Origin: an uncultured Eubacteriales bacterium
Lineage (GTDB): Bacteria > Bacillota > Clostridia > Christensenellales > Aristaeellaceae
Length of the DNA: 64,000 nucleotides
Direction of reading: 5' to 3'
Assembly: GCA_902774025.1 (NCBI GenBank)
Contig: CACYGY010000021.1
Coordinates: 1-64,000, forward strand
Positions 1-64,000 of this stretch are shown here, piece by piece; within the stretch, counting starts at the first letter, position 1; the number at the start of each line of letters is the position of its first letter. The translations under genes were made by a program, and so were the position numbers. The notes beneath the pieces were generated by a model, which was not told the origin of the DNA, made no database searches, and saw only the letters and a list, made by a program, of their open reading frames with translations.

Positions 1-226
1 TGCATTTTTATTATTTTTTAATTAGGTGGATTTGTTGCGAAAATTAAGCCTCATGTATACGCTACGCAGTGTGTGATTGAGCTTAACTGAATGACATTGA
101 CCCAAAAACGGAATTTAGGCTGTCAAATCTGTTATTTACTAATTTGTAGTCCATCGGACGCCTCAAAATGCAAGAATTCCTGTGATTTGGTAGATGTATG
201 ATCATGAGTTGCAGTTTGAATGTAAA
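1..226. other. AT-rich stretch without a recognisable gene
   Basis: This stretch is visibly richer in A and T than the rest of the window. No reading frame of useful length, tRNA or terminator was found in it. It ends where the inverted-repeat element begins at 227. It may be the tail of an upstream gene region or older mobile-element debris; nothing further can be supported. Confidence 0.5.
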
Positions 227-303
227 ACCGGTCAGTAAAGACGTGTATGCCGGTCATGGGAAGACGCAATTACCGGTCACAAGTTGACGTAATTGGCGGT
301 CAG
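227..303 (+). repeat. left terminal inverted repeat with four 23-bp iterons
   Basis: CCGGTCA-type cores begin near 228, 250, 273 and 296, the last reading GCGGTCA. The whole arm aligns with the reverse complement of 863-939 without needing a gap. Confidence 0.7.
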
Positions 304-410
304 CCTGCAGGTGGAACGTGATTCCGGACAGTGAAGACAGGAGAAAAGTGCAAAATATTATTGGTGGTTGTTGCAACTCCAAAGTGGAGAAAGTTGCAGA
401 TATCTATCGT

Positions 411-512
411 CGTCGCCCCCCTCCGCAGCCACCTGGGCGTGTTTGTTGGGCTGTCCTTCGTACCTCGGACAGCTCAACCAAACGCTCTGGCGGCTGCGGA
501 GGGGGGCGGCGA
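411..512. repeat. large imperfect hairpin, 46-nt arms
   Basis: Bases 411-456 pair with 467-512 around a 10-base loop (457-466). The arms share the core CCCCCCTCCGCAGCC and its complement. It lies in the middle of the inverted-repeat element. It could be a REP-like structure, a strong folding RNA, or a remnant of nested insertion. The short open frames that cross it read the same sequence in several frames and are not credible genes. Confidence 0.6.
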
Positions 513-862
513 TCTGGTCATGCCTTATGCCCGTGGTGCAAAGAACGGAAGAATACTGCATCCCTCCCATACATTTCTCCGAAAGTGTTTGAGTCAGGTG
601 GAAAGGACCATTCAGGGACGGGTAAGCAGGGTCATTTTTCAGTCGGTTTAAAAGCGTCTCAGCGATGATCCGGATTGTTTCGGAAAGATGGACAGGATAT
701 GTGGTCGTCTTACTACCGGATTTACCGCTGAGATTCTGAAACTGTGAGGTGACAGCGTATGACAGACTGGACTGTAGTGTTACGCTGGGCTCCGCCCAGA
801 CCCGAGGTTTATCGCTTTACACCTCAGGGGTTCCTCTGCCGGTATCATTTGCTGTCTTACAT

Positions 863-939
863 CTGACCGCCTATTACGACCGGAAGTGACCGGGAATTAC
901 GTCTTTCCCTGACCGGGAATTGTGTCTTTGATGACCGTC
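863..939 (-). repeat. right terminal inverted repeat with four 23-bp iterons
   Basis: This is the inverted partner of 227-303, with the same length and the same spacing of TGACCGG-type cores when read on the plus strand. It marks the right end of the MITE-like element. A direct target-site duplication could not be identified with confidence. Confidence 0.7.
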
Positions 940-1016
940 TCAGACGGCTGTCTGCATGAGTGGTACAGAAAAAAGTGGAGATAGCTGAAAACGTCGGAAA
1001 AAAGCCGATATATGGC

Positions 1017-1045
1017 TTGCCAGAGGGGAAAAACTATGTTATACT
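1017..1045 (+). promoter_or_regulatory. sigma-A promoter of the rimP-nusA-infB operon
   Basis: TTGCCA (1017-1022), a 17-base spacer and TATACT (1040-1045). Transcription would start near 1052 and leave a leader of about 200 nt before rimP. Confidence 0.75.
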
Positions 1046-1125
1046 CCCCGCGTTCCCGCCTGTTGAAGGCCTCTGCGGGCCTGCGGGGGAATAATGACAG
1101 TGACTGAAAGAAGGGCTTAGCCGTT

Positions 1126-1226
1126 AAAAGAGTGGACATGGCCTCAGGAGAAGGTATGGCGAGGAATCCCGGGGTGGGGGCGTCGTGTACCTTTCCGCTG
1201 AAGGGGCTGTGGTCGTCCACTCTTTT
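1126..1226 (+). promoter_or_regulatory. structured leader of the rimP operon
   Basis: AAAAGAGTGGAC (1126-1137) is perfectly complementary to GTCCACTCTTTT (1215-1226), closing a 77-base internal region that itself contains complementary pieces (AAGGTA and TACCTT). The 3' arm ends in a T-rich run, so the structure could act as an attenuator 30 bases before the rimP start. NusA-containing operons are autoregulated in other bacteria. A link to the Rfam rimP-leader family cannot be judged from the sequence alone. Confidence 0.5.
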
Positions 1227-1256
1227 CGTTTGGAAAGACGAGGGGAGGAGGAAGGC

Positions 1257-1769
1257 ATGGCCAGGAGTGACTGGATGAAAAAAGTGGAGCCCAGATGTCT
1301 GGAAATCGCTCAGAAACTGGGCTGCGAGCTGGTGGAAATCAGTCTGGATAAGGAAAATACCGGAAAATATCTCCGGATCTATATTGACCGGGAAGATGGC
1401 ATGGATCTGGATGGATGCGAAAGATTTCATCGAATGGTGCAGCCTCTCCTGGAGGATTACGACTATGACTTTCTGGAGGTTTCTTCTCCCGGCATTGACC
1501 GTCCTCTGAAGACGGATCGGGATTATGACAGGGCCCTGGGCAGCGAAGTGGAAGTCCATTTCTTCCGTGCCCTCGATGGCCTGAAGGAAGTCGGTGGCAT
1601 CCTTGTGGATTATGACGGGGAGTCCCTGACACTGGAAGTGAACGGAGACAGGGTTCGGTATGAGCGCAGCGCCTGCAGCCTTGTGCGCCCCGTGGTGGAT
1701 ATGACGGGCGTGGAGGACGTGGACCTGGGTGAAGACTCAGCCCTGAAGGAAGGAGAAATCGTCTCATGA
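1257..1769 (+). CDS. rimP: ribosome maturation factor RimP
   Basis: A protein of 170 residues that helps mature the 30S ribosomal subunit in the cytoplasm. It has the RimP arrangement: an N-terminal alpha/beta domain with the conserved stretch LRIYIDREDGMDLDGC and the motif EVSSPGIDRPL, then a C-terminal Sm-like barrel. The frame is open further upstream to 1185, but the ATG at 1257 was chosen because GGGGAGGAGG ends just before it and the upstream residues lie in the structured leader. It is the first gene of the operon. Its stop overlaps the nusA start in an ATGA arrangement, which implies translational coupling. Confidence 0.95.
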   Translation: MARSDWMKKVEPRCLEIAQKLGCELVEISLDKENTGKYLRIYIDREDGMDLDGCERFHRMVQPLLEDYDYDFLEVSSPGIDRPLKTDRDYDRALGSEVEVHFFRALDGLKEVGGILVDYDGESLTLEVNGDRVRYERSACSLVRPVVDMTGVEDVDLGEDSALKEGEIVS

Positions 1770-2947
1770 GTTCGGAAAAACCGGAAGTCATCCAGGCTAT
1801 TGAAATGCTGGCCAGGGAAAAGGACATCAGCGAGGAGATGCTGTATGCCACCATTGAGGAGGCCGTGAAGGCTGCCTACCGGAAGAATCTTCCCAGGGGT
1901 GTGGCCGAGCCTTCCAGCGTGCTGGCCAGGGTGGACAGAAAGGACGGTTCCATCAAGGTCTATGCCCGGATGATGGTTGTGGAAGAGGTGGAAAATCCCT
2001 CCGGCCAGATTTCCCTGCAGGAGGCGCGGAAAATCCGACCCAGCGCGGAACTGGATGATATTGTGGAAAAGGATGTCACGCCCAGAGGTTTCCTGAGAGT
2101 AGCCGCGCTCACAGCCAAACAGGTGATTACCCAGCGGATCCGGGAAGCTGAAAGAGGCCGGATCTACGATGAGTATGTGGAAAAGACCGACGAGATTCTC
2201 ACCGGCGTCGTGCAGCGCCTGGAAAGCCACGGCGCGGTTGTGGAGCTGGGACATACAGAGGGTCTCCTGGAGAACGGGGAAATGATTCCCGGAGAAGTCC
2301 TCCGGGAAGGGGATCATGTGAAGGTCTATGTACTGGAGGTGATCCGGGGCGCCCAGTCCCATGGACCTCAGGTGCGCGTTTCCCGCATTCATCCCAATCT
2401 GGTCAAGCGCCTGTTTGAGATGGAAGTGCCGGAGATCGCGGGCGGTGTGGTCACCATCAAGAGCCTTGCCCGGGAGGCGGGCAGCCGCAGCAAGATGGCC
2501 GTGCATTCCAATGATCCCATGATTGACCCTGTGGGTTCCTGCGTGGGTCAGGGCGGCGGCCGTGTGGACCGGGTGGTGAACGAGCTGCGGGGGGAAAAGA
2601 TCGACATTATCAAATGGAGTGACAATCCCGCGGAGTTCATTGCCAACGCACTGAATCCCGCCCATGTTACCGATGTGTACATCGGCGAGGATGCCAAGGT
2701 GTGCCGGGTGGTGGTGCCGGACAAGCAGCTTTCCCTGGCCATTGGCAAGGAAGGGCAGAACGCGCGTCTGGCGGCCAAGCTTACGGGCTGGAAAATCGAC
2801 ATCAAGTCCCAGACGCAGGCCAGTAATATGGACGATATGGAATATGACGGCGGCGTGGTCCAGGAAGAGGTGCGGGAAAGCCATGAACCGGTGCGCTTCA
2901 ATCTGGAACAGCTCATGCCCGCGGATGACGAGGACGATACCATCTGA
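1766..2947 (+). CDS. nusA: transcription termination/antitermination factor NusA
   Basis: This 393-residue protein binds RNA polymerase and nascent RNA and controls pausing, termination and antitermination. The order of domains is as expected for a Gram-positive NusA: an N-terminal polymerase-binding domain (about 1-130), an S1 domain (about 135-200) and two KH domains (about 205-345) containing SCVGQGGGRVDRVVNEL and AIGKEGQNARLAAKL. It lacks the C-terminal acidic repeats of enterobacterial NusA and ends in a short acidic tail. It overlaps rimP by four bases and is followed closely by the rnpM gene, the standard Bacillota order. Confidence 0.97.
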   Translation: MSSEKPEVIQAIEMLAREKDISEEMLYATIEEAVKAAYRKNLPRGVAEPSSVLARVDRKDGSIKVYARMMVVEEVENPSGQISLQEARKIRPSAELDDIVEKDVTPRGFLRVAALTAKQVITQRIREAERGRIYDEYVEKTDEILTGVVQRLESHGAVVELGHTEGLLENGEMIPGEVLREGDHVKVYVLEVIRGAQSHGPQVRVSRIHPNLVKRLFEMEVPEIAGGVVTIKSLAREAGSRSKMAVHSNDPMIDPVGSCVGQGGGRVDRVVNELRGEKIDIIKWSDNPAEFIANALNPAHVTDVYIGEDAKVCRVVVPDKQLSLAIGKEGQNARLAAKLTGWKIDIKSQTQASNMDDMEYDGGVVQEEVRESHEPVRFNLEQLMPADDEDDTI

Positions 2948-2995
2948 CGAAACATGGGCCGGCATCCTGCCGGCTTGAGGAGGATCCTCAATCGA

Positions 2996-3295
2996 ATGAA
3001 GCAGAAGAAAATACCCATGCGCATGTGCGTGGGCTGCCGGGAAATGAAGCCCAAGAAGGAACTGATCCGGGTAGTCAGAAGTCCGGAAGGAGAGGTCACC
3101 ATGGATCCTTCAGGACGCAAGCCCGGAAGGGGTGCCTATGTGTGCCGTTCCGGAGACTGCCTTGCCCGGGCGATCCGACAGAAACAGCTGGAGCGACAGC
3201 TGGAACACCCTCTGAGTCCGGAGACAGCCCAGGCTCTGCGGACGACCCTGGAGGAGATTCAGGCACGGGAGGAGGCAGAATCCACGGGTGGATGA
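2996..3295 (+). CDS. rnpM: RNase P modulator RnpM (YlxR family)
   Basis: A 99-residue basic protein of the YlxR/DUF448 family. The conserved MRMCVGCREMKPKKEL signature is near the N-terminus and GRGAYVC follows at about residue 45. The B. subtilis homologue has been described as an RNA-binding modulator of RNase P. The frame extends upstream to 2954, but GAGGAGGA at 2977-2984 places the start at the ATG at 2996. Its stop codon overlaps the GTG start of the next gene. A small GCCGGC inverted repeat (about 2958-2974) lies between nusA and this gene but has no T-run. Confidence 0.92.
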   Translation: MKQKKIPMRMCVGCREMKPKKELIRVVRSPEGEVTMDPSGRKPGRGAYVCRSGDCLARAIRQKQLERQLEHPLSPETAQALRTTLEEIQAREEAESTGG

Positions 3296-3593
3296 GGAGA
3301 AGGTGCGAGGACTGCTGGGACTGAGTGTCCGGGCAGGCCAGGCCATGTTCGGCCAGGGCGGCTGCCTGACGTGGATCCGGAGCGGAGCGTGTGCACTGCT
3401 GCTTCTGGATTCCGAAGCCTCCGGAAATACCATGGACCTGTACAGGCGGGCATGCCGTGAGCATGATGTGCCGCTGGGCATTCTGCCATGCGGCCTTCTG
3501 GAGAAGGCAACGGGCAGGCCGGGGGTGGCAGTGGCCCTGAAGGCAGGAGGGCTGACGGACCAGCTCCTGAAGCTGGTGGATACAGTACGTTGA
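3288..3593 (+). CDS. L7Ae/L30e-family RNA-binding protein (YlxQ-like)
   Basis: A protein of 101 residues of the ribosomal L7Ae/L30e superfamily, found in Bacillota between rnpM and infB, where it is called YlxQ or YbxF-like. Family members bind kink-turn RNA. The visible family features are the opening GLLGLSVRAGQ, a hydrophobic strand ALLLLDSEAS, and GLLEKATGRPG in the C-terminal half. The start is GTG at 3288, overlapping the end of rnpM by eight bases. Its exact RNA partner is not known from the sequence. Confidence 0.88.
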   Translation: MDEEKVRGLLGLSVRAGQAMFGQGGCLTWIRSGACALLLLDSEASGNTMDLYRRACREHDVPLGILPCGLLEKATGRPGVAVALKAGGLTDQLLKLVDTVR

Positions 3594-3631
3594 GGATCCT
3601 TTCATAACGACAGGAGAAGCGGGGAGATACC

Positions 3632-6600
3632 ATGACGGAAATCAATCTCAAGGATGCCAGCCGGGAACTGGCACAGGATGCGGGCCAGGCTGTGAACGAT
3701 GCGGCTCGGCTGCACAAGAGTGCGGATGCTCTGGTGCAGAAACTGCGCGGTCTGGAGAATGAATTCAGGAAGCGCAGAGAGGAAGAAAACCAGGCCAGAA
3801 AGCGGGAGGAACAGCAGAGGCTGGTTTCTTCCCATACCCGCGCCTATACCTCCGAGACGGGCTATACCACCGAGGAGGAAATGGGTGATATAAACCTGGA
3901 GTATGGTGTATTCTCCCCGGATGAAGAATCGCCCAAGGCCGCCGTAAAGAAGGAAAAAGCAGAAAAGGCTGCCGAGCCCAGGGCGGAGAAAGCCGGGAAC
4001 CTCGCACAGCCCGAGAAGGCGGAGAAACCCGCAAAGGCAGACAGGCCCGAAAAAGCGGAGAAGGCTGAAAAAACGGAAAAGCCTGAGATGACGACAGCTG
4101 CAGCCGGGGAAGAAGTCCCCGGAAAGCAGGAAAAGGCCGAAAAGACCGAGAAAGCCGAAAAACCTGTCCAGCCGGACAGGCCGGAGAAGACCGAAAAACC
4201 GGAAAGACCCGACAGGCCTGTCAGAACGGGAGCGGCTGAAGCCGTGCCGGACAGAAAGGCGCCGGAAAAGAAAGCGGAGGTCTCTTCGGAGAAACAGACC
4301 GAAAAACCTGTGGAGAAGCCGGCTGAAAAGTCTGTGGAGAAGCCTGCCGAAAAACCTGCGGAGAAGTCTGCTGAAAAGCCTGCCGAAAAGCCCGCGGAGA
4401 AGCCGGCGGACAAACCCAAGCGCCCTGTCATCGGACAGATCATGTCAAGGCCCGGGGATCCTGTGCCCCAGCAGAAGCCCGTGGGGCTTGCGCCGAATGT
4501 CATCAAGCCCCCGACACCGCCGCGCACCATGAACCGGCCTGTGCCTGCGCAGGGCCAGGCGGGACAGGCCAGACCTCAGGGCCCCTATGGAAGGCCGGTT
4601 CCCGGCCAGAATCCCCAGGGTCAGCCCAGGCCTCAGGGTCCTTATGGGAGACCTGTGTCCCCCCAGGGGGGACAGCCCAGGCCTCAGGGCCCCTACGGAA
4701 GGCCCGCTCCCGGTCAGGGTGGTGGTTCCGGACGTCCCGCTCCCGGTCAGGGAGGCGGCGCCCGTCCTCAGGGCGGTCAGCGTCCCGCACCGGGTGGATT
4801 TGCTCAGCGTGGACCGGCGCAGGGCCGTCCCGCACCCAGGCGCGCTCCGGACCTGCCGCCGCCCGTTGAAAAGGAAAGGGTTTCCAATTACGATCCCAAC
4901 AAGAAGAATTATATCCGGCAGCATGATCCGGAACATATTGCCCGGAACCGGAAACAGGAAGCCCGGAATCACTACAACAGCTTTGATGATGATGTGATCC
5001 GGGGCGGCAAGCGCTCCAGAGCCAAGAAGCCCTCCGTGCAGCAGAGCATGGCGCCGATCAAGATTGAGACGGCGTACATGTCCGGTGATGTGATCACCGT
5101 GCGCGATCTCACCGAGCGCATCGGAAAGACCGCCGGCGAGATCATCAAGCAGCTGCTCATTCTGGGCAACATGGCCACCATCAACTCGGAAATTGATTTC
5201 GATACCGCATCTCTGGTGTGTCAGGAGTTCGGCATTACCCTTGAGAAGAAGGCGGACCGCACCGCAGAAGATCAGCTGGTGGAGGAGAACTTCGAGGACG
5301 ATGAGAGCAATCTCCAGCCCCGTCCTCCCGTGGTCACCATTATGGGTCACGTGGACCATGGCAAGACCAGCCTTCTGGACTATATTCGCAAGAGCCGTGT
5401 GACGGCCGGGGAAGCCGGCGGCATTACCCAGCACATCGGCGCCTACACCGTGGACGTGGACGGCCGTCAGATCACATTCCTGGATACTCCCGGCCACGAG
5501 GCGTTCACGGCCATGCGCGCCAGAGGCGCCCAGGCCACGGATATTGCCATTCTGGTGGTGGCGGCGGATGACTCTGTCATGCCCCAGACTGTGGAAGCCA
5601 TCAACCACGCAAAGGCGGCGAATGTGCCCATCATTGTGGCCATCAATAAGATGGACAAGCCTGCGGCGGATCCTGATCGGGTCAAGCAGGACCTGACCAA
5701 GTACGAACTGGTCTGCGAGGACTGGGGCGGCGATACGGTCTGCGTGCCGGTGAGCGCCCTGACAGGGGACGGCGTGGACGAACTGCTGGAAATGATTCTC
5801 CTCCAGGCGGACATGATGGAACTGAAAGCCAATCCGGACCGTCTGGCCCGCGGCGTCATCATCGAGGCCAAGCTGGACAAGGCCCGCGGCCCCCTGGCGA
5901 CGGTCCTGCTCCAGAACGGTACGCTTCACGTGGGCGACAATATGATTGCCGGCCTTGCCAGCGGCCGTGTGCGCGCTCTCATCAATGACCGGGGTGAGAA
6001 AGTCAAGGAGGCAGGGCCCTCCATGCCCGTTGAAATCATGGGCTTTGACGAGGTGCCCAGCGCCGGAGATGAAATGGTCGCCGTGGGTGATGACCATCTG
6101 TCCCGCCAGGTGGCGGACGAGCGCCGTGAAAAGCTGCGCGCCAGCAGAGAAGCCACTGCTGCCAAGGTGACCATGGAAAACCTGTTCTCCACCATCGAGG
6201 AGGGCAAGGTGACCAACCTGAACCTGATCATCAAGGCAGACGTGCAGGGCAGCGTGGAAGCGGTCAAGCAGGCCATGGAGAAACTCAGCAACGACGAGGT
6301 CAAGGTACGGGTGCTGCACTCGGGTGCCGGTGCCATTACCAAGGACGACGTGAACCTTGCTTCCGCCTTCAATGCCATCATCATCGGCTTCAACATCCGC
6401 CCCGACGCCTCTGCAAGGGAAGCGGCCGAGCGGGAAAAGGTGGACGTCCGTCTCTATACCGTCATTTACAAGGCCATTGAGGATATGGAGATGGCCATGA
6501 AGGGCCTCCTGGCGCCGGAATACAGGGAAGTGCTTCTGGGCCACGCGGAGGTTCGGAATGTGTTCAAAATCACGGGCGCGGGCATTATCGCCGGCTGCTA

Positions 6601-6817
6601 TGTGCAGGATGGCAAAATGCAGAGAAACGCCAGTGTCCGTCTCCTCAGAGACAGTGTTGTGGTCTTTGAGGGCAAGCTGTCCAGTCTGCGCCATCTGAAG
6701 GACGACGTGAAGGATATGGCGGCCGGATATGAATGCGGCATGAGTCTGGAAGGTCATAACGACATTAAGATCGGCGACATTGTGGAATGCTTCATCATGG
6801 AAGAAATTCCGCGCTGA
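3632..6817 (+). CDS. infB: translation initiation factor IF-2
   Basis: IF-2 is the GTPase that brings initiator tRNA to the 30S subunit. This copy is long (1061 residues). After a short N-terminal segment there is a charged low-complexity region (about 105-270, repeats such as [10 protein letters not shown]), then a Pro/Gly/Arg region (about 300-410) with repeats of QGPYGRP. The conserved part starts near 470. The G1 motif GHVDHGKT is at 572-579, DTPGHE (G3) follows, and NKMD (G4) is at 672-675; the IF-2 domains continue to the C-terminus. It is preceded by AGGAGAAGCGGGGAG. A hairpin with four T's follows the stop codon. Confidence 0.97.
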
Positions 6818-6823
6818 AACACG

Positions 6824-6850
6824 CAGGGCAGGTGATTCCTGCCCTGTTTT
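6824..6850 (+). terminator. hairpin between infB and rbfA
   Basis: CAGGGCAGG (6824-6832) pairs with CCTGCCCTG (6838-6846) and is followed by TTTT. The weak T-tract suggests partial termination or 3' end protection within the operon, which continues with rbfA. Confidence 0.6.
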
Positions 6851-6868
6851 CAGGAGAAAGGAAAACAT

Positions 6869-7237
6869 ATGAATTATCAGCGGGTGGACCGGCTCAGCGA
6901 AGAGGTCCAGAAGGAAGTGGACGATATTATCCGCCATGATCTCAAGGATCCGAGGATCGGCGGAACCTATTCGGTGACAAGGTGTGAAGTGACCCGGGAT
7001 CTGAGATACGCCAGAGTCTATGTGAGCGTTCTGGAGGACGACAGGCGCGACGGACTCATGGAAGCCCTGAAAAAAGCCGCCGGATATGTGCGGCGGGAGC
7101 TGGGGCACCGTCTGCAGATCCGGTATATTCCGGAGGTGCAGTTCATCAGGGATGAGAACATTGCCTACGGTGTGCATATTGCTCAGGTACTGAGTCAGGT
7201 ATCCATGGGGGAGGAAGAACATGCGGGGGAACATTGA
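6869..7237 (+). CDS. rbfA: 30S ribosome-binding factor RbfA
   Basis: A 122-residue single KH-like-domain protein that acts late in 30S maturation, on the 5' helix of 16S rRNA. The family pattern is clear: RVDRLSEEVQKEV at the start, DPRIGG, then VTRDLRYARVYVSV and the C-terminal YIPEVQFIRDE. AGGAGAAAGG precedes the ATG. The last 17 bases overlap the next gene, which points to coupled translation. Confidence 0.95.
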   Translation: MNYQRVDRLSEEVQKEVDDIIRHDLKDPRIGGTYSVTRCEVTRDLRYARVYVSVLEDDRRDGLMEALKKAAGYVRRELGHRLQIRYIPEVQFIRDENIAYGVHIAQVLSQVSMGEEEHAGEH

Positions 7238-8222
7238 CCGTCTGGCGGAAAAACTGAAAGAAGCCGGACAGGTTGAACTGGTGAGCCATATGAATCCGGA
7301 CGGGGACACCATCGGATCAGCGCTTGCCACTCAGCGGATTCTCGATCGTCTGGGCATCCCGTCACGGGTATACTGCAGGGACAGAGCGCCGGAACCGGTG
7401 GATTTTCTGCCGGGCGCCGCGGAGATTCTGCCCCTCACCTCCCTCCCGGAGCATCCTCAGGTTCTGATGTTTCTGGACTGCGCCGATTATGACAGGGTGG
7501 CTTCCCCGGGAGACCCGGGGAGGGAGAGCCTCGACCGTGCCTTCACAGGGGCGGATGTGACACTGCAGATGGATCACCATGTAACCAATCCCGGTTACTG
7601 TGGGGAGAATGTGGTGGAAAACACCTCAGCCGCGGGGGTACTGGTGCATGAGCTGGCCCGCAGTCTGAATGTGCCCCTGGACCGGGAAATCGCGGAGTGT
7701 CTCTATGTGGCCCTTGCCACGGATACCGGGAATTTTACGCAGAACAATACCGACTCCGCCTCCATGCGGGTCATGGCGGATATTCTGGAGACCGGGTTTG
7801 ATCTGGTCCCCGTCTGCCGCCGTCTCTTTACGGAGAGGAGACCTCAGCAGGCCCGGCTGATCGGGGAGGCGCTGCGTACTCTGACGTTTGCGGAAAACGG
7901 CCATGTGGCCTTCATGTCCGTCAGCCGGGAAGCCATGGAAAGAGCGGGAGCCCGGGATGCGGACGCGGAGAACCTGGTGAATTTTGCCAGGGACATCACA
8001 GGCGTGCACATGGCCTTTCTGGCCAGGGAAACTCAGGACGGGATCCGGGTGAATATCCGGTCCATCGCTCCATGGACCATTCATGAGACGGCGCTGAGTC
8101 TGGGGGGCGGCGGACACCGTCAGGCCAGCGGTGTGACACTGAAGGAACATACATTGGAGGCGGCCGTACAGGAGATTGCCGGACGTCTGGCTGAATCTCA
8201 CAGGCAGCAGGAAAAGGCATGA
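7221..8222 (+). CDS. nrnA: DHH/DHHA1 family phosphoesterase (NrnA-like oligoribonuclease / pAp phosphatase)
   Basis: A 333-residue cytoplasmic phosphoesterase. In Bacillota, NrnA degrades nanoRNA and removes 3' phosphate from pAp. The DHH domain shows SHMNPDGDTIGSALA near residue 22, a metal-ligand aspartate in FLDCADYD, the DHH signature in QMDHHVTNPGY, and DTGNFTQNNT. The DHHA1 domain ends with GGGGHRQASG near residue 295. It overlaps both rbfA and truB (ATGA), the usual Bacillota position for this gene. Specificity for nanoRNA versus cyclic dinucleotide products such as pApA cannot be settled from the sequence. Confidence 0.9.
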   Translation: MRGNIDRLAEKLKEAGQVELVSHMNPDGDTIGSALATQRILDRLGIPSRVYCRDRAPEPVDFLPGAAEILPLTSLPEHPQVLMFLDCADYDRVASPGDPGRESLDRAFTGADVTLQMDHHVTNPGYCGENVVENTSAAGVLVHELARSLNVPLDREIAECLYVALATDTGNFTQNNTDSASMRVMADILETGFDLVPVCRRLFTERRPQQARLIGEALRTLTFAENGHVAFMSVSREAMERAGARDADAENLVNFARDITGVHMAFLARETQDGIRVNIRSIAPWTIHETALSLGGGGHRQASGVTLKEHTLEAAVQEIAGRLAESHRQQEKA

Positions 8223-9097
8223 ATGGATTTCTGAATATGCTGAAACCCCCGGGGATGACCAGCGCCGGCCTTGCAGGACTGTGCAGACGCCTTACCGGGG
8301 AAAAAAGGGTGGGGCATGCCGGTACCCTGGACCCGGAGGCCGCGGGGGTTCTCCCGGTTATGGTGGGGCGGGCCACCAAGCTTTTTGATTATCTGGTTGA
8401 AAAGGAAAAAACATACGTGGCAGAGGTGGCTTTCGGGGCATCCACGGATACCATGGATGCCGAAGGCCGGGTGCTGGAAACCGGAGACCGGTATCCGGAT
8501 GAATCAGCGGTCCGGGAAGCCGCCCGAAAGCTGGAAGGGGATATTATCCAGCACCCCAGTATGTATTCGGCCATCAAGAAGGACGGAAAGCCCCTGTATC
8601 GACTGGCCAGAGCCGGTGCGGAGGTGGAAGTGCCGGAACGCAGAGTGCACGTGGAGAGCCTGGAGGTTCTCCGGGCTCTTCCGGACCATGGCTGGATGAT
8701 CCGGGTCCGGTGCGGACGGGGAACGTACATCCGTTCTCTGTGTGATGATCTGGGCAGGCTCTGCGGCTGCCCGGCCCATATGCGGTTTCTCCTGAGAACG
8801 GCGACCGGGGTTTTTGACGTGGAAACGGCGCTGACCCTGGAAGAACTGGGGGAAATGGAGAAAAACGGCTGCCTGGAAAAGGCGCTCATTCCCATGGACC
8901 GGCCTCTTTTTCATCTGCCGGAAGCCCGCGTATGTGAGAAGAGTACATCCCGGGTCCTGAACGGGGTGCCGCTGGGGATGGAGGAACTGGAGTCAGGGAG
9001 TGTGGACGGGCTGACCCGTATGTATCTGAAAGACCGGTTTCTGGGTCTTGCCCGCAGGGAAGAGGACAGGATCGTATTCCGAGTTCTGTTTTCCTGA
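8219..9097 (+). CDS. truB: tRNA pseudouridine(55) synthase TruB
   Basis: The enzyme makes pseudouridine 55 in the T-loop of tRNA. The 292-residue protein has the catalytic motif GHAGTLDPEAAGVLPV (catalytic Asp near residue 40), the KTYVAEVAFG strand, and RCGRGTYIRSLCDDLG in the core. A short C-terminal domain follows residue 230. The start overlaps the nrnA stop by four bases, and ribF follows after six bases. Confidence 0.96.
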   Translation: MNGFLNMLKPPGMTSAGLAGLCRRLTGEKRVGHAGTLDPEAAGVLPVMVGRATKLFDYLVEKEKTYVAEVAFGASTDTMDAEGRVLETGDRYPDESAVREAARKLEGDIIQHPSMYSAIKKDGKPLYRLARAGAEVEVPERRVHVESLEVLRALPDHGWMIRVRCGRGTYIRSLCDDLGRLCGCPAHMRFLLRTATGVFDVETALTLEELGEMEKNGCLEKALIPMDRPLFHLPEARVCEKSTSRVLNGVPLGMEELESGSVDGLTRMYLKDRFLGLARREEDRIVFRVLFS

Positions 9098-9103
9098 GAA
9101 AGG

Positions 9104-10027
9104 ATGGACATGGAACAGAGAAAAGTGCCAGGGAACCCGGGCCCCTGTGTCCTGGTTCTGGGCATGTTTGACGGTGTGCACCTGGGCCACCGGCAGCTCC
9201 TTCTGGCCGGAAGAGAGCTTGCGGACAGGACCGGAAGCCGGCTGTGCGTTCTGACCTTTGAGCCGCACCCCATGGAAGTGCTGTGTCCTGACAGGGCTCC
9301 CGGACGTCTGACGACGTCGCAGGAGCGGGCACAGAAAATGGAAGAGATGGGCGTGGATGTGCTCTGTGTCCAAAATTTCAACAGATCGGTTGCAGACATG
9401 ACGCCTCAGGCCTTTCTGGACCACCTTCTGGACACATGTGATGTGGCCGGAGTGGTATGCGGATACAACTACACCTTCGGAAAGCTTGGCAGGGGTCATG
9501 CCCGGGACCTTGAGGCCTGGGGAAAAGAACAGGGAATTCCTGTCCTGGTGATGGATGAGGTGCGGGTGGATGGTGAAGGGGTCAGCTCCACCCGCATCCG
9601 GCAGCTTCTGGAAGAAGGCGATGTGGAAAAAGCGGCCAGGCTTCTCGGCGGGCCCTACAGTCTTGAGGGATCTGTGGTCCACGGCAAGGGTATCGGGCAT
9701 ACGCTGGGTTTTGCCACAGCGAACGTGAAGGTGCCTGAGGGGAAGGCCCTGCCGGCATTCGGCGTTTACCTGGCCTGGGCCGATACGGATCACCGGTATC
9801 CTGCCATGGTCAATATCGGACGGCATCCCACGCTGCCGGAAGGGCCCGTAACGGTGGAGGCTCATCTCCTGACGGGGGATGTGGACCTGTACGGGCGGAT
9901 ACTCCGGCTTGAGATCCTGAAGAGAATGCGCGGTGAGGTTCATTTTTCAGGGGTGGATGCCCTGATTCAGCAGCTCCGGGAAGACCGGGAGCGTGCCCTG
10001 ACGTGGTTTCAGAGTCAGCGGACATGA
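9104..10027 (+). CDS. ribF: bifunctional riboflavin kinase / FAD synthetase
   Basis: It converts riboflavin to FMN and FMN to FAD. The N-terminal adenylyltransferase domain has the nucleotide-binding motif GMFDGVHLGHRQLL near residue 17 and VSSTRIRQLLEEGDVE near 163. The C-terminal kinase domain begins with GSVVHGKGIGHTLGFATANV. Its length of 307 residues is normal. It is the last gene of the operon. No FMN riboswitch precedes it, in keeping with its place as a downstream gene. The ATG at 9110 is an alternative start. Confidence 0.95.
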   Translation: MDMEQRKVPGNPGPCVLVLGMFDGVHLGHRQLLLAGRELADRTGSRLCVLTFEPHPMEVLCPDRAPGRLTTSQERAQKMEEMGVDVLCVQNFNRSVADMTPQAFLDHLLDTCDVAGVVCGYNYTFGKLGRGHARDLEAWGKEQGIPVLVMDEVRVDGEGVSSTRIRQLLEEGDVEKAARLLGGPYSLEGSVVHGKGIGHTLGFATANVKVPEGKALPAFGVYLAWADTDHRYPAMVNIGRHPTLPEGPVTVEAHLLTGDVDLYGRILRLEILKRMRGEVHFSGVDALIQQLREDRERALTWFQSQRT

Positions 10028-10152
10028 CGGCCGGAGGGGACGCATACGGGTCAGGCGGCAGATCATGCAATGCAGTGACGTGCCGGAAGCTCCGCCCCCG
10101 GTTATGATGATGCGGATTCCCAAAACAGTCCGGTGCGAAGAGGTAACCAGAG

Positions 10153-11679
10153 ATGAACGGAACAGAGAAAGACATACCGGGACGGAACGGGAAAATCTGC
10201 ATCCTTGCAGGCCTGCTCGCTTTTATCATCGTATCTTCTTTGTTTTTTTCCCGTGCGATTCAGGAGAGCAGCCTGATTCGGTTCGGGTGGATAATCCACG
10301 GAATAACCATCGCGGTTCTGCTGTTCACGGCGATTCTCTGCCTGAAGATGAACTTCTCCGCGGGCAGAGCTTTTCTGTGTGTGGCCATTCCTCTCGGATG
10401 TCTGTATATGGTGCTCATGACACCTTTTTCGATTCCCGACGAGCATTTCCACTATCAGACCTCTTACGAATTATCCAATCGTCTCATGTTCAGATCGGGG
10501 GAACAGGCGGAACTGGGCGATTCTGAACATTTTAACTATACGAGTTTTCCACAGCACCAGAACAGGGCCGAAGGATATGAGCGGGTTCTGAAGGAGATTC
10601 TGAAAAAACCGGAAACAGGCACGCTGACAGCCATACCGGCACACAGGTCTCTTGTGTACTTTGTGATGCAGCTGCCTCAGGCAGTGGGCATCACAATCGG
10701 AAGGATCTTCAATGCCAATTTTATCACCTTCTTCTATCTGGGAAGGCTGATGAATCTACTGGCCTACCTGTCATGCGTTTATCTGGCTCTGCGGGCAGTG
10801 CCCTTCCTGAAACCGATGTTCTTTCTTGTGGGCATTTCTCCCATGGCCCTTCATCAGGCAGCGTCCTATTCTTATGATTCAGTCACCAATGGGCTGGCAC
10901 TGCTTTCAATTGCCCTCTTCCTCAGGGCGGTTTATCGCCGGGAAAGGATGCGGTGGAGGGAGTATCTGCAGCTGCTGATTGTGGGAACGCTGATGGCACC
11001 CTGCAAAGCCGGCTATTTCCCCATCCTTTTTCTTGCTTTTCTGATTCCCTCTTCCCGGTTTTCATCCGGACGTGGAAAACTGCTTATGGTGAGCGGAGTG
11101 CTGGCTGCCGCTTCCGCTGCGATGTTGCTGGTCTGGATTCCCGCGATGCAGGCGGGAAAGGCGGTGATTGACTGGGGATATGAGTGTTACTCACTTGCGT
11201 ATATACTGGAGCATCCGCTCAGTGCCGCAAGAATCTTCCTGAATTCCCTCCGGTCGGAATGGTTCACATGGGTGATGACAGGCATGGGAGCGGAACTGAG
11301 CGGATTTACGCTGAAGCTGCCGGTTTATCTGCCGGTATGCTATCTGATCCTTCTGATTTTCTCCGCCCTTGGCAATGAGCAGGAACAGCAGACATTCGGT
11401 ATCTCAAGGACTCAGCGCGCGGTTTTCCTGGGAATTGGCGGGATCTGTATCCTGCTGGTGATGGGTGCGCTGTTTGTTACATATACGGCTGTCGGTACAG
11501 ACCGGATTGTGGGAATTCAGGGAAGGTACTTTCTTCCGGTTTTCCCGTTCCTTCTGTTATCTCTGAAAAACGGGAATCTGTATTTCAGAAAGGCGATGGA
11601 CAGATCGTTCATCTTTTTTGCCTTGCTGCTGCATTATAACCTGTTGAATTCTATTCTCACATACACCTTGAACCATTAA
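10153..11679 (+). CDS. DUF2142-family polytopic membrane protein
   Basis: A 508-residue integral membrane protein with about a dozen predicted hydrophobic segments. It resembles DUF2142 proteins: IPDEHFHYQTSYELSN after the second membrane segment and QGRYFLPVFPFLLL near the C-terminus are the conserved family landmarks, together with an acidic-histidine loop. Members look like GT-C type glycosyltransferases and often lie near surface-glycan genes, but their substrate is unknown. AGAGGTAACC precedes the ATG. There is no obvious promoter in the 125 bases after ribF, so it may be read from the upstream operon. Confidence 0.8.
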   Translation: MNGTEKDIPGRNGKICILAGLLAFIIVSSLFFSRAIQESSLIRFGWIIHGITIAVLLFTAILCLKMNFSAGRAFLCVAIPLGCLYMVLMTPFSIPDEHFHYQTSYELSNRLMFRSGEQAELGDSEHFNYTSFPQHQNRAEGYERVLKEILKKPETGTLTAIPAHRSLVYFVMQLPQAVGITIGRIFNANFITFFYLGRLMNLLAYLSCVYLALRAVPFLKPMFFLVGISPMALHQAASYSYDSVTNGLALLSIALFLRAVYRRERMRWREYLQLLIVGTLMAPCKAGYFPILFLAFLIPSSRFSSGRGKLLMVSGVLAAASAAMLLVWIPAMQAGKAVIDWGYECYSLAYILEHPLSAARIFLNSLRSEWFTWVMTGMGAELSGFTLKLPVYLPVCYLILLIFSALGNEQEQQTFGISRTQRAVFLGIGGICILLVMGALFVTYTAVGTDRIVGIQGRYFLPVFPFLLLSLKNGNLYFRKAMDRSFIFFALLLHYNLLNSILTYTLNH

Positions 11680-11976
11680 CCCTGGAGAGCAGCAGGTTCA
11701 TCTTAACAAATGACTGCTGAATCATGCCGTTTTTCGGAACCGATTGATTCCCGAACACGGTAGGAACCCTTCGGCGGGCAGCGCAGACGGGGAAAGAGCG
11801 GAATCCCATCAGAGACCGGGGCAGGAGCCGCGCGGTGGCTGCAGTTCGGGGATGTCTCCGGAATGCACAGGATCTGAAAAGCTTTCCCGGAGACGGTACC
11901 TGCGCGTGCTGCAGAAGGGCCGGTTTGTGGTTCGGTCCTGTGAGGGGAACCGGCAGGGACAAAACGTTTATTCCAC
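11680..11976. other. intergenic region without a recognised gene
   Basis: About 300 bases lie between the DUF2142 gene and the terminator of yacL. I see no credible coding frame. It contains an inverted repeat (GTCTCCGG with CCGGAGAC, about 11849-11890) that could fold as a hairpin, but neither a promoter nor a known RNA signature was recognised on either strand. Confidence 0.4.
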
Positions 11977-12003
11977 GAAAAAACAGGCACCCGCGTGCCT
12001 GTT
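11977..12003 (-). terminator. terminator of the radA-yacL operon
   Basis: On the minus strand, AACAGGCAC (12003-11995) pairs with GTGCCTGTT (11990-11982) around a four-base loop and is followed by a run of T's. The stem begins inside the yacL stop codon. Confidence 0.85.
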
Positions 12004-13129
12004 ATGCTGCTTCCAGCCGGGCAAAAACCATTCGTCCCGCATGGGTCTGAAGGGATGAGGTAACGGTCACGCGGACTTCCTGCCCCACATGTTCCTGACC
12101 GCCGTCGATGACGATCATGGTGCCGTCCTCCGTGTAGCCAATACCCTGACCTGTTTCTCTGCCTTCCCGGATGACCAGAACCTGCAGAGAGTCGCCGGCA
12201 TTCACGGTGGGCCGCATGAGCGCGGCCAGGGCATTAAGATTCAGCACCCTCAGTCCGCTGAGAGTGCCCGCACGGGCAAGGTTGTAATCACAGGTGACGA
12301 CCGGGGCGTCCATGTCACGGGACAGAGCCAGAAGCCGCATGTCCACGTCCCCGTCGGTCAGACGGGTTTCCAGGATCCTTGTCTGGATGGCAGGATCCTT
12401 TTCCATCCGGTCCAGCAGGTCCAGCCCGCGGCGCCCCTTGGCCCGCTTGGCGGCGTCAGAGCTGTCGGAAACATGCTGAAGCTCCAGGACCACAAAGTCG
12501 GGAACCACTGCCAGCCCGCTCAGGAATCCGTTCCGGAACAGATCCAGCACGCGTCCGTCCATGAGGGCAGATGTATCCAGAAGATGCGGACTGGGGTCTG
12601 CTTTCATGGCTTTCCGGGATGCGCGTTTCATCTTTCTGGAGGAGAAATGATGGCCTCCGTGGCGCAGACGCCGCAGCAGGCGGAGATAGTCCTCGTACCG
12701 GCTTCGGCCCACCATGTAGCCGAAGACTCCGAGGATGACGCAGAGAATGGCGGAAAAGGATACAGTGAAAACGGAGGGACCCATGAACTGGAGGGTGGGG
12801 GTCAGCAGCGCGGCCACGCACATGCCCAGGATCATGGAGAGAACTGAGCAGAGCAGCTGCTCAATGGGCATCTGCTCAAAGCGGCTGTAGATCGACGCGC
12901 CGGCGTTGAGAATGGCATCGCTCATGCGCCCGGAGAGCAGGAAAAAGAACAGGCCGAAAAGGATGCCAAGCCCGGCGTAGGCGATGATGATGAGGCTGAG
13001 ACTCAGTTCCCGGCCGGGGTTTCCGGTGCGGAGGATGACAACGGCAGAGGCGGCCACGGCAATCCCCACGCCCACGCCCAGAAATACCAGCAGCCATCTG
13101 AGAATCTGGCGCACAATGTTAAGTTTCAA
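12002..13129 (-). CDS. PIN and TRAM domain membrane protein (YacL family)
   Basis: A 375-residue protein of the YacL family. Four hydrophobic segments fill residues 1-135. A PIN nuclease-fold domain follows (about 170-300), with acidic residues in LLDTSALMDGRVLDL, VVLELQHVSDSSDAAKRAKG, and a VTCDYNLARAG segment. A TRAM RNA-binding domain (about 310-375) closes the protein. The PIN acidic residues look intact, so RNase activity is possible, although the role is not established. The start is TTG at 13129 with AAAGGAGG eleven bases upstream. It follows radA, as in many Bacillota, but disA, which often lies between them, is absent. Confidence 0.88.
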   Translation of the reverse strand: MKLNIVRQILRWLLVFLGVGVGIAVAASAVVILRTGNPGRELSLSLIIIAYAGLGILFGLFFFLLSGRMSDAILNAGASIYSRFEQMPIEQLLCSVLSMILGMCVAALLTPTLQFMGPSVFTVSFSAILCVILGVFGYMVGRSRYEDYLRLLRRLRHGGHHFSSRKMKRASRKAMKADPSPHLLDTSALMDGRVLDLFRNGFLSGLAVVPDFVVLELQHVSDSSDAAKRAKGRRGLDLLDRMEKDPAIQTRILETRLTDGDVDMRLLALSRDMDAPVVTCDYNLARAGTLSGLRVLNLNALAALMRPTVNAGDSLQVLVIREGRETGQGIGYTEDGTMIVIDGGQEHVGQEVRVTVTSSLQTHAGRMVFARLEAA

Positions 13130-13157
13130 GAAGAAGGCGGCCTCCTTTCCGCTGAAA

Positions 13158-14528
13158 TCAGAAGATGACGGCCATACACTGCATGAGTGTGTCCACCCCG
13201 ATGAGACGGACGCCTTCCGGCGCCTGCAGCTGTTTCAGGTTTTCCCGGGGCAGGACAATGGTGGTGAAGCCCAGACGCTGACACTCCGCCACCCGGCGTT
13301 CGCACTGGGGTACCGCCCGCACTTCGCCGGCCAGACCCACCTCTCCGAAGACAGCGGTTTCCGGAGCCACGCTCCGGTCCTTCAGGGAGGAAACAAGGGC
13401 TACGCACAGAGCCAGGTCCGCGGCGGGTTCAGAGAGCTCCAGACCGCCGGCCACGTTCACATAGACATCCTGGTTATAGGTTCGCTGCCCGCAGCGTTTT
13501 TCCAGGACGGCCAGGAGCAGCATGACCCTTCCGGTGTCAGCGCCATTGACCGTACGCCGGGGCGTGGCGGCAAAACTCTGGGTGACCAGAGCCTGAACAT
13601 CACAAAGGATGGGACGGGATCCCTCCAGTCCGCAGAAAACCACGGAGCCGCTGGCGCCCTTGGCCCGGTGGGACAGAAGCTGTTCGGAGGGGTTGGGCAC
13701 GGGAACCATGCCGAGTGTGGTCATCTGGAAGACGCCCAGCTCATTGACGGAGCCGAATCGGTTTTTCACCGCCCGGAGCAGGCGGTACTGATGCTGCTGA
13801 TCTCCCTCAAAATAGAGCACCACGTCCACCATATGCTCAAGCATCCTCGGGCCCGCGATGGCTCCGTCCTTGGTGACGTGGCCCACCAGAAAGATGGAGG
13901 TGCCGGTTTCCTTGGCCAGGCGCATGAGAAGGGAAGTACACTCCCGGATCTGGGAAACGGACCCGGGGGCGGAAGCCATTTCAGGGCGGTACATGGTCTG
14001 AATGGAGTCCACCACCATGACATGCGGAGACAGCTCCTGCATTCGGCTTTCCATCTGGTCCAGGGCGTTTTCCGCCAGGATGTAGAGCTGGGGCACATCG
14101 ATCTGAAGGCGCCTGGCTCTGAGCTTGATCTGCCGGGCGCTTTCCTCGCCGCTGACATAGAGGACCTTCCGGCCTTCCCGGCACAGATGAGCGCACACCT
14201 GCAGCAGCAGAGTCGATTTTCCGATGCCGGGATCGCCTCCGAGAAGCATGAGGCCCCCTTCCACAATACCACCGCCCAGCACACGGTCCATTTCCTCCAT
14301 CCCGGAGGTGACCCTCATGGTCTGATCCTCAGGGATCTCATTGAGCAGCATGGGCGCGCTTCCCGTGCCGGGCCGCTGCTTTATGGCCTTCTGGGGAGTG
14401 GTCTCCCGGCTTCCGGTGAGACTTTCCTCCATCGTATTCCAGGCCCCGCAGGAAGGGCAGCGGCCGGCCCATTTGGGAGACTCGAAACCGCAGGCCGTAC
14501 AGGCATAACAGGTGCGAATCCTGGCCAT
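13158..14528 (-). CDS. radA: DNA repair protein RadA
   Basis: RadA is a RecA-like ATPase that processes recombination intermediates and promotes branch migration. The 456-residue protein has an N-terminal C4 zinc finger (CTACGFESPKWAGRCPSCG), the Walker A motif GGDPGIGKST near residue 97, the RadA motif KNRFGSVNELGVF near residue 250, and a C-terminal Lon-protease-like domain containing YVNVAGGLELSEPAADLAL. Its start is preceded by AGAGGTGG and a promoter at 14555-14583. It is co-transcribed with yacL. Confidence 0.96.
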   Translation of the reverse strand: MARIRTCYACTACGFESPKWAGRCPSCGAWNTMEESLTGSRETTPQKAIKQRPGTGSAPMLLNEIPEDQTMRVTSGMEEMDRVLGGGIVEGGLMLLGGDPGIGKSTLLLQVCAHLCREGRKVLYVSGEESARQIKLRARRLQIDVPQLYILAENALDQMESRMQELSPHVMVVDSIQTMYRPEMASAPGSVSQIRECTSLLMRLAKETGTSIFLVGHVTKDGAIAGPRMLEHMVDVVLYFEGDQQHQYRLLRAVKNRFGSVNELGVFQMTTLGMVPVPNPSEQLLSHRAKGASGSVVFCGLEGSRPILCDVQALVTQSFAATPRRTVNGADTGRVMLLLAVLEKRCGQRTYNQDVYVNVAGGLELSEPAADLALCVALVSSLKDRSVAPETAVFGEVGLAGEVRAVPQCERRVAECQRLGFTTIVLPRENLKQLQAPEGVRLIGVDTLMQCMAVIF

Positions 14529-14554
14529 AGGTCCACCTCTTTTCAGTGCTGTTC

Positions 14555-14583
14555 ATTATACCGGGATTGCGGGGAAGGATCAA
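14555..14583 (-). promoter_or_regulatory. promoter of radA
   Basis: On the minus strand: TTGATC (14583-14578), a 17-base spacer and TATAAT (14560-14555). It is divergent from, and almost touches, the plus-strand promoter at 14589. Confidence 0.75.
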
Positions 14584-14588
14584 GCCGT

Positions 14589-14617
14589 TTGACAGGGGGA
14601 GAGGGGAAACCTATAAT
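14589..14617 (+). promoter_or_regulatory. consensus promoter of the phosphodiester glycosidase operon
   Basis: TTGACA (14589-14594), a 17-base spacer and TATAAT (14612-14617): a perfect sigma-A consensus. The -35 element lies five bases from the radA -35 element. Confidence 0.85.
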
Positions 14618-14648
14618 GGCAGGGAATTTCAGAGACCGGAGGTAGCCT

Positions 14649-15569
14649 ATGACCCGGAAAATGCTGTATGTCCTGATCCTCGTCCTTCTGGCGGGCCTGA
14701 CAGCCTGGCTCGTGTCTTCGCCGGTGGCGCTGGCGGAGTGGCCGGCTTACGCTCCGGTTACCCTGGATCATGCAGAGGTGGAACCCCTGCCCATGGATCA
14801 GAAGCCTCCCTACGCGGGCGCGGAAAGCGCATACCTGGAGAACGGCAGCGGCTATCTGGACCCGACCCTCAGCGTGCGGATTGAGAAGATGCACGAGTAT
14901 GATACGGATATTTACATTACATGGGTACAGATCGCAGACCCCACGCAGCTGCGGACGGAACTGAACAAGCCCTATCCCTCCAAGACGGTCGCCTATGCCG
15001 AGCAGATCGCCCGGAGGGTGAAGGCAGTGCTGGCCATCAACGGGGATTACTTCATTGACCGGAAGGAAGGCTGGATTGTCCGGAACGGGAAGGTGCTCAG
15101 AACCTACTACTATAAGGGATTCGATGCCCTGCTCATTGACCGGGAGGGCAACTTCCATATTGTCAGGGAACCCGATGAGGAAAAGCTCTCTGCCTATGAC
15201 GGACAGATTCTGCATGCCTTTTCCTTCGGTCCCGGTCTCATCATTGACGGAGTGCGCCAGAGTGAGTTCACCGCCAAAACCATGAGTCCTGCAAAGCGGA
15301 CGCAGCGCATGGTTCTGTGCCAGATGGAGCCCCTGAGCTATATGATCCTGACGGCGGAAGGACCGGAGCAGAAGAATTCGGAAGGCCTGACCCTGGAAAT
15401 GACGGCGGATATTCTGGAAAGGATGGGCGTTCAGCAGGCTTATAACCTGGACGGCGGTTCCTCCACCTGGCTGGTGCTGAACGGCCATAAGGTGAACGCT
15501 CCCAGCAAAAAACGGGGGATTGCGGACATTGTCTACTTCGTGACCGCTCAGCCGGAGGAAGCGCAATGA
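14649..15569 (+). CDS. secreted phosphodiester glycosidase family protein (NAGPA-like)
   Basis: A 306-residue protein with an N-terminal membrane segment or signal peptide (about 5-27), so it acts outside the membrane. The domain resembles the phosphodiester glycosidase family, named after human NAGPA, whose bacterial members are linked to exopolysaccharide or wall-polymer turnover. Visible landmarks are AINGDYFIDRKEGWIVRNG (about 137-155), and near the C-terminus MGVQQAYNLDGGSSTWL, where the DGG is the family's active-site-region motif. It is the first gene of a four-gene operon; the next gene overlaps it by four bases. Confidence 0.85.
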   Translation: MTRKMLYVLILVLLAGLTAWLVSSPVALAEWPAYAPVTLDHAEVEPLPMDQKPPYAGAESAYLENGSGYLDPTLSVRIEKMHEYDTDIYITWVQIADPTQLRTELNKPYPSKTVAYAEQIARRVKAVLAINGDYFIDRKEGWIVRNGKVLRTYYYKGFDALLIDREGNFHIVREPDEEKLSAYDGQILHAFSFGPGLIIDGVRQSEFTAKTMSPAKRTQRMVLCQMEPLSYMILTAEGPEQKNSEGLTLEMTADILERMGVQQAYNLDGGSSTWLVLNGHKVNAPSKKRGIADIVYFVTAQPEEAQ

Positions 15570-16660
15570 GTCAGGAGCCGGTTTTTTCCCTGGGCAGTCT
15601 TGCGTTTACGCCCTACGGCCTGTTCATGTCCCTTGGCCTTCTGCTCGCTGCCCTGACAACCATCATGGTTGCGTGGAAAAGAAACGTGGACATGAACCGG
15701 GCCTTTCAGGTCCTCATCGTTTCCGCTCCCGCCGCCCTTCTGGGAGGCCATATCGTGTACTGTCTGGCCATGCTGCCGGTCCTGCAGGCGGATTACGGCG
15801 GATGGACAGTGCTCTTTCGCCCGGATCGGGGCGGATATACCCTGTATGGCGCGGTATTTGCCGTGATGCTCGCCCTCCACGTTCTTGCCCGGATCACCCG
15901 GACGAGGACCCGGGAACTGTGGGATCTGGCAGCTCCCGGCGCCATGCTGGCCCTGTGCGCCGGCCGCATCGGCGAGGCCTTCACCGGACAGGGCCTGGGG
16001 GCTTTTGTGGAAGAAGGCTGGTTCCGGCGGTTTCCCTTCGCCGTATGCACCTACAATGACGGGGAATGGTCGGAGTGGTATGTGTCGGTTTACGTCTTTG
16101 AGGCACTTGCCGCCTTCTGCCTGTTTCTTCTCGCGCTTCACCGGCAGAAAAAAGGTCAGGCCTGGCTGTACGTTCTGACCTGGCTCAGCGCTTCCCAGAT
16201 TTTCCTGGAGCAGCTCCGCCAGGATGACTGTATCCGTTTCGGATTTGTGCGCTTTACCCAGCTGTGCGCGGCGGCCCTCTTCCTGGCCCTGATCATTCAG
16301 GTTCTGATGAAAAACCGGGAGCACTGGATTCTGCGCCTGTCCGTCTTTGCGGTCTCTGTTCTGGGCCTGATCTTCATGGAATTCTGCCTGGAAAAGCCCC
16401 AGTTCCTCCCCTGGATGCGCTCGACGCTGATCGTTCAGACGCTTCTGACGGTCTGGGGTTTCCTGACGTACAGGCAGAGGATGCGCCCCTGGCAGAAGGG
16501 AATCGCGATTTTCCAGTGCCTTCTGGGCACGGCTTTGACGGTATGCCTGTACCTGGGTCTGGAGGCGGAGAATGTCATCCTGTATGTGTCCATGGCGGAC
16601 TGTGCCGCGATGATGGCTCTGTGCATTCTTGCGGACCGGCGCGGAGCCGAAGACCACTGA
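15566..16660 (+). CDS. Lgt-like (prolipoprotein diacylglyceryl transferase family) membrane protein, divergent
   Basis: A 364-residue polytopic membrane protein. The first two thirds follow the Lgt plan, with YGLFMSLG in the first helix, GGYTLYGAVFAVM, and LCAGRIGEAFTGQG in the position of Lgt's GRIGNFxNGE motif. The arginine of that motif is kept, but the asparagines are replaced, the histidine of the HGG segment is a tyrosine, and the late RxxxE pair reads QIFLEQ. About 100 extra residues with further membrane segments follow. It may therefore be an Lgt-related enzyme with another acceptor, or an inactive paralogue. It is coupled by overlap to the phosphodiester glycosidase gene. Confidence 0.7.
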   Translation: MSQEPVFSLGSLAFTPYGLFMSLGLLLAALTTIMVAWKRNVDMNRAFQVLIVSAPAALLGGHIVYCLAMLPVLQADYGGWTVLFRPDRGGYTLYGAVFAVMLALHVLARITRTRTRELWDLAAPGAMLALCAGRIGEAFTGQGLGAFVEEGWFRRFPFAVCTYNDGEWSEWYVSVYVFEALAAFCLFLLALHRQKKGQAWLYVLTWLSASQIFLEQLRQDDCIRFGFVRFTQLCAAALFLALIIQVLMKNREHWILRLSVFAVSVLGLIFMEFCLEKPQFLPWMRSTLIVQTLLTVWGFLTYRQRMRPWQKGIAIFQCLLGTALTVCLYLGLEAENVILYVSMADCAAMMALCILADRRGAEDH

Positions 16661-16710
16661 GCCCCTGAAGAACCCGATCTCCCGGTCCGGGTGATCAGCA
16701 AGGAGAAGAT

Positions 16711-17514
16711 ATGCAGCATCTGCAGCATCCCATGGGTCCCCTCCATCAGATTCCGCCGGAAGACGTGTTTCTTTCCGTGGATGACGGCGGCACACAGACC
16801 GGCATGGGCTATGTCATCTGCCAGGTTCAGCCTCATCTGGACCCGGACTGCCCCATCAATATCTATTTTTCCCTGGAATGCGCTCCTCAGGTCCGGTTTC
16901 TGCTCTTTGGGGCACTGGTGGCCCGGGCCAGGCAGCTCCGGGACGTGAACCCCTCCATGAAAGCCCGGATTTATACGGCCATCGGGCCCGGGGAAACCGA
17001 GACGGCATCCTTCTATGAGAGCAGCGGCTTGACGCTGAATCATACGGAGGTCATGGTCCGGCTCAATCCTCTGACCAGGGAAGCTTATCTGCCCATGGGG
17101 GCCTCGATTAAGGAGATTCCCCTGTTTTCCCCGGAGGAACAGATGCGGCTTCTGGGCCGCTTTCAGCAGAATGATCTGAAGTATCTGGATGCGGCGTATC
17201 TTCAGCAGATGATGAACACGCCGCATTTCCGGGCCATGGGTGTGGTGCAGAACGACCGTATCCTGGCCGAGGGTGTGACGGCCGGTGTTGGGGGAAAATG
17301 TGAACTGCTGGCTCTGTATGTTGCTCAGGATGTGCGGCGGCAGGGGATTGCCAAGGTCCTTCTGCGCCAGTTCATGATAGTGATGATGGCGGAGGGCGTG
17401 ACGGATTTCACCGCGAGAATCATGACAAGATCCGCACCTCAGTCAGCTCTGACCCGGGCGTTTGCTGCGGAGCAGCTAGAGGTTCTGACGCTGTTTCCGG
17501 AACTTTCGATCTGA
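16711..17514 (+). CDS. GNAT-family N-acetyltransferase
   Basis: A 267-residue protein with two GNAT-like halves. The C-terminal half has the acetyl-CoA-binding motif A pattern CELLALYVAQDVRRQGIAK near residue 210. The N-terminal half resembles a degenerate GNAT fold with VGPGE-like and FYESSGL segments, the latter typical of the end of a GNAT domain. The acetyl acceptor is unknown. AAGGAGA precedes the ATG at 16711. It lies between the Lgt-like gene and tdk in the same operon. Confidence 0.78.
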   Translation: MQHLQHPMGPLHQIPPEDVFLSVDDGGTQTGMGYVICQVQPHLDPDCPINIYFSLECAPQVRFLLFGALVARARQLRDVNPSMKARIYTAIGPGETETASFYESSGLTLNHTEVMVRLNPLTREAYLPMGASIKEIPLFSPEEQMRLLGRFQQNDLKYLDAAYLQQMMNTPHFRAMGVVQNDRILAEGVTAGVGGKCELLALYVAQDVRRQGIAKVLLRQFMIVMMAEGVTDFTARIMTRSAPQSALTRAFAAEQLEVLTLFPELSI

Positions 17515-17526
17515 CGGAGGAAAGAT

Positions 17527-18105
17527 ATGGCCAAGCTTTATTACCGGTACGGGGCCATGGGCTCATCCAAGACAGCCAATGCCATCATGGTGCAGTACAA
17601 CTACATGGAGCGGGGGCAGAAAGTCCTCATGGTCAAGCCCGCCATGGAGAACCGGGACGGTGCCCGGACCCTGAAAAGCAGGTGCGGCCTCAGCGCCGAA
17701 TGCGTGTTCATGGAGGAACTGCCGGATCTGCCCGTGGAAACGTATGACTGTGTCATCGTGGACGAGGCGCAGTTTCTCACCAGGAATCAGGTGGAATACC
17801 TGGTGCACATTGTGGACGATCTGAACGTTCCTGTGATTGCCTATGGACTCCGGGCGGATTTTCAGGGAAATTTCTTTGAGGGCAGCCAGTATCTTATGGC
17901 CTGGGCCGATACCATCGAGGAAGTGAAAACCATCTGCTGGTGCGGGAAAAAGGCGACATGCAATGCCAGGGTGGTCAATGGCCGGGTCGTGAAGGAGGGC
18001 GATCAGATCCTTCTGGGAGGCGATGGCCAGTACATTTCCCTGTGCCGCAGACACTGGAGCAGCGGGGATGTGGGTGCCTTCGGGGATCTGCATCTTGGGG
18101 ACTGA
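17527..18105 (+). CDS. tdk: thymidine kinase
   Basis: A type II thymidine kinase that phosphorylates thymidine in the salvage pathway. The 192-residue protein has the P-loop YGAMGSSKTANAI near residue 8, the catalytic-acid and Walker B region DCVIVDEAQFL near residue 77, the thymidine lasso YGLRADFQGNFFEGS, and a structural zinc site formed by CWCGKKATCNAR and a later C-R-R-H. GGAGGAAAG precedes the ATG. It is the last gene of its operon, followed at once by a bidirectional terminator. Confidence 0.95.
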   Translation: MAKLYYRYGAMGSSKTANAIMVQYNYMERGQKVLMVKPAMENRDGARTLKSRCGLSAECVFMEELPDLPVETYDCVIVDEAQFLTRNQVEYLVHIVDDLNVPVIAYGLRADFQGNFFEGSQYLMAWADTIEEVKTICWCGKKATCNARVVNGRVVKEGDQILLGGDGQYISLCRRHWSSGDVGAFGDLHLGD

Positions 18106-18130
18106 AAAAAAGCGCCGCAGGGCGCTCTTT
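18104..18130. terminator. bidirectional terminator between tdk and the GH42 gene
   Basis: AGCGCC (18111-18116) pairs with GGCGCT (18121-18126), flanked by a run of A's on the left and T's on the right. It can stop transcription from both convergent genes. Confidence 0.85.
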
Positions 18131-18131
18131 T

Positions 18132-20150
18132 TCATGCCTCACTTCTGAGAATCAGAAGCCCGTTCACGGGAAGAACAAGACAATCCCGGAGAGTCTGGCC
18201 GTGGATCATTTCCTTCCAGCACCGGTCCGTGGGAATGCGGACTTCCCGGCCGGAGTAATTCTGGAGGAAGAGGTGATCGGCCCGCCGGGTGACGATGACA
18301 CCATGGGGCAGGGGGTGCGGGAAGGGGGACAGGATACCGAGATCCTTCAGGAGATCCTGATAGAACCTGGCAAGTCCCTCGGGGGTCAGGCGGGCTGCCA
18401 TGTACAGGGCGTGACCCAGTCCGAACACGCTGCGGGTGATGCACGGACTTCCCGCGTAGAAATCATCCGTGTAGGACGCCAGAACCTGGGCGCGGCCGGC
18501 CTGAATGATGCTGCAGAAATCCCGGATTTCCAGAAGGGTGTTCTCCCGGTAGAGGGCATGGTTTCTTTCCTCAGGATACAGGGCGTCCAGTTCCTGATAG
18601 GCAATGCCCAGCACATCCGTAAGTCCGTAAGGCGTGGGGCCAAGAAAGGCCTGATCCGTCCCGTCCACCATGCCGCTGACATAAGTCATGACCAGAGTAC
18701 CTCCCTGCTCCACATACCTCCGGAGCCTGTCCTCGATTCCGGAGGAGAACATGAACAGCATGGGCGCGATGACCAGGGCATAGCCCTCATCCGGGTCGAA
18801 ACGCTCACAGTTCCGGAAGTCCACGGAGATTCCCTGTTCATACAGACAGCCATAGTGCTCCCGGACGGTTTCCAGATATCCCATGTTTCCGGGCATGCCC
18901 ATTTCGGCGTAATCCAGGGCCCAGCGGGTGTTCCAGTCATAGAGGATGCAGACCTGCGGCCGTTTCAGAGGCGCATGGTACAGATGCGACAGCCTTTCCA
19001 GGGTGAGGCCCACCTCCGTCACGTCCCGGATGACCCGGGTGTCTTCCCTGAGATCATGATCCATGACGGCCCCGTGGAACATCTCGGCGCCGCCCCGGCC
19101 CTTGCGCCACTGGAAGTACATGACGGACTGGGCCCCATGGGCAACGGCCTGCATGGAGGAGAGAAGGTGCATGCCCGGCCGCTTCAGCTGGTTGACCTTC
19201 TTCCAGTTGACAAGGGAAGGCGTGGACTCCATGAGAAGGAAGGGACGGTCCAGGAAGGACCGCATCATGTCGTGGTTCATGGCATAGTTGCGGGCCGTTT
19301 CCGTGTTGTCTCCCCGCCCCCAGGCGGGATAGCAGTCCCAGGATACCAGGTCCAGGGATCCGGACAGTTCAAAATAGTCGTAATCATGGAAGTCTTCCAT
19401 GAGATTGGCGGTGCAGGGGAGATCCGGACAGAACCTGCGGACCGCGCGCTTTTCCATCTCAATGAAGCGGCGGCACTGGAGGGTGGAAAAGCGGCGCCAG
19501 TCCAGTTTCATGGCCGGCAGGGATTCCTGCCCCATGGGACCGGGGGGCTCAATCTGATCAAAGGATGTATACATGGCGGACCAGAAGGACGTATACCAGC
19601 TCCGGTTCAGATTCTCAATGGTGCCATAACGCTCCCGGAGATATGCCCGGAAGGCTTCCTGACACCGGGGGCAGTAACAGTCTCCGGAAAACTCATTGGA
19701 CAGGTGCCAGAGGATGACAGCGGGGTGGGCGGCGTACCTGCGGGCCAGGGCCTCATCCATGGCTGTGACCTTTTCCTGATAGACCGGGGAGGAGGGGCAG
19801 TGATTATGCCGTCCTCCGAAATGACGGGGACGGAAAAAACGGTCCCACCGGAGGACTTCCGGGTATTTATCCGCCATCCAGGCAGGTCTTGCGCCGCTTG
19901 GCGTGGCCAGGCAGACATGGATATGACTGGCCCAGAGACGTTCCACCAGATCGTCCATCCAGGCAAAGTCATATTTCCCTTCCTCGGGCTCCAGCTGCGC
20001 CCAGGCGAAGATCCCCAGGGAGACGCAGTTCACATGCGTGCGCTTCATCATCTCGATGTCCTGGTGAAGGATCTCGGGATGATCCAGCCACTGGTCCGGA
20101 TTGTAGTCCCCTCCGTGGAGGAAGGTGGGAAAACGGGGTGTCAGCTCCAT
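18132..20150 (-). CDS. GH42 beta-galactosidase
   Basis: A 672-residue intracellular glycoside hydrolase of family 42, which releases terminal beta-galactose from oligosaccharides. The TIM barrel begins with GGDYNPDQWL. The acid/base glutamate is in ILWHLSNEF, followed by a zinc-site-like CYCPRC, and the nucleophile glutamate is in FLLMESTPSLVNW. A trimerisation domain and a small C-terminal beta domain follow. The frame is open back to 20342, but a promoter at 20208-20236 lies inside that extension, so the ATG at 20150 (MELTPRF) is chosen; it gives the normal family length. There are no transporter or regulator genes beside it. Confidence 0.93.
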   Translation of the reverse strand: MELTPRFPTFLHGGDYNPDQWLDHPEILHQDIEMMKRTHVNCVSLGIFAWAQLEPEEGKYDFAWMDDLVERLWASHIHVCLATPSGARPAWMADKYPEVLRWDRFFRPRHFGGRHNHCPSSPVYQEKVTAMDEALARRYAAHPAVILWHLSNEFSGDCYCPRCQEAFRAYLRERYGTIENLNRSWYTSFWSAMYTSFDQIEPPGPMGQESLPAMKLDWRRFSTLQCRRFIEMEKRAVRRFCPDLPCTANLMEDFHDYDYFELSGSLDLVSWDCYPAWGRGDNTETARNYAMNHDMMRSFLDRPFLLMESTPSLVNWKKVNQLKRPGMHLLSSMQAVAHGAQSVMYFQWRKGRGGAEMFHGAVMDHDLREDTRVIRDVTEVGLTLERLSHLYHAPLKRPQVCILYDWNTRWALDYAEMGMPGNMGYLETVREHYGCLYEQGISVDFRNCERFDPDEGYALVIAPMLFMFSSGIEDRLRRYVEQGGTLVMTYVSGMVDGTDQAFLGPTPYGLTDVLGIAYQELDALYPEERNHALYRENTLLEIRDFCSIIQAGRAQVLASYTDDFYAGSPCITRSVFGLGHALYMAARLTPEGLARFYQDLLKDLGILSPFPHPLPHGVIVTRRADHLFLQNYSGREVRIPTDRCWKEMIHGQTLRDCLVLPVNGLLILRSEA

Positions 20151-20207
20151 ACAGCGGAAATCCTCAGGGGGATTTCCTTCACCTTCTTTCCTTGAATCCT
20201 TGTCCGG

Positions 20208-20236
20208 ATGATAACATGGGGGAAAGCCGGGAACAA
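20208..20236 (-). promoter_or_regulatory. promoter of the GH42 gene
   Basis: On the minus strand: TTGTTC (20236-20231), a 17-base spacer and TATCAT (20213-20208). The predicted leader is about 50 bases, which supports the 20150 start. Confidence 0.6.
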
Positions 20237-20335
20237 GGGGGACCCCGGGGTCTTCGTAAAGCCATGGACAGTTCGGCATGCAATTGACCGAATTCAACAG
20301 GAAACGGCGAAATCCGTAAAATCTGACCTGAAAAG

Positions 20336-20364
20336 TGGACATTTCAGCGGACTTCTGCTAGAAT
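20336..20364 (+). promoter_or_regulatory. promoter of the XRE-DUF6465 gene
   Basis: TGGACA (20336-20341), a 17-base spacer and an extended -10 element TGCTAGAAT ending at 20364. It is only about 30 bases from the start codon. Confidence 0.7.
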
Positions 20365-20395
20365 GTGCCCCGTTCAAGAAAAGGAGGGATGGACA

Positions 20396-20794
20396 ATGTC
20401 CACGAAAGTATTTGAGAGTCTGAAAGAGCTGCGCGCTGCGGAGAAACTCAGCCAGGCCGCCTTCGGCAAAGCCCTGGGCGTCAGTGCCACGACGGTTGCG
20501 GCCTATGAGTCCGGGAAATCCCATCCGAACGGGAAGGTTCTGGAAAAGATCGTTGAAGTCTTCGGAGCAACCCTGAAGACTGCGGACAGGGATGAAGAAA
20601 AGACCGGGGAAAAGAAGAGTGTGAAAAAGGCCCTGAAGGCGAAGGTGATCATCCAGTCCCCCATGGGTGGCGAGATTACCCCCGAGGAAATCCTTGCACG
20701 CATCGGAGAAGCGGAAACCGTGTATGTCCGTGTGGACCAGAACAAGGCTTACTGGGTCAACGGCGAGGATGGCGGCGAAGTGGATCTCTGGTAA
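20396..20794 (+). CDS. XRE-family HTH protein with C-terminal DUF6465-like domain
   Basis: A 132-residue protein. Residues 5-55 form a Cro/C1-type helix-turn-helix (LSQAAFGKALGVSATTVAAYESGKSHP). A lysine-rich linker leads to a C-terminal domain (about 80-132) with KVIIQSPMGGEITPEEI and AYWVNGEDGGEVDLW, which matches the pattern of the DUF6465 proteins of Clostridia. The start at 20396 is fixed by AAGGAGGG eight bases upstream. It is a single-gene unit with its own promoter and terminator. It probably regulates transcription, but the target and the ligand of the C-terminal domain are unknown. Confidence 0.8.
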   Translation: MSTKVFESLKELRAAEKLSQAAFGKALGVSATTVAAYESGKSHPNGKVLEKIVEVFGATLKTADRDEEKTGEKKSVKKALKAKVIIQSPMGGEITPEEILARIGEAETVYVRVDQNKAYWVNGEDGGEVDLW

Positions 20795-20812
20795 AAACCG
20801 GGAGCCTGACAG

Positions 20813-20842
20813 AAAGGCATTGCCTCCGGGCAGTGCCTTTTT
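20813..20842 (+). terminator. terminator after the XRE-DUF6465 gene
   Basis: AAAGGCA-T-TGCC pairs with GGCA-G-TGCCTTT around a TCCG loop and is followed by a T-run. Confidence 0.85.
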
Positions 20843-20881
20843 GTGATTCAGAGATGAGAAAGCGCGGAGGAGGCGGAAATC

Positions 20882-21793
20882 ATGCCGGACGCGGCGATGC
20901 ACTGGATCTTCGGAAGAAAGGTCATGGAGGAGATTCCGTGGATCCGCAGCCCCGAAGTTTTCAGCTTTGCCCTGACAGGGGGAGATGACTGGGCACTGTA
21001 TGGATTTCCCCTGCTGCGGAAAAGCAGAAACGGCAGGGCGGAGGAAATGCATACCCGGAAAACAGGCCTGTTTCTCAGAACCCTGGAGGCAGAGACGGAA
21101 CTGCGGGACTACTGGGCCGGATTTGTCTGTCATTATGTCCTGGACAGTCTGTGTCATCCGTACATTTCGGCCCATGCCGGAGTCTATGACGGAACAGAGG
21201 AGACCCGCATGTACCGGGGCGGCCACACGGCCTGGGAGAGAGCCCTGGACCGCTGGATTCTCAGAGAGGAAGGGATTCCGGGCAGGCATCCGGTTTCCGA
21301 TATGGTCCGGAGCCGGCTGCCGGAGGCGTTCAGGGAACCTCTGGACCGCGTTTACCGGAAAGTATACGGATGGGAAAACGCGTGGCGGGACCTGAACCGG
21401 GCCAGACAGGGGCTCACTTTCTTTCTGTGGTGCGTGGAGGATCCCCATCATATTCTCAGGACGCTTACGGAACCCATGACGCATCCCACCCTCAGGGCGC
21501 TGCTGTATTCCCGGGACGCGGTGGGAGACAGGGACCTGCTGAATCTTTCCCATGGGGCATGGATTCATCCCTGGACAGGGGAAGAGCACAGGGAAAGCTT
21601 TCCGGAACTGATGGAGATGTCCCTCCGGACCGCCAGGGAGATGATCCTGGGAAGAGAAGAGATCGGAAACCGCTCGTATCTTACGGGTCTGGAAATCGGG
21701 GACAGGCGCAATGAGCACCCGATGCGGCAGGGAAAGAGCCTGCCGGAGGAAGCGGCAGGCTCTCAGGAAGTCAGGATTTCAGGGAACGTGTGA
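20882..21793 (+). CDS. zinc-dependent phospholipase C family protein
   Basis: A 303-residue protein of the bacterial family annotated as zinc-dependent phospholipase C-like. Histidines and acidic residues that could bind metal are visible in MPDAAMHWIFG at the N-terminus, TGGDDWALYG near residue 35, FVCHYVLDSLCHPYISAH near residue 83, and GGHTAWE near 113. There is no signal peptide, so it is probably cytoplasmic, and its substrate is not known. GAGGAGGCGG precedes the ATG. Its last 23 bases overlap the end of the convergent decarboxylase gene, whose terminator hairpin falls inside this coding sequence. Confidence 0.75.
   Translation: MPDAAMHWIFGRKVMEEIPWIRSPEVFSFALTGGDDWALYGFPLLRKSRNGRAEEMHTRKTGLFLRTLEAETELRDYWAGFVCHYVLDSLCHPYISAHAGVYDGTEETRMYRGGHTAWERALDRWILREEGIPGRHPVSDMVRSRLPEAFREPLDRVYRKVYGWENAWRDLNRARQGLTFFLWCVEDPHHILRTLTEPMTHPTLRALLYSRDAVGDRDLLNLSHGAWIHPWTGEEHRESFPELMEMSLRTAREMILGREEIGNRSYLTGLEIGDRRNEHPMRQGKSLPEEAAGSQEVRISGNV
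21731..21763 (-). terminator. terminator of the aepY-like gene
   Basis: On the minus strand, AGAGCCTGCCG pairs with CGGCAGGCTCT around a seven-base loop, followed by a short T-run. It lies inside the 3' end of the convergent plus-strand gene. Confidence 0.7.
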
Positions 21794-22889
21794 ACAGATC
21801 CCTGTTTTCCGCGGGGCTGGTGGTGGGGCGCCCCAGATCCTTCCGGGAACCCGTGGCGCACCGGACTTCAAGGAAACAGGGACCTTCCGTCTGAAAGCAT
21901 TCCCGGAAGGCGGGGGCCAGATCCTCCGCACGGGAGACAGACCAGGCGCTGCGATAGCTGCAGGCGAGGGCAAGGTCCGGCCAGTGGACGCTGAACCCGG
22001 CGCTGGGCATGCCTCCCACACTTTCGTGGCATCCGTTGTTCAGGAGAATGTGACGGAGGTTCCGGGGCCGGCTCTGACCGATCACCGCCATGGCTCCCAG
22101 GTGCATCAGGGCGGCTCCGTCCCCGTCAATGCAGCAGATGGACAGATGCGGATTCTGCAGGGCCAGGGAAAGGGCAATGGAGCTGGCGTGCCCCATGGAG
22201 CCCACGGTGAGAAAATCCATGCCGTGTCCCTGATTCCGTCTTTCACGGATTTCAAACAGCTCCCGGCTTGCCTTGCCGGTGGTGCAGACGAGGTGCGCAT
22301 TCCCGCAGCAGTCCAGCAGGGTTTCCAGTACGGATTCACGCATCATGGAGCAGGTGTTCGGGGAGGACCAGGAGGAAGTGTGCTGAAAGGTCCCCCTGCG
22401 GATCACGAAAGCCGCACACTGCCCCTTTTCAAGGAACGGACGGAAGGTTTCAAGGGCCTGTCTGACTTCATCCGGGGTGCTCTGAGGGGAGAGAATGGAA
22501 TGGGGAATGCCAAGGGTGTCAAGGAGCGGCAGGGTGACTTCTCCCTGAAAGGCGTGCTGCGGCTCGTCGCGGACGCCCGGTTCCCCTCTCCAGCCGATGA
22601 TGAGCAGGGCTGGAATGCCGTAAACCCTGGGATGCAGCAGGGAGACCAGGGGATTGACGAGGTTCCCCTCTCCGCTGTTCTGCAGGTAGATGACCGGAAC
22701 CTTTCCCGTGGAGAGGTAGTATCCGGCCGCCAGGGCGGCGCAGCTGCCCTCATTGGCACCGATGATATGGTGGCGTGGATCCTGTCCGTACTGTTCCTGC
22801 AGGGCGACGCACAGCGGATTGAGCAGAGAATCCGGAACGCCGGTGAAGAAATCCGAGGACAGAGCGGAGAGAAAATCAAGTGCCTGCAT
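21771..22889 (-). CDS. aepY: phosphonopyruvate decarboxylase-like ThDP enzyme (AepY family)
   Basis: A 372-residue thiamine-diphosphate enzyme of the phosphonopyruvate/sulfopyruvate decarboxylase family. The N-terminal pyrimidine-binding half has FFTGVPDSLLNPL and IGANEGSCAALAAGYYL with the catalytic glutamate, then LQNSGEGNLVNPL. The C-terminal half has the ThDP/Mg motif CCIDGDGAALMHLGAMAVI ending in LLNNGCHESVGG. AepY makes phosphonoacetaldehyde in phosphonate synthesis. No PEP mutase gene lies beside it; a related nucleotidyltransferase starts at 63258. Sulfopyruvate decarboxylase is the alternative. AAAGGAGGTCGC precedes the start. Confidence 0.85.
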   Translation of the reverse strand: MQALDFLSALSSDFFTGVPDSLLNPLCVALQEQYGQDPRHHIIGANEGSCAALAAGYYLSTGKVPVIYLQNSGEGNLVNPLVSLLHPRVYGIPALLIIGWRGEPGVRDEPQHAFQGEVTLPLLDTLGIPHSILSPQSTPDEVRQALETFRPFLEKGQCAAFVIRRGTFQHTSSWSSPNTCSMMRESVLETLLDCCGNAHLVCTTGKASRELFEIRERRNQGHGMDFLTVGSMGHASSIALSLALQNPHLSICCIDGDGAALMHLGAMAVIGQSRPRNLRHILLNNGCHESVGGMPSAGFSVHWPDLALACSYRSAWSVSRAEDLAPAFRECFQTEGPCFLEVRCATGSRKDLGRPTTSPAENRDLFTRSLKS

Positions 22890-22921
22890 AAGCGACCTCC
22901 TTTTGTGCGGAAAACGGGATC

Positions 22922-22950
22922 AATATAGCCTGAATCTCTGAAAAATCCAA
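22922..22950 (-). promoter_or_regulatory. promoter of the aepY-like gene
   Basis: On the minus strand: TTGGAT (22950-22945), a 17-base spacer and TATATT (22927-22922), followed by the strong ribosome-binding site AAAGGAGGTCGC. Confidence 0.65.
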
Positions 22951-23048
22951 GGGAGGACAGGCGGCGGACGGGAAGGGGGAGAAGGGAAAGGGATGACCGG
23001 AGCCGGTCGTCAGAAACGCCGACAGGTCCGCCGGAAAAGGCACTTTCG

Positions 23049-23077
23049 TTGACAAGGCATAGGCGCTATGGTAAGAT
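23049..23077 (+). promoter_or_regulatory. promoter of murA
   Basis: TTGACA (23049-23054), a 17-base spacer and TAAGAT (23072-23077). It would give a leader of about 190 nt containing a LexA-like palindrome. Confidence 0.75.
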
Positions 23078-23229
23078 TTCACCGCCTTGTGAAGCGGCAT
23101 GTTTGCCGGAATGAAAGGGACTGCGGGAGCGTCAGCGGACGCGGCCTTCCGTATTCATCAGGACGGAAAACGCAGTGGAAGGGTTTTTTTTGCGTTTTTC
23201 AGAGGGTGGAAAGGTTGTCGAAAAATCGA

Positions 23230-23241
23230 GAACATATGTTC
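23230..23241. promoter_or_regulatory. LexA (SOS box)-like palindrome upstream of murA
   Basis: GAACATATGTTC is a perfect 12-base palindrome that fits the Gram-positive SOS-box pattern GAAC-N4-GTTC. It lies about 30 bases before the murA start, downstream of the predicted promoter, where a bound repressor could block elongation. No lexA gene is in the window, so the assignment rests on the motif alone. Confidence 0.35.
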
Positions 23242-23272
23242 TTTTTCTGAGTTTGACAGGAGGTGAGACAGC

Positions 23273-24538
23273 GTGGCCAAGGAAAAAATGGTCATCTCAG
23301 GTGGCGCGACGCTTGAGGGAACCATCCGGGTCAGCGGCGGAAAGAACACTTCAGTGGCCGTGCTCCCCGCTACGCTGCTGGCCGATGATGTGTGTCACAT
23401 CGAGAACGTCCCGGATATCGAGGACGTGCATGCTCTGGTGGATATGCTCAGGAAACTGGGTGCCAAAGTGGACTACGAGGGCCCCAACAGCCTTCGGATT
23501 GATCCCCGTACAGTGGACACCTGGCATGTGAGCTATGCCGAAGCCAAACGCATGCGGGCCAGCTATTATTTTCTCGGAGCGTTGCTGGGCAGATTCGGAA
23601 AAGCGGATGTGGCCTATCCCGGCGGCTGCAAGATCGGATCCCGTCCCATCGACGGCCACCTGAAGGGCTTCAGTGCCCTGGGGGCGGAAACGGAGGTCAA
23701 GGGTGGCCGGATTACGGCGGAAGCCGCGGAGCTGAAGGGGACAGATGTCTTCTTTGATCTGATCACCGTGGGCGGCACCATCAACGTGATGCTGGCGGCG
23801 GCGAAGGCCAGAGGCACAACGGTGATCTACAATGCTGCCAAGGAGCCCCATGTGGTGGATCTGGCCAACTTTCTCAATTCCATGGGAGCCAAGATCAAGG
23901 GCGCCGGGACGGACATCATCCGCATCCGGGGTCAGGAAAAGCTGCATGGCACCACCTACGCGGTGATTCCCGACCAGATTGAAACCGGTACGCTCATGAT
24001 CGCCGCGGCGGCCACCCATGGGGACGTGACCATCGAGGGCTGCATCCCCACCCATATGGAAGCCCTTTCCGCCAAGCTCATGGAAATGGGCGTGAGGGTG
24101 ACAGACAATGATGACAGCATCCGGGTCAAAATGCTGGCGGCTCACCGGTCCGTGAACATCAAGACGCAGGTGTATCCCGGGTTTCCCACGGACCTGCAGC
24201 AGCCCATGAGCGCTCTGCTGACCACGGCTCACGGCACCAGCGTGATTCAGGAAACGATTTTTGAGTCCCGTTTCCGGCACCTGGATGAGATTGCCAGGAT
24301 GGGCGCCCATGTGCGGGTCGTGGACCGGACGGCCATCATCGAAGGGGTCCCCCAGCTCTATGGCGCACCTGTGACCGTGACGGACCTGCGCGGAGGCGCG
24401 GCGCTCCTGGTGGCCGGTCTCATGGCCAGGGGCATCACGGAGGTCTACGAACTGGATTACATTGATCGGGGTTATGAGCATATTGAAAAGAAACTGTGTT
24501 CGCTGGGGGCTGATATCCGCCGTGAGCCGGCGGACTGA
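23273..24538 (+). CDS. murA: UDP-N-acetylglucosamine 1-carboxyvinyltransferase
   Basis: MurA catalyses the first committed step of peptidoglycan synthesis, the transfer of enolpyruvate from PEP to UDP-GlcNAc. The 421-residue protein has the substrate-binding GGKNTSVAVLPATLLAD near residue 22 and the flexible-loop catalytic cysteine at about residue 119 in GGCKIGSRPID; the cysteine predicts fosfomycin sensitivity. LRGGAALLVAG is near the end. The start is GTG at 23273 after AGGAGGTGAG. A J-domain gene and a DUF1015 gene follow in the same direction. Confidence 0.96.
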   Translation: MAKEKMVISGGATLEGTIRVSGGKNTSVAVLPATLLADDVCHIENVPDIEDVHALVDMLRKLGAKVDYEGPNSLRIDPRTVDTWHVSYAEAKRMRASYYFLGALLGRFGKADVAYPGGCKIGSRPIDGHLKGFSALGAETEVKGGRITAEAAELKGTDVFFDLITVGGTINVMLAAAKARGTTVIYNAAKEPHVVDLANFLNSMGAKIKGAGTDIIRIRGQEKLHGTTYAVIPDQIETGTLMIAAAATHGDVTIEGCIPTHMEALSAKLMEMGVRVTDNDDSIRVKMLAAHRSVNIKTQVYPGFPTDLQQPMSALLTTAHGTSVIQETIFESRFRHLDEIARMGAHVRVVDRTAIIEGVPQLYGAPVTVTDLRGGAALLVAGLMARGITEVYELDYIDRGYEHIEKKLCSLGADIRREPAD

Positions 24539-24567
24539 GCCTGCACCGCGAAAGGCGGTGAGAGACG

Positions 24568-25107
24568 ATGGACAGGCCCTTTGAAGTGCTGGGCATCCTG
24601 CCCACCCTGGACCCGGAAGAGGTCCGGAAGGCCTATCATCAGAAAGCCAGGGTCTGCCATCCCGACCAGTTCTCCGATCCCGGAGAACAGGAAAAAGCCA
24701 ACGCGGAAATGGTCAGGATCAATCAGGCCTATGAGGAGGCCATGCACCTGGTGAACACCCGGGCAGTCAGCCCGTATCTTCAGATGCTGAACTGCCGGGA
24801 CGCTGTGGAACTTGCCGACCGTCTGATGCGTCAGGGAAGTCCGGAGCGAGCCCTGAGACAGCTGATGCGGGCGGAAGGCCGGGACGCTTCCTGGTATGAT
24901 GCCCAGGGCCGGGTGATGATGGCCCTTGAACAGTTTGAAACCGCTGAGCAGTCCTTCCGGCAGGCTGTCCGGATGGATCCGGACAATCTGCAGTACCGCA
25001 GGGGAGCACTGGATGCCATTGTGGCCCGGCGCAAGGCCAGAACGCTGCAGGGAAGGATTCAGCGGCTGCTGCGCCCCAACAGGGCGCGTGAGCATTCATC
25101 GAAATAA
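24568..25107 (+). CDS. J-domain (DnaJ-like) protein
   Basis: A 179-residue protein. Residues 3-65 form a J domain with the invariant HPD in VCHPDQFSDPG, so it can probably stimulate an Hsp70 ATPase. It lacks the Gly/Phe and zinc-finger parts of a full DnaJ. The remaining residues form a helical region with a TPR-like pair (about 85-160: WYDAQGRVMMALEQFETAE and FRQAVRMDPDN). The client is unknown. AAGGCGGTGAGAG precedes the ATG. Confidence 0.85.
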   Translation: MDRPFEVLGILPTLDPEEVRKAYHQKARVCHPDQFSDPGEQEKANAEMVRINQAYEEAMHLVNTRAVSPYLQMLNCRDAVELADRLMRQGSPERALRQLMRAEGRDASWYDAQGRVMMALEQFETAEQSFRQAVRMDPDNLQYRRGALDAIVARRKARTLQGRIQRLLRPNRAREHSSK

Positions 25108-25119
25108 ACGGGGGTCAAT

Positions 25120-26289
25120 ATGCCGATTGTACAGAAGGGAGACTTCCTGCTGCCCGCGGAGCATGCCATGGCCTGCTGGCCTGTCATTGCCTGTGATCAG
25201 TTCACGTCCCAGAGGGAATGGTGGGAAGAAAGGGCGAAGGAGGTCGGAAGCAGACCCTCCGCGCTGAATCTGATCCTTCCCGAAGTCTATCTGGAGGACG
25301 CGGATGTTCAGGAGAGAGTCGGAAGGATCCACAGCAACATGCAGCAGATCCTCAGGGATTCCGTGTTGAGACATACGGGACCCTGTTTTGTGTATACCGA
25401 GCGGACACTGCTCAGCGGCCTTGTCCGCAGGGGACTGGTCTGCCTTGTGGATCTGTCGGCCTATGATCCGGAGGGAAGGGGAGCGATCCGCCCCACTGAG
25501 CAGACCGTGAAGGAACGCATCCCCCCGAGAATGCAGATCCGCGAAGGTGCCGCTCTGGAGCTCAGCCATGTGCTGCTTCTCATGGACGATCCGTCAGACC
25601 GGATCCTGGGTCCTCTGGAGAGGGACCGGACACTGCCTGTCCTGTACGACATGGAACTGCCGGGCGGCGGAGGCCGGCTCCGGGGGTGCCTTGTCTCGGG
25701 CAGCAGTCTTCGGAATACGGAGGAAGCCATTGCCGCCTATGAATCGGAAAGGACGGAAGGCCTCATGTATGCCGTGGGTGACGGAAACCACTCTCTGGCT
25801 GCCGCAAGAGCCTGCATGGACAGGGCGAGGGCAGAGGGGCGGCAGGGTGAGGGCCTGGCCATGGTGGAACTGAATAACGTGCGGGATTCTTCCATGGCTT
25901 TTGAGCCGATTCACCGCCTGATCCCCCGGGGAGGCGGGCAGGTCCTGGAGGCACTGCAGACCAGAATGCCGGGCGGGACCCCTCTCAGGTTTTTCCTGAA
26001 CGGACAGGAAGGCCGGATTCATCTCAGGCCGGAGCCCGCCAGACTCCTCGCGGAGATTCAGCCGGTTCTGGACGAGATCACAGATGGAAAAATGGATTAC
26101 ATCCATGGTACCGGGACACTCCGCAAACTCACGGAAAACGGCGGACTGGGCCTGGTCATGCCGGAAATCACCCGGGAAGATTTTTTCCGGGCCCTTGGTC
26201 AGGGCGTCATGCCCCGGAAAACCTTCTCTATCGGGCATGCCCTGGAAAAAAGATACTACATGGAAGCCAGAAAAATTTCAGAAGACTGA
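25120..26289 (+). CDS. DUF1015 family protein
   Basis: A 389-residue cytoplasmic protein of the DUF1015 family (HTH-like conserved hypothetical proteins, sometimes placed near serine or phosphoglycerate metabolism genes). Features visible are the N-terminal VIACDQFTSQREWWEE, an internal GDGNHSLAAARA that is the family's strongest motif, and FEPIHRLI. No signal peptide or membrane segment is present. The biochemical function is not known. It starts 12 bases after the J-domain gene, so the two are probably co-transcribed from the murA promoter. Confidence 0.85.
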   Translation: MPIVQKGDFLLPAEHAMACWPVIACDQFTSQREWWEERAKEVGSRPSALNLILPEVYLEDADVQERVGRIHSNMQQILRDSVLRHTGPCFVYTERTLLSGLVRRGLVCLVDLSAYDPEGRGAIRPTEQTVKERIPPRMQIREGAALELSHVLLLMDDPSDRILGPLERDRTLPVLYDMELPGGGGRLRGCLVSGSSLRNTEEAIAAYESERTEGLMYAVGDGNHSLAAARACMDRARAEGRQGEGLAMVELNNVRDSSMAFEPIHRLIPRGGGQVLEALQTRMPGGTPLRFFLNGQEGRIHLRPEPARLLAEIQPVLDEITDGKMDYIHGTGTLRKLTENGGLGLVMPEITREDFFRALGQGVMPRKTFSIGHALEKRYYMEARKISED

Positions 26290-26290
26290 A

Positions 26291-26345
26291 ACAATTTTGA
26301 CATAAATTTTGATTCATCGGTTGACAACGTAACAATTTCGACATA
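26291..26345 (+). repeat. direct repeats in the promoter of the SH3 surface protein
   Basis: ACAATTTTGACATA (26291-26304) and ACAATTTCGACATA (26332-26345) are near-identical, offset by 41 bases (about four helical turns). The second overlaps the spacer and -10 box of the promoter at 26321-26349, so they may be an operator pair. Confidence 0.45.
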
Positions 26346-26349
26346 CAAT
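26321..26349 (+). promoter_or_regulatory. promoter of the SH3-domain protein gene
   Basis: TTGACA (26321-26326), a 17-base spacer and TACAAT (26344-26349). Confidence 0.8.
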
Positions 26350-26403
26350 CATCCTGAATATGTAACGAATCTGCATTCCTCTGTGAATGAGAGAGGTGAT
26401 TGT

Positions 26404-29151
26404 ATGCGGAAATCCCGTTATGCGCCGGTCCTGACCGCTTTCCTTCTGGTGCTTGGCCTGGCTGTGATCCTTCCGTTGTCCGCCCTGGCTGCGGATTACG
26501 GTGTCACCACATCCTCGGGTGTGCGGGTGCGCCAGAGTGCCAGCTCAAATGCCGGGTACTGGTTCAAGCTGCCCGAAGGCTATGTCTGTCTGTATACGGA
26601 CTATGTCAGCAACGATGAGGGCGATTGGTACTATGTGACGGTGGAAAATCCGGAGAGTACGGACGGCAGGACCTATACAGGTTATGTGCTTGCGGACCTG
26701 TTCCGTCCCATGACCACGGAGGAGAGGCAGGAATGGGAGAAGAATCCCTCAAGCGGGAAAACCATTCCCATCTGGGACAACAGTACCGCCACAGGCAGGG
26801 TGACCAATGGAGAGGTGAATCTGCGCCAGGGCCCCAGTCTCAGAGGGAGGAGCCTGATGAAACTGAACCGGGGAACACTGGTTCAGCTGCTCAGCATTCC
26901 GGATCCGCTGGACCCGGATCCCTGGTACCATGTGAGCTATGACAGGGTGACGGGTTATATTCAGGGTCCTTTCATTCAGGTCCTGACCTACGGCAATCTG
27001 CAGACAACAGCGGCACCCACAGCCACGGCTCAGGGAGTGACTCCTTCCCCCACCCAGGGCCAGACCCTCACCTACGTGAGGCTGATTCTCACCAGTGCGC
27101 ATCTCCGTTCCACGCCCGGCGGCGTGGTCTGGGAGGAATGGGAGGATACCGGCGGGCTCCTGCCGGTGTGGAACGGCGGCGAACAGGTCAGTGCCGGCGG
27201 ATTCATGTGGTATCCCGTGATTTACAAGAGCCGGAATGTGTATGTCCGTTCCGACTGTGTGGAGCCTGTCTATACATTTTCCGGCGGGATCATCACCCCT
27301 TCCCCCACGCCCCGGCAGATTCTGGGGTATGTCATCATCAACGCAAAGAATGTGAATCTGCGCCTGCAGCCCGGCGGAGGCGTCATTACTTCCCTGGCGA
27401 AGGGTACCATTCTGCCCTATGTGGCAGGTCCCGTGGAAGCCCAGGGATACAGCTGGTATTCCGTGGAATCCGGGAATATACGGGGCTGGGTCCGGGCAGA
27501 CTACGCGGACAAGTACGGCGGGGAGATTACCGCGGCGCCCGCCACACCCACACCTTCCCCGACACCGACTTCCTCGTCCGGAGTGATCAATGAATACACC
27601 AGCAATTTCGGCTATGTCAGGACGATCCGCGCCGGCGTCAATGTCAGAGACAAGGCAAACGGATCCCGGAAGGGCAGTGTGGGCATTGGGCTCGTATTCC
27701 CCATGAGCAACCTTCCTGAGAACCGGGGCGGATATGACTGGTACCCTGTTTATATTCCGCAGCAGGGCATGTACGGGTATCTCCGGGGCGACTGCGTGGA
27801 AGTTCTCACCGCGGATGAGGCGATGGCCTATCTGAAGGAGATCGGCGCCCTTGTGACGCCCTCACCCACGCCGATTCACAGCAATAATCACTATGTGCAG
27901 GTGATCCTGAACAATGCGCCTCTGCGGAACGGCCCCAGCCCGGATGCCGGTGTGGTCAGAGAACTGCCCGCCAATACCGTGCTGGCGTTCAGACAGATTC
28001 TCTCCAGCGGCGGTGCCGTATGGTATCAGGTGATCTATGAGAACGAGTATTGTTATCTGCTTTCCACCAATCTTGTGGAGATGACGGATGCCGAATACCA
28101 GGCCTATCTTCTGGCAAATCCGGGGAAGACGCCGCAGAAGGAAGTCTACGCGGGCTTTGTCCGCACGATCAAGAACGGAATCAATGTGCGCCAGACGCCC
28201 GGCAGCAAGGTGATTATGGGTCGGGTGAACAGCGGCGTTGTCATGCCCTTTACGCTCAAGACCACCTATGGCGGATATACCTGGTACTACACGCAGACGG
28301 GTGTGGGGATGGGTTACCTCCGGTCTGACTGTGTGGTGGAGGTGACTTCCACCGGCGATCCCACCCCGACGCCCAATCCCGAAGCGACAAAGACTGCCGG
28401 CCAGGCGAAGAAGGAAGCCTCCTATACGACCCTGAAGAAGGGCTCCACGGGTTCGGCCGTACGGAATCTCGTCGACGAACTGATCCGGCAGGGATACTAC
28501 CGCGGGACTTCCACCTCCAGCTACACTACGCAGGTGGAGGAAGCCGTCAAGGCCTTCCAGAGGGTGAAGAATCTGTATGCGGACGGCATTGCCAATTCCG
28601 CCACGCAGCATGCTCTGTTCGGAACAGTGCCTGTGGGCTACGGGGATACATCGGACCTGTCCATGACATTGTATCCGGCGGAAAAGATTGACTGGTATAA
28701 TGGCGGGATTCAGGAACTGATTCCCAGAGGCTCCGATTTCAAGGTGTATGATGTGAAGACAGGAATTGTCTGGTGGGCTCACCGCTGGGCAGGCGGAAAG
28801 CATGCCGACATTGAAACCAAGACAGCGGCCGACACGGCCAGACTGTGCCAGATCTACGGTGTCAGCGATGCCAGCCAGATCAATTCCAAGGACCACTGGC
28901 AGCGCAGGCCCTGCCTGATCACGGTGGGCAGCAGGACATTCGCCTGCTCCCTGTATGCATTCCCGACAACAACATGGTGGGCCAGATCTGCCTGCATTTC
29001 ACCAACAGCCGGACGCATGACTCGGACCGGGTGGACACCTACCATCAGGAAGCCATTGAGTACGCGTGGCAAAACGCGCCGAACGGGCACAAGTAACCCT
29101 AAGCGGAGCCTTCGGGCTCCGTTTTCCTGTATGGAGGAGGCTCAGGAATGA
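26404..29151 (+). CDS. secreted protein with seven SH3b domains and a peptidoglycan-binding domain, C-terminus frameshifted
   Basis: A surface protein of 915 residues as read. A signal peptide (about 1-29, ending PLSALAA) is followed by seven bacterial SH3-type repeats separated by Pro/Thr/Ser linkers such as TPSPTPT, then a PG_binding_1 domain (about 670-735, LKKGSTGSAVRNL), and a C-terminal catalytic-looking domain with VWWAHRWAGGKHADIET. Near base 28957 the reading frame shifts. The other frame continues as IPDNNMVGQICLHFTNSRTHD and stops at 29094-29096, immediately before a terminator, whereas the open frame runs on through that terminator. The C-terminal domain is therefore broken, or the assembly has an indel. 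ATG 26404 is chosen after GAGAGGTGAT. Confidence 0.8.
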   Translation: MRKSRYAPVLTAFLLVLGLAVILPLSALAADYGVTTSSGVRVRQSASSNAGYWFKLPEGYVCLYTDYVSNDEGDWYYVTVENPESTDGRTYTGYVLADLFRPMTTEERQEWEKNPSSGKTIPIWDNSTATGRVTNGEVNLRQGPSLRGRSLMKLNRGTLVQLLSIPDPLDPDPWYHVSYDRVTGYIQGPFIQVLTYGNLQTTAAPTATAQGVTPSPTQGQTLTYVRLILTSAHLRSTPGGVVWEEWEDTGGLLPVWNGGEQVSAGGFMWYPVIYKSRNVYVRSDCVEPVYTFSGGIITPSPTPRQILGYVIINAKNVNLRLQPGGGVITSLAKGTILPYVAGPVEAQGYSWYSVESGNIRGWVRADYADKYGGEITAAPATPTPSPTPTSSSGVINEYTSNFGYVRTIRAGVNVRDKANGSRKGSVGIGLVFPMSNLPENRGGYDWYPVYIPQQGMYGYLRGDCVEVLTADEAMAYLKEIGALVTPSPTPIHSNNHYVQVILNNAPLRNGPSPDAGVVRELPANTVLAFRQILSSGGAVWYQVIYENEYCYLLSTNLVEMTDAEYQAYLLANPGKTPQKEVYAGFVRTIKNGINVRQTPGSKVIMGRVNSGVVMPFTLKTTYGGYTWYYTQTGVGMGYLRSDCVVEVTSTGDPTPTPNPEATKTAGQAKKEASYTTLKKGSTGSAVRNLVDELIRQGYYRGTSTSSYTTQVEEAVKAFQRVKNLYADGIANSATQHALFGTVPVGYGDTSDLSMTLYPAEKIDWYNGGIQELIPRGSDFKVYDVKTGIVWWAHRWAGGKHADIETKTAADTARLCQIYGVSDASQINSKDHWQRRPCLITVGSRTFACSLYAFPTTTWWARSACISPTAGRMTRTGWTPTIRKPLSTRGKTRRTGTSNPKRSLRAPFSCMEEAQE
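29104..29125 (+). terminator. terminator after the SH3 protein gene
   Basis: CGGAGCC (29104-29110), loop TTCG, GGCTCCG (29115-29121), then TTTT. It directly follows the stop codon that the unshifted frame of the SH3 gene would use. Confidence 0.85.
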
Positions 29152-30551
29152 GGATCCCGAAACAAAAACTCACGGTCTGGTTCGCGGGACTGTTTTTCCT
29201 CCTGGAACTGGAACATCTGCTGAATTTTCCCTTTCTTCAGCCGTGGCAGTTCTGGATTCAGATGGCGGAGGTTCTCTGCGCGGGGGCTGTGCTGGCAGCA
29301 GGCGAATGGAGAAAACGGGGCTGGTGCACTCTGCTGATACTGGGAACCGTCTGGCTGTTCCTCACCTCCGTCTTCCGGGGCGCGGCGGTGATGGAAAAGT
29401 CTCAGTATTTCATGCAGCGGGCTCTGTTATGTCTGATTCTGCTGCCTTTTGCGGGCCTTGGCCTGAAAGAAAATGAAATCCGGTCCTGGCTGCGGATACT
29501 TCTGACCGTGTGGGTCCTTTTCCACGCGGTCCTCAGCGTGGTGGGACTTGTGGCCGCTTTTCAGGGACGGCAGATTCTGGACGGCAGCCGCACACTGGAA
29601 ATCTTCCTCCGGGAGGACGACCACAGGCTGAAACTCATGGCCTATTCCACCGTGACAGCCTCCAATCTCACCACAGCGATGGGGTTCTGTCTCATCCTCA
29701 CCGCCATGACCGGCAAAAAAGGGCTCCGGGTTCTGTACCTTCTCATCATGATTCCCATGCTCATCTGTCTTGCCCTGACGGTCGGGCGGACAGGGTATGT
29801 GTGTGCGGGGTTAACGCTGGGGGCATACCTTGCGCTGATGCTGGAGGATCCACTCCGAACTCGACTTAAAAAGAGTCTGCGCTGGGCGCAGGCAGGTATT
29901 GCGGTGGCAGCGGTTGTACTGGTCATTCTTGCCATGAACGGAGCGGTTGCGGGTTTCAACGCCATCCAGCGGGAGAAACCCCTGCTGGTTTCCCAGGCGC
30001 AGGCGGAGGCGGCGGAAGAAGCTGAGACTGTGCTGGTGGGGCAGCGTTCCATGACGGATATGGAAAGCATGCAGGGACGCAGTTTTGTGTGGAGGGCTTC
30101 ACTGGACGTCCTGAGGAACAAGCCCTATCTTCTGCTCGTGGGTACGTCGGTGCCTCAGGTTATGGAACACGTCCAGCCCTACGCGGATGCGTATTCGGTG
30201 GAGACCTATGACCATGTGCACTGCATGTATCTGCAGATTCTCATGGAAACGGGAATTCCGGGCCTGCTGCTCTGCCTTTGCTTTGTGTACCTGTTTGCCC
30301 GGGCCTGCCTGATTCTGTGGAGGAAGAGCGGGTTTTCGTGGCAGAAGGCTGTACCCCTGCCGGCGCTGGCCATTTTTCTTGGGGAATGTCTGGACAGCAT
30401 GACCCGCCTGGACAAAGGTCTGCAGACCATGCCGGTGCTGATGCTGACGGCGGGGCTCACGCTGATTCTGGCGGAGAATGAAACGGGAGGCGCCTTATGG
30501 AGGGGATTCAGCTTCAGACGGTTCTGTACGAAAATCAGCCGGAAGACCTGA
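29148..30551 (+). CDS. O-antigen ligase/polymerase-like membrane protein
   Basis: A 467-residue polytopic membrane protein with about eleven hydrophobic segments. It resembles the O-antigen ligase / Wzy family: a long extracytoplasmic loop (about 270-350) and then the characteristic DHVHCMYLQILMETGIPGLLLCL with its conserved histidine. Such proteins join undecaprenyl-linked glycan to an acceptor or polymerise repeat units on the outer face of the membrane. It is the first gene of the polysaccharide locus. It overlaps the next gene by 55 bases. Ligase and polymerase roles cannot be told apart here. Confidence 0.82.
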   Translation: MRIPKQKLTVWFAGLFFLLELEHLLNFPFLQPWQFWIQMAEVLCAGAVLAAGEWRKRGWCTLLILGTVWLFLTSVFRGAAVMEKSQYFMQRALLCLILLPFAGLGLKENEIRSWLRILLTVWVLFHAVLSVVGLVAAFQGRQILDGSRTLEIFLREDDHRLKLMAYSTVTASNLTTAMGFCLILTAMTGKKGLRVLYLLIMIPMLICLALTVGRTGYVCAGLTLGAYLALMLEDPLRTRLKKSLRWAQAGIAVAAVVLVILAMNGAVAGFNAIQREKPLLVSQAQAEAAEEAETVLVGQRSMTDMESMQGRSFVWRASLDVLRNKPYLLLVGTSVPQVMEHVQPYADAYSVETYDHVHCMYLQILMETGIPGLLLCLCFVYLFARACLILWRKSGFSWQKAVPLPALAIFLGECLDSMTRLDKGLQTMPVLMLTAGLTLILAENETGGALWRGFSFRRFCTKISRKT

Positions 30552-31432
30552 TGCGCTCAGCGCTTTCCTGGAAAACGGCACTGGAGGGCTGCCGGAGAAA
30601 GGGCATGGAAATCCGGGGGGAGCTTCTCTGGGGCGACGCTTCCGGAAAGCCGCTGGATAAAGCATTTCTGAAGGATGTGGAAGAGGCGCTTCAGGGTTCA
30701 CTGGACTTTACCTATGTCTGTTTCCGGGAAAACACGGGGACCAGCCGGGGACACAACCGGCTGTTTCCCATGGGGAAAGGACAGTATGTGCTCACCATGA
30801 ATCCCGACCTTCTGGCATCACCGGACACGCTCGCGGAGCTTCTCGGGGCTTTCCGGGATGAAAAAACGGGCATGGTGGAAGCCCGGCAGATTCCGCTGGA
30901 GCACCCCAAGGCCTATGATCCGGCGGACAGGAAGATTTCCTGGGCCAGCGGGGCCTGCACCCTGATCCGGAGAGCGTGCTTCGAGGCGCTGCGGGGCTAC
31001 GACGAGCACTTTTTCATGTACTGTGATGATGTGGATCTTTCATGGCGGGCCAGGCTGGCGGGGTGGGAGATCCTCTGCTGTCCGGAGGCTGTGGTCTATC
31101 ACGGGCATGATCTGGATTCCCTGGGAAGGATGCGAGTGACCCCGGCGGATCGCAGATACTCCCCCGAGGCGGAAATGATGCTGATGCAGCGGTACGCCTG
31201 GCCGGATGCGCTGGAGGAAAGGAAAAATCAGCTGCGGGCAAGCTCCGTTCCGGAGGAACAGGAGGCCCTGAAATCCTTTCTGGACCGGGATCCGTCCTGG
31301 ACGGAGATCATGGACCGTGAGCACAGGGTGTCTCACTTCCCCCTGTACACGGGAGAGGCGTCCCGGTTCCGTCCCGAGGACAGAATCAGCATGGATCCGG
31401 CCATGCCCGTGTATGGCTATCGGCATTCCTGA
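30497..31432 (+). CDS. GT2-family glycosyltransferase (rhamnosyltransferase-like)
   Basis: A 311-residue family 2 glycosyltransferase. It is shaped like WbbL-type rhamnosyltransferases: FRENTGTSRGHN near residue 77, YVLTMNPDLLASPDTL (DxD-like region), ASGACTLIRRACFEALRGYDEHFFMYCDDVDLSWR with the EDxDLxxR-type acidic motif, and VVYHGHD. The sugar and acceptor are unknown. GGGAGGC precedes the ATG, which lies inside the end of the preceding gene. The protein starts later than a typical GT2, with a somewhat reduced first strand. Confidence 0.85.
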   Translation: MEGIQLQTVLYENQPEDLMRSALSWKTALEGCRRKGMEIRGELLWGDASGKPLDKAFLKDVEEALQGSLDFTYVCFRENTGTSRGHNRLFPMGKGQYVLTMNPDLLASPDTLAELLGAFRDEKTGMVEARQIPLEHPKAYDPADRKISWASGACTLIRRACFEALRGYDEHFFMYCDDVDLSWRARLAGWEILCCPEAVVYHGHDLDSLGRMRVTPADRRYSPEAEMMLMQRYAWPDALEERKNQLRASSVPEEQEALKSFLDRDPSWTEIMDREHRVSHFPLYTGEASRFRPEDRISMDPAMPVYGYRHS

Positions 31433-31456
31433 AGCGGAACAGAAGGAGGCGGCGTC

Positions 31457-33163
31457 ATGACGCTGGAAAGTCGGAAGGCGGAAGACCTGCTGAAGCAGTA
31501 TGGCTATGCCTCCTGCTTCCTGATGACCGGGAGGGAGACTCAGCCGGACCGGGAACCGGAAGCGGTCCTTCTGTGTTCAGAGTCGGGAGAAGGTCTGGAG
31601 GAAATGCTCCGGAAGGCCGCGGAATGGAAAAGACCGGTGGCGATTGTCACCGGGAACGGCCTGCGCATGGCCATGCAGAGGATTCTGGGAACGGAGGAGG
31701 AACGCTGCCGGTATACACCGGAATCTCTGGACAGACTCTGCGCGTCCGTGGGATACACGCTCGTGGACAGTGTGCCCGGAGAAGAGGAGGCATGGTCCGG
31801 GGACGAAAGCCTCCTTGCCCGGGAGCTCTGCGCGGCCGTCCGGGAATCCGGCAGAACCCTGATCCGGCTCTATATTCCGGAAAGCGGGCACGGGAAAAAC
31901 CCTTTCCTGTCCGTGATTGTCCGGACCATGGGCAAAAGGAAGGCTGAACTGCAGGAAGCGTTGCTCTCCCTTCTGGCTCAGGAGGATCAGGATTTTGAGA
32001 TCATCCTGGTAATGCATCGGATTCCGGAGGCGGATGAGGCGGCGCTGAGGGCCATGGTGGATGCCCAGACGGATTTTCTCAGGCAGAGGATCCGTCTGAT
32101 GAAGGTGGAAAGACCCGGGAGGTGCGCGCCGATCAATGAAGCGCTGAAACAGTGCCGGGGCCTTTATTTTTCCGTGTTCGATGACGATGATTTCCTGTTC
32201 CCCGGCTGGACGGCCAATTTCCGGAAAGCCTGGGAGCGAAAGCCCGGTGCCATCCTGCATCAGTACGCTGTGGGACAGGAATGGGAACACGACAGAGGCT
32301 GTGTCCGCGCGGTCAGCGGACTGGACAATCAGTTCTGCAGGCCCTACGATGCCATGCTCCAGGCCAGGGCCAACAGCTGTCCGCTGATGACGCTGGCTTT
32401 TCCCACACGTCTTTGGCGTCTGGGGCATTTTTTTGATGAAACCCTGGACGTGTGTGAGGACTGGGAATACCTCATGCGCACGGCCGCCTTCCTGGGCGTG
32501 GAGGATGAACCCGGCGTGGGCGCCCTGTACAGGATGTGGCGGAACGCGGAGAATTCCCACGCGGCCCATGACGAGGAGTACTGGAGGGAAACCGAGGAAA
32601 GGATCCGGGACATGCACAATGCACAGCCCCTGATCCGGGAGCCGGGGGCTGTCAGGGAGTTTGTCAATCTGGACCGGCTTCTGGAAGAGAAGCTGTATGT
32701 CATGGAGTCCAGACTGTACATGGATATGGGCGGCGGATTCAGCGAAGAGCATGCTGTGGGCAGCCGGATCGGTCTGTATCTTGAGGATTTTCATTTTTCC
32801 TATGACCTTTCGTCTCGGGAGAATATCCGTCGGCTTCGGTGGGACCCGGTTCCCGGGGGAACGATCGTCCTGAAGGACCTGAAGGTACGGGGAAGATTCC
32901 GGGACGGACGGGAAAGGGAACTGGATGTGACATGGACCAACGCCAGGGCTTTCCCGGCGTTCTGGTTCTTCGATCTCCCGGATCCCCAGATGTGGTTTGA
33001 GGGGACGGAGGGAATTCAGAAGCTGGAAATCTCCGGACGGATCCAGCATGTCTTCACCGGCAGCGACATGACGGTCCTCAGGGGACGGGTGGGCCTTACG
33101 GCTCTGAAGCACAGGGTCAGGGTCGGAATTCACGGATTCAGGGAAAGAATACGGCATAGTTGA
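31457..33163 (+). CDS. glycosyltransferase with central GT2 domain
   Basis: A 568-residue protein. Residues 1-145 are of unknown fold. A GT2-type GT-A domain (about 150-400) begins with FLSVIVRTMGKR and has the acidic DxD-type motif in YFSVFDDDDFLFPGW and CEDWEYLMRTAAFLG later. The last 130 residues look beta-rich and could bind carbohydrate. AAGGAGGCGG precedes the ATG. It lies between another GT2 gene and the first ABC exporter, so it probably extends the same glycan. The donor cannot be predicted. Confidence 0.8.
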   Translation: MTLESRKAEDLLKQYGYASCFLMTGRETQPDREPEAVLLCSESGEGLEEMLRKAAEWKRPVAIVTGNGLRMAMQRILGTEEERCRYTPESLDRLCASVGYTLVDSVPGEEEAWSGDESLLARELCAAVRESGRTLIRLYIPESGHGKNPFLSVIVRTMGKRKAELQEALLSLLAQEDQDFEIILVMHRIPEADEAALRAMVDAQTDFLRQRIRLMKVERPGRCAPINEALKQCRGLYFSVFDDDDFLFPGWTANFRKAWERKPGAILHQYAVGQEWEHDRGCVRAVSGLDNQFCRPYDAMLQARANSCPLMTLAFPTRLWRLGHFFDETLDVCEDWEYLMRTAAFLGVEDEPGVGALYRMWRNAENSHAAHDEEYWRETEERIRDMHNAQPLIREPGAVREFVNLDRLLEEKLYVMESRLYMDMGGGFSEEHAVGSRIGLYLEDFHFSYDLSSRENIRRLRWDPVPGGTIVLKDLKVRGRFRDGRERELDVTWTNARAFPAFWFFDLPDPQMWFEGTEGIQKLEISGRIQHVFTGSDMTVLRGRVGLTALKHRVRVGIHGFRERIRHS

Positions 33164-33173
33164 GGATAGGCGT

Positions 33174-34619
33174 GTGAATCGTATGAATCGACTGGCTTTT
33201 TGGAAGCAATGCCTGCTGATTCTGGCAGTGTACGCACTGCTGGCTGGTTTCACCTTTTATATCATCCGGGATGACTGGAGAGTTCAGGCGGCCGAGACGG
33301 GATATGTCACCCGTTCCGCCATGCTCTATGGGGATGAGTCCGAAATGCGGGTGGAGCAGACGCTGAGATGCAGCATGGACACGCTGGAGGAGATCCGGCT
33401 GGACGCGGATGTCCGGGATCCGGAGACAGCGGGAATTCATCTCAGGATTTTTCAGGGGGATTCGGTGCTGTCCGAAGCGGATGTGGACGGGGCGTCCATG
33501 GCAGCCTCGGGCTTTGTGACGTTTTCGCTGACGCCTGCCGTGGAGCAGTGCAGGGGGCAGGAAATATGCCTGGAATTCCTGACCCGGGGCGGCGTGGTTC
33601 TCTGGAGCGGGGACAGCATAAGCGCAGGGCGGTTCCAGCTGCCCGCGCCCACGGACGGGAAGCTGTGGGTGAACGGAGAGGAAAGAGGGGGCACGCTGGT
33701 CTATGCCCTGTCAGGACAGAACCTGTCCGGGGCGTACCGGATCTACTGGCCCGTTATGGGAGGCATCGGCGCCCTGGGGCTGATCCTGGCGTTTCTTCTT
33801 CATGGATGGATGCGAAACGGGCACGAGAATATGCTCACAACGGTGGTGCGGATGATCCGGAAATACCGTTTCCTTCTCAAGACACTGGTCAGACGGGATT
33901 TCAAGATCAAGTACAAGGGTTCCGTTCTGGGCGTGATCTGGTCATTCCTGAACCCTCTCATCATGATGCTGGTGTACTTTTTCGTGTTTTCCACCATTTT
34001 CCGGAGCAACACCCCGAACTTCGCGGTATACCTCATGAGCGGCGTGGTACTCTATAACTACTGCTCGGACGCCACGACCCTGGGCATGCAGGCCATTGTG
34101 GGAAACGCGGGACTCATCACCAAGGTTTATCTGCCCAAGTATATCTATCCCCTGTCCAAGACCATATCCAGTTCCATCAATCTGGTGATCTCCACAGCGG
34201 CCCTGTTTGTGGTTATGGCCTTTACCGGCGCGCCCATCGGGGCATGTCTTCTTCGCCTTCCGGTGCTGCTTGCGCTTCTGTGTCTGCTGATCGTTTTCTG
34301 TTCGGGTCTCGGCATGCTTCTCAGCTGCTGTCTGGTTTTTTTCCGGGATATTCAGTTCCTGTGGAGTGTCTTTCTCACCATCTGGAATTTCATGACGCCG
34401 ATTTTCTATACGGAGAGCATTATCCCGGCGAAGTTTCTGGGAATCTATCATCTGAATCCCCTGTATCAGTTTGTCACGGCGGTGCGCACCATTACCCTGG
34501 AGGGGAGAGCGCCCCTGCCGGCCAATATTCTGTGGTGTATTCTGGCATCTGCCGCCTCTTTTCTGCTGGGGGCCTGGGTGTTCCACAGATACCAGGACCG
34601 GTTTGTCCTTTATCTGTGA
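33174..34619 (+). CDS. Wzm-type polysaccharide ABC transporter permease with N-terminal extracytoplasmic domain
   Basis: A 481-residue membrane protein in two parts. The C-terminal half (about 232-481) is an ABC-2 permease of the Wzm/TagG type: LLKTLVRRDFKIKYKGSVLG is the family's start, with six membrane segments and MTPIFYTESIIP near the end. The N-terminal part is unusual: a membrane segment (about 11-28), a beta-rich domain of about 170 residues (30-198), and a second membrane segment (about 201-220). Standard Wzm proteins have only about 260 residues. The GTG at 33174 follows GAGGATAGG; ATG 33183 is an alternative. The ATPase gene follows immediately. Confidence 0.88.
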   Translation: MNRMNRLAFWKQCLLILAVYALLAGFTFYIIRDDWRVQAAETGYVTRSAMLYGDESEMRVEQTLRCSMDTLEEIRLDADVRDPETAGIHLRIFQGDSVLSEADVDGASMAASGFVTFSLTPAVEQCRGQEICLEFLTRGGVVLWSGDSISAGRFQLPAPTDGKLWVNGEERGGTLVYALSGQNLSGAYRIYWPVMGGIGALGLILAFLLHGWMRNGHENMLTTVVRMIRKYRFLLKTLVRRDFKIKYKGSVLGVIWSFLNPLIMMLVYFFVFSTIFRSNTPNFAVYLMSGVVLYNYCSDATTLGMQAIVGNAGLITKVYLPKYIYPLSKTISSSINLVISTAALFVVMAFTGAPIGACLLRLPVLLALLCLLIVFCSGLGMLLSCCLVFFRDIQFLWSVFLTIWNFMTPIFYTESIIPAKFLGIYHLNPLYQFVTAVRTITLEGRAPLPANILWCILASAASFLLGAWVFHRYQDRFVLYL

Positions 34620-34631
34620 GGAGGTGGAGTC

Positions 34632-35372
34632 ATGGGTGAGATCATCCGGGCAGAGGGTATTTCCATGAAATTCCATCTGAACCAGAGCAGGACCACGTCT
34701 CTGAAGGAATTCTTTGTGAAAAAAATGAGAAAAGAACTGGAGTACAGGGATTTCTTTGCCCTCCGGGATGTTTCCTTTTCCATTCAGAGGGGCGAGGTGA
34801 TCGGGCTGATCGGGCGCAACGGGTCCGGAAAGAGCACGACACTGAAGGTCATTTCCGGGATTTACAAGCCTACAGCGGGCAGCATCCGCACCGCAGGCAC
34901 TATTGCCCCCATGCTGGAGCTGGGGAGCGGGTTTGATTTTGAACTGTCCGGACGGGAGAACATCTTTCTCAACGGTGCCATTCTCGGCTTTGACGAGCAC
35001 ATGCTGGTAAGCAAATATGATGAGATTGTGGCCTTTTCGGAACTGGAAAGCTTCCTGGACAGGCCGATCAAAACCTATTCTTCCGGCATGCTGATGCGTC
35101 TGGCCTTTTCCATTGCCACGCTCGTGGAGCCCGAAATCCTCATTGTGGATGAGATTCTCGCGGTGGGGGACGAAGCGTTCCAGCGCAAGAGCCGGAACCG
35201 GATGATGGAGATGATGCATGACGGGACCACGGTCATCATGGTCAGTCATGACATTTCCACGATCCGCAGCCTGTGTCAGCGGGTGATCTGGCTGGACCAT
35301 GGTCAGGTGCGGATGAACGGACCGGTGGAGGAGGTATGTGACCTTTACCAGGAAGCCATGCTGGAAGCGTAA
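34632..35372 (+). CDS. Wzt-type polysaccharide ABC transporter ATPase without C-terminal domain
   Basis: A 246-residue ABC ATPase that pairs with the preceding permease to export polysaccharide or teichoic-acid-like polymer. Walker A is GLIGRNGSGKSTTLK (near 58), the signature region is YSSGMLMRLAFSIATLVEPEILIVDEILAVGD (LSGG equivalent SSGM plus Walker B), typical for TagH/Wzt. It ends right after the nucleotide-binding domain, so it lacks the substrate-recognition domain seen in Wzt of capped O-antigens and present in the second exporter of this locus. GGAGGTGG precedes the ATG. Confidence 0.93.
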   Translation: MGEIIRAEGISMKFHLNQSRTTSLKEFFVKKMRKELEYRDFFALRDVSFSIQRGEVIGLIGRNGSGKSTTLKVISGIYKPTAGSIRTAGTIAPMLELGSGFDFELSGRENIFLNGAILGFDEHMLVSKYDEIVAFSELESFLDRPIKTYSSGMLMRLAFSIATLVEPEILIVDEILAVGDEAFQRKSRNRMMEMMHDGTTVIMVSHDISTIRSLCQRVIWLDHGQVRMNGPVEEVCDLYQEAMLEA

Positions 35373-35395
35373 AAAACCGGCGTGATGCCGGTTTT
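35371..35395. terminator. terminator between the first ABC exporter and the MBL-fold gene
   Basis: AACCGGC (35375-35381) pairs with GCCGGTT (35387-35393), flanked by A's on the left and T's on the right, so it can serve both convergent genes. Confidence 0.85.
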
Positions 35396-35424
35396 CCGCG
35401 GAAACAGCGCGGAAGGGACTGCCT

Positions 35425-36315
35425 TTACCGGAGGATCATCCGGTTCGGCGCGGTACGGTAGTCACAGGTTGTGATGCCCTGCGAGTCACACCATTTCTTC
35501 AGTTCACGGGCATCATAGGTGTCTCCCACCATGAGCCACTCGGGAGCGTCGAAGAAAAGGACGGAGGGACGGAGCCGTTCGTAGAAGGCGGGCTTCTGTC
35601 CCCAGTTGCCGTGGTGCGCCGCCTGCACGAAGTCAGCGTGAAGCTGGTCCCCGTACCTCTCCAGAAGCAGGTTTCCCAGAGCAGGGTCCGACATGTCGCC
35701 GAGAAACAGAACGCTGTTTTCGCGCCCGGTCAGCTTCAGGACCAGGGAGCAGTTGTTGGCATAATCCGTGACAAGCTCCTGAACTTCCTGATCCCAGGCA
35801 TTGAAAACCTGAACATGGAAGCCGGGGATGTCCAGGGTATCATCCCGGTGAAGAAAGTGAATTCTGGAATCGCCTTCCGTCTGATCCAGAAAGAGGCGGA
35901 AGGTTTCAGGCGAGTCCCAGTCTCTGGCCGAGGGTTCAAAGGTTTCCCAGTCCAGGGGCGTTGCATAGACCGCTTCAATCCTGTCCCGGAACTCCGGGTA
36001 CACGGCGTTGAAGGCACCGATATGATCTTCATGATAGTGCGTCAGGAACCAGGCCTTGACCCTGCCGCCCTTTTCCCGGATCACCTGTCGGACCTGTTCG
36101 GCGTTGGCCGTCCACCCTCCGTCCAGCAGATACAGTGTCTGATCTCCGGGATTGTACAGGGAATAGAAACAGGCGTTATTGCCTGATGCGCACGCGTACT
36201 GGGTCAGTTCCCATTCGGCCCGGGCAGGGTGGCGCAGAAGACGCACCCCAAGGACCGAGGCGGCGGCAAGGAAAAGCAGAAGGGTGACAGTCAGGAGCAT
36301 TTTCCTGTTTTTCAT
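35425..36315 (-). CDS. membrane-anchored metallo-beta-lactamase-fold hydrolase
   Basis: A 296-residue protein with an N-terminal membrane anchor or signal (about 6-26). The rest is a metallo-beta-lactamase fold resembling the hydrolase part of ComEC/Rec2: LLDGGWTA, the zinc motif THYHEDHIGAF (HxHxDH, near residue 92), VLFLGDMSD and QAAHHGNWG. These ligands are complete, so it should be active, and the anchor places it outside the membrane. Substrates could be phosphodiesters, including DNA or phosphocholine-like groups. It is oriented against the surrounding polysaccharide genes and has its own promoter. Confidence 0.82.
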   Translation of the reverse strand: MKNRKMLLTVTLLLFLAAASVLGVRLLRHPARAEWELTQYACASGNNACFYSLYNPGDQTLYLLDGGWTANAEQVRQVIREKGGRVKAWFLTHYHEDHIGAFNAVYPEFRDRIEAVYATPLDWETFEPSARDWDSPETFRLFLDQTEGDSRIHFLHRDDTLDIPGFHVQVFNAWDQEVQELVTDYANNCSLVLKLTGRENSVLFLGDMSDPALGNLLLERYGDQLHADFVQAAHHGNWGQKPAFYERLRPSVLFFDAPEWLMVGDTYDARELKKWCDSQGITTCDYRTAPNRMILR

Positions 36316-36362
36316 GGAATCAACCTTTCCGGATCATGATGGTATGGCGGAGAATCCAGTTT

Positions 36363-36392
36363 ATCTTATCACAAACGGTGAAAGCCAAACAA
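36363..36392 (-). promoter_or_regulatory. probable promoter of the MBL-fold gene
   Basis: On the minus strand: TTGTTT (36392-36387), an 18-base spacer and TAAGAT (36368-36363). CAAACGGTGAA occurs twice as a direct repeat nearby (about 36372 and 36404) and could bind a regulator. Confidence 0.5.
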
Positions 36393-36457
36393 GGGAAATG
36401 TTGCAAACGGTGAATAAACCGCTCGGATCACACATCTTTTTTTCTTTTCCCATCATC

Positions 36458-36486
36458 TTGCGCTTTTGGATATCCTGTGATACAAT
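36458..36486 (+). promoter_or_regulatory. promoter of tRNA-Thr
   Basis: TTGCGC (36458-36463), a 17-base spacer and TACAAT (36481-36486), 21 bases before the tRNA. Confidence 0.75.
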
Positions 36487-36507
36487 GCCACCGTTGCCCT
36501 TGAGGGT

Positions 36508-36580
<73 letters not shown>

Positions 36581-36584
36581 TACG

Positions 36585-36623
36585 GAAGAGCCTGGAAGTT
36601 TTGTCTTTCAGGCTCTTCTTTTT
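36585..36623 (+). terminator. terminator of tRNA-Thr
   Basis: GAAGAGCCTG (36585-36594) pairs with CAGGCTCTTC (36609-36618), followed by TTTTT. Confidence 0.85.
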
Positions 36624-36672
36624 CATGGGATGTCTGTCTGTCGGGACATGCGACTCATATGGAGACCCTGAA

Positions 36673-37818
36673 ATGAAAGTTGCAATTGTGCATGACTGGC
36701 TTGTCAATTTTGCCGGAGCGGACCGGGTTGTGGACCAGATGATGCGGGTATTCCCGGACGCTGTGATTTATACGCTTGTTTATCGTCCGGAGGCTTTTCC
36801 CGGACATTTCCGGAAGTATGACGTGCGGACAACCTACATTCAGAAGATTCCCATGGCCGCGCACCTGTACAAGAATATGCTGTCCCTGATGCCGAGGGCT
36901 TTTGAGTCACTGGATCTGACAGAGTACGATCTTGTAATCTCATCGTCCTCCTCCTGCTCCAAGGGCGTGATTACCAGACCGGACGCGCTGCATATCTGTT
37001 ACTGTCATACGCCGGTCCGTTATGTCTGGAGCCATTATCACGAATATCTTTCCAATGCCTCCTGGCTGAAGCGCAGGATCATGCCGGGGATCATTCACAG
37101 AATCCGTCTCTGGGATTTTGCCGCCGCCCAGCGGGTGGACCTGTTTCTGGCAAATTCCCGGAACACGGCGCAGAGAATCCGGAAATACTACAGACGCACG
37201 GCCACCGTGATCTATCCGGGCGTGCATCTGGATGAAAAGCCTGCCGCGGAAACGGATGACGGGTACTATCTGATGGTCGGGCGGTTTGTGGCCTACAAGC
37301 GTTTTGACCTGGGAATTGAGGCCTGTACCCGGAGCGGACGGAAACTGATTGTGGCCGGCGGGGGCGATCTGGAAGCGGAGCTGAAGAAGAAGGCCGGAGG
37401 GACGGTGACCTTCATTCCGTCACCGGACGATGAAAGGATCCGGGAACTGTACCGGCACGCAAGAGCCCTGATCTTTCCGGGGGATGAAGACTTCGGGATT
37501 GTCCCGGTGGAGGCCCAGTCCTGCGGCTGTCCGGTTCTTGCCTATGGAAGGGGCGGAGCCTGCGAGACCATTCTGGACGGGGAAAGCGGTATTCTGTTCC
37601 GGGAGCAGAGTGTGGAAAGCGTTCTTGAGGCCATGGACACACTGGAGGAGAAGGGCGTGTCCATGAACCGCGGGGAAATCAGGCAGAGTGTGCAGCGGTT
37701 TTCGGAAGAACGGTTCCGTGAGGAGTTCCGCGTCTTTGTGGAAAGGGCATGGCGGGAGAGAAATCAGCCTTCACCGGACCGGTTCCCGGTGCCCGAAGGC
37801 AGTGAGGTTATCACATGA
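36673..37818 (+). CDS. GT4-family glycosyltransferase (WbaZ-like)
   Basis: A 381-residue family 4 glycosyltransferase of GT-B fold. It begins with the VAIVHDWLVNFAGADRVV strand typical of WbaZ-type mannosyltransferases, has HICYCHTPVRYVWSHYHEY in the N-terminal domain, YLMVGRFVAYKRFDLGIEA at the start of the donor-binding half, and the C-terminal EDFGIVPVEAQSCGCPVLA motif with the donor-phosphate-binding glutamates. A mannose donor fits the manC gene nearby, but this is inference. ATG 36673 follows GGAGACCC; the frame is open upstream into the tRNA terminator, which is not coding. The next gene overlaps by four bases. Confidence 0.9.
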   Translation: MKVAIVHDWLVNFAGADRVVDQMMRVFPDAVIYTLVYRPEAFPGHFRKYDVRTTYIQKIPMAAHLYKNMLSLMPRAFESLDLTEYDLVISSSSSCSKGVITRPDALHICYCHTPVRYVWSHYHEYLSNASWLKRRIMPGIIHRIRLWDFAAAQRVDLFLANSRNTAQRIRKYYRRTATVIYPGVHLDEKPAAETDDGYYLMVGRFVAYKRFDLGIEACTRSGRKLIVAGGGDLEAELKKKAGGTVTFIPSPDDERIRELYRHARALIFPGDEDFGIVPVEAQSCGCPVLAYGRGGACETILDGESGILFREQSVESVLEAMDTLEEKGVSMNRGEIRQSVQRFSEERFREEFRVFVERAWRERNQPSPDRFPVPEGSEVIT

Positions 37819-38897
37819 AAGTGGTGCAGCTTGTTTCCAATCTGGCATATGGATCGGCCATCGGCAATGAAGTGGTCATGTTTCATCGGGAACTGATCAG
37901 AAATCAGGTGGAGAGCTGGGTTGCGGCGCCGAATTATTCAGAAAGCATGGCGGCGGAAGTCGGTCTGCACGGCATGGAAGCGCTGGATCATCTGGCAGCG
38001 GAGGATGTGCTGATCTTTCATAAAGCCAGTGGAGATATTCTCACCTCCGCTTTCCTTAAAGCGGGGGGAAAGAAGGTCCTCCGGTACCACAACATCACCC
38101 CCGGGCGTTATTTTTTTCCCTATGATCAGCTGCGGGCCCTGAACCAGTGGCAGGGGCGCAGGCAGCTGAAGAAACTGGTCCGGGAGAGACTCTGGGCATG
38201 GTGTGTCAGTCAGTATAACGGGCAGGAACTGCTGGATATGGGACTGAGTCCGGACAGAGTCCGGGTTTTTCCTATTCTGATGGAGAAGAGGCAGCAGTGG
38301 ACACAGCCGGATCCTGAGATTTTGCGAAAATACGGTAACGGGAGCGGCCTGCGTATGATTTTTGTGGGGCGGATTGTGCCCAACAAGCGTTTTGAGGACG
38401 TGATCCGGGTCTATGCCCTGTATCTCAGGGAATATGATCCCCGCGCGCAGCTTTTTCTGGTGGGCTCCTGGGAAGGACATGAAAAATACTACGCGAAGCT
38501 CCGGGGCCTGTGCGCGGATCTGAAACTGGACCGGGTTGTCTTTACGGGACGGGTATCCGACGCGGAGAAGGAAGCCTATTATTCGATTTCGGACCTGCTG
38601 GTATGCATGAGTGAACACGAGGGTTTCTGCATTCCCCTGATTGAGGCCATGGAACATGATCTCCCCGTGGTCGCCAGAGCCGCCTCGGCTGTGCCGGAAA
38701 CACTGGGACAGGCAGGCGTCCTGATTCAGGGAAGAGACTGGAAGACCATGGTGGAGAGGATTCATGCGCTGCGGTCCGATTCCGGAGCGAAGGACGATCT
38801 TGTCAGGGCGCAGAAAGAATGGTGCCGCCGTTACGCCTATGAGCAGGTGAAGGAGCAGTTCGGGAAGAATCTGCGGGAGGTCATGGAGGCAGAATGA
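37815..38897 (+). CDS. GT4-family glycosyltransferase
   Basis: A 360-residue GT-B glycosyltransferase of family 4. The donor-binding half starts at MIFVGRIVPNKRFEDVIRV (about residue 177) and contains EHEGFCIPLIEAMEHDLPVVA (near 270), where the E-x7-E pair contacts the donor. The N-terminal half has FHKASGD and LRYHNITPG segments. It is translationally coupled to both neighbours by ATGA overlaps. GDP-mannose or GDP-D-rhamnose are plausible donors given the genes downstream; the sequence does not prove it. Confidence 0.88.
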   Translation: MKVVQLVSNLAYGSAIGNEVVMFHRELIRNQVESWVAAPNYSESMAAEVGLHGMEALDHLAAEDVLIFHKASGDILTSAFLKAGGKKVLRYHNITPGRYFFPYDQLRALNQWQGRRQLKKLVRERLWAWCVSQYNGQELLDMGLSPDRVRVFPILMEKRQQWTQPDPEILRKYGNGSGLRMIFVGRIVPNKRFEDVIRVYALYLREYDPRAQLFLVGSWEGHEKYYAKLRGLCADLKLDRVVFTGRVSDAEKEAYYSISDLLVCMSEHEGFCIPLIEAMEHDLPVVARAASAVPETLGQAGVLIQGRDWKTMVERIHALRSDSGAKDDLVRAQKEWCRRYAYEQVKEQFGKNLREVMEAE

Positions 38898-39037
38898 AAC
38901 AGAAGTTGTGGTTTAAGCCTCTGTTCCTGATCCATAACCGGACCTACCAGCAGCTGAACCGGGAAGCCCGGCGGAAAAAGCTGGAGCGGTACCGCGGAAA
39001 ACTGAACAATGCCATCCGATGGATGCGGAGAGAATAG
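38894..39037 (+). CDS. small basic protein, 47 residues, unknown function
   Basis: A short frame that begins in an ATGA overlap with the preceding glycosyltransferase and ends 36 bases before the next one. It encodes MKQKLWFKPLF, then a strongly basic helix-forming stretch with REARRKKLERYRG. The good translational coupling and codon use like its neighbours suggest that it is real. It could be a small membrane-surface or enzyme-associated peptide. I do not recognise a family. Confidence 0.5.
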   Translation: MKQKLWFKPLFLIHNRTYQQLNREARRKKLERYRGKLNNAIRWMRRE

Positions 39038-39073
39038 GCGATCGGACGGCAGGCAGAGACCGGAGGAAAGTCA

Positions 39074-40120
39074 GTGGCCGAAACAAAGAGAATCGTGGTC
39101 AACGGCAAGCTTCTTGACCATGCGATGAACGGAATTCCGCGTTATGTCTGCGAGGTTCTGAAAGCTCTGGACAGAATCGGGAGCGACCGGTACCGGATCA
39201 CGGTGATCATGCCGGAGGGCCATGACTGGGCCTGGCATCCGGCGAACCTGGAAATGGTGAAACTGCCCCCGTGCGCCGGATGGGATCTGAGGCAGGCGGA
39301 GCGGTACGCCCGGGAATGCGGCGCCCTGTATGTGCAGATGGCGAATCGCGGGGCCGTATACCGGAACAGCGTTTGCGTGGTGCATGACGTGAGGCCGCTG
39401 ACCGAAAAGCCCGGCCTTTCGGGGAAAAAATGGAAAAACAGCCTGAAGTACAGGATGGGTTTTGATCTGGCCATCCGGAACAGTCGGGAAATCGTTGCCG
39501 TATCGTGCTTTACCCGGGACGAGATCCTGCGTCTCCGTCCCCGGTTTCAAAAACCGGTGACCATTATCGGGAACGGATGGGAGCATCTCAGGGAGATCCG
39601 GGAAGATGACAGGGTTTTCGCGGAATTCCCCGGGCTGCGGAAGGGAAAGTATATCCTGGCGGTGAGCAGTATAGCCCCTCATAAAAATTTCAGGTGGATC
39701 GTGGAAAACGCGAAGTATAATCCGGAGCTTCAGTATGTCATTGTCGGAAAGACGGACACGCGGCTGTGGAGCGAGGATACCGGGGTTTTCCGGGATCATG
39801 TGGTCTATCTGGATTACAGGTCCGACGAGCAGCTGATCAGCCTGTACCGCAACGCAGGCGGACTCGTGTTTCCCTCGCGGTATGAGGGCTTCGGGATTCC
39901 CCCTCTGGAGGCCATGAGTTTCGGGCTGAAGGTCTGGGTTTCCGATATTCCGGTGATGCATGAGATCTTCGGGGACACGGTGCGGTATATCCATCCGGAC
40001 AGGCCGGAGGTCCGCCTTCAGGATCTGCCGGAACCGGCAGGCAGAGCGGATCAGGTTCTGGAAAAATACAGATGGGCGGCGGCGGGACAGGCATGGCATG
40101 ATCTGTTCTGCAGGCTGTGA
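39074..40120 (+). CDS. GT4-family glycosyltransferase
   Basis: A 348-residue GT-B glycosyltransferase resembling family 4 mannosyltransferases that use GDP-mannose. The N-terminus carries MNGIPRYVCEVLKAL, then VCVVHDVRPL. The C-terminal half has ILAVSSIAPHKNFRWIVENA and FPSRYEGFGIPPLEAMSFGLKVWVS, which contains the EGFGxxxLEA donor motif. The start is GTG 39074, placed by CGGAGGAAAG. It directly precedes manC. Confidence 0.9.
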   Translation: MAETKRIVVNGKLLDHAMNGIPRYVCEVLKALDRIGSDRYRITVIMPEGHDWAWHPANLEMVKLPPCAGWDLRQAERYARECGALYVQMANRGAVYRNSVCVVHDVRPLTEKPGLSGKKWKNSLKYRMGFDLAIRNSREIVAVSCFTRDEILRLRPRFQKPVTIIGNGWEHLREIREDDRVFAEFPGLRKGKYILAVSSIAPHKNFRWIVENAKYNPELQYVIVGKTDTRLWSEDTGVFRDHVVYLDYRSDEQLISLYRNAGGLVFPSRYEGFGIPPLEAMSFGLKVWVSDIPVMHEIFGDTVRYIHPDRPEVRLQDLPEPAGRADQVLEKYRWAAAGQAWHDLFCRL

Positions 40121-40143
40121 GGCAGACCAGACGGGAGACAGGC

Positions 40144-41220
40144 ATGAAAACAGCAGTACTTATCATGGCAGGCGGCAGAGGAGAACGCTTCTGGCCGAGA
40201 AGCAGGCAGAATACACCCAAGCAGTTTCTGTGTCTGACGGACACGAAGAGAACCATGATCCAGTGCACGGTGGACAGGCTGAGGCCCTTTGTGGCGATGG
40301 AAGACATTTTCGTGGCCACAGGCGAGCTGTACAGGGATCTTGTGCGCCGGCAGCTGCCGGATCTTCCGGAGGAGAACATTATCGTGGAGCCCTGTGCCAG
40401 GAACACGGCGGCGTGCATCGGGCTGGGGGCTGTTCACATGCGGAGGAAGTACGGAGATGCCGTCATGCTGGTGCTTCCCTCGGATCATCTGGTGACGCAG
40501 CAGAAGATGTTTCAGAATGTGATCCGGACGGCATCGGAAATCGCGGAAAAAACGGATGCTCTGATCACCCTGGGCATTACGCCTTCCAGTCCGGATACGG
40601 GATACGGGTATATCCGCTATGACATGGAAAAGCCGCAGGTGATGGGGCAGGCCTATCATGTGGCTGAGTTTACGGAAAAGCCCGGTCTTGAAAAAGCCCG
40701 GAAATATCTGATCAGCGGGGATTACCTCTGGAACAGCGGCATGTTCATCTGGCGGGTGCAGACCATCCTGCAGGAAATGCACCGCTGGATGCCCGGCCAT
40801 GCCGCGGCCATGGAGGAAATCGGAGCGGCTCTGGGAACAGAGCATCTCAGGAGCGTCACCGACAGATGTTTTACCGCACTTCCGTCCGTTTCCATTGACT
40901 ACGGCATCATGGAAAAAGCCGGGCTGATCCTGACCATTCCTTCCTCCTTTGGATGGGATGACGTGGGTTCCTGGCAGGCCGTGGCCAGAATGCATGAGGC
41001 GGACGCGAATGGCAATATTCTGGACGGTGACGCGGTTGTTCTGGATTCGGAAGACTGCATTGTCCAGGGCGGCAGACGCATGATCGCCATGATCGGCATG
41101 GAGCACACGGTGGTGGTGGACACGGAGGATGCGCTGCTGATCTGTGACAGCTCTCATACGTCGGACATCAAGAAACTGCTGGAACAGCTTCGCCGCAGGG
41201 GAAGAGAGGACCTGCTCTGA
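40144..41220 (+). CDS. manC: mannose-1-phosphate guanylyltransferase
   Basis: The enzyme makes GDP-mannose from GTP and mannose-1-phosphate. The 358-residue protein has the nucleotidyltransferase signature [14 protein letters not shown] and the sugar-phosphate-binding lysine in PKQFL, then [14 protein letters not shown] and [10 protein letters not shown]. It lacks the isomerase domain of bifunctional ManC/AlgA, so mannose-6-phosphate must come from elsewhere. ATG 40144 is preferred over GTG 40117 because GGGAGACAGG lies just before it. It starts the GDP-mannose to GDP-D-rhamnose gene set manC-gmd-rmd. Confidence 0.93.
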
Positions 41221-41255
41221 CAGGCGGCACGAGACTGAAGAGAAAGGATTTCCAC

Positions 41256-42302
41256 ATGAAAAAAGCACTGATCACCGGAATTACGGGCCAGGACGGGAGT
41301 TTTCTGGCGGAGCTGCTCCTTGAAAAGGGATATGATGTGCACGGCATGATCCGAAGGTGTTCCGTGCCCACGACAGAGAGGATTCAGTCCATTCTGGGGC
41401 ATGAACATCTGACACTGCATGAGGGTGATCTGTCGGATTCCAGCAGCATCCTGAGAATCATGAGTCTGGTCAGGCCGGATGAGGTCTACAATCTGGCCGC
41501 CCAGTCTCATGTGCAGGTGAGCTTTGACGCGGCGGAGTATACAGGGGATGTGGACGCGCTGGGCGTGCTGCGCATTCTGGAGGCGGTAAGAACCCTGGGA
41601 CTGGAGAAAACCTGCCGGGTCTATCAGGCCTCCACCAGTGAACTGTACGGGAAAGTGGAAGCCTGTCCGCAGGATGAGATGACCCCCATGCATCCCTTCA
41701 GCCCCTATGCCGTGGCCAAGCTGTACGGATACTGGATGATCCGTGAATACCGGGAAGCCTATGGCGTGTTTGCATGCAACGGTATTCTGTTCAATCATGA
41801 ATCCGAAAGGCGGGGCGAGCAGTTTGTGACCCGGAAGATCACAAGAGCCGCGGCCCGGATTGCCTGCGGTCTCCAGGATCACCTGGAGCTGGGCAATCTG
41901 GACAGTCTCAGAGACTGGGGGTATGCCCGGGACTATGTGGAATGCATGTGGCTGATGCTTCAGCAGCCTGTGCCGGATGACTATGTGGTGGCCACCGGAG
42001 AGCAGCATTCCGTCCGGGAGTTTACAACCCTGGCTTTCCGGGAGTGCGGTATCGAGCTGGAATGGCGGGGCCAGGGGCTGGAGGAGAAGGGATATGACGC
42101 TCGGGGTGTGATGCGGGTCTGCGTCAATCCCGCATGGTTCAGACCTACGGATGTGGTGAATCTTCTGGGCGATCCCCGCAAGGCAAGAACCGTGCTGGGC
42201 TGGAATCCCCGGAAGACCAGCTATGAGGAGCTCTGCCGGATCATGGCCCGGCACGATCTGAAACTGGCGCGGCAGGAAGCCGGAATGAGGGACGGGGTAT
42301 GA
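41256..42302 (+). CDS. gmd: GDP-mannose 4,6-dehydratase
   Basis: It converts GDP-mannose to GDP-4-keto-6-deoxymannose. It is an extended SDR enzyme of 348 residues: the NAD(P)-binding [19 protein letters not shown] at the start, the family motif [12 protein letters not shown], catalytic Thr/Glu in QASTSELYG, the catalytic YxxxK in [12 protein letters not shown], and [24 protein letters not shown] precedes the ATG. The stop overlaps the start of rmd by four bases, so the product is probably passed to that reductase. Confidence 0.95.
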
Positions 42303-43258
42303 AGAGAGTCCTCCTGACCGGAGCGGCGGGGTTTGTCGGGCCCTATCTGATCCGGGAGATGAAGGCAGGCGGCTGGGACGTCATTGCTACGAAACTGCCC
42401 TCCGAAAGCATTGAGCCGGTGGAAGGTGTGGAGATCCGGGACCTGGATGTGATGAAGCCCTCTGATCTGGATTGCCTTTCCGAAGTGCAGCCGGACTGTG
42501 TGATTCATCTGGCAGGGATCAGTTCCGTGAAGTTTTCCTGGCAGAATCCGGACCTGACAATGGATGTGAACATCAAGGGGGTTTCCCATCTCCTGGAGAG
42601 TATCCGGAAAATGCGGGAAAAACCCAGGGTCCTGCTTATCGGCTCCTCTGAGATCTATGGTCTGTCCCAGAAAAGAGGGGTTCTGCTGGAAGATATGCCT
42701 GCGGAACCGGCCAATTACTACGCCATATCCAAGTATGCTCAGGAGAAGATGGGATTCATGCTGGGGAACGCCTACGGTATCCAGGTCATCTCCACCCGTT
42801 CCTTCAACCATATCGGTCCCGGGCAGAATGACACCTTTGTGGTTCCCAGTTTCTGCAGGCAGATCGCGGAAATTGAGGCAGGGCTCAGGAATCCAGTGAT
42901 TCTCGTGGGCAATCTGAATGTCAGCAGGGATTTTACCGACGTGCGTGATATCGTCCGTGCCTACCGGTTCCTGACGGAAGAGGGAAAACCGGGCACGCTT
43001 TACAATGTGGGCAGCGGGAAAGCGGTTCACCTGGACGACCTTCTGAAAAAGCTCATCTCCATGAGTACCCGGCAGATTTCCGTGAGAGTCGATCCTTCCA
43101 GGTTCAGGCCGGCGGATATGCCCTACGTGCAGGCAGGGATTGATCGGCTGCAGAGAGATACGGGATGGGCGCCTGTTCATGAACTGGAGGACACGCTGAG
43201 AGAAACGCTGGACAGCTGGCGGGAACAGGTCCAAAGAGAGATGGAACAGAAGACGTAA
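42299..43258 (+). CDS. rmd: GDP-4-keto-6-deoxy-D-mannose reductase (GDP-D-rhamnose forming)
   Basis: A 319-residue short-chain dehydrogenase. It has [15 protein letters not shown] at the N-terminus, [14 protein letters not shown], the catalytic serine region [21 protein letters not shown] (YxxxK), and [17 protein letters not shown], which is characteristic of RMD reductases that yield GDP-D-rhamnose. A GDP-L-fucose synthase would have different C-terminal epimerase residues, so GDP-D-rhamnose is favoured. It is translationally coupled to gmd. Substrate identity is an inference from the pair. Confidence 0.87.
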
Positions 43259-43296
43259 GGATACAGAGGCGAGGGGACAGGGGGCAGAAATGACCC

Positions 43297-44496
43297 ATGC
43301 GTGAACGAATTGCATTTGTCTGTCAGCGCTATGGCGAGGATGTCAACGGAGGCGCGGAAGCATACTGCCGGCAGATCGCTGAGAAGCTCACGGCTTTTTA
43401 CGATGTGGACGTCTACACGACCTGCGCGAGAGATTACATGATCTGGGAGAATGTGTACCCGGAAGGAATGCAGGAGGACAACGGGGTTCACGTTCTGCGC
43501 TTTCCGGTGGAGCGTCCCAGGCGGAAATGGGTCAAAAAAGGCCTTTCTGTCTGGATGAGGCTGGTGCCCTTTCATTCCGACAGGAGTGAAGAGGCCTGGC
43601 TGCGGGCCCAGGGACCGGTGTGCGAAAAGGCGCTGAACACCCTGTGGAACAGCCAGGATCAGTATGTATCCATCTTTTTCATGACCTATCTCTATTACCT
43701 GACGGCCTTTGGGATTCCAAGAGGTTTCAGGCGCGCTGTGCTGATTCCCACAATCCATGATGAGAAACCGGCCCGGCTCCGCTGGTTCCACCGGGTTTTT
43801 TCCGCGTGCAGCGGAATTGTATGGAACAGCCCGGAAGAGCGGGATTTTGCCCATCGGGTGTTTCCTGAATCCGTGGGAAAACCGTCCATTCTGGCGGGAA
43901 TCGGCGTGGAATGTCCCCGGAATCTGCCGGAGAGGCATGTGCTTCCCGAGAAGGACTGTCCCTATGTCGTTTACGTGGGGCGGATCGATCCGGAGAAGGG
44001 ATGCCGGGAGATGCTGGACGCCTTTGTGCGGTTTGCCAGGGAAAATCCTCATCAGCTCCGCCTGGTGCTGGTGGGCCGGAGCGTCATGACGGTCCCGGAT
44101 CATCCGGACATCCTGCAGATGGGATTCCTGGAGGAAAGGGAAAAATGGCAGATCATGCGGGACGCCAGAGGACTGGTGCTGTTTTCACGCAATGAGAGCC
44201 TTTCCATGGTGGCGCTGGAAAGCATGTGCCTGGGAAGGCCGATTCTGGTCAGCGCGGAGAGCAGCGTGCTCAGAGGGCATGTGGTGCGAAGCCGGGCGGG
44301 CATTGTTTTCCGGGATCAGGCTTCCTTTGAAAAGGGGCTGCTGTTTCTTACAAAGGACAGTGAGTCCTATGTGAACATGGGAGAGAACGGGAAGCGCTAC
44401 ATACAGGAAAACTACAGCTGGCAGATGATTACGGGCCGTTATGTTTCACTGATTGAACAGATGAAAAGTCTGCCGGAGGAATCCGGCAGAGCGTGA
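43297..44496 (+). CDS. GT4-family glycosyltransferase
   Basis: A 399-residue GT-B enzyme. Residues 1-20 (IAFVCQRYGEDVNGGAEAY) give the first strand with the glycine-rich NGGAE loop of the acceptor domain, and PTIHDEKPARL lies midway. The donor domain starts at YVVYVGRIDPEKGCREMLDAF and includes SLSMVALESMCLGRPILVS. The usual EGF of the donor motif is ESL here, as in some other GT4 subfamilies. Its sugar is not predictable. It comes after rmd with a 38-base gap. Confidence 0.88.
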   Translation: MRERIAFVCQRYGEDVNGGAEAYCRQIAEKLTAFYDVDVYTTCARDYMIWENVYPEGMQEDNGVHVLRFPVERPRRKWVKKGLSVWMRLVPFHSDRSEEAWLRAQGPVCEKALNTLWNSQDQYVSIFFMTYLYYLTAFGIPRGFRRAVLIPTIHDEKPARLRWFHRVFSACSGIVWNSPEERDFAHRVFPESVGKPSILAGIGVECPRNLPERHVLPEKDCPYVVYVGRIDPEKGCREMLDAFVRFARENPHQLRLVLVGRSVMTVPDHPDILQMGFLEEREKWQIMRDARGLVLFSRNESLSMVALESMCLGRPILVSAESSVLRGHVVRSRAGIVFRDQASFEKGLLFLTKDSESYVNMGENGKRYIQENYSWQMITGRYVSLIEQMKSLPEESGRA

Positions 44497-44514
44497 GGAA
44501 ACGGAAGTGAGCGT

Positions 44515-45033
44515 ATGGGGCAGGGGCTGAATGAAACTGTACTTCGGATGTATCAGGATATTGAAGGTCAGCTGGATGAGCAGAATGCCGAGGGAAAGGA
44601 TGCTCTTGCCAGGATCAAGCCGGAGCTCCTCCATCTGTATGTCAGCATGAATCCGGACAGCGTGAATTATCTGGAATTGAAAAATCTGGAGAACCGGGAT
44701 TTCTTTGTGGCTCTGGTGATATGCATCTGCAGGCGCGCGCCAACGGAGACGGACTGGGCCAGCTGGGAACACAGAATCCGGTACTGGCCGCAGGAAAGGT
44801 TTCAGCATGCCCTGATCCGGGATCTGACCCTCTCAGGGGAATCCAGGGCCAAGGGCACCTGGCTGGATCACTATGCACTGGATATCCCGCACCGCAGATG
44901 GGTGTTCCTGAGGAGTGCCGAAGGCAGGGAGTCTGTTCTTTACGACAAACTGCATGGCGTGTATTCCAGGCTGCCTTTCCGTGTCCGTGTTCTCATCAAG
45001 CGTATGGCGCCGCCGCAGTGGCGAAGGGGATAA
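44515..45033 (+). CDS. small DUF4214-like protein of the polysaccharide locus
   Basis: A 172-residue soluble helical protein. Residues 55-115 contain NRDFFVALVICICRRAP and RFQHALIRDLTLSGES, which resemble a DUF4214 repeat, a module seen on glycosyltransferases and surface proteins. No catalytic motif is evident. It lies between two GT4 genes, three bases before the next one, so it may help to organise or regulate the glycosyltransferase. Assignment to DUF4214 is tentative. Confidence 0.55.
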   Translation: MGQGLNETVLRMYQDIEGQLDEQNAEGKDALARIKPELLHLYVSMNPDSVNYLELKNLENRDFFVALVICICRRAPTETDWASWEHRIRYWPQERFQHALIRDLTLSGESRAKGTWLDHYALDIPHRRWVFLRSAEGRESVLYDKLHGVYSRLPFRVRVLIKRMAPPQWRRG

Positions 45034-45036
45034 GAT

Positions 45037-47466
45037 ATGATTTCACTGTATGTGGATGTAACGAATCTGCAGTCCATCCGGTTTCTTACGGGAATTCAGC
45101 GGGTTACCTTTGAAGTGGTCGAGCGGCTGGCCAGACGGAAGGACATTTTCCGACTGCATCTACTGGCGGAGGACCGGGAGAACGGCGGATTCCGCGCTTT
45201 CCGGACAGAGGATTTTCTCAGACAGCAGAAACTGGGGAAAAAGGAAAGCCAGGCGGATCTGACGGAGAGTATTCTGACACTGGACGACATGACACGGGAG
45301 GAAAATCCCGTTTTTTTTGATCTTGACGCGGTTTGGACCTGCATCCGTCTGCGGAGTGAACTGTATCCGGAACTGAAGAAGCGGAATATCCGGATTGTCA
45401 CACACGTATACGATGTGATCGTCATGTCCCATCCGCATCTCACGAGCATGGACAATATCGTCCGCTATCCTCCCTATATTGCGGCGGTCATGGCTTATGC
45501 GGACGCGGTGATCGTCAATACCGAGTACACCCGCCGGGAAATCAGCCGGCTTGCGAAAAAGTACGGGATTGAACGGCAGCAGAATGTGCATGTGATCCCT
45601 CTGGGCGCGGATTTTGCCGGTTCCGGATTCGACGTCGCCCGGGTGGATCGGAAGGCGGAGCAGATTGCGGAAAACGGGCCTTTTGTACTGACGGTCAGCA
45701 CCCTTGAGCCCAGAAAGAATCACGCTCTGCTCCTGGATGCCTTTGATCAGGGTCTGCATGACCTGGGCATCCAGATGGTTTTCGTGGGGCGGGAGGGTTG
45801 GAATGTTTCCGCGCTGATGAAACGGATCCACACGCATCCGGAGTACCAGAAAACTCTTTTTCACCTGGAAGGCATGAATGACGATACGGTGAGATACCTG
45901 TATCAGCATGCCATGATGGTGCTGTTTCCCACATATATAGAAGGCTTTGGCCTTTCCACCATCGAGGCGATCCAGCAGGGGACTCCCGTGGCGGCTTCTG
46001 ACATACCCGTCATGAGGGAAGTGGGAAAGGAATACTGTGAATACTTCGATCTTCACAGGCCTGAGGAGATTGTCAGGATCCTGAAGCGGTACGTGGATCA
46101 TCCGGAGGAATATGACAGGCGCAGAAAAGCGCTGGCGGATTACCGGACTTTTACCTGGGACGACATGGTGGATGGTGTTGAAAAATGTCTCAGGGATACC
46201 GTCAGGAATCCGGAGCCTGTGGAAGGTGAAATCCGGCAGATGGTCTACATTACGGCAAGGGCCGATTCTTTTCTGAAGTCAGTTGTCTATGTGGAGCATT
46301 TCATGCCCTTTATCCGGGAGATTCTGGTTTTCTGTCCCGAAAAAACCGGGAAGGTAATCCGGGATGAATACCGGGGCAACCTTCAGATCCGCTGTATTCC
46401 GGATGAGGAACTGATGCGGGGCAAAGTTCTGCCGGATGATCATGTGACGAGGAACTTTATGCTGCGGGCAGAAACCCTTCGGCGTGAGGAGGTTCAGGAA
46501 CTGTTCATCATGTCAGATGATGATTACAGGCCTCTGAAGATGATCGGACCGGATTTTTTCCTTCAGAACGGACAGATTCAGGCTTTCTTCTACCATGACA
46601 TGGACCAGTACTGCCGGACGGTTCCGGTGACAACTTCCTTTGACGCAGCGATGTACAGGATGCGGCGTTATCTGGAGGAGTGTGACCTGCCCAGACTGTG
46701 CTTCGCTTCCCACATGCCCCAGTTGATTAAAAAGAGCTGGTTCCTGGAAATCCTGGAAAAGCACCCCGCGCTGATGAAGCTGGGAATCTGTGAGTGGAAT
46801 GCTTTCTTCAATATCGCCCGTAATCTCCATCCCAACGCGTTTCATGTGCGTCCCTATGAGACGCTCATGTGGCCGTCGGACCTGACCAGCTGGGAACGGT
46901 ATGTGGCGCAGGAGGATTATGCCTTCGAAAACTATTATGCCGCTTCCTATGAGGAAGGCGGGCTTTTCCATGGGCTGTCCGGGTCCTATACGGACAGATG
47001 CGGGGAAGAAAACCTGGAAAAGATCAGGCGGTACAGAAATCTGCTGGAAACGAACCATGTGCGCGCCCTGGAGATTTACCGGGCGTTTGAGCAGGAATAC
47101 AGGTCCCGCTTCGGTACGAGACCGCAGATCATGTTTTCCATGGAAAATGACAGGGGTGTGTACGGCAGACTGGAGTACATCCGGGCAGGAGAGAATGATC
47201 CCCTCCGCATGAAGGTCAATATCACAGACGAGGTCTATCAGGCAGTTCGGGAAAAAGGATACAAGATTGAACTGGGATGGAACTTTGGAACCGAGCATGT
47301 TCTGTACAGCCGAACAAGGATTACGGAGCCGGAGTTTCCCGTGGTTTTCACCATCATGATCCCCCGCGCGGAGGTGAAAACGGCGATTCATCTGGGATGC
47401 GTGATCAATGACGGGAAATATCAGGATTGTGGAACGGTTCCTCTTCTTATTGAGCGTTGTAAATGA
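45037..47466 (+). CDS. large GT4 glycosyltransferase with a second C-terminal transferase-like domain
   Basis: A protein of 809 residues. Residues 1-385 are a GT4 unit: VDVTNLQSIRFLTGIQRVT at the start, VLTVSTLEPRKNHALLLDAF and FPTYIEGFGLSTIEAIQQG. Residues about 400-680 form a second domain with MVYITARADSF, ELFIMSDDDYRPL and FASHMPQLIKKSW; this faintly recalls Stealth-type phosphotransferases (central DD motif, later H-x-P). The last 110 residues look like a beta-sandwich. It might transfer a sugar and then a sugar-phosphate. It is the last GC-rich gene before the AT-richer block. Confidence 0.75.
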   Translation: MISLYVDVTNLQSIRFLTGIQRVTFEVVERLARRKDIFRLHLLAEDRENGGFRAFRTEDFLRQQKLGKKESQADLTESILTLDDMTREENPVFFDLDAVWTCIRLRSELYPELKKRNIRIVTHVYDVIVMSHPHLTSMDNIVRYPPYIAAVMAYADAVIVNTEYTRREISRLAKKYGIERQQNVHVIPLGADFAGSGFDVARVDRKAEQIAENGPFVLTVSTLEPRKNHALLLDAFDQGLHDLGIQMVFVGREGWNVSALMKRIHTHPEYQKTLFHLEGMNDDTVRYLYQHAMMVLFPTYIEGFGLSTIEAIQQGTPVAASDIPVMREVGKEYCEYFDLHRPEEIVRILKRYVDHPEEYDRRRKALADYRTFTWDDMVDGVEKCLRDTVRNPEPVEGEIRQMVYITARADSFLKSVVYVEHFMPFIREILVFCPEKTGKVIRDEYRGNLQIRCIPDEELMRGKVLPDDHVTRNFMLRAETLRREEVQELFIMSDDDYRPLKMIGPDFFLQNGQIQAFFYHDMDQYCRTVPVTTSFDAAMYRMRRYLEECDLPRLCFASHMPQLIKKSWFLEILEKHPALMKLGICEWNAFFNIARNLHPNAFHVRPYETLMWPSDLTSWERYVAQEDYAFENYYAASYEEGGLFHGLSGSYTDRCGEENLEKIRRYRNLLETNHVRALEIYRAFEQEYRSRFGTRPQIMFSMENDRGVYGRLEYIRAGENDPLRMKVNITDEVYQAVREKGYKIELGWNFGTEHVLYSRTRITEPEFPVVFTIMIPRAEVKTAIHLGCVINDGKYQDCGTVPLLIERCK

Positions 47467-47638
47467 TCTACTGCAATTTCGGAAGGCGGAAGAACCCAAC
47501 AGAGTACTGAAGAATCTGAAATTCGGTGAATGCATGATTACTCATTGAGCGAGTGCTGTCTCAATAAGATTCCTGAAAAGGTTTTCAGGAAGATGAGAGC
47601 ATGGTATACCATATAGAGCAGTGAAGGGCATGATACTC

Positions 47639-48475
47639 ATGGAAAAGGTCAAGCGGATTGGGAATGGTATGCTGAAGCGGATTCCAGTAATAGGAAAAAA
47701 GATTCAGACGCTAAAACAGGCGGTACAGACAATAGGATTGCTGACGGACAGAATGAGTATGATGCAGAAAGAACTGGATACTCTGAAGAAAGAAAACGAG
47801 AGACTTAATGTCAGGATTTCCGCACTATCTCCGAAGCTTGCAAGTACTGCAGCGGAGATGCGCAGCGATGCATTACGTGAAACATCTTTTTATCAGGCAT
47901 ATCAGAAAGAAGCAATTGCGGATGTTAAGAATCGCTTGAAGACAGTGCTTCCTACGCTTACTGAGGTTATTGAGTACGAGAAGGAGACTGAAGGGCATAC
48001 TGTGCATGTTCTGAGTCTTGGGCAGGATTATGGATTCTGGAACGAGGCAGGAAAGAATGCACAGGCAGAGACAATACTGACGATTCTTTCAGGACATGAA
48101 AGAATCTGGGCAGACAGCAAACAGCAGAGTATTGTCATTCAGTCTCCTCCGAGAGATTATCTGTTCGGGTGTGCAGATTCTTCATTACAGGTCATCAGCT
48201 CTTTTTTTTTCCTGGAAGATCAAACTGTTGAAAATGCCTGGGAAATGTTACAGGAGATGTACCGGATTCTGAGACCGTTGGGAAGAATTGTGATTTTGCA
48301 GAAACATCAAATGCAGGTATGTCCATATATGGATTCTCGGCTATCATCCATATGCGGATGCATTTCCCCGAATCTGCAGGAGTTGATGATCAGGGAGGCA
48401 GGATTCACAGATGTTGAGATAGTGGGAAAGGAAGCAATCTGTATGATGACAGCCCGGAAGCCTGGTGAAGATTGA
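47639..48475 (+). CDS. methyltransferase-like protein with N-terminal coiled coil
   Basis: A 278-residue protein. Residues 25-75 form a coiled coil (MQKELDTLKKENERLNVRI), and residues 115-278 look like the later part of a class I SAM methyltransferase: VISSFFFLEDQTVENAWEM and MYRILRPLGRIVIL correspond to strands 4 and 5. The glycine-rich SAM motif is degenerate (VHVLSLGQDYGFW), so activity is uncertain. ATG 47639 is favoured over GTG 47621 because GAAGGG is well spaced. Base composition is clearly poorer in GC than the genes before it. Confidence 0.55.
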   Translation: MEKVKRIGNGMLKRIPVIGKKIQTLKQAVQTIGLLTDRMSMMQKELDTLKKENERLNVRISALSPKLASTAAEMRSDALRETSFYQAYQKEAIADVKNRLKTVLPTLTEVIEYEKETEGHTVHVLSLGQDYGFWNEAGKNAQAETILTILSGHERIWADSKQQSIVIQSPPRDYLFGCADSSLQVISSFFFLEDQTVENAWEMLQEMYRILRPLGRIVILQKHQMQVCPYMDSRLSSICGCISPNLQELMIREAGFTDVEIVGKEAICMMTARKPGED

Positions 48476-48545
48476 GCGTGCGGAATGTAATACCATATAT
48501 CTGGCCGTGAAGTCCCCCTGAGGACTAAAACAGAGGAGCAGAATC

Positions 48546-51500
48546 ATGAGAATTCTTGTATGCAACGAAAAGTATTCTTGTCGTTACGGTCTGGAGAGAG
48601 TTCTTTTGGTTTTGGGTAGTTACTGGAAAAAAAGTGGGCATGAAGTCATACTGATGGGCAGCCAATTTGAAGAGACTACGGTACAGACTGCCTATCGAAG
48701 GATTGTTATGCCTATGTGGTCAGATGAAAAAACCACCGGTGAGGAAGTGTTAAAGTATCTTGAGAATCATTGGAATCAATGGTTTCGGCCATCCACATCT
48801 CCTGACGCAGTTCTGGTAGCCGGATGGTCATATCTCCGGTCGATACCTTTTCTGAAGGACAGGACAGGTGCAGTGGTATTTTACGATTATGGACTTTTTG
48901 CAAAAGAGAGCAGGAGTGGGAACCGAAGATTTCAAATATACCTGAGGAAAATGCGTGATTCACAGCTAAAAATGACGGACTGTGTCATTGCGTCCAGCCA
49001 CTACCTGGAAGAAACGCAGAGCCGGAGAGATGCTGGCAAACAGATTCCTGTTTGTCAGGCGTTTCCGGGATTGGATGGGATTTGCCTGAAAAATGGTCGG
49101 AGCCAAGGTAGCGAGGAACTGATCCACTGGATTCAGGACTGGAAAAAGCAGGGAGAAATAATACTTTTTCAGACTGGAGAATGGGACGAAACTCACATAA
49201 GAGAATCATACGCAGGTGTGGAGGTTATCAGATTCCTGAAAAAAAGCGGTGAGCGCGTTCATTCGATTGTGATGGCTCGGAAACAGGATCTGAAGAATCT
49301 GCCGGAGGATGTGGTGCAGGATTATGTGCCGGTAGAAGGCGTAGATGACACGACATTGAAATACGTAATTGGACTGACAGACATCGGCTTTTCACCGACT
49401 ACCCGTAGTAATCCGGATCTTCTTCTAGGCGAAATTCAAAGTGCAGGTAAAAGCATATATGCAATGAACACAGGAACCTATGCAGAGACTGTGGCACATT
49501 CGTGGTTCCTCTGCAGGAATCTGACAGAGATGGCGGAGAAAGTCTTATGGGATATTCATGATCAACTTCCACTTTCTCGAGAAGAACTCTCCAAAGTATT
49601 GAAAGCCTCTCATGATAGATTGACGTGGGAAAACTGCTCGAGAAGAATGATGGAGCAGATTCAAAAAGCAGCGGAAGAGAAGTATTGTTTTGTGGATGTT
49701 TCCGAAATAAGCTCATTTCCTGACATTTTTCTGAATGGGGGCGTTGTTGAGGAAATCTGTCATGTCTATCAGGTAAAAAGTCAATGTATCTATGTTCTGT
49801 GGAACTGCGACATCAAAGAGTATGTGTTCCCGGATAAAGAAGAGTGTTATCAGTTATATAACCATGGAAGCCAAACTCGTGAGCAAGTTTCTGCAAGAAC
49901 CGGATATGGTGTGGTACAAAATACCTTGAATCAGGTAATGCACAGATGGCAGTATAGACATAAGATTTTTATACTGACAGCAATAAACGAGCCTGTTTTG
50001 GAAAAAATCAGATATTTACATGCAAATGGCTTTTTTGTGGTTATTCTGGTAACCGGCGGCGATCGTTCCGAGACGGCAGGTTCCCTTGGCGTACCCCCCG
50101 AAGATTTGGCAGAGAGTGATGTGGGGTTGGTTTCAGACAAACGGCATCAAACGGAGCTCATTAATATATGGAGAACAAGGGGAATTCAACATGGTTGTGT
50201 AGTGTCGATAAACCCGAATTCAGATATCAATAAGAATTCTTCTGTGTTTTCCAAAGAACGGATACAGGAAAGCGGTATCAAGGCAGTTTTAGCTCGGATA
50301 GATGCGCAATACGATGAAAGTATCCGTTTCAGGTATGAGTTTTTGAATCCAGAGCATCGGTTATTTGTGCTCTCACATTTCCGAGATGAAAATCATGAAA
50401 GAATAATTATCCTGTCTAATTTTTACCCTCCCAAGACATTAGGAGGAGCAGAGATCATAGCACACGAGCAGGCTAAATCATTCCGGAAGCGGGGACACGA
50501 TGTTCTGGTGTTGAGTCTTGACCCCGTGCCTGTTGTTTCAGGGGAGAGATGTCAGTTCCAGGAACTGGACGGGATTCCAGTGGTTAGATTTCGGATTCCC
50601 CAGACCCGTATGCATATTGATTCAGTCTATTATTTCGACGAAGATATCAATGTATGGGCAGGAGAAGTGTTTCATATATTTCGGCCAGATATCGTTCTTG
50701 GGCACAATCTGGTTGGTATGTCGCTGGGAATTCTAGATTTGGCCCGGAATTGTGGTGCAAAGATTGCAGTGACGTTGCATGACAACTGGGGATTCTGCGC
50801 AAAAAATACGTTACTCAACGCCAATGGTGAAATATGCCATGACTATTATAAATGTAGAGGGTGCGCTCCCGAAACAACTGGGAACGGTTATACTTTATGT
50901 CACGAAGTACGCAATACCTACATCCGTAGGATGCTAGGAAAAGCAGATTTGCTTATTGCCCCGAGCCAATATATCGCCCATGGGTATATCCGGGCAGGTT
51001 ATGCAGCAGATCAGATTGCAGTGATTTCCAATGGCATTGATGTGGAAAGATTCAGCAAAGTGAAAAAATTACCATCAGAACGTATCCGGATTTCTTTCTT
51101 CGGATACTTTGGTCTGCATAAAGGTGTGGAAACTCTTATATGGGCTCTGGATGTTCTTAAGGATTCCCGGATTGAATTGGAACTTATTGGAGGCGGACAA
51201 AGGGAAAACGCATATCGTGCATTGGCGGAACAACTGGGGAGAAGTGCGCAGGTTCGTTTTTGGGGACGTATCCCGAACAGTGAAATTGAGAAAGGATATG
51301 CAGAAACAGACATTCTGTGTCTCCCATCTGTTTGGCCAGAAAATCAGCCTGTCAGTATCTGTGAGGCTATGGCCTGTGGTATTCCGGTGATTGCTTCTGA
51401 TCTGGGAGGAAACGGAGAACTGATCCATCATGGTGTGAATGGATATTTGTTCAGGGCAGGGGATAAGGTGGACCTGGCAGATAAGTTACAGCGTTTCCTG

Positions 51501-51932
51501 GATGATCCAGACAGCATTATAAAAATGGGACTCAGGGGACAAGCTATGATAAGAGGGAAAAACTTCGAGGCACAAAGCAGTGAAATCTTGAACAGACTCC
51601 ATGAGAGAACCGGTAGAAATACGGGTTACAGGGAACTGATTTTATGGAAGGGTGTATGTGTGCCCCGGGAGGTGGCGTACATCCGGAGAGAGACCATTCT
51701 TTTGATGAACTGGGTATTAGACAGGAGAGAATGGGGCTATGCACAGCTCTGTGTTCTTGAAGAGGGCCAAACGCTTACATGGAGAGAAGTGCAGGACATT
51801 CATGAGTATGACATACCGATTCTTGTTCCTCAGAGAACAGAGCATATGTATTCGGAACTGAAGACACTGCCTTACACGGACCTTCAGGATATGTATCTGA
51901 AACTGGCAGGTTGGAAGAAACCAGATTGCTGA
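48546..51932 (+). CDS. giant two-domain GT4 glycosyltransferase
   Basis: An 1128-residue protein with two glycosyltransferase-like halves. The first (about 1-380) begins with RILVCNEKYSCRYGLERVLLVLG and ends with a GT-B-like donor domain that is poorly conserved. The middle (about 400-610) holds a variable segment. The second half (about 620-1010) is a typical GT4 unit: IILSNFYPPKTLGGAEIIA, VTLHDNWGFCAKN, VISNGIDVERFS, FFGYFGLHKGVETLI and SVWPENQPVSICEAMACGI. The low GC content marks it as part of the foreign block. It probably adds two sugars. Confidence 0.82.
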   Translation: MRILVCNEKYSCRYGLERVLLVLGSYWKKSGHEVILMGSQFEETTVQTAYRRIVMPMWSDEKTTGEEVLKYLENHWNQWFRPSTSPDAVLVAGWSYLRSIPFLKDRTGAVVFYDYGLFAKESRSGNRRFQIYLRKMRDSQLKMTDCVIASSHYLEETQSRRDAGKQIPVCQAFPGLDGICLKNGRSQGSEELIHWIQDWKKQGEIILFQTGEWDETHIRESYAGVEVIRFLKKSGERVHSIVMARKQDLKNLPEDVVQDYVPVEGVDDTTLKYVIGLTDIGFSPTTRSNPDLLLGEIQSAGKSIYAMNTGTYAETVAHSWFLCRNLTEMAEKVLWDIHDQLPLSREELSKVLKASHDRLTWENCSRRMMEQIQKAAEEKYCFVDVSEISSFPDIFLNGGVVEEICHVYQVKSQCIYVLWNCDIKEYVFPDKEECYQLYNHGSQTREQVSARTGYGVVQNTLNQVMHRWQYRHKIFILTAINEPVLEKIRYLHANGFFVVILVTGGDRSETAGSLGVPPEDLAESDVGLVSDKRHQTELINIWRTRGIQHGCVVSINPNSDINKNSSVFSKERIQESGIKAVLARIDAQYDESIRFRYEFLNPEHRLFVLSHFRDENHERIIILSNFYPPKTLGGAEIIAHEQAKSFRKRGHDVLVLSLDPVPVVSGERCQFQELDGIPVVRFRIPQTRMHIDSVYYFDEDINVWAGEVFHIFRPDIVLGHNLVGMSLGILDLARNCGAKIAVTLHDNWGFCAKNTLLNANGEICHDYYKCRGCAPETTGNGYTLCHEVRNTYIRRMLGKADLLIAPSQYIAHGYIRAGYAADQIAVISNGIDVERFSKVKKLPSERIRISFFGYFGLHKGVETLIWALDVLKDSRIELELIGGGQRENAYRALAEQLGRSAQVRFWGRIPNSEIEKGYAETDILCLPSVWPENQPVSICEAMACGIPVIASDLGGNGELIHHGVNGYLFRAGDKVDLADKLQRFLDDPDSIIKMGLRGQAMIRGKNFEAQSSEILNRLHERTGRNTGYRELILWKGVCVPREVAYIRRETILLMNWVLDRREWGYAQLCVLEEGQTLTWREVQDIHEYDIPILVPQRTEHMYSELKTLPYTDLQDMYLKLAGWKKPDC

Positions 51933-51946
51933 GAGAGGATAATCGG

Positions 51947-54463
51947 ATGAACAAAGGAAGGGTGTGTCAGATCCAGTATAGCCTTGTAAATATGGAGGAA
52001 GGAGAAGAGAAAGCGCACCGGGGCATTGTAAGATTGGACCCTGAAGATTCTGATTTCTCTTTGGTTAGTCCAAAGCTGAATCTGAAAGGGATTACATTGC
52101 TGTTTTCGGGTTTTTCGGGCTTGGATGAGTTAAATGTCAAAATGATGGATGATCGGGGGACTGTTCCATTCAGACTGACACGGGCAGTACAGCGAGATAA
52201 TGAAGAAAAGTGGACGATGGAGCCGCTGATTCCAACCCATGGAAGAATTCGGCTTTGGGGACGTCTGCAGATAACGGGGGCAGATTCAGTTCTTGAGAAC
52301 TGGGATGGGAAGAGGGAAAAAATCATAGGCCTGGAAGATTATTTCCGGGAACAGTCTCTACAAAGAACGGAGGAAAAAGGCTCCGATACGGAGGTTCTGG
52401 AAAGACAATTACAGAAAACGCGACAGGAAGCAGAGCAATGGAAAACTTTGTATGAACAGATCACGCAAGGCAGATTCTGGAGATATACCCGTTTTGTCCG
52501 GAATGCTTTTTCCATATTGCGTGGTACGTTGTCGCCAACTAAAAGAGTGCCCACAGAAGAGAGGAAAGAGAAGGTAGTTGCCCGCGTTCGTGATGTTTCA
52601 GCTCATCGGGGATATCAAATTCTTTTCCTTTTTCAGGACATGAATCCATCAAAAAAAAACCATGCCATGCTGGATTTTTCCCAATATTGCTGCCGATTGA
52701 ATGAGGTGGAACTGTCTTGCGTTCAGCGGGATGCTTATCCGGTCGTTCCGAAAGAACAGGTTTGTATGTTTATTGACATGCATGAGACTCGAGATTTTTA
52801 CCATCTAGTGGTGATCAACACAGTAGCTTCCGTGATTCATTGCACAAAGTGGATAGAAAAGGAAATTCCGATTCTGTTATGGTTTGAGGACTTTCCGAAT
52901 GTCTATTCTTCAGTTATACAAAGGGCACTTCCTTATCACAGACTGGAGTTTATGACATGTGCGTACGCCCAGGAAACTGCTGGAATGATCCTGCATAATT
53001 TGCGTCCCGAATATGAATTGAGCTATGTTCCGTATGTATTTACCACAGAAGGTTTGTGGAATGTACCGGAAGACAAAACCATGAAATCTGAGGCTCATGG
53101 TGACCATAGAGAACAGAGACCGGAAGTTCTGCGATCTGTGGACGAAGGAAAAGAAGTCAACCACAATGACAGTTACGGAATCGAGCAGGCACAAAAAGTC
53201 TGGAATCGTTTTCTCATGACATGTATACGTAAGTTTCATACAGGGGAGAATGATCTGGATTCTGAATGCAGATTATATGAATTAGCAGGTCTGGAAGATC
53301 GTGATCATGTGTCCGTGATTATACCGACATACAAACCGGGAAAAAGAATCAAGCAGTTGTTGGATATTCTTGAAGGGCAGAAAGAGGCCAAGCCTGAAGT
53401 GATCCTTGTGGATTCAGGTTCGGAAAGTTGGGAACTGGAAATAATGCGAAGTCATTCTTCGCAATTGATACAGATTTCACCGGAAGATTTTTCACACTCA
53501 TACGCACGGAATCTGGGAGCGGAAGCTGCTCATGGAGATATTCTGCTGTTCATGACCCAGGATGCGATTCCTCCACATTCAGGATGGATCCGAAACATGA
53601 TTCAGCCGGTTCTCAAGGAAGGAATCTGTGCAGTAACTCCTCGTGAGGTCTGTCCTCCAGATACGGATGTTTATTATCAGATTCTGTCTGAGATGCATAT
53701 GACTTCTCTTGGAATTCAGAATGGACAGGACCGGACAGTTGAAAGGATTATCAGCCTGCAACCAGATGATCTTCAGTCGCGATGTGGACTGAACGATGTA
53801 GCTGCGGTAGTCCGAAAGGATGTTTTTTTCAGATTCCGATACCGATATGATTACGGTGAAGACATAGACCTGGGCCTACGTATGTTGAAGGCAGGGTATC
53901 CCATCCGATTTCTTGGCTCTGAGACTGTATTGCATGGTCATAATCGGAATGCGATGTATTATCTTAGACGTGCGCTGTTGGATCGGAGAACTGTTCGTCA
54001 GCAGATTATTCATGAAAAAAGTGGCAACAGTCGAATTGAAGAAATCAGGAAAGCGGTTGCTTGCTACGGATGGGCTGTTTATTCTGTTGATGATACTGGG
54101 GGAAAAAATGGTCAACGTTGGCTGGACCAGGTGATTAAGTTTTTTCAGAGGAGCAGCAGAAGAGAAATCATCTGGAATGATTCGTGGATGACAAAAATGA
54201 TAGATCAGGAGTTTGGTGTTTTTCTTAGCCAGTTGCCCCAAGAGAAAAAAGAAAAAGATGAAATGCCGGGAATTATCCGGAAGCTTACTCGATTTCTGAA
54301 TATCCAGGTCCGATCATTCATGAGTCGGGAAGGATGGGAAAAACCAATTGTTCTTCATCAAATAACTGAGAAGCATTTTGCAAGTCTGCTGGGCAGTGAG
54401 ATCGCATGCCTTCCTGATGAAGAATTCAGCGACGAGTGGGCTGCGTTATCCACGGGTATATGA
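51947..54463 (+). CDS. GT2-family glycosyltransferase with N-terminal beta domain
   Basis: An 838-residue protein. Residues 1-120 look beta-rich; a short coiled coil follows (about 140-165); residues about 440-690 are a family 2 GT-A domain: VSVIIPTYKPGKRIKQLLD, VILVDSGSESWE, LLFMTQDAIPPHSG (DxD equivalent), and RYDYGEDIDLGLRMLKAGY, a rhamnosyltransferase-like motif. The start at 51947 follows GAGAGGATAATCGG. The C-terminal 300 residues are closely similar to the decayed copy that follows. AT-richer composition than its flanks indicates transfer. Confidence 0.85.
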   Translation: MNKGRVCQIQYSLVNMEEGEEKAHRGIVRLDPEDSDFSLVSPKLNLKGITLLFSGFSGLDELNVKMMDDRGTVPFRLTRAVQRDNEEKWTMEPLIPTHGRIRLWGRLQITGADSVLENWDGKREKIIGLEDYFREQSLQRTEEKGSDTEVLERQLQKTRQEAEQWKTLYEQITQGRFWRYTRFVRNAFSILRGTLSPTKRVPTEERKEKVVARVRDVSAHRGYQILFLFQDMNPSKKNHAMLDFSQYCCRLNEVELSCVQRDAYPVVPKEQVCMFIDMHETRDFYHLVVINTVASVIHCTKWIEKEIPILLWFEDFPNVYSSVIQRALPYHRLEFMTCAYAQETAGMILHNLRPEYELSYVPYVFTTEGLWNVPEDKTMKSEAHGDHREQRPEVLRSVDEGKEVNHNDSYGIEQAQKVWNRFLMTCIRKFHTGENDLDSECRLYELAGLEDRDHVSVIIPTYKPGKRIKQLLDILEGQKEAKPEVILVDSGSESWELEIMRSHSSQLIQISPEDFSHSYARNLGAEAAHGDILLFMTQDAIPPHSGWIRNMIQPVLKEGICAVTPREVCPPDTDVYYQILSEMHMTSLGIQNGQDRTVERIISLQPDDLQSRCGLNDVAAVVRKDVFFRFRYRYDYGEDIDLGLRMLKAGYPIRFLGSETVLHGHNRNAMYYLRRALLDRRTVRQQIIHEKSGNSRIEEIRKAVACYGWAVYSVDDTGGKNGQRWLDQVIKFFQRSSRREIIWNDSWMTKMIDQEFGVFLSQLPQEKKEKDEMPGIIRKLTRFLNIQVRSFMSREGWEKPIVLHQITEKHFASLLGSEIACLPDEEFSDEWAALSTGI

Positions 54464-54572
54464 ACAGAGCGGTAAGGATTCTCGTGCACATAGATCGACT
54501 TTTTGTACTGGCTGCATTTCAGGGCAGTTGTCAAGCCTTGCTGCCCGGAATTATGAGCCACTGTGAATCATT

Positions 54573-55344
54573 ATTTCATGTGTCTGTGCGGTCAGTCCGC
54601 GGGAAGTTTGCCCTTCCCAAACAGAACCGCGCTATGAGATTCTGTTCGATCTGCACATGCAGTCTCTGGGGATTCGGGATGGACAGAGCCGGACATGAGA
54701 GAGGATTGGTCTGTCACCAGAAGATGCTTAGTCTTCCTGCGGGCTGAATGATATGGTGGCCGCTGCCCGGAAGGATGTATTCAGGAGGTCCCGGTATCTA
54801 TGGATATGGAGAAGATATGGGATTACGGATGCCAAAGGCAGATACATTATCCGTTTCCCGGGGATGGAGATGGTGCAGGAAAAGAGTCTCCATGGAAGGC
54901 AGGAACATGGCCGGAAGGAGAGTCTCCACTGGGGGAGCGGCCTGTTATATTCGGAGTCCTTTGGATACAGATTCCATGAAAGTGAAAGCTTGGCAGAGAT
55001 GGCTGGAAGACGCGCCGTCATATCTACAGAAGGGCAGTATGGGTGAGACGGCTCAGGACGGATCATAGGCGCAGGCAATCCAGGATCCCGCATTTCGCGC
55101 TTTTCTCTCAGAACTGCTGCGGGAAGCCCCACCAGAGGCGGGAATACCGGGTATGATCGGAAATCTGATCTGGTTCCTGGACCAGTGTGTCCGCGGCTAT
55201 ATGGACAGGAAAGGCTGGACAGGCCCCCGGGAACTGTGTGAGATTGCTGAAAAGCATTTTGCATCCCTGATGGGCAGTGAACTGGCAAGGCTTCCGGAGG
55301 AAGAACTCCAGGGAAAGTGGGCAGACTATTCCGGAGGCGTCTGA
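54573..55344 (+). pseudogene. decayed GC-rich copy of the 3' part of a GT2 gene
   Basis: This stretch aligns, frame by frame, with the C-terminal 300 residues of the preceding GT2 gene. CAVSPREVCPS corresponds to CAVTPREVCPP, then HMQSLGIRDGQSRT corresponds to HMTSLGIQNGQDRT, CGLNDMVAAARKDVF to CGLNDVAAVVRKDVF, and finally AEKHFASLMGSELARLPEEE to TEKHFASLLGSEIACLPDEE before the stop at 55342-55344. It contains internal stops (e.g. near 54699 and 54730) and frame changes, and it is GC-rich like the native genes. It is best read as the remains of an older allele displaced by the AT-richer block. Confidence 0.85.
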
Positions 55345-55378
55345 GGGGTGTGCGAGTGCGCAAGGAGGAAGAAAAGAA

Positions 55379-56173
55379 TTGAGATTGGGAAGGAAGGATC
55401 CAGGACGTTCCACATGGGATCTGGAGTTTGAACTGGCCAAGAATGATTTTCACAGCCGCTACGCCAGTTCACAGCTGGGGATCCTGTGGGCGTTCATTCG
55501 CCCTGTGGCTCAGGCATTTGTGTACATTTTTATTTTCAAAGTTCTCCGGGCGAGACCGACCAACACGGACTATCCCTACGCGCTCTGGCTCCTTCCGGGC
55601 ATGATTGCGTGGTTCTTTTTCTCAGAAAGCATTACGGCAGGCGGAAACAGTCTGCTGGAGTATTCCTATCTGGTGAAAAAGGTCCGGTTTCATATCGATA
55701 TTCTGCCACGGATCAAGGTTCTTTCCTCTTTTTTCGTGCATCTGTTTTTCATTCTTCTCATTGTGGTGCTCTTTCTCGTTTTCGGCATGCCTCTGTCCTG
55801 GAAAATGCTCCAGCTGCCTTACTATACCCTGGGACTGCTGATCCTTTCCGTTTCCATGGCCCGGATCAACTGCTCCATCGTTCCCTTCTTCCGGGATTTC
55901 TCGCAGATTCTGGAGATTATTCTGATGGCCTTTATCTGGGCCTGTCCCATCATGTGGGACATTTCCATCATTCCGGAGCGCTTCCAGACCCTGGTTCAGC
56001 TCAATCCCATGTACTATATCGTGACGGGATACCGGAATTCCTATATCAATGGCGCGTGGTTTTTTGAACAGGGCTGGCAGACTCCGTATTTCTGGGGTTT
56101 TGTCCTGCTTCTGGATCTGGGAAGCAGAAAGTTGTTCCAGAGACTGAAACCGCATTTTGCGGACATTTTGTAA
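55379..56173 (+). CDS. Wzm-type polysaccharide ABC transporter permease
   Basis: A 264-residue ABC-2 permease with six membrane segments, the normal length for Wzm/TagG. It starts with LEFELAKNDFHSRYASSQLG, the family's cytoplasmic gate helix, and has LNPMYYIVTGYRNS near the end. The start is the TTG at 55379, eight bases after AAGGAGGAAG; the frame is open upstream only because it crosses the end of the pseudogene. Its ATPase partner follows. It is the second exporter of the locus. Confidence 0.92.
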   Translation: MRLGRKDPGRSTWDLEFELAKNDFHSRYASSQLGILWAFIRPVAQAFVYIFIFKVLRARPTNTDYPYALWLLPGMIAWFFFSESITAGGNSLLEYSYLVKKVRFHIDILPRIKVLSSFFVHLFFILLIVVLFLVFGMPLSWKMLQLPYYTLGLLILSVSMARINCSIVPFFRDFSQILEIILMAFIWACPIMWDISIIPERFQTLVQLNPMYYIVTGYRNSYINGAWFFEQGWQTPYFWGFVLLLDLGSRKLFQRLKPHFADIL

Positions 56174-56186
56174 GGAGACTCGTTTC

Positions 56187-57458
56187 ATGGATGAAGCCGC
56201 GGTTGTTGTGGACCATGTCGGGAAGCAGTATCACACATACAGGCGCAATGTGGACCGTTTTTTTGAGGCGGTCTCCTTTCGGCAGCGCAAGCTTCATGAG
56301 GTGTTCAGCGCTGTTGAGGACGTGAGTTTCACGCTGAACAAAGGGGAAAGTCTGGGGATCATCGGCCTGAACGGGTCCGGAAAATCAACTCTGCTGAAAA
56401 TGATCACAGGCGTGCTCCAGCCCAGCCGGGGGAATATCCGGGTGGAAGGGCGGGTCAGCGCACTGCTGGAGCTGGGCGCCGGATTTAACAGGGAATATAC
56501 AGGCATCCAGAATATCATTCTTAATGGGAAAATCATGGGGTACACAGAGGCGGAGATTCGCAGGCGAATTCCGGAAATCGCCGAGTTCGCAGACATCGGC
56601 CGGTTCCTGGAGCAGCCCGTGAAAGTGTATTCAAGCGGCATGTTCGCGCGCCTGGCCTTCGCTGTGGCGATCAATGTGGATCCGGATGTCCTTATTGTGG
56701 ATGAGGCGCTGAGTGTCGGGGATGTGTTTTTCCAGAGCAAGTGCTACCATAAGTTTGATGAGTTCCAGAAGAAGGGAAAGACCATTCTGTTTGTGTCCCA
56801 TGACCTGAACAGCGTGGTCAAATACTGTAGCCGCTGTCTTCTGCTGGACAGGGGAAAACAGATCGCCTTTGGGGACTGCAAGGAAGTTGTGGACATTTAC
56901 CGGAAAATCCTGGTGCATCAGTATTATGATCAGGACAGGCAGGGTAATGGGCAGGCAACGGAAAGCAGGAGCGCTGTTTTCTCTGACATGAAGAAAAAAA
57001 TGCGTCTGAATCCCAGCTTTTCGGAATATGGGGATCATGCCATCACCATTGAGGACTTTGGAATTTTCAATGGCAGACAGGAACTGACGGGGGTCATTCA
57101 GAAGGGCGAGGAATGCACCTTCGCCATTCGTGTCCGGTTTCACCGGGAAGTGGCAGACCCGATTGTAGCCATCACCATCAAGGATCTGCGGGGAACGGAA
57201 CTGTGCGGAACCAACACGCTTCTGGAAGGCTGCCAGGTCCGGGACCGGGGAGGAGACCATACAGGCGTGGTCAGATTCCGTCAGAAGCTCCTTCTTCAGG
57301 GAGGACAGTATCTGATCTGTCTCGGAGTGACCAGTTATCAGGGAGACGAGCTTGTTGTGCATCAGCGCCTGTATGACTACTGCCATTTACAGATCCTCAG
57401 TCAGTACAATACAGTCGGAATCTATGACATGGCATCGGAAGTGGAGTATGAAGCATGA
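56187..57458 (+). CDS. Wzt-type ABC transporter ATPase with C-terminal substrate-recognition domain
   Basis: A 423-residue ATPase. The nucleotide-binding domain (1-245) has GIIGLNGSGKSTLLKMI (Walker A), YSSGMFARLAFAVAINVDPDVLIVDEALSVGD and the switch histidine in LFVSHDLNSV. A linker leads to a beta-sandwich domain (about 290-415) of the Wzt_C kind, with TFAIRVRFHREVADPIVAITIKD. In E. coli O9a-type systems this domain recognises the capped end of the chain. The start at 56187 follows AAGGAGACTCG. The next gene is the methyltransferase-kinase, which fits the cap-recognition model. Confidence 0.93.
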   Translation: MDEAAVVVDHVGKQYHTYRRNVDRFFEAVSFRQRKLHEVFSAVEDVSFTLNKGESLGIIGLNGSGKSTLLKMITGVLQPSRGNIRVEGRVSALLELGAGFNREYTGIQNIILNGKIMGYTEAEIRRRIPEIAEFADIGRFLEQPVKVYSSGMFARLAFAVAINVDPDVLIVDEALSVGDVFFQSKCYHKFDEFQKKGKTILFVSHDLNSVVKYCSRCLLLDRGKQIAFGDCKEVVDIYRKILVHQYYDQDRQGNGQATESRSAVFSDMKKKMRLNPSFSEYGDHAITIEDFGIFNGRQELTGVIQKGEECTFAIRVRFHREVADPIVAITIKDLRGTELCGTNTLLEGCQVRDRGGDHTGVVRFRQKLLLQGGQYLICLGVTSYQGDELVVHQRLYDYCHLQILSQYNTVGIYDMASEVEYEA

Positions 57459-57522
57459 AACCTGCCGAGGGCAGGGATTCTTCGCATCCGTGATTCCAAT
57501 GTGAAATCGGGAAGGGATCAAA

Positions 57523-59355
57523 ATGATCGAATATGTGGGCAAGGTCAGACTGGACCTGAGCCACTGGAACGGGGAAGACCGGTATTCAGACGGGGATGAA
57601 ACAGAAAACGCGCTCATGGAAGCCGTAACGAAGGAGCAGGACAGGGAAAAGCTTGGTGAGACAGCCATTGCATCGGGAAAATGGCCTCTCCTCTATCATC
57701 TCTCCCCGATCCGGGAGAACATTCTGAACTGGTACCCTTTCCGGGCGGGCAGCCGTATTCTTGAACTTGGTTCGGGGTGCGGAGCCATGACCGGTGCTTT
57801 GCTGAACAGAGGGTATCAGGTAACGGCAGTGGATCTTTCCGCCAGAAGAAGCAGAATTAATGCGATCCGGCACCAGGATGCGGAAGATCTGACCATTGTG
57901 GTGCAGGAAATGCGGGAAGCTTTGCGCACATTGTCCGGAGCATTTGATTATGTGCTGCTCGTCGGTGTTCTGGAGTACGCTTCCGTGTTTATTCAGGAAA
58001 AGGACGCGCATGAGGTCATCCTCAGGGAGATCCGGAAGCTGCTGAAGGAGGACGGAATCGTCCTGATCGCCATAGAAAACCGGCTGGGGCTCCGGTACTG
58101 GGCAGGAGCCCGGGAAGATCACACGGGTCTTTTCTTTGAGAGTCTGATGAATTATCCGAATCATCAGGGCCCAAGGACGTTCAGCCGGACAGAACTGATC
58201 CGGCTTTGCGAAAACTGCGGTTATCAGGCATTCTTCTATTATCCTTACCCGGATTATAAGTTCCCGATACAGATTTTTTCTGACAGTCACCAGCCAAAGC
58301 CCGGGGAGTTTACCCGTTCCTGGCAGTACCTGGATGCGGACCGCTGTTTTCTCTTTGATGAGCAGCAGGTGGCAGACTCACTGATTCCCGCAGGTCTGTA
58401 CCGTGAATTTGCGGATTCTTTTCTTGTGGAACTGACCCTGCAGGGTGTGCGGGATGACCGGGTTGTGTTTGTGAAGTCATCCTGTGAACGCAGTCTGCCT
58501 TACAGGATGAACACGCTGATTATCCGGCAGGATGGCAGGAAGTTCGTTCGCAAGATGGCTTCAGGAAGGGATTCTTTCGGACATATCGACAGAATTGCGG
58601 AAAACGGAAAACGCCTGAGGGAGGCCATGTGCCGGAATGCCCGGATTGAGATTCTGCCCTGCAGAAAAGTGGACGAGGGAATGATTGAATTCCCGTTCAT
58701 GGAAGGGGTCACTCTGCGGGATGTTCTGACAGAAGCCGGAGCGGAAGGAATGGGCCCGCAGCTGCTTGATTTTCGCAAGGCACTGGAAGACTCCTTCGGT
58801 ATTGAGGATTTTCAGGTGACCGAAGAATTCAGACGGGTTTTCGGGGATATCCCTCTGCCGGATGGACTGAGCAGTCTGAGGATCAGCAATCTGGACATGA
58901 ACTTTGACAACGTGTTTGTGGAGAATGGACGTTATACGCTGTTTGACTATGAGTGGGTCATTGATTTTCCCATTCCGATGGAGTATCTTCTCTACCGCTC
59001 ACTGCTGTCGGAATACCATTTCGGAAAACTGAGCGGGGAACAGCAGTGTAAAATACTGAAAGCGGCGGGGATCCGGACTGAGCTGTGTGATCTGTATCTC
59101 AGAATGGAACAGCGGTTTCAGAAATATGTGTCAGGCAATCTGCACTGCCTGAATGAGTTTGACCGATCAGCCATTCTTCAGAGAAGCAGTACTTTCCGGC
59201 AGCTGATCCAGAGCAGGGAACAGGTTCGTCAGGGAGCTGGCGGACCGGCAATGGCGGAGGCGGGGACGGGAAAAAATCTGCAGGATTACGTGAAGGGTGC
59301 CGTCCGTAAAGCCGGAAAGGTGTACCGCAGCATAAAAAGCAGTTTCCAGGGATAA
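57523..59355 (+). CDS. SAM methyltransferase-kinase fusion (WbdD-like chain terminator)
   Basis: A 610-residue bifunctional protein. Residues 60-245 form a class I methyltransferase with the SAM motif RILELGSGCGAMTGAL (about 77-92), VTAVDLSARR and FDYVLLVGVLEY. Residues about 325-500 have a protein-kinase/aminoglycoside-kinase layout: FVRKMA (ATP lysine, about 341), MIEFPFMEGVTLRDVL hinge, RISNLDMNFDNVF (catalytic Asp and Asn, about 455) and TLFDYEWVID (metal Asp). A basic amphipathic helix ends the protein. This order matches WbdD, which phosphorylates and methylates the end of O9a O-antigen. The long coiled-coil ruler of WbdD is not present, and this is a Gram-positive-type genome. Confidence 0.8.
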   Translation: MIEYVGKVRLDLSHWNGEDRYSDGDETENALMEAVTKEQDREKLGETAIASGKWPLLYHLSPIRENILNWYPFRAGSRILELGSGCGAMTGALLNRGYQVTAVDLSARRSRINAIRHQDAEDLTIVVQEMREALRTLSGAFDYVLLVGVLEYASVFIQEKDAHEVILREIRKLLKEDGIVLIAIENRLGLRYWAGAREDHTGLFFESLMNYPNHQGPRTFSRTELIRLCENCGYQAFFYYPYPDYKFPIQIFSDSHQPKPGEFTRSWQYLDADRCFLFDEQQVADSLIPAGLYREFADSFLVELTLQGVRDDRVVFVKSSCERSLPYRMNTLIIRQDGRKFVRKMASGRDSFGHIDRIAENGKRLREAMCRNARIEILPCRKVDEGMIEFPFMEGVTLRDVLTEAGAEGMGPQLLDFRKALEDSFGIEDFQVTEEFRRVFGDIPLPDGLSSLRISNLDMNFDNVFVENGRYTLFDYEWVIDFPIPMEYLLYRSLLSEYHFGKLSGEQQCKILKAAGIRTELCDLYLRMEQRFQKYVSGNLHCLNEFDRSAILQRSSTFRQLIQSREQVRQGAGGPAMAEAGTGKNLQDYVKGAVRKAGKVYRSIKSSFQG

Positions 59356-59506
59356 GGCGTTTCAGGCATGCGGGCGGTCTGATGGTAAGGGCAGACAGTA
59401 CAGATGAAAGGCAAAGCTTCCGGAAGTGCCGGATAAGAGAAAATACAGGAGGAAAGGACCGGCGGTGGAGTCCAGCAACACTGGGATCTGGTCGATGGAG
59501 GAGAAG

Positions 59507-59878
59507 ATGAAATTCACCGAATGGATGCGGAAGCTGTTCAGTCATGGAAATAAAAACGTTCAGACCTCAGCCTCAGAACCGGAGGTTCCTCCCACGGGAT
59601 CCGGGCAGGCGGAGACATCAGAAAAAAAAGACGGACAGTTGGAGCACCCGTGCAAACAATGCGGAAAACCTGTATACTACAAGGCGGAATGGAAACATAT
59701 TCCTAACTATTGTCCTGAATGCAAGGCTGGATTTCAGACGCAGCATGGAGATGGAAGGATCGTAAAGAAATGCAGGAAGTGCGGAAAGACCTTTTCCTTT
59801 CCTGCCACGCTGTCCCATTATCCGAACTACTGCAGAAACTGTCAGAGACGCTTCAAACAGAGAGAGGCGGCTCGCTGA
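59507..59878 (+). CDS. small protein with two zinc-ribbon motifs
   Basis: A 123-residue protein. The N-terminal 45 residues are unstructured and rich in Glu/Ser/Pro; two C4 zinc ribbons follow (about 51-75 and 85-109): CKQCGKPVYYKAEWKHIPNYC-PEC and CRKCGKTFSFPATLSHYPNYC-RNC. The two copies are clearly homologous duplicates. It may bind nucleic acid or protein. ATG 59507 sits four bases after GGAGGA; the frame is open back to 59426. Its place between the methyltransferase-kinase and the Wzz-like genes is unexplained. Confidence 0.7.
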   Translation: MKFTEWMRKLFSHGNKNVQTSASEPEVPPTGSGQAETSEKKDGQLEHPCKQCGKPVYYKAEWKHIPNYCPECKAGFQTQHGDGRIVKKCRKCGKTFSFPATLSHYPNYCRNCQRRFKQREAAR

Positions 59879-60002
59879 GCGGCAGCGACAGGCAGTGTGT
59901 GAATGACAGGGGAGGCAGAATTCCTGCATATGGGAATTCTGGATTTATCCTGAAAGGATTGGAGATTCTTCCTCGTTTCGGGGATTCAATGCAGAAAACG
60001 GA

Positions 60003-61601
60003 ATGGAGGTTGCTGACTTGGAGCACAATGACAACGACAAGGGTTTGATGAATAAAGACACCCAGATTCAGCTGATCCTGAATCAGCCGGAGGACGATGA
60101 TTCCGAGATTGATCTGGGCCGTGTCTTTCACACCATGAAAAAGAAATTCAGAATCTTTGGCTGGGTGATGATTCTGTTCCTTCTGGTGGGTGTCTGCATA
60201 CCGCTGGTGATGTATCAGATCAACCGTAAGCCGTCTTCAGTTACATCCGTGGTGACACTCCGGTACTATATCTCCAATCCGCAGTATCAGGAATTGCTGA
60301 ACAGAGGAGCTGAGATCGATCCGGAGAAAACCCCGAAGGAAATTCCGGTAAACCGACTGATCGCCCCGGACGAAACAGAACTGGACCTGAGTCAGATCAC
60401 GGCGTCCTCTGTGCTGAGTGATGCAATCAGTGATCTGAACCTTAGCCAGAAACTGGATCTGGATCAGCTCCGTACAAATATAACGATCACCCGCGTGCTC
60501 ACAGAAGAGAGCAGCCGCCTCCGGGAGACACTGGTTGGCCTGGCAAACGCCAAGGACAACTCGGTGTACAACCGTCTTTCAACGGCGGAAATGGAATATC
60601 AGCCCCGGTTTATTGTCACGCTGTCCAATGGTTTCGGAGCTTCAGATTCGAGAAGGAAAGCCGAGCTGACGGATGAAGAACTGCGTATTGTTCTGGATCG
60701 GATTCTGTCATCCTACAATCTGTATCTGGTGGAAACCTATGCGGATGTGAAGCTCCCGGAAGACGAGATTTCCGTGATTGACGTGGAGAATCTGGATATC
60801 CTGGAGAGTATGGACCTGCTGGAAATGGCAGTGGACGATCTGCGCGCGTACTGCGACTCCAAATCGGATAATGTCAAGAGCTATCGCTCATGGCGGACCG
60901 GAAGGACTCTTCTGGACTGGATTGATACTCTGGACATGCAGAAGAGTGCCAATGTGGATTATCTGGAAGCGTTTGTGTATGCCAGCAGCATCACAAAGGA
61001 CAAGGATGCGGTGAAAGTATCCTATATGTATCAGTTGCGCAATCTCCAGAATCAGCTGACAAAGCTGGAAGAAACCATTCAGGCTACCGATGAATCCCTG
61101 AAGAACTACACAAACGATAAGGTTTTCGTTTCCATGCAGGACAGTGACAGTGTCCGTTCAACCAGTGCGGTTACCGCATACTACAACAATCTGGTGCTGG
61201 AACAGGCGGAGAATTACGAGGAATCCACACGACTGCGCATAGAAATCGCTGAAATCCAGAATAAACTGTCCAGACTTGAGGCCATGAGCGGAACCAATGA
61301 TACATCCGAAGCGGAGAAAGAACTGCAGTATTCCGTCCGGCTGATTCAAACCACCTATGAGGAGATTTCAGCGCACATGGAGGAACTGATTGCGAGTCCC
61401 ATCTTTTCCACGTACGCAGAACACAGCAATCCTCAGGGTAAGACGGTGAGCTTTATCACTGCATCCGCGAAAAAGATGCTGATCGGTGGAGGCGTCGGTC
61501 TGGTTCTGGCACTGGGGCTTTGGTTCCTGGCGGGACTGGCGCCGGAATTCAGGCATAATTCTGCCAAAACACAATCCGGAAAGGAGGCGGCGGGTAAATG
61601 A
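60003..61601 (+). CDS. Wzz-like chain-length determinant / polysaccharide co-polymerase
   Basis: A 532-residue membrane protein with the Wzz topology: a cytoplasmic N-terminus, a membrane segment at about 55-75, a large extracytoplasmic part (about 80-485) with helical coiled-coil stretches, and a second membrane segment (about 490-515). There is no tyrosine-kinase domain. The start is uncertain: ATG 60003 has little ribosome-binding sequence, while TTG 60018 lies eight bases after GGAGG (60005-60009) and would remove five residues. It is coupled to the next gene by an ATGA overlap. Confidence 0.85.
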   Translation: MEVADLEHNDNDKGLMNKDTQIQLILNQPEDDDSEIDLGRVFHTMKKKFRIFGWVMILFLLVGVCIPLVMYQINRKPSSVTSVVTLRYYISNPQYQELLNRGAEIDPEKTPKEIPVNRLIAPDETELDLSQITASSVLSDAISDLNLSQKLDLDQLRTNITITRVLTEESSRLRETLVGLANAKDNSVYNRLSTAEMEYQPRFIVTLSNGFGASDSRRKAELTDEELRIVLDRILSSYNLYLVETYADVKLPEDEISVIDVENLDILESMDLLEMAVDDLRAYCDSKSDNVKSYRSWRTGRTLLDWIDTLDMQKSANVDYLEAFVYASSITKDKDAVKVSYMYQLRNLQNQLTKLEETIQATDESLKNYTNDKVFVSMQDSDSVRSTSAVTAYYNNLVLEQAENYEESTRLRIEIAEIQNKLSRLEAMSGTNDTSEAEKELQYSVRLIQTTYEEISAHMEELIASPIFSTYAEHSNPQGKTVSFITASAKKMLIGGGVGLVLALGLWFLAGLAPEFRHNSAKTQSGKEAAGK

Positions 61602-63013
61602 AGAGGATAGAGAAAAAATCTCATCTCATTCGGAATGCTTTCTGCTTTATGCTTTGCTGCTGTATAGCCGGACTGTTGATATCTGTCTTTACATTCAACG
61701 CGAATCCCGGAAGGACAGACGCAGAGGCGACAATTCTTCTGACATTCAAGGGAGCAGCGAACGGAGAAGCTCCAAACGGATCCAGCTACAGCATGGACGG
61801 ACTTATGTCGGACGAAGTTCTGGAGCAGGCTCTGACGGATACGTCCCTGAACGGAAAATATACCGTGGAACAGATCCGTGAGAATCTGTCCGTGTCGGGT
61901 GTGTACCCGGACAATATCGTGGAACAGATGACCCGGTATGTGTCTCTTCTTTCGGAGAACACCAATGAGCAGGTACAGTTCACAGATTACCATCCAACCC
62001 TGTTCCGGGTGGTCCTGTATCATGACTTTGATCCTTCTATTTCCCGTGAGGATCTGCAGAAGATTCTTACCGCGGTTCTGACAAGATTCAGGTCATATTT
62101 TGAAACACGTTATTCCGTGAGTCCCACACAGACCCAGATGGTCCCGGAACTGACCCAGTATGATTATCCTCAGCGAGTGGATATTATCAGGGAGTTTACG
62201 GTACTCCAGCTTCGTTATGCCGAGGAAATGGCGGCGAAGGAACCTTCTTTCCGGGTGAACGGGAAAGGCTTTGATGACATTGTGGTCCGTTTCAACACAA
62301 TTCTGAAGGTTGATGTGGAAAGACTGTATGGCATGATTGCCATGAACGCTCTTTCGAAGGATTCAGAGCGTCTGAAGGCTCAGTATGAAAATCAGATCCG
62401 GTCTCTCCAGATCAAACTGAAGGAAAGCAATGCGGAGATTGCTCTTCTGGACAAGCTTATCGGGGAATATCAGAAGGACGAGATCATGTATGTATCCACA
62501 GGCGGATCCCTGCAGAAAGTCAGCAGCGGGTCGGGTGTGACTTATGACGAACTGGTCACGAAACGGAAAGCGATATCGGAGGATATTGCGCAGACCAACG
62601 CTCAGATCACGGAATATGAGACGAAGATGCAGGACTTCAGCAGTGAAGGCGCAGAACAGGTTTCGCATGAGGAAGATACGGATCTCACCGAGGGCACGGA
62701 AAGCATCATTCTCACGGATGAGGAGAGAGCGCAGGAAGTCCGGCGGCTTGAAGAACGCATTGATGCACTGGTTGTGAAGCGTGACGAAATCATCAGTGAT
62801 TTTTCAAAGATTCTGAAAGCTTTCAGCAATCAGAACATGGATGAGCAGGGTTTCGTGATTTCCGAAGTCCAGTACCGCAAGCCTTCGATTTTCTCCGGGA
62901 CCTTTGTGGCAAAAGCGGTAAAGACTACAGGCCCCATATGTGCCCTGGGATTCATGCTGTGTCTTGCGTATATCATCATAAGACGTGTGAAACAGGAAAA
63001 AGCGAGCGCGTGA
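61598..63013 (+). CDS. second Wzz-like membrane protein
   Basis: A 471-residue protein of the same plan as its upstream neighbour: a membrane segment at about 12-34, an extracytoplasmic region with coiled coils (about 240-390, e.g. LKAQYENQIRSLQIKLKE), and a second membrane segment at about 440-462. It overlaps the preceding gene by four bases, and the two may form a hetero-oligomer, because their extracytoplasmic regions differ. It is the last gene before a strong terminator. The exact target, chain length or wall attachment, is not known. Confidence 0.8.
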   Translation: MKRIEKKSHLIRNAFCFMLCCCIAGLLISVFTFNANPGRTDAEATILLTFKGAANGEAPNGSSYSMDGLMSDEVLEQALTDTSLNGKYTVEQIRENLSVSGVYPDNIVEQMTRYVSLLSENTNEQVQFTDYHPTLFRVVLYHDFDPSISREDLQKILTAVLTRFRSYFETRYSVSPTQTQMVPELTQYDYPQRVDIIREFTVLQLRYAEEMAAKEPSFRVNGKGFDDIVVRFNTILKVDVERLYGMIAMNALSKDSERLKAQYENQIRSLQIKLKESNAEIALLDKLIGEYQKDEIMYVSTGGSLQKVSSGSGVTYDELVTKRKAISEDIAQTNAQITEYETKMQDFSSEGAEQVSHEEDTDLTEGTESIILTDEERAQEVRRLEERIDALVVKRDEIISDFSKILKAFSNQNMDEQGFVISEVQYRKPSIFSGTFVAKAVKTTGPICALGFMLCLAYIIIRRVKQEKASA

Positions 63014-63079
63014 CGGATCCGGGAGACAGTGGGCCTGTTGTACAGACCTGATTCTTTCGGCTCATAAGATGCTGTCAGA

Positions 63080-63121
63080 ACCGGCTCACCCGTGAGGAAC
63101 GGGTGAGCCGGTCCTTTTTTT
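63080..63121 (+). terminator. strong terminator of the polysaccharide operon
   Basis: A perfect 14-bp stem (63080-63093 with 63099-63112), loop GAGGA, followed by TTTTTTT. It ends the transcript that contains the two Wzz-like genes. Apart from it, 63014-63257 holds no gene that I can see. Confidence 0.95.
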
Positions 63122-63257
63122 GTAACCCCGCCATGGGCAACAGCCCGGTGGTGAAAGTTACGGCACGCCTGATAGCAGGAAGTGTCTGCCGAACGGCAGC
63201 GGAAATGAAAAAACGGACTGACATGGAATGGAATTGTCCGGAAGAGGTGATTGCGCG

Positions 63258-64000
63258 ATGAAGGCTTTGATTCTGAATTCGGGAATGGGAACCCGTATGG
63301 GCGTTCTGACCAGCGAACACCCCAAGTGCATGACAGAGGTTTCTTCCAGGGAGACGATTCTCTCCAGACAGTTACGTATGCTGCAGGAGGCAGGGATCAC
63401 CGAAGTTGTCATAACCACGGGCCTTTTTGATGACGTTCTGGTGAATTACTGTGAGAGCCTGGGTCTTTCTCTGCATCTGCAGTTTGTGAAGAATCCGGAT
63501 TACCGGGAAACGAATTATATCTACAGCATGGAGTGCGCCGCACCCTATCTGGATGATGATCTGCTCCTCATGCATGGGGATCTGGTCTTTGAGAATGAAG
63601 CCCTGGACAGAATCCTTGCCCCTGGGGTTTCAGGCATGGCAGTCTCAACGACTCTGCCGCTTCCGTCCAAGGATTTTAAGGCCGTGATCAGGGATGGAGA
63701 AGTCATCCGGGTAGGCGTGGAATTCTTTCAGAATGCACTTGCGGCACAGCCTCTGTATTTCCTTCGCCGGGATGACTGGAAGAAGTGGCAGGGGGCGATC
63801 CATGGGTTCTGTCAGCGGGGAGACAGAAGTGTTTATGCGGAAAATGCTCTGAATACGCTGGAGAATGCCTGTCATATCCGTGCTGTGGATATGGAGAATC
63901 TTCTGTGCGCGGAGATTGACAACCCGGATGACCTTGCAGTGGTCAAAGCCAGACTCTGGGAAGTGGAAAACCGCATGGTGTATATGTGCTTTTCAACGGA
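63258..64000 (+). CDS. nucleotidyltransferase, possibly fused to a PEP mutase-type domain (runs off the window)
   Basis: An open frame that starts at ATG 63258 after GAAGAGGTGA and continues to the last base. Residues 1-230 form a sugar-phosphate/phosphocholine cytidylyltransferase-like domain: LILNSGMGTRMG, the lysine in EHPKCM, LLMHGDLVFEN (metal aspartate) and AEIDNPDDLAVV. At the very end NRMVYMCFSTD begins what looks like a second domain, whose start recalls the cytidylyltransferase segment at the N-terminus of PEP mutase proteins. If so, this is a phosphonate-synthesis gene, which would match the aepY-like gene at 21771. The second domain is an inference from about eleven residues. Confidence 0.7.
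   Translation, partial: MKALILNSGMGTRMGVLTSEHPKCMTEVSSRETILSRQLRMLQEAGITEVVITTGLFDDVLVNYCESLGLSLHLQFVKNPDYRETNYIYSMECAAPYLDDDLLLMHGDLVFENEALDRILAPGVSGMAVSTTLPLPSKDFKAVIRDGEVIRVGVEFFQNALAAQPLYFLRRDDWKKWQGAIHGFCQRGDRSVYAENALNTLENACHIRAVDMENLLCAEIDNPDDLAVVKARLWEVENRMVYMCFST

Follow-up and report, generated by a model that had tools for sequence, protein, structure and literature searches.

A putative ORF6-O7-type methyltransferase-kinase chain terminator adjoining a Wzm-Wzt exporter in a Clostridia genome

INTRODUCTION

Methylphosphate cap-and-export has so far been described for O-antigens of Gram-negative bacteria. ORF6 of K. pneumoniae O7 combines a methyltransferase with an unannotated kinase resembling AmiN, a CBM-like domain, a coiled coil, and GT2 modules (PMC11231755). 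In vitro, ORF6-O7 phosphorylates and methylates the terminal rhamnose, and the D441A variant is inactive (PMC11231755). Its authors consider it distinct from WbdD, and their survey placed its relatives in alphaproteobacteria, gammaproteobacteria, and cyanobacteria (PMC11231755). For Gram-positive bacteria, a precedent for a capped, ABC-exported glycan is WsaE of Geobacillus, with a methyl cap (PMC2943079). In the literature searched, coverage of which was incomplete, we found no description of a kinase-bearing cap module in Clostridia.

Here, we analyzed a 64,000-nucleotide stretch (the window) from an uncultured Eubacteriales bacterium with a gut-type Clostridia genome (GCA_902774025.1, contig CACYGY010000021.1, positions 1 to 64,000), in which a reading of the sequence alone had noted a WbdD-like methyltransferase-kinase gene next to an ABC exporter. 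We propose, with a probability of about 0.78, that the product of this gene is a terminator of the K. pneumoniae O7 ORF6 type that acts at the non-reducing chain end and, by analogy, would cap a glycan with methylphosphate for export. The analysis shows its domain folds, its conserved active-site positions, its orthology across both domains to gammaproteobacterial enzymes of this type, and its tight genomic linkage to Wzt_C.

RESULTS

A SAM methyltransferase fused to a predicted kinase

The features of the locus are collected in Table 1. In the 610-aa product of the gene (the window protein), Pfam model Methyltransf_23 matched residues 73-235 (1.6e-12), while no Pfam or NCBIfam model covered the C-terminal half. 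The full-length AlphaFold2 model was modest (pLDDT 70.6, with residues 187-215 and 259-297 below 50). Residues 296-549 modeled alone, with four relatives, reached a pLDDT of 84 and a pTM of 0.82, and the best PDB match of this model was APH(3')-Ia (Z 12.5, rmsd 3.9, 202 residues), with LicA (Z 11.6) and the amicoumacin kinase AmiN (Z 11.1) among the further matches. As modeled, the second domain is a kinase fold of the aminoglycoside phosphotransferase-like kind; the sequence-only reading had staked its case on residues 325-500 folding as a kinase, and it passed this check. K344, D458, N463, and D475 were invariant in 7/7 aligned sequences, an alignment outside which stood the L006 sequence with its internal stop. 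The Pfam match, the modeled fold, and these invariant residues bear out the earlier claim of a methyltransferase-kinase fusion with intact-looking catalytic residues.

Table 1. Coordinates of the putative capping module and its neighbors in the window
Feature	Position	Strand	Basis or remark
Mannose-1-phosphate guanylyltransferase-like	40117..41220	+	TIGR01479 4.7e-98, below curated cut-off
GDP-mannose 4,6-dehydratase	41256..42302	+	TIGR01472 over cut-off
SDR, RMD/epimerase type	42299..43258	+	Pfam GDP_Man_Dehyd 1.1e-55; no NCBIfam model over cut-off
GT4 glycosyltransferase	45037..47466	+	Pfam; role inferred
Large GT4 glycosyltransferase, candidate polymerase	48546..51932	+	Pfam; role inferred
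GT2 glycosyltransferase, candidate polymerase, upstream of Wzm	51911..54463	+	Pfam; polymer assignment inferred
Wzm permease (ABC2_membrane)	55277..56173	+	Pfam; 51-59% identical in L001-L003
Wzt ATPase with C-terminal cap-binding-type domain	56190..57458	+	Wzt_C at 57021-57431
Methyltransferase-kinase, putative chain terminator	57523..59355	+	ATG start, 610 aa
SAM methyltransferase domain, residues 1-295	57523..58407	+	Pfam; positions aligned to published ORF6-O7 sites
Kinase domain, residues 296-545; K344, catalytic D458, N463, D475 (in D-Y-E-W)	58408..59157	+	AlphaFold2 model, PDB comparison, conservation
Short tail, amphipathic helix 585-602, without coiled-coil ruler	59158..59352	+	Run length, moment, three-frame check

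The catalytic module groups with ORF6-O7

The comparison with ORF6-O7 was made through P0003, a Pseudomonas asturiensis plasmid protein in which Y28, Y66, G91, G93, E112, and Y158 fall exactly on the numbers published for ORF6-O7 and the catalytic Asp lies at 443 (441 in ORF6-O7). All these positions are kept in the window protein, with E112 replaced by D: alignment to the published positions places the SAM site at Y21, Y58, G83, G85, D104, and Y152, and D458 aligns with the ORF6-O7-type catalytic Asp. The profile of the clostridial family aligned with P0003 over both domains (hhalign; probability 100, E 4e-53, 488 columns). From this alignment and the conserved published positions, we assigned this catalytic module to the ORF6-O7 type. 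Judged through P0003 and the published residue numbers, the window protein is orthologous to ORF6-O7-type terminators across both domains. The Citrobacter and Pseudomonas plasmid homologues also have an ABC permease and an ATPase upstream.

We consider it very unlikely that the protein is instead a WbdD orthologue proper, with a kinase of the eukaryote-like kind as in E. coli O9a. The domain order is the same, and WbdD structures ranked first among Foldseek matches of the whole-protein model (E about 1e-8, ~572 columns), albeit with low TM-scores. Against this, identity to WbdD is about 12% and the sequence profile did not match it; the kinase domain alone matched APH-type kinases best, and WbdD was not listed among its best 50 PDB matches, a result that still leaves room for a relation. 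The earlier label "WbdD-like" describes the likely function and the domain order well, but WbdD is not the nearest relative; the closest tested enzyme is ORF6-O7 with its APH-like kinase.

Linkage to a Wzt_C exporter in Clostridia

The methyltransferase-kinase gene starts 64 bp 3' of the Wzm-Wzt pair, and the Wzt_C match was strong (1.9e-33; 115.9 bits against a curated cut-off of 30.4), so that the direct succession of Wzm, Wzt with a C-terminal domain, and methyltransferase-kinase stands as originally described. The genome of the window has one copy of the full methyltransferase-kinase, adjoining its only Wzt_C domain. LpxC and Omp85 were absent from this genome (92% complete), in searches that detected them in control genomes, in agreement with the earlier view that the host shows no sign of an outer membrane or lipid A. 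A second Wzm-Wzt pair lies at 33174-35372, its Wzt lacking the C-terminal domain, with an O-antigen-ligase-like protein (29148-30551) not far away.

A search for the same triad in other Clostridia, which the sequence-only reading had suggested, showed that it recurs. The family was found in 25/391 sampled Clostridia genomes (E below 1e-30) and Wzt_C in 67/391; Wzt_C was present in 23/25 carriers of the methyltransferase-kinase versus 44/366 other genomes (Fisher p 1.5e-17). These genome counts are not phylogenetically independent, but a genus-level co-occurrence test agreed (18/19, p 2.4e-14). Both genes lay on a shared contig in 22 genomes, separated by 33 bp to 4.1 kb, with 15 of them showing a gap of <300 bp. 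Across the phylum, 13/398 sampled genomes carried the family, nine of them outside Clostridia. Within the genus of the window, only 1/8 other genomes had a clear full-length relative, and the distribution is therefore patchy.

The conservation of the neighborhood also bears on the possibility that the enzyme makes phosphocholine or another methylated phospho-alcohol, with a LicA-like kinase acting on ethanolamine or choline, the methyltransferase methylating, and LicD transferring the product to a glycan. LicA is among the fold matches noted above, phosphomethylethanolamine methyltransferase ranked first among the PDB sequences matched by the family profile (1.7e-6), and cytidylyltransferase and LicD genes lie just downstream of the window. 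At 34 related loci, however, LicD occurred at 2 and the cytidylyltransferase at none, compared with 28 for Wzt_C; the downstream cytidylyltransferase is part of a fusion with PEP mutase, indicative of phosphonates, and ORF6-O7, the tested orthologue, acts on a sugar. We therefore regard this activity as most improbable. No more credible is a glycan ending in an O-methyl sugar as in WsaE, with the methyltransferase working alone and the kinase vestigial or structural: a methyl-capped ABC-exported glycan is known in a Gram-positive (PMC2943079), but the catalytic residues of the kinase are invariant in the aligned family, and genomes that encode the two activities separately retain a kinase gene next to the methyltransferase gene. 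Such splitting into two neighboring genes was seen in several genomes and is as expected for two cooperating activities.

Candidate glycan-building genes around the module

Upstream of the exporter, the cluster encodes sugar-nucleotide enzymes and glycosyltransferases (Table 1). With a GDP-mannose 4,6-dehydratase and a probable partner reductase in the cluster, a 6-deoxymannose-type sugar in its glycan is plausible but unproven; the SDR possibly makes GDP-D-rhamnose, and the substrate of the terminator may possibly be a mannose- or D-rhamnose-type glycan.

Further observations were made in this region. Between 54582 and 55341, pieces in more than one frame resemble the C-terminal part of the GT2 upstream of Wzm and look like a decayed duplicate. 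At 47621-48475, an amphipathic or coil-like N-terminal stretch is followed by a degenerate methyltransferase-like half, which might serve as a further factor in length control or capping. Beginning at window position 63228 is a gene in which nucleotidyltransferase, cytidylyltransferase, and PEP mutase are fused (G000:C21:63228-65267, L026:3228-5267; TIGR02320 over cut-off); this gene and a LicD gene past it (L026:7395-8219) together suggest that a surface glycan is decorated with phosphonate.

The tail lacks a coiled-coil ruler

Coils were assessed by two proxies, the length of Pro/Gly-free runs and repeat period; a home-made heptad-periodicity scan was dropped because it did not tell the L001 repeat tail apart from shuffled sequence. 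Past the kinase, the longest Pro/Gly-free run was 18 residues in the window protein versus 99-187 in its nearest relatives, and no frameshifted coil was found in three frames beyond its stop codon. Segment 585-602 was amphipathic (moment 0.67 versus 0.26 in shuffles, nominal p 0.0006). The missing ruler and the amphipathic C-terminus of the window protein, both previously noted, are thus upheld. The absence of a coil, which the tested enzymes carry, argues against the ORF6-type explanation; because of it, we assign the catalytic module, and not the full architecture, to ORF6-O7. The CBM-like domain of clostridial methyltransferase-kinases had not been relocated to the GT2 upstream of Wzm, where there was no match; a similar domain is present instead in a GT2 protein at 31457-33163 (E 2.6e-8).

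Four types of tail follow the kinase among the relatives: a Pro/Gly-free tail with a 21-residue period (L001-L003); a CBM-like beta domain, in some cases accompanied by a coil; a coil with GT2 modules after it (L027, L074, L076, and L081); and a short tail, as in the window protein, L028, and L079. In the first type, 63-bp tandem repeats inside the gene encode 21-aa units, six in L001 (L001:9770-10120), six in L002 (L002:9771-10117), and two in L003, and their period and composition suggest that these tails are coiled coils. L001 and L003 share 89.5% identity across the preceding 9.9 kb and 99% across the 3.7 kb that follow. The 84 residues by which they differ would correspond to ~12.6 nm at 0.15 nm per helical residue, if a straight helix is assumed. 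Six versus two repeats may represent natural variation of a length ruler, and repeat collapse in these metagenome assemblies is possible. A missing ruler therefore characterizes the window protein and is not a trait of Clostridia, given the coil-like tails with variable repeats in L001-L003.

Length control had been tentatively attributed to two Wzz-like proteins (60003-63013). Only a marginal Wzz match was obtained in Pfam, and neither protein was found at any of the 34 related loci; since these neighbors are not conserved with the system, the attribution is unsupported. Lacking a coil, the window protein probably allows looser length control, governed by how much terminator there is at the membrane relative to polymerase, or by a coil elsewhere, in another protein.

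DISCUSSION

By analogy with the described terminators, we infer a methylphosphate cap, its recognition by Wzt, and the following order of steps. The C-terminal kinase would phosphorylate the terminal sugar of a glycan assembled on undecaprenol in the cytoplasm, and the N-terminal domain would then methylate the terminal phosphate from SAM, whereupon elongation would stop. The amphipathic tail could hold the terminator at the membrane, and Wzt_C would recognize the capped chain end for export. A capped, ABC-exported surface polysaccharide in Clostridia, as first proposed from the letters of the DNA, is in keeping with the module, its linkage, and the lack of outer-membrane markers; the part assigned to Wzz length control falls away.

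The occurrence of the family in Bacillota would extend kinase-bearing cap-and-export glycan assembly beyond cells with an outer membrane, and predicts an unusual terminal methylphosphate on surface glycans of gut commensals. It may even be, although we put this forward tentatively and would sooner bet against it, that methylphosphate-capped ABC-exported glycans are widespread in monoderm Clostridia, with chain length tuned in evolution as 63-bp coil repeats are gained and lost, the coil is relocated, or the ruler disappears altogether. If so, the natural variants would already form an experiment on the molecular-ruler model. The variants with 6, 2, or no coil repeats and with fused or split domains could be used to ask how chain length is set.

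Three described systems frame this comparison. WsaE of the Geobacillus stearothermophilus S-layer glycan (PMC2943079) is likewise Gram-positive and serves an ABC-exported glycan to which its N-terminal methyltransferase adds the terminal cap, but WsaE joins a sugar O-methyltransferase to two rhamnosyltransferases, and no kinase has been described in it. WbdD of E. coli O9a and K. pneumoniae O3 (PMC3482155) shares the order of methyltransferase and kinase, the overall fold order, a Wzt_C partner, an amphipathic C-terminus, and, as expected by analogy, a methylphosphate cap; it probably differs in the subfamily of its kinase, described as eukaryote-like, and it differs in negligible sequence similarity and in the coil ruler that is absent here. 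ORF6-O7 agrees with the window protein in domain order, the APH/AmiN-type kinase, the SAM-site positions (E112 as D), the catalytic Asp, and the adjoining Wzm-Wzt, whereas the window protein lacks the CBM-like domain, the coiled coil, and the fused GT2 modules and comes from a Gram-positive host. From these comparisons, the window protein would belong to a known kind of terminator, as a Gram-positive variant that lacks the ruler.
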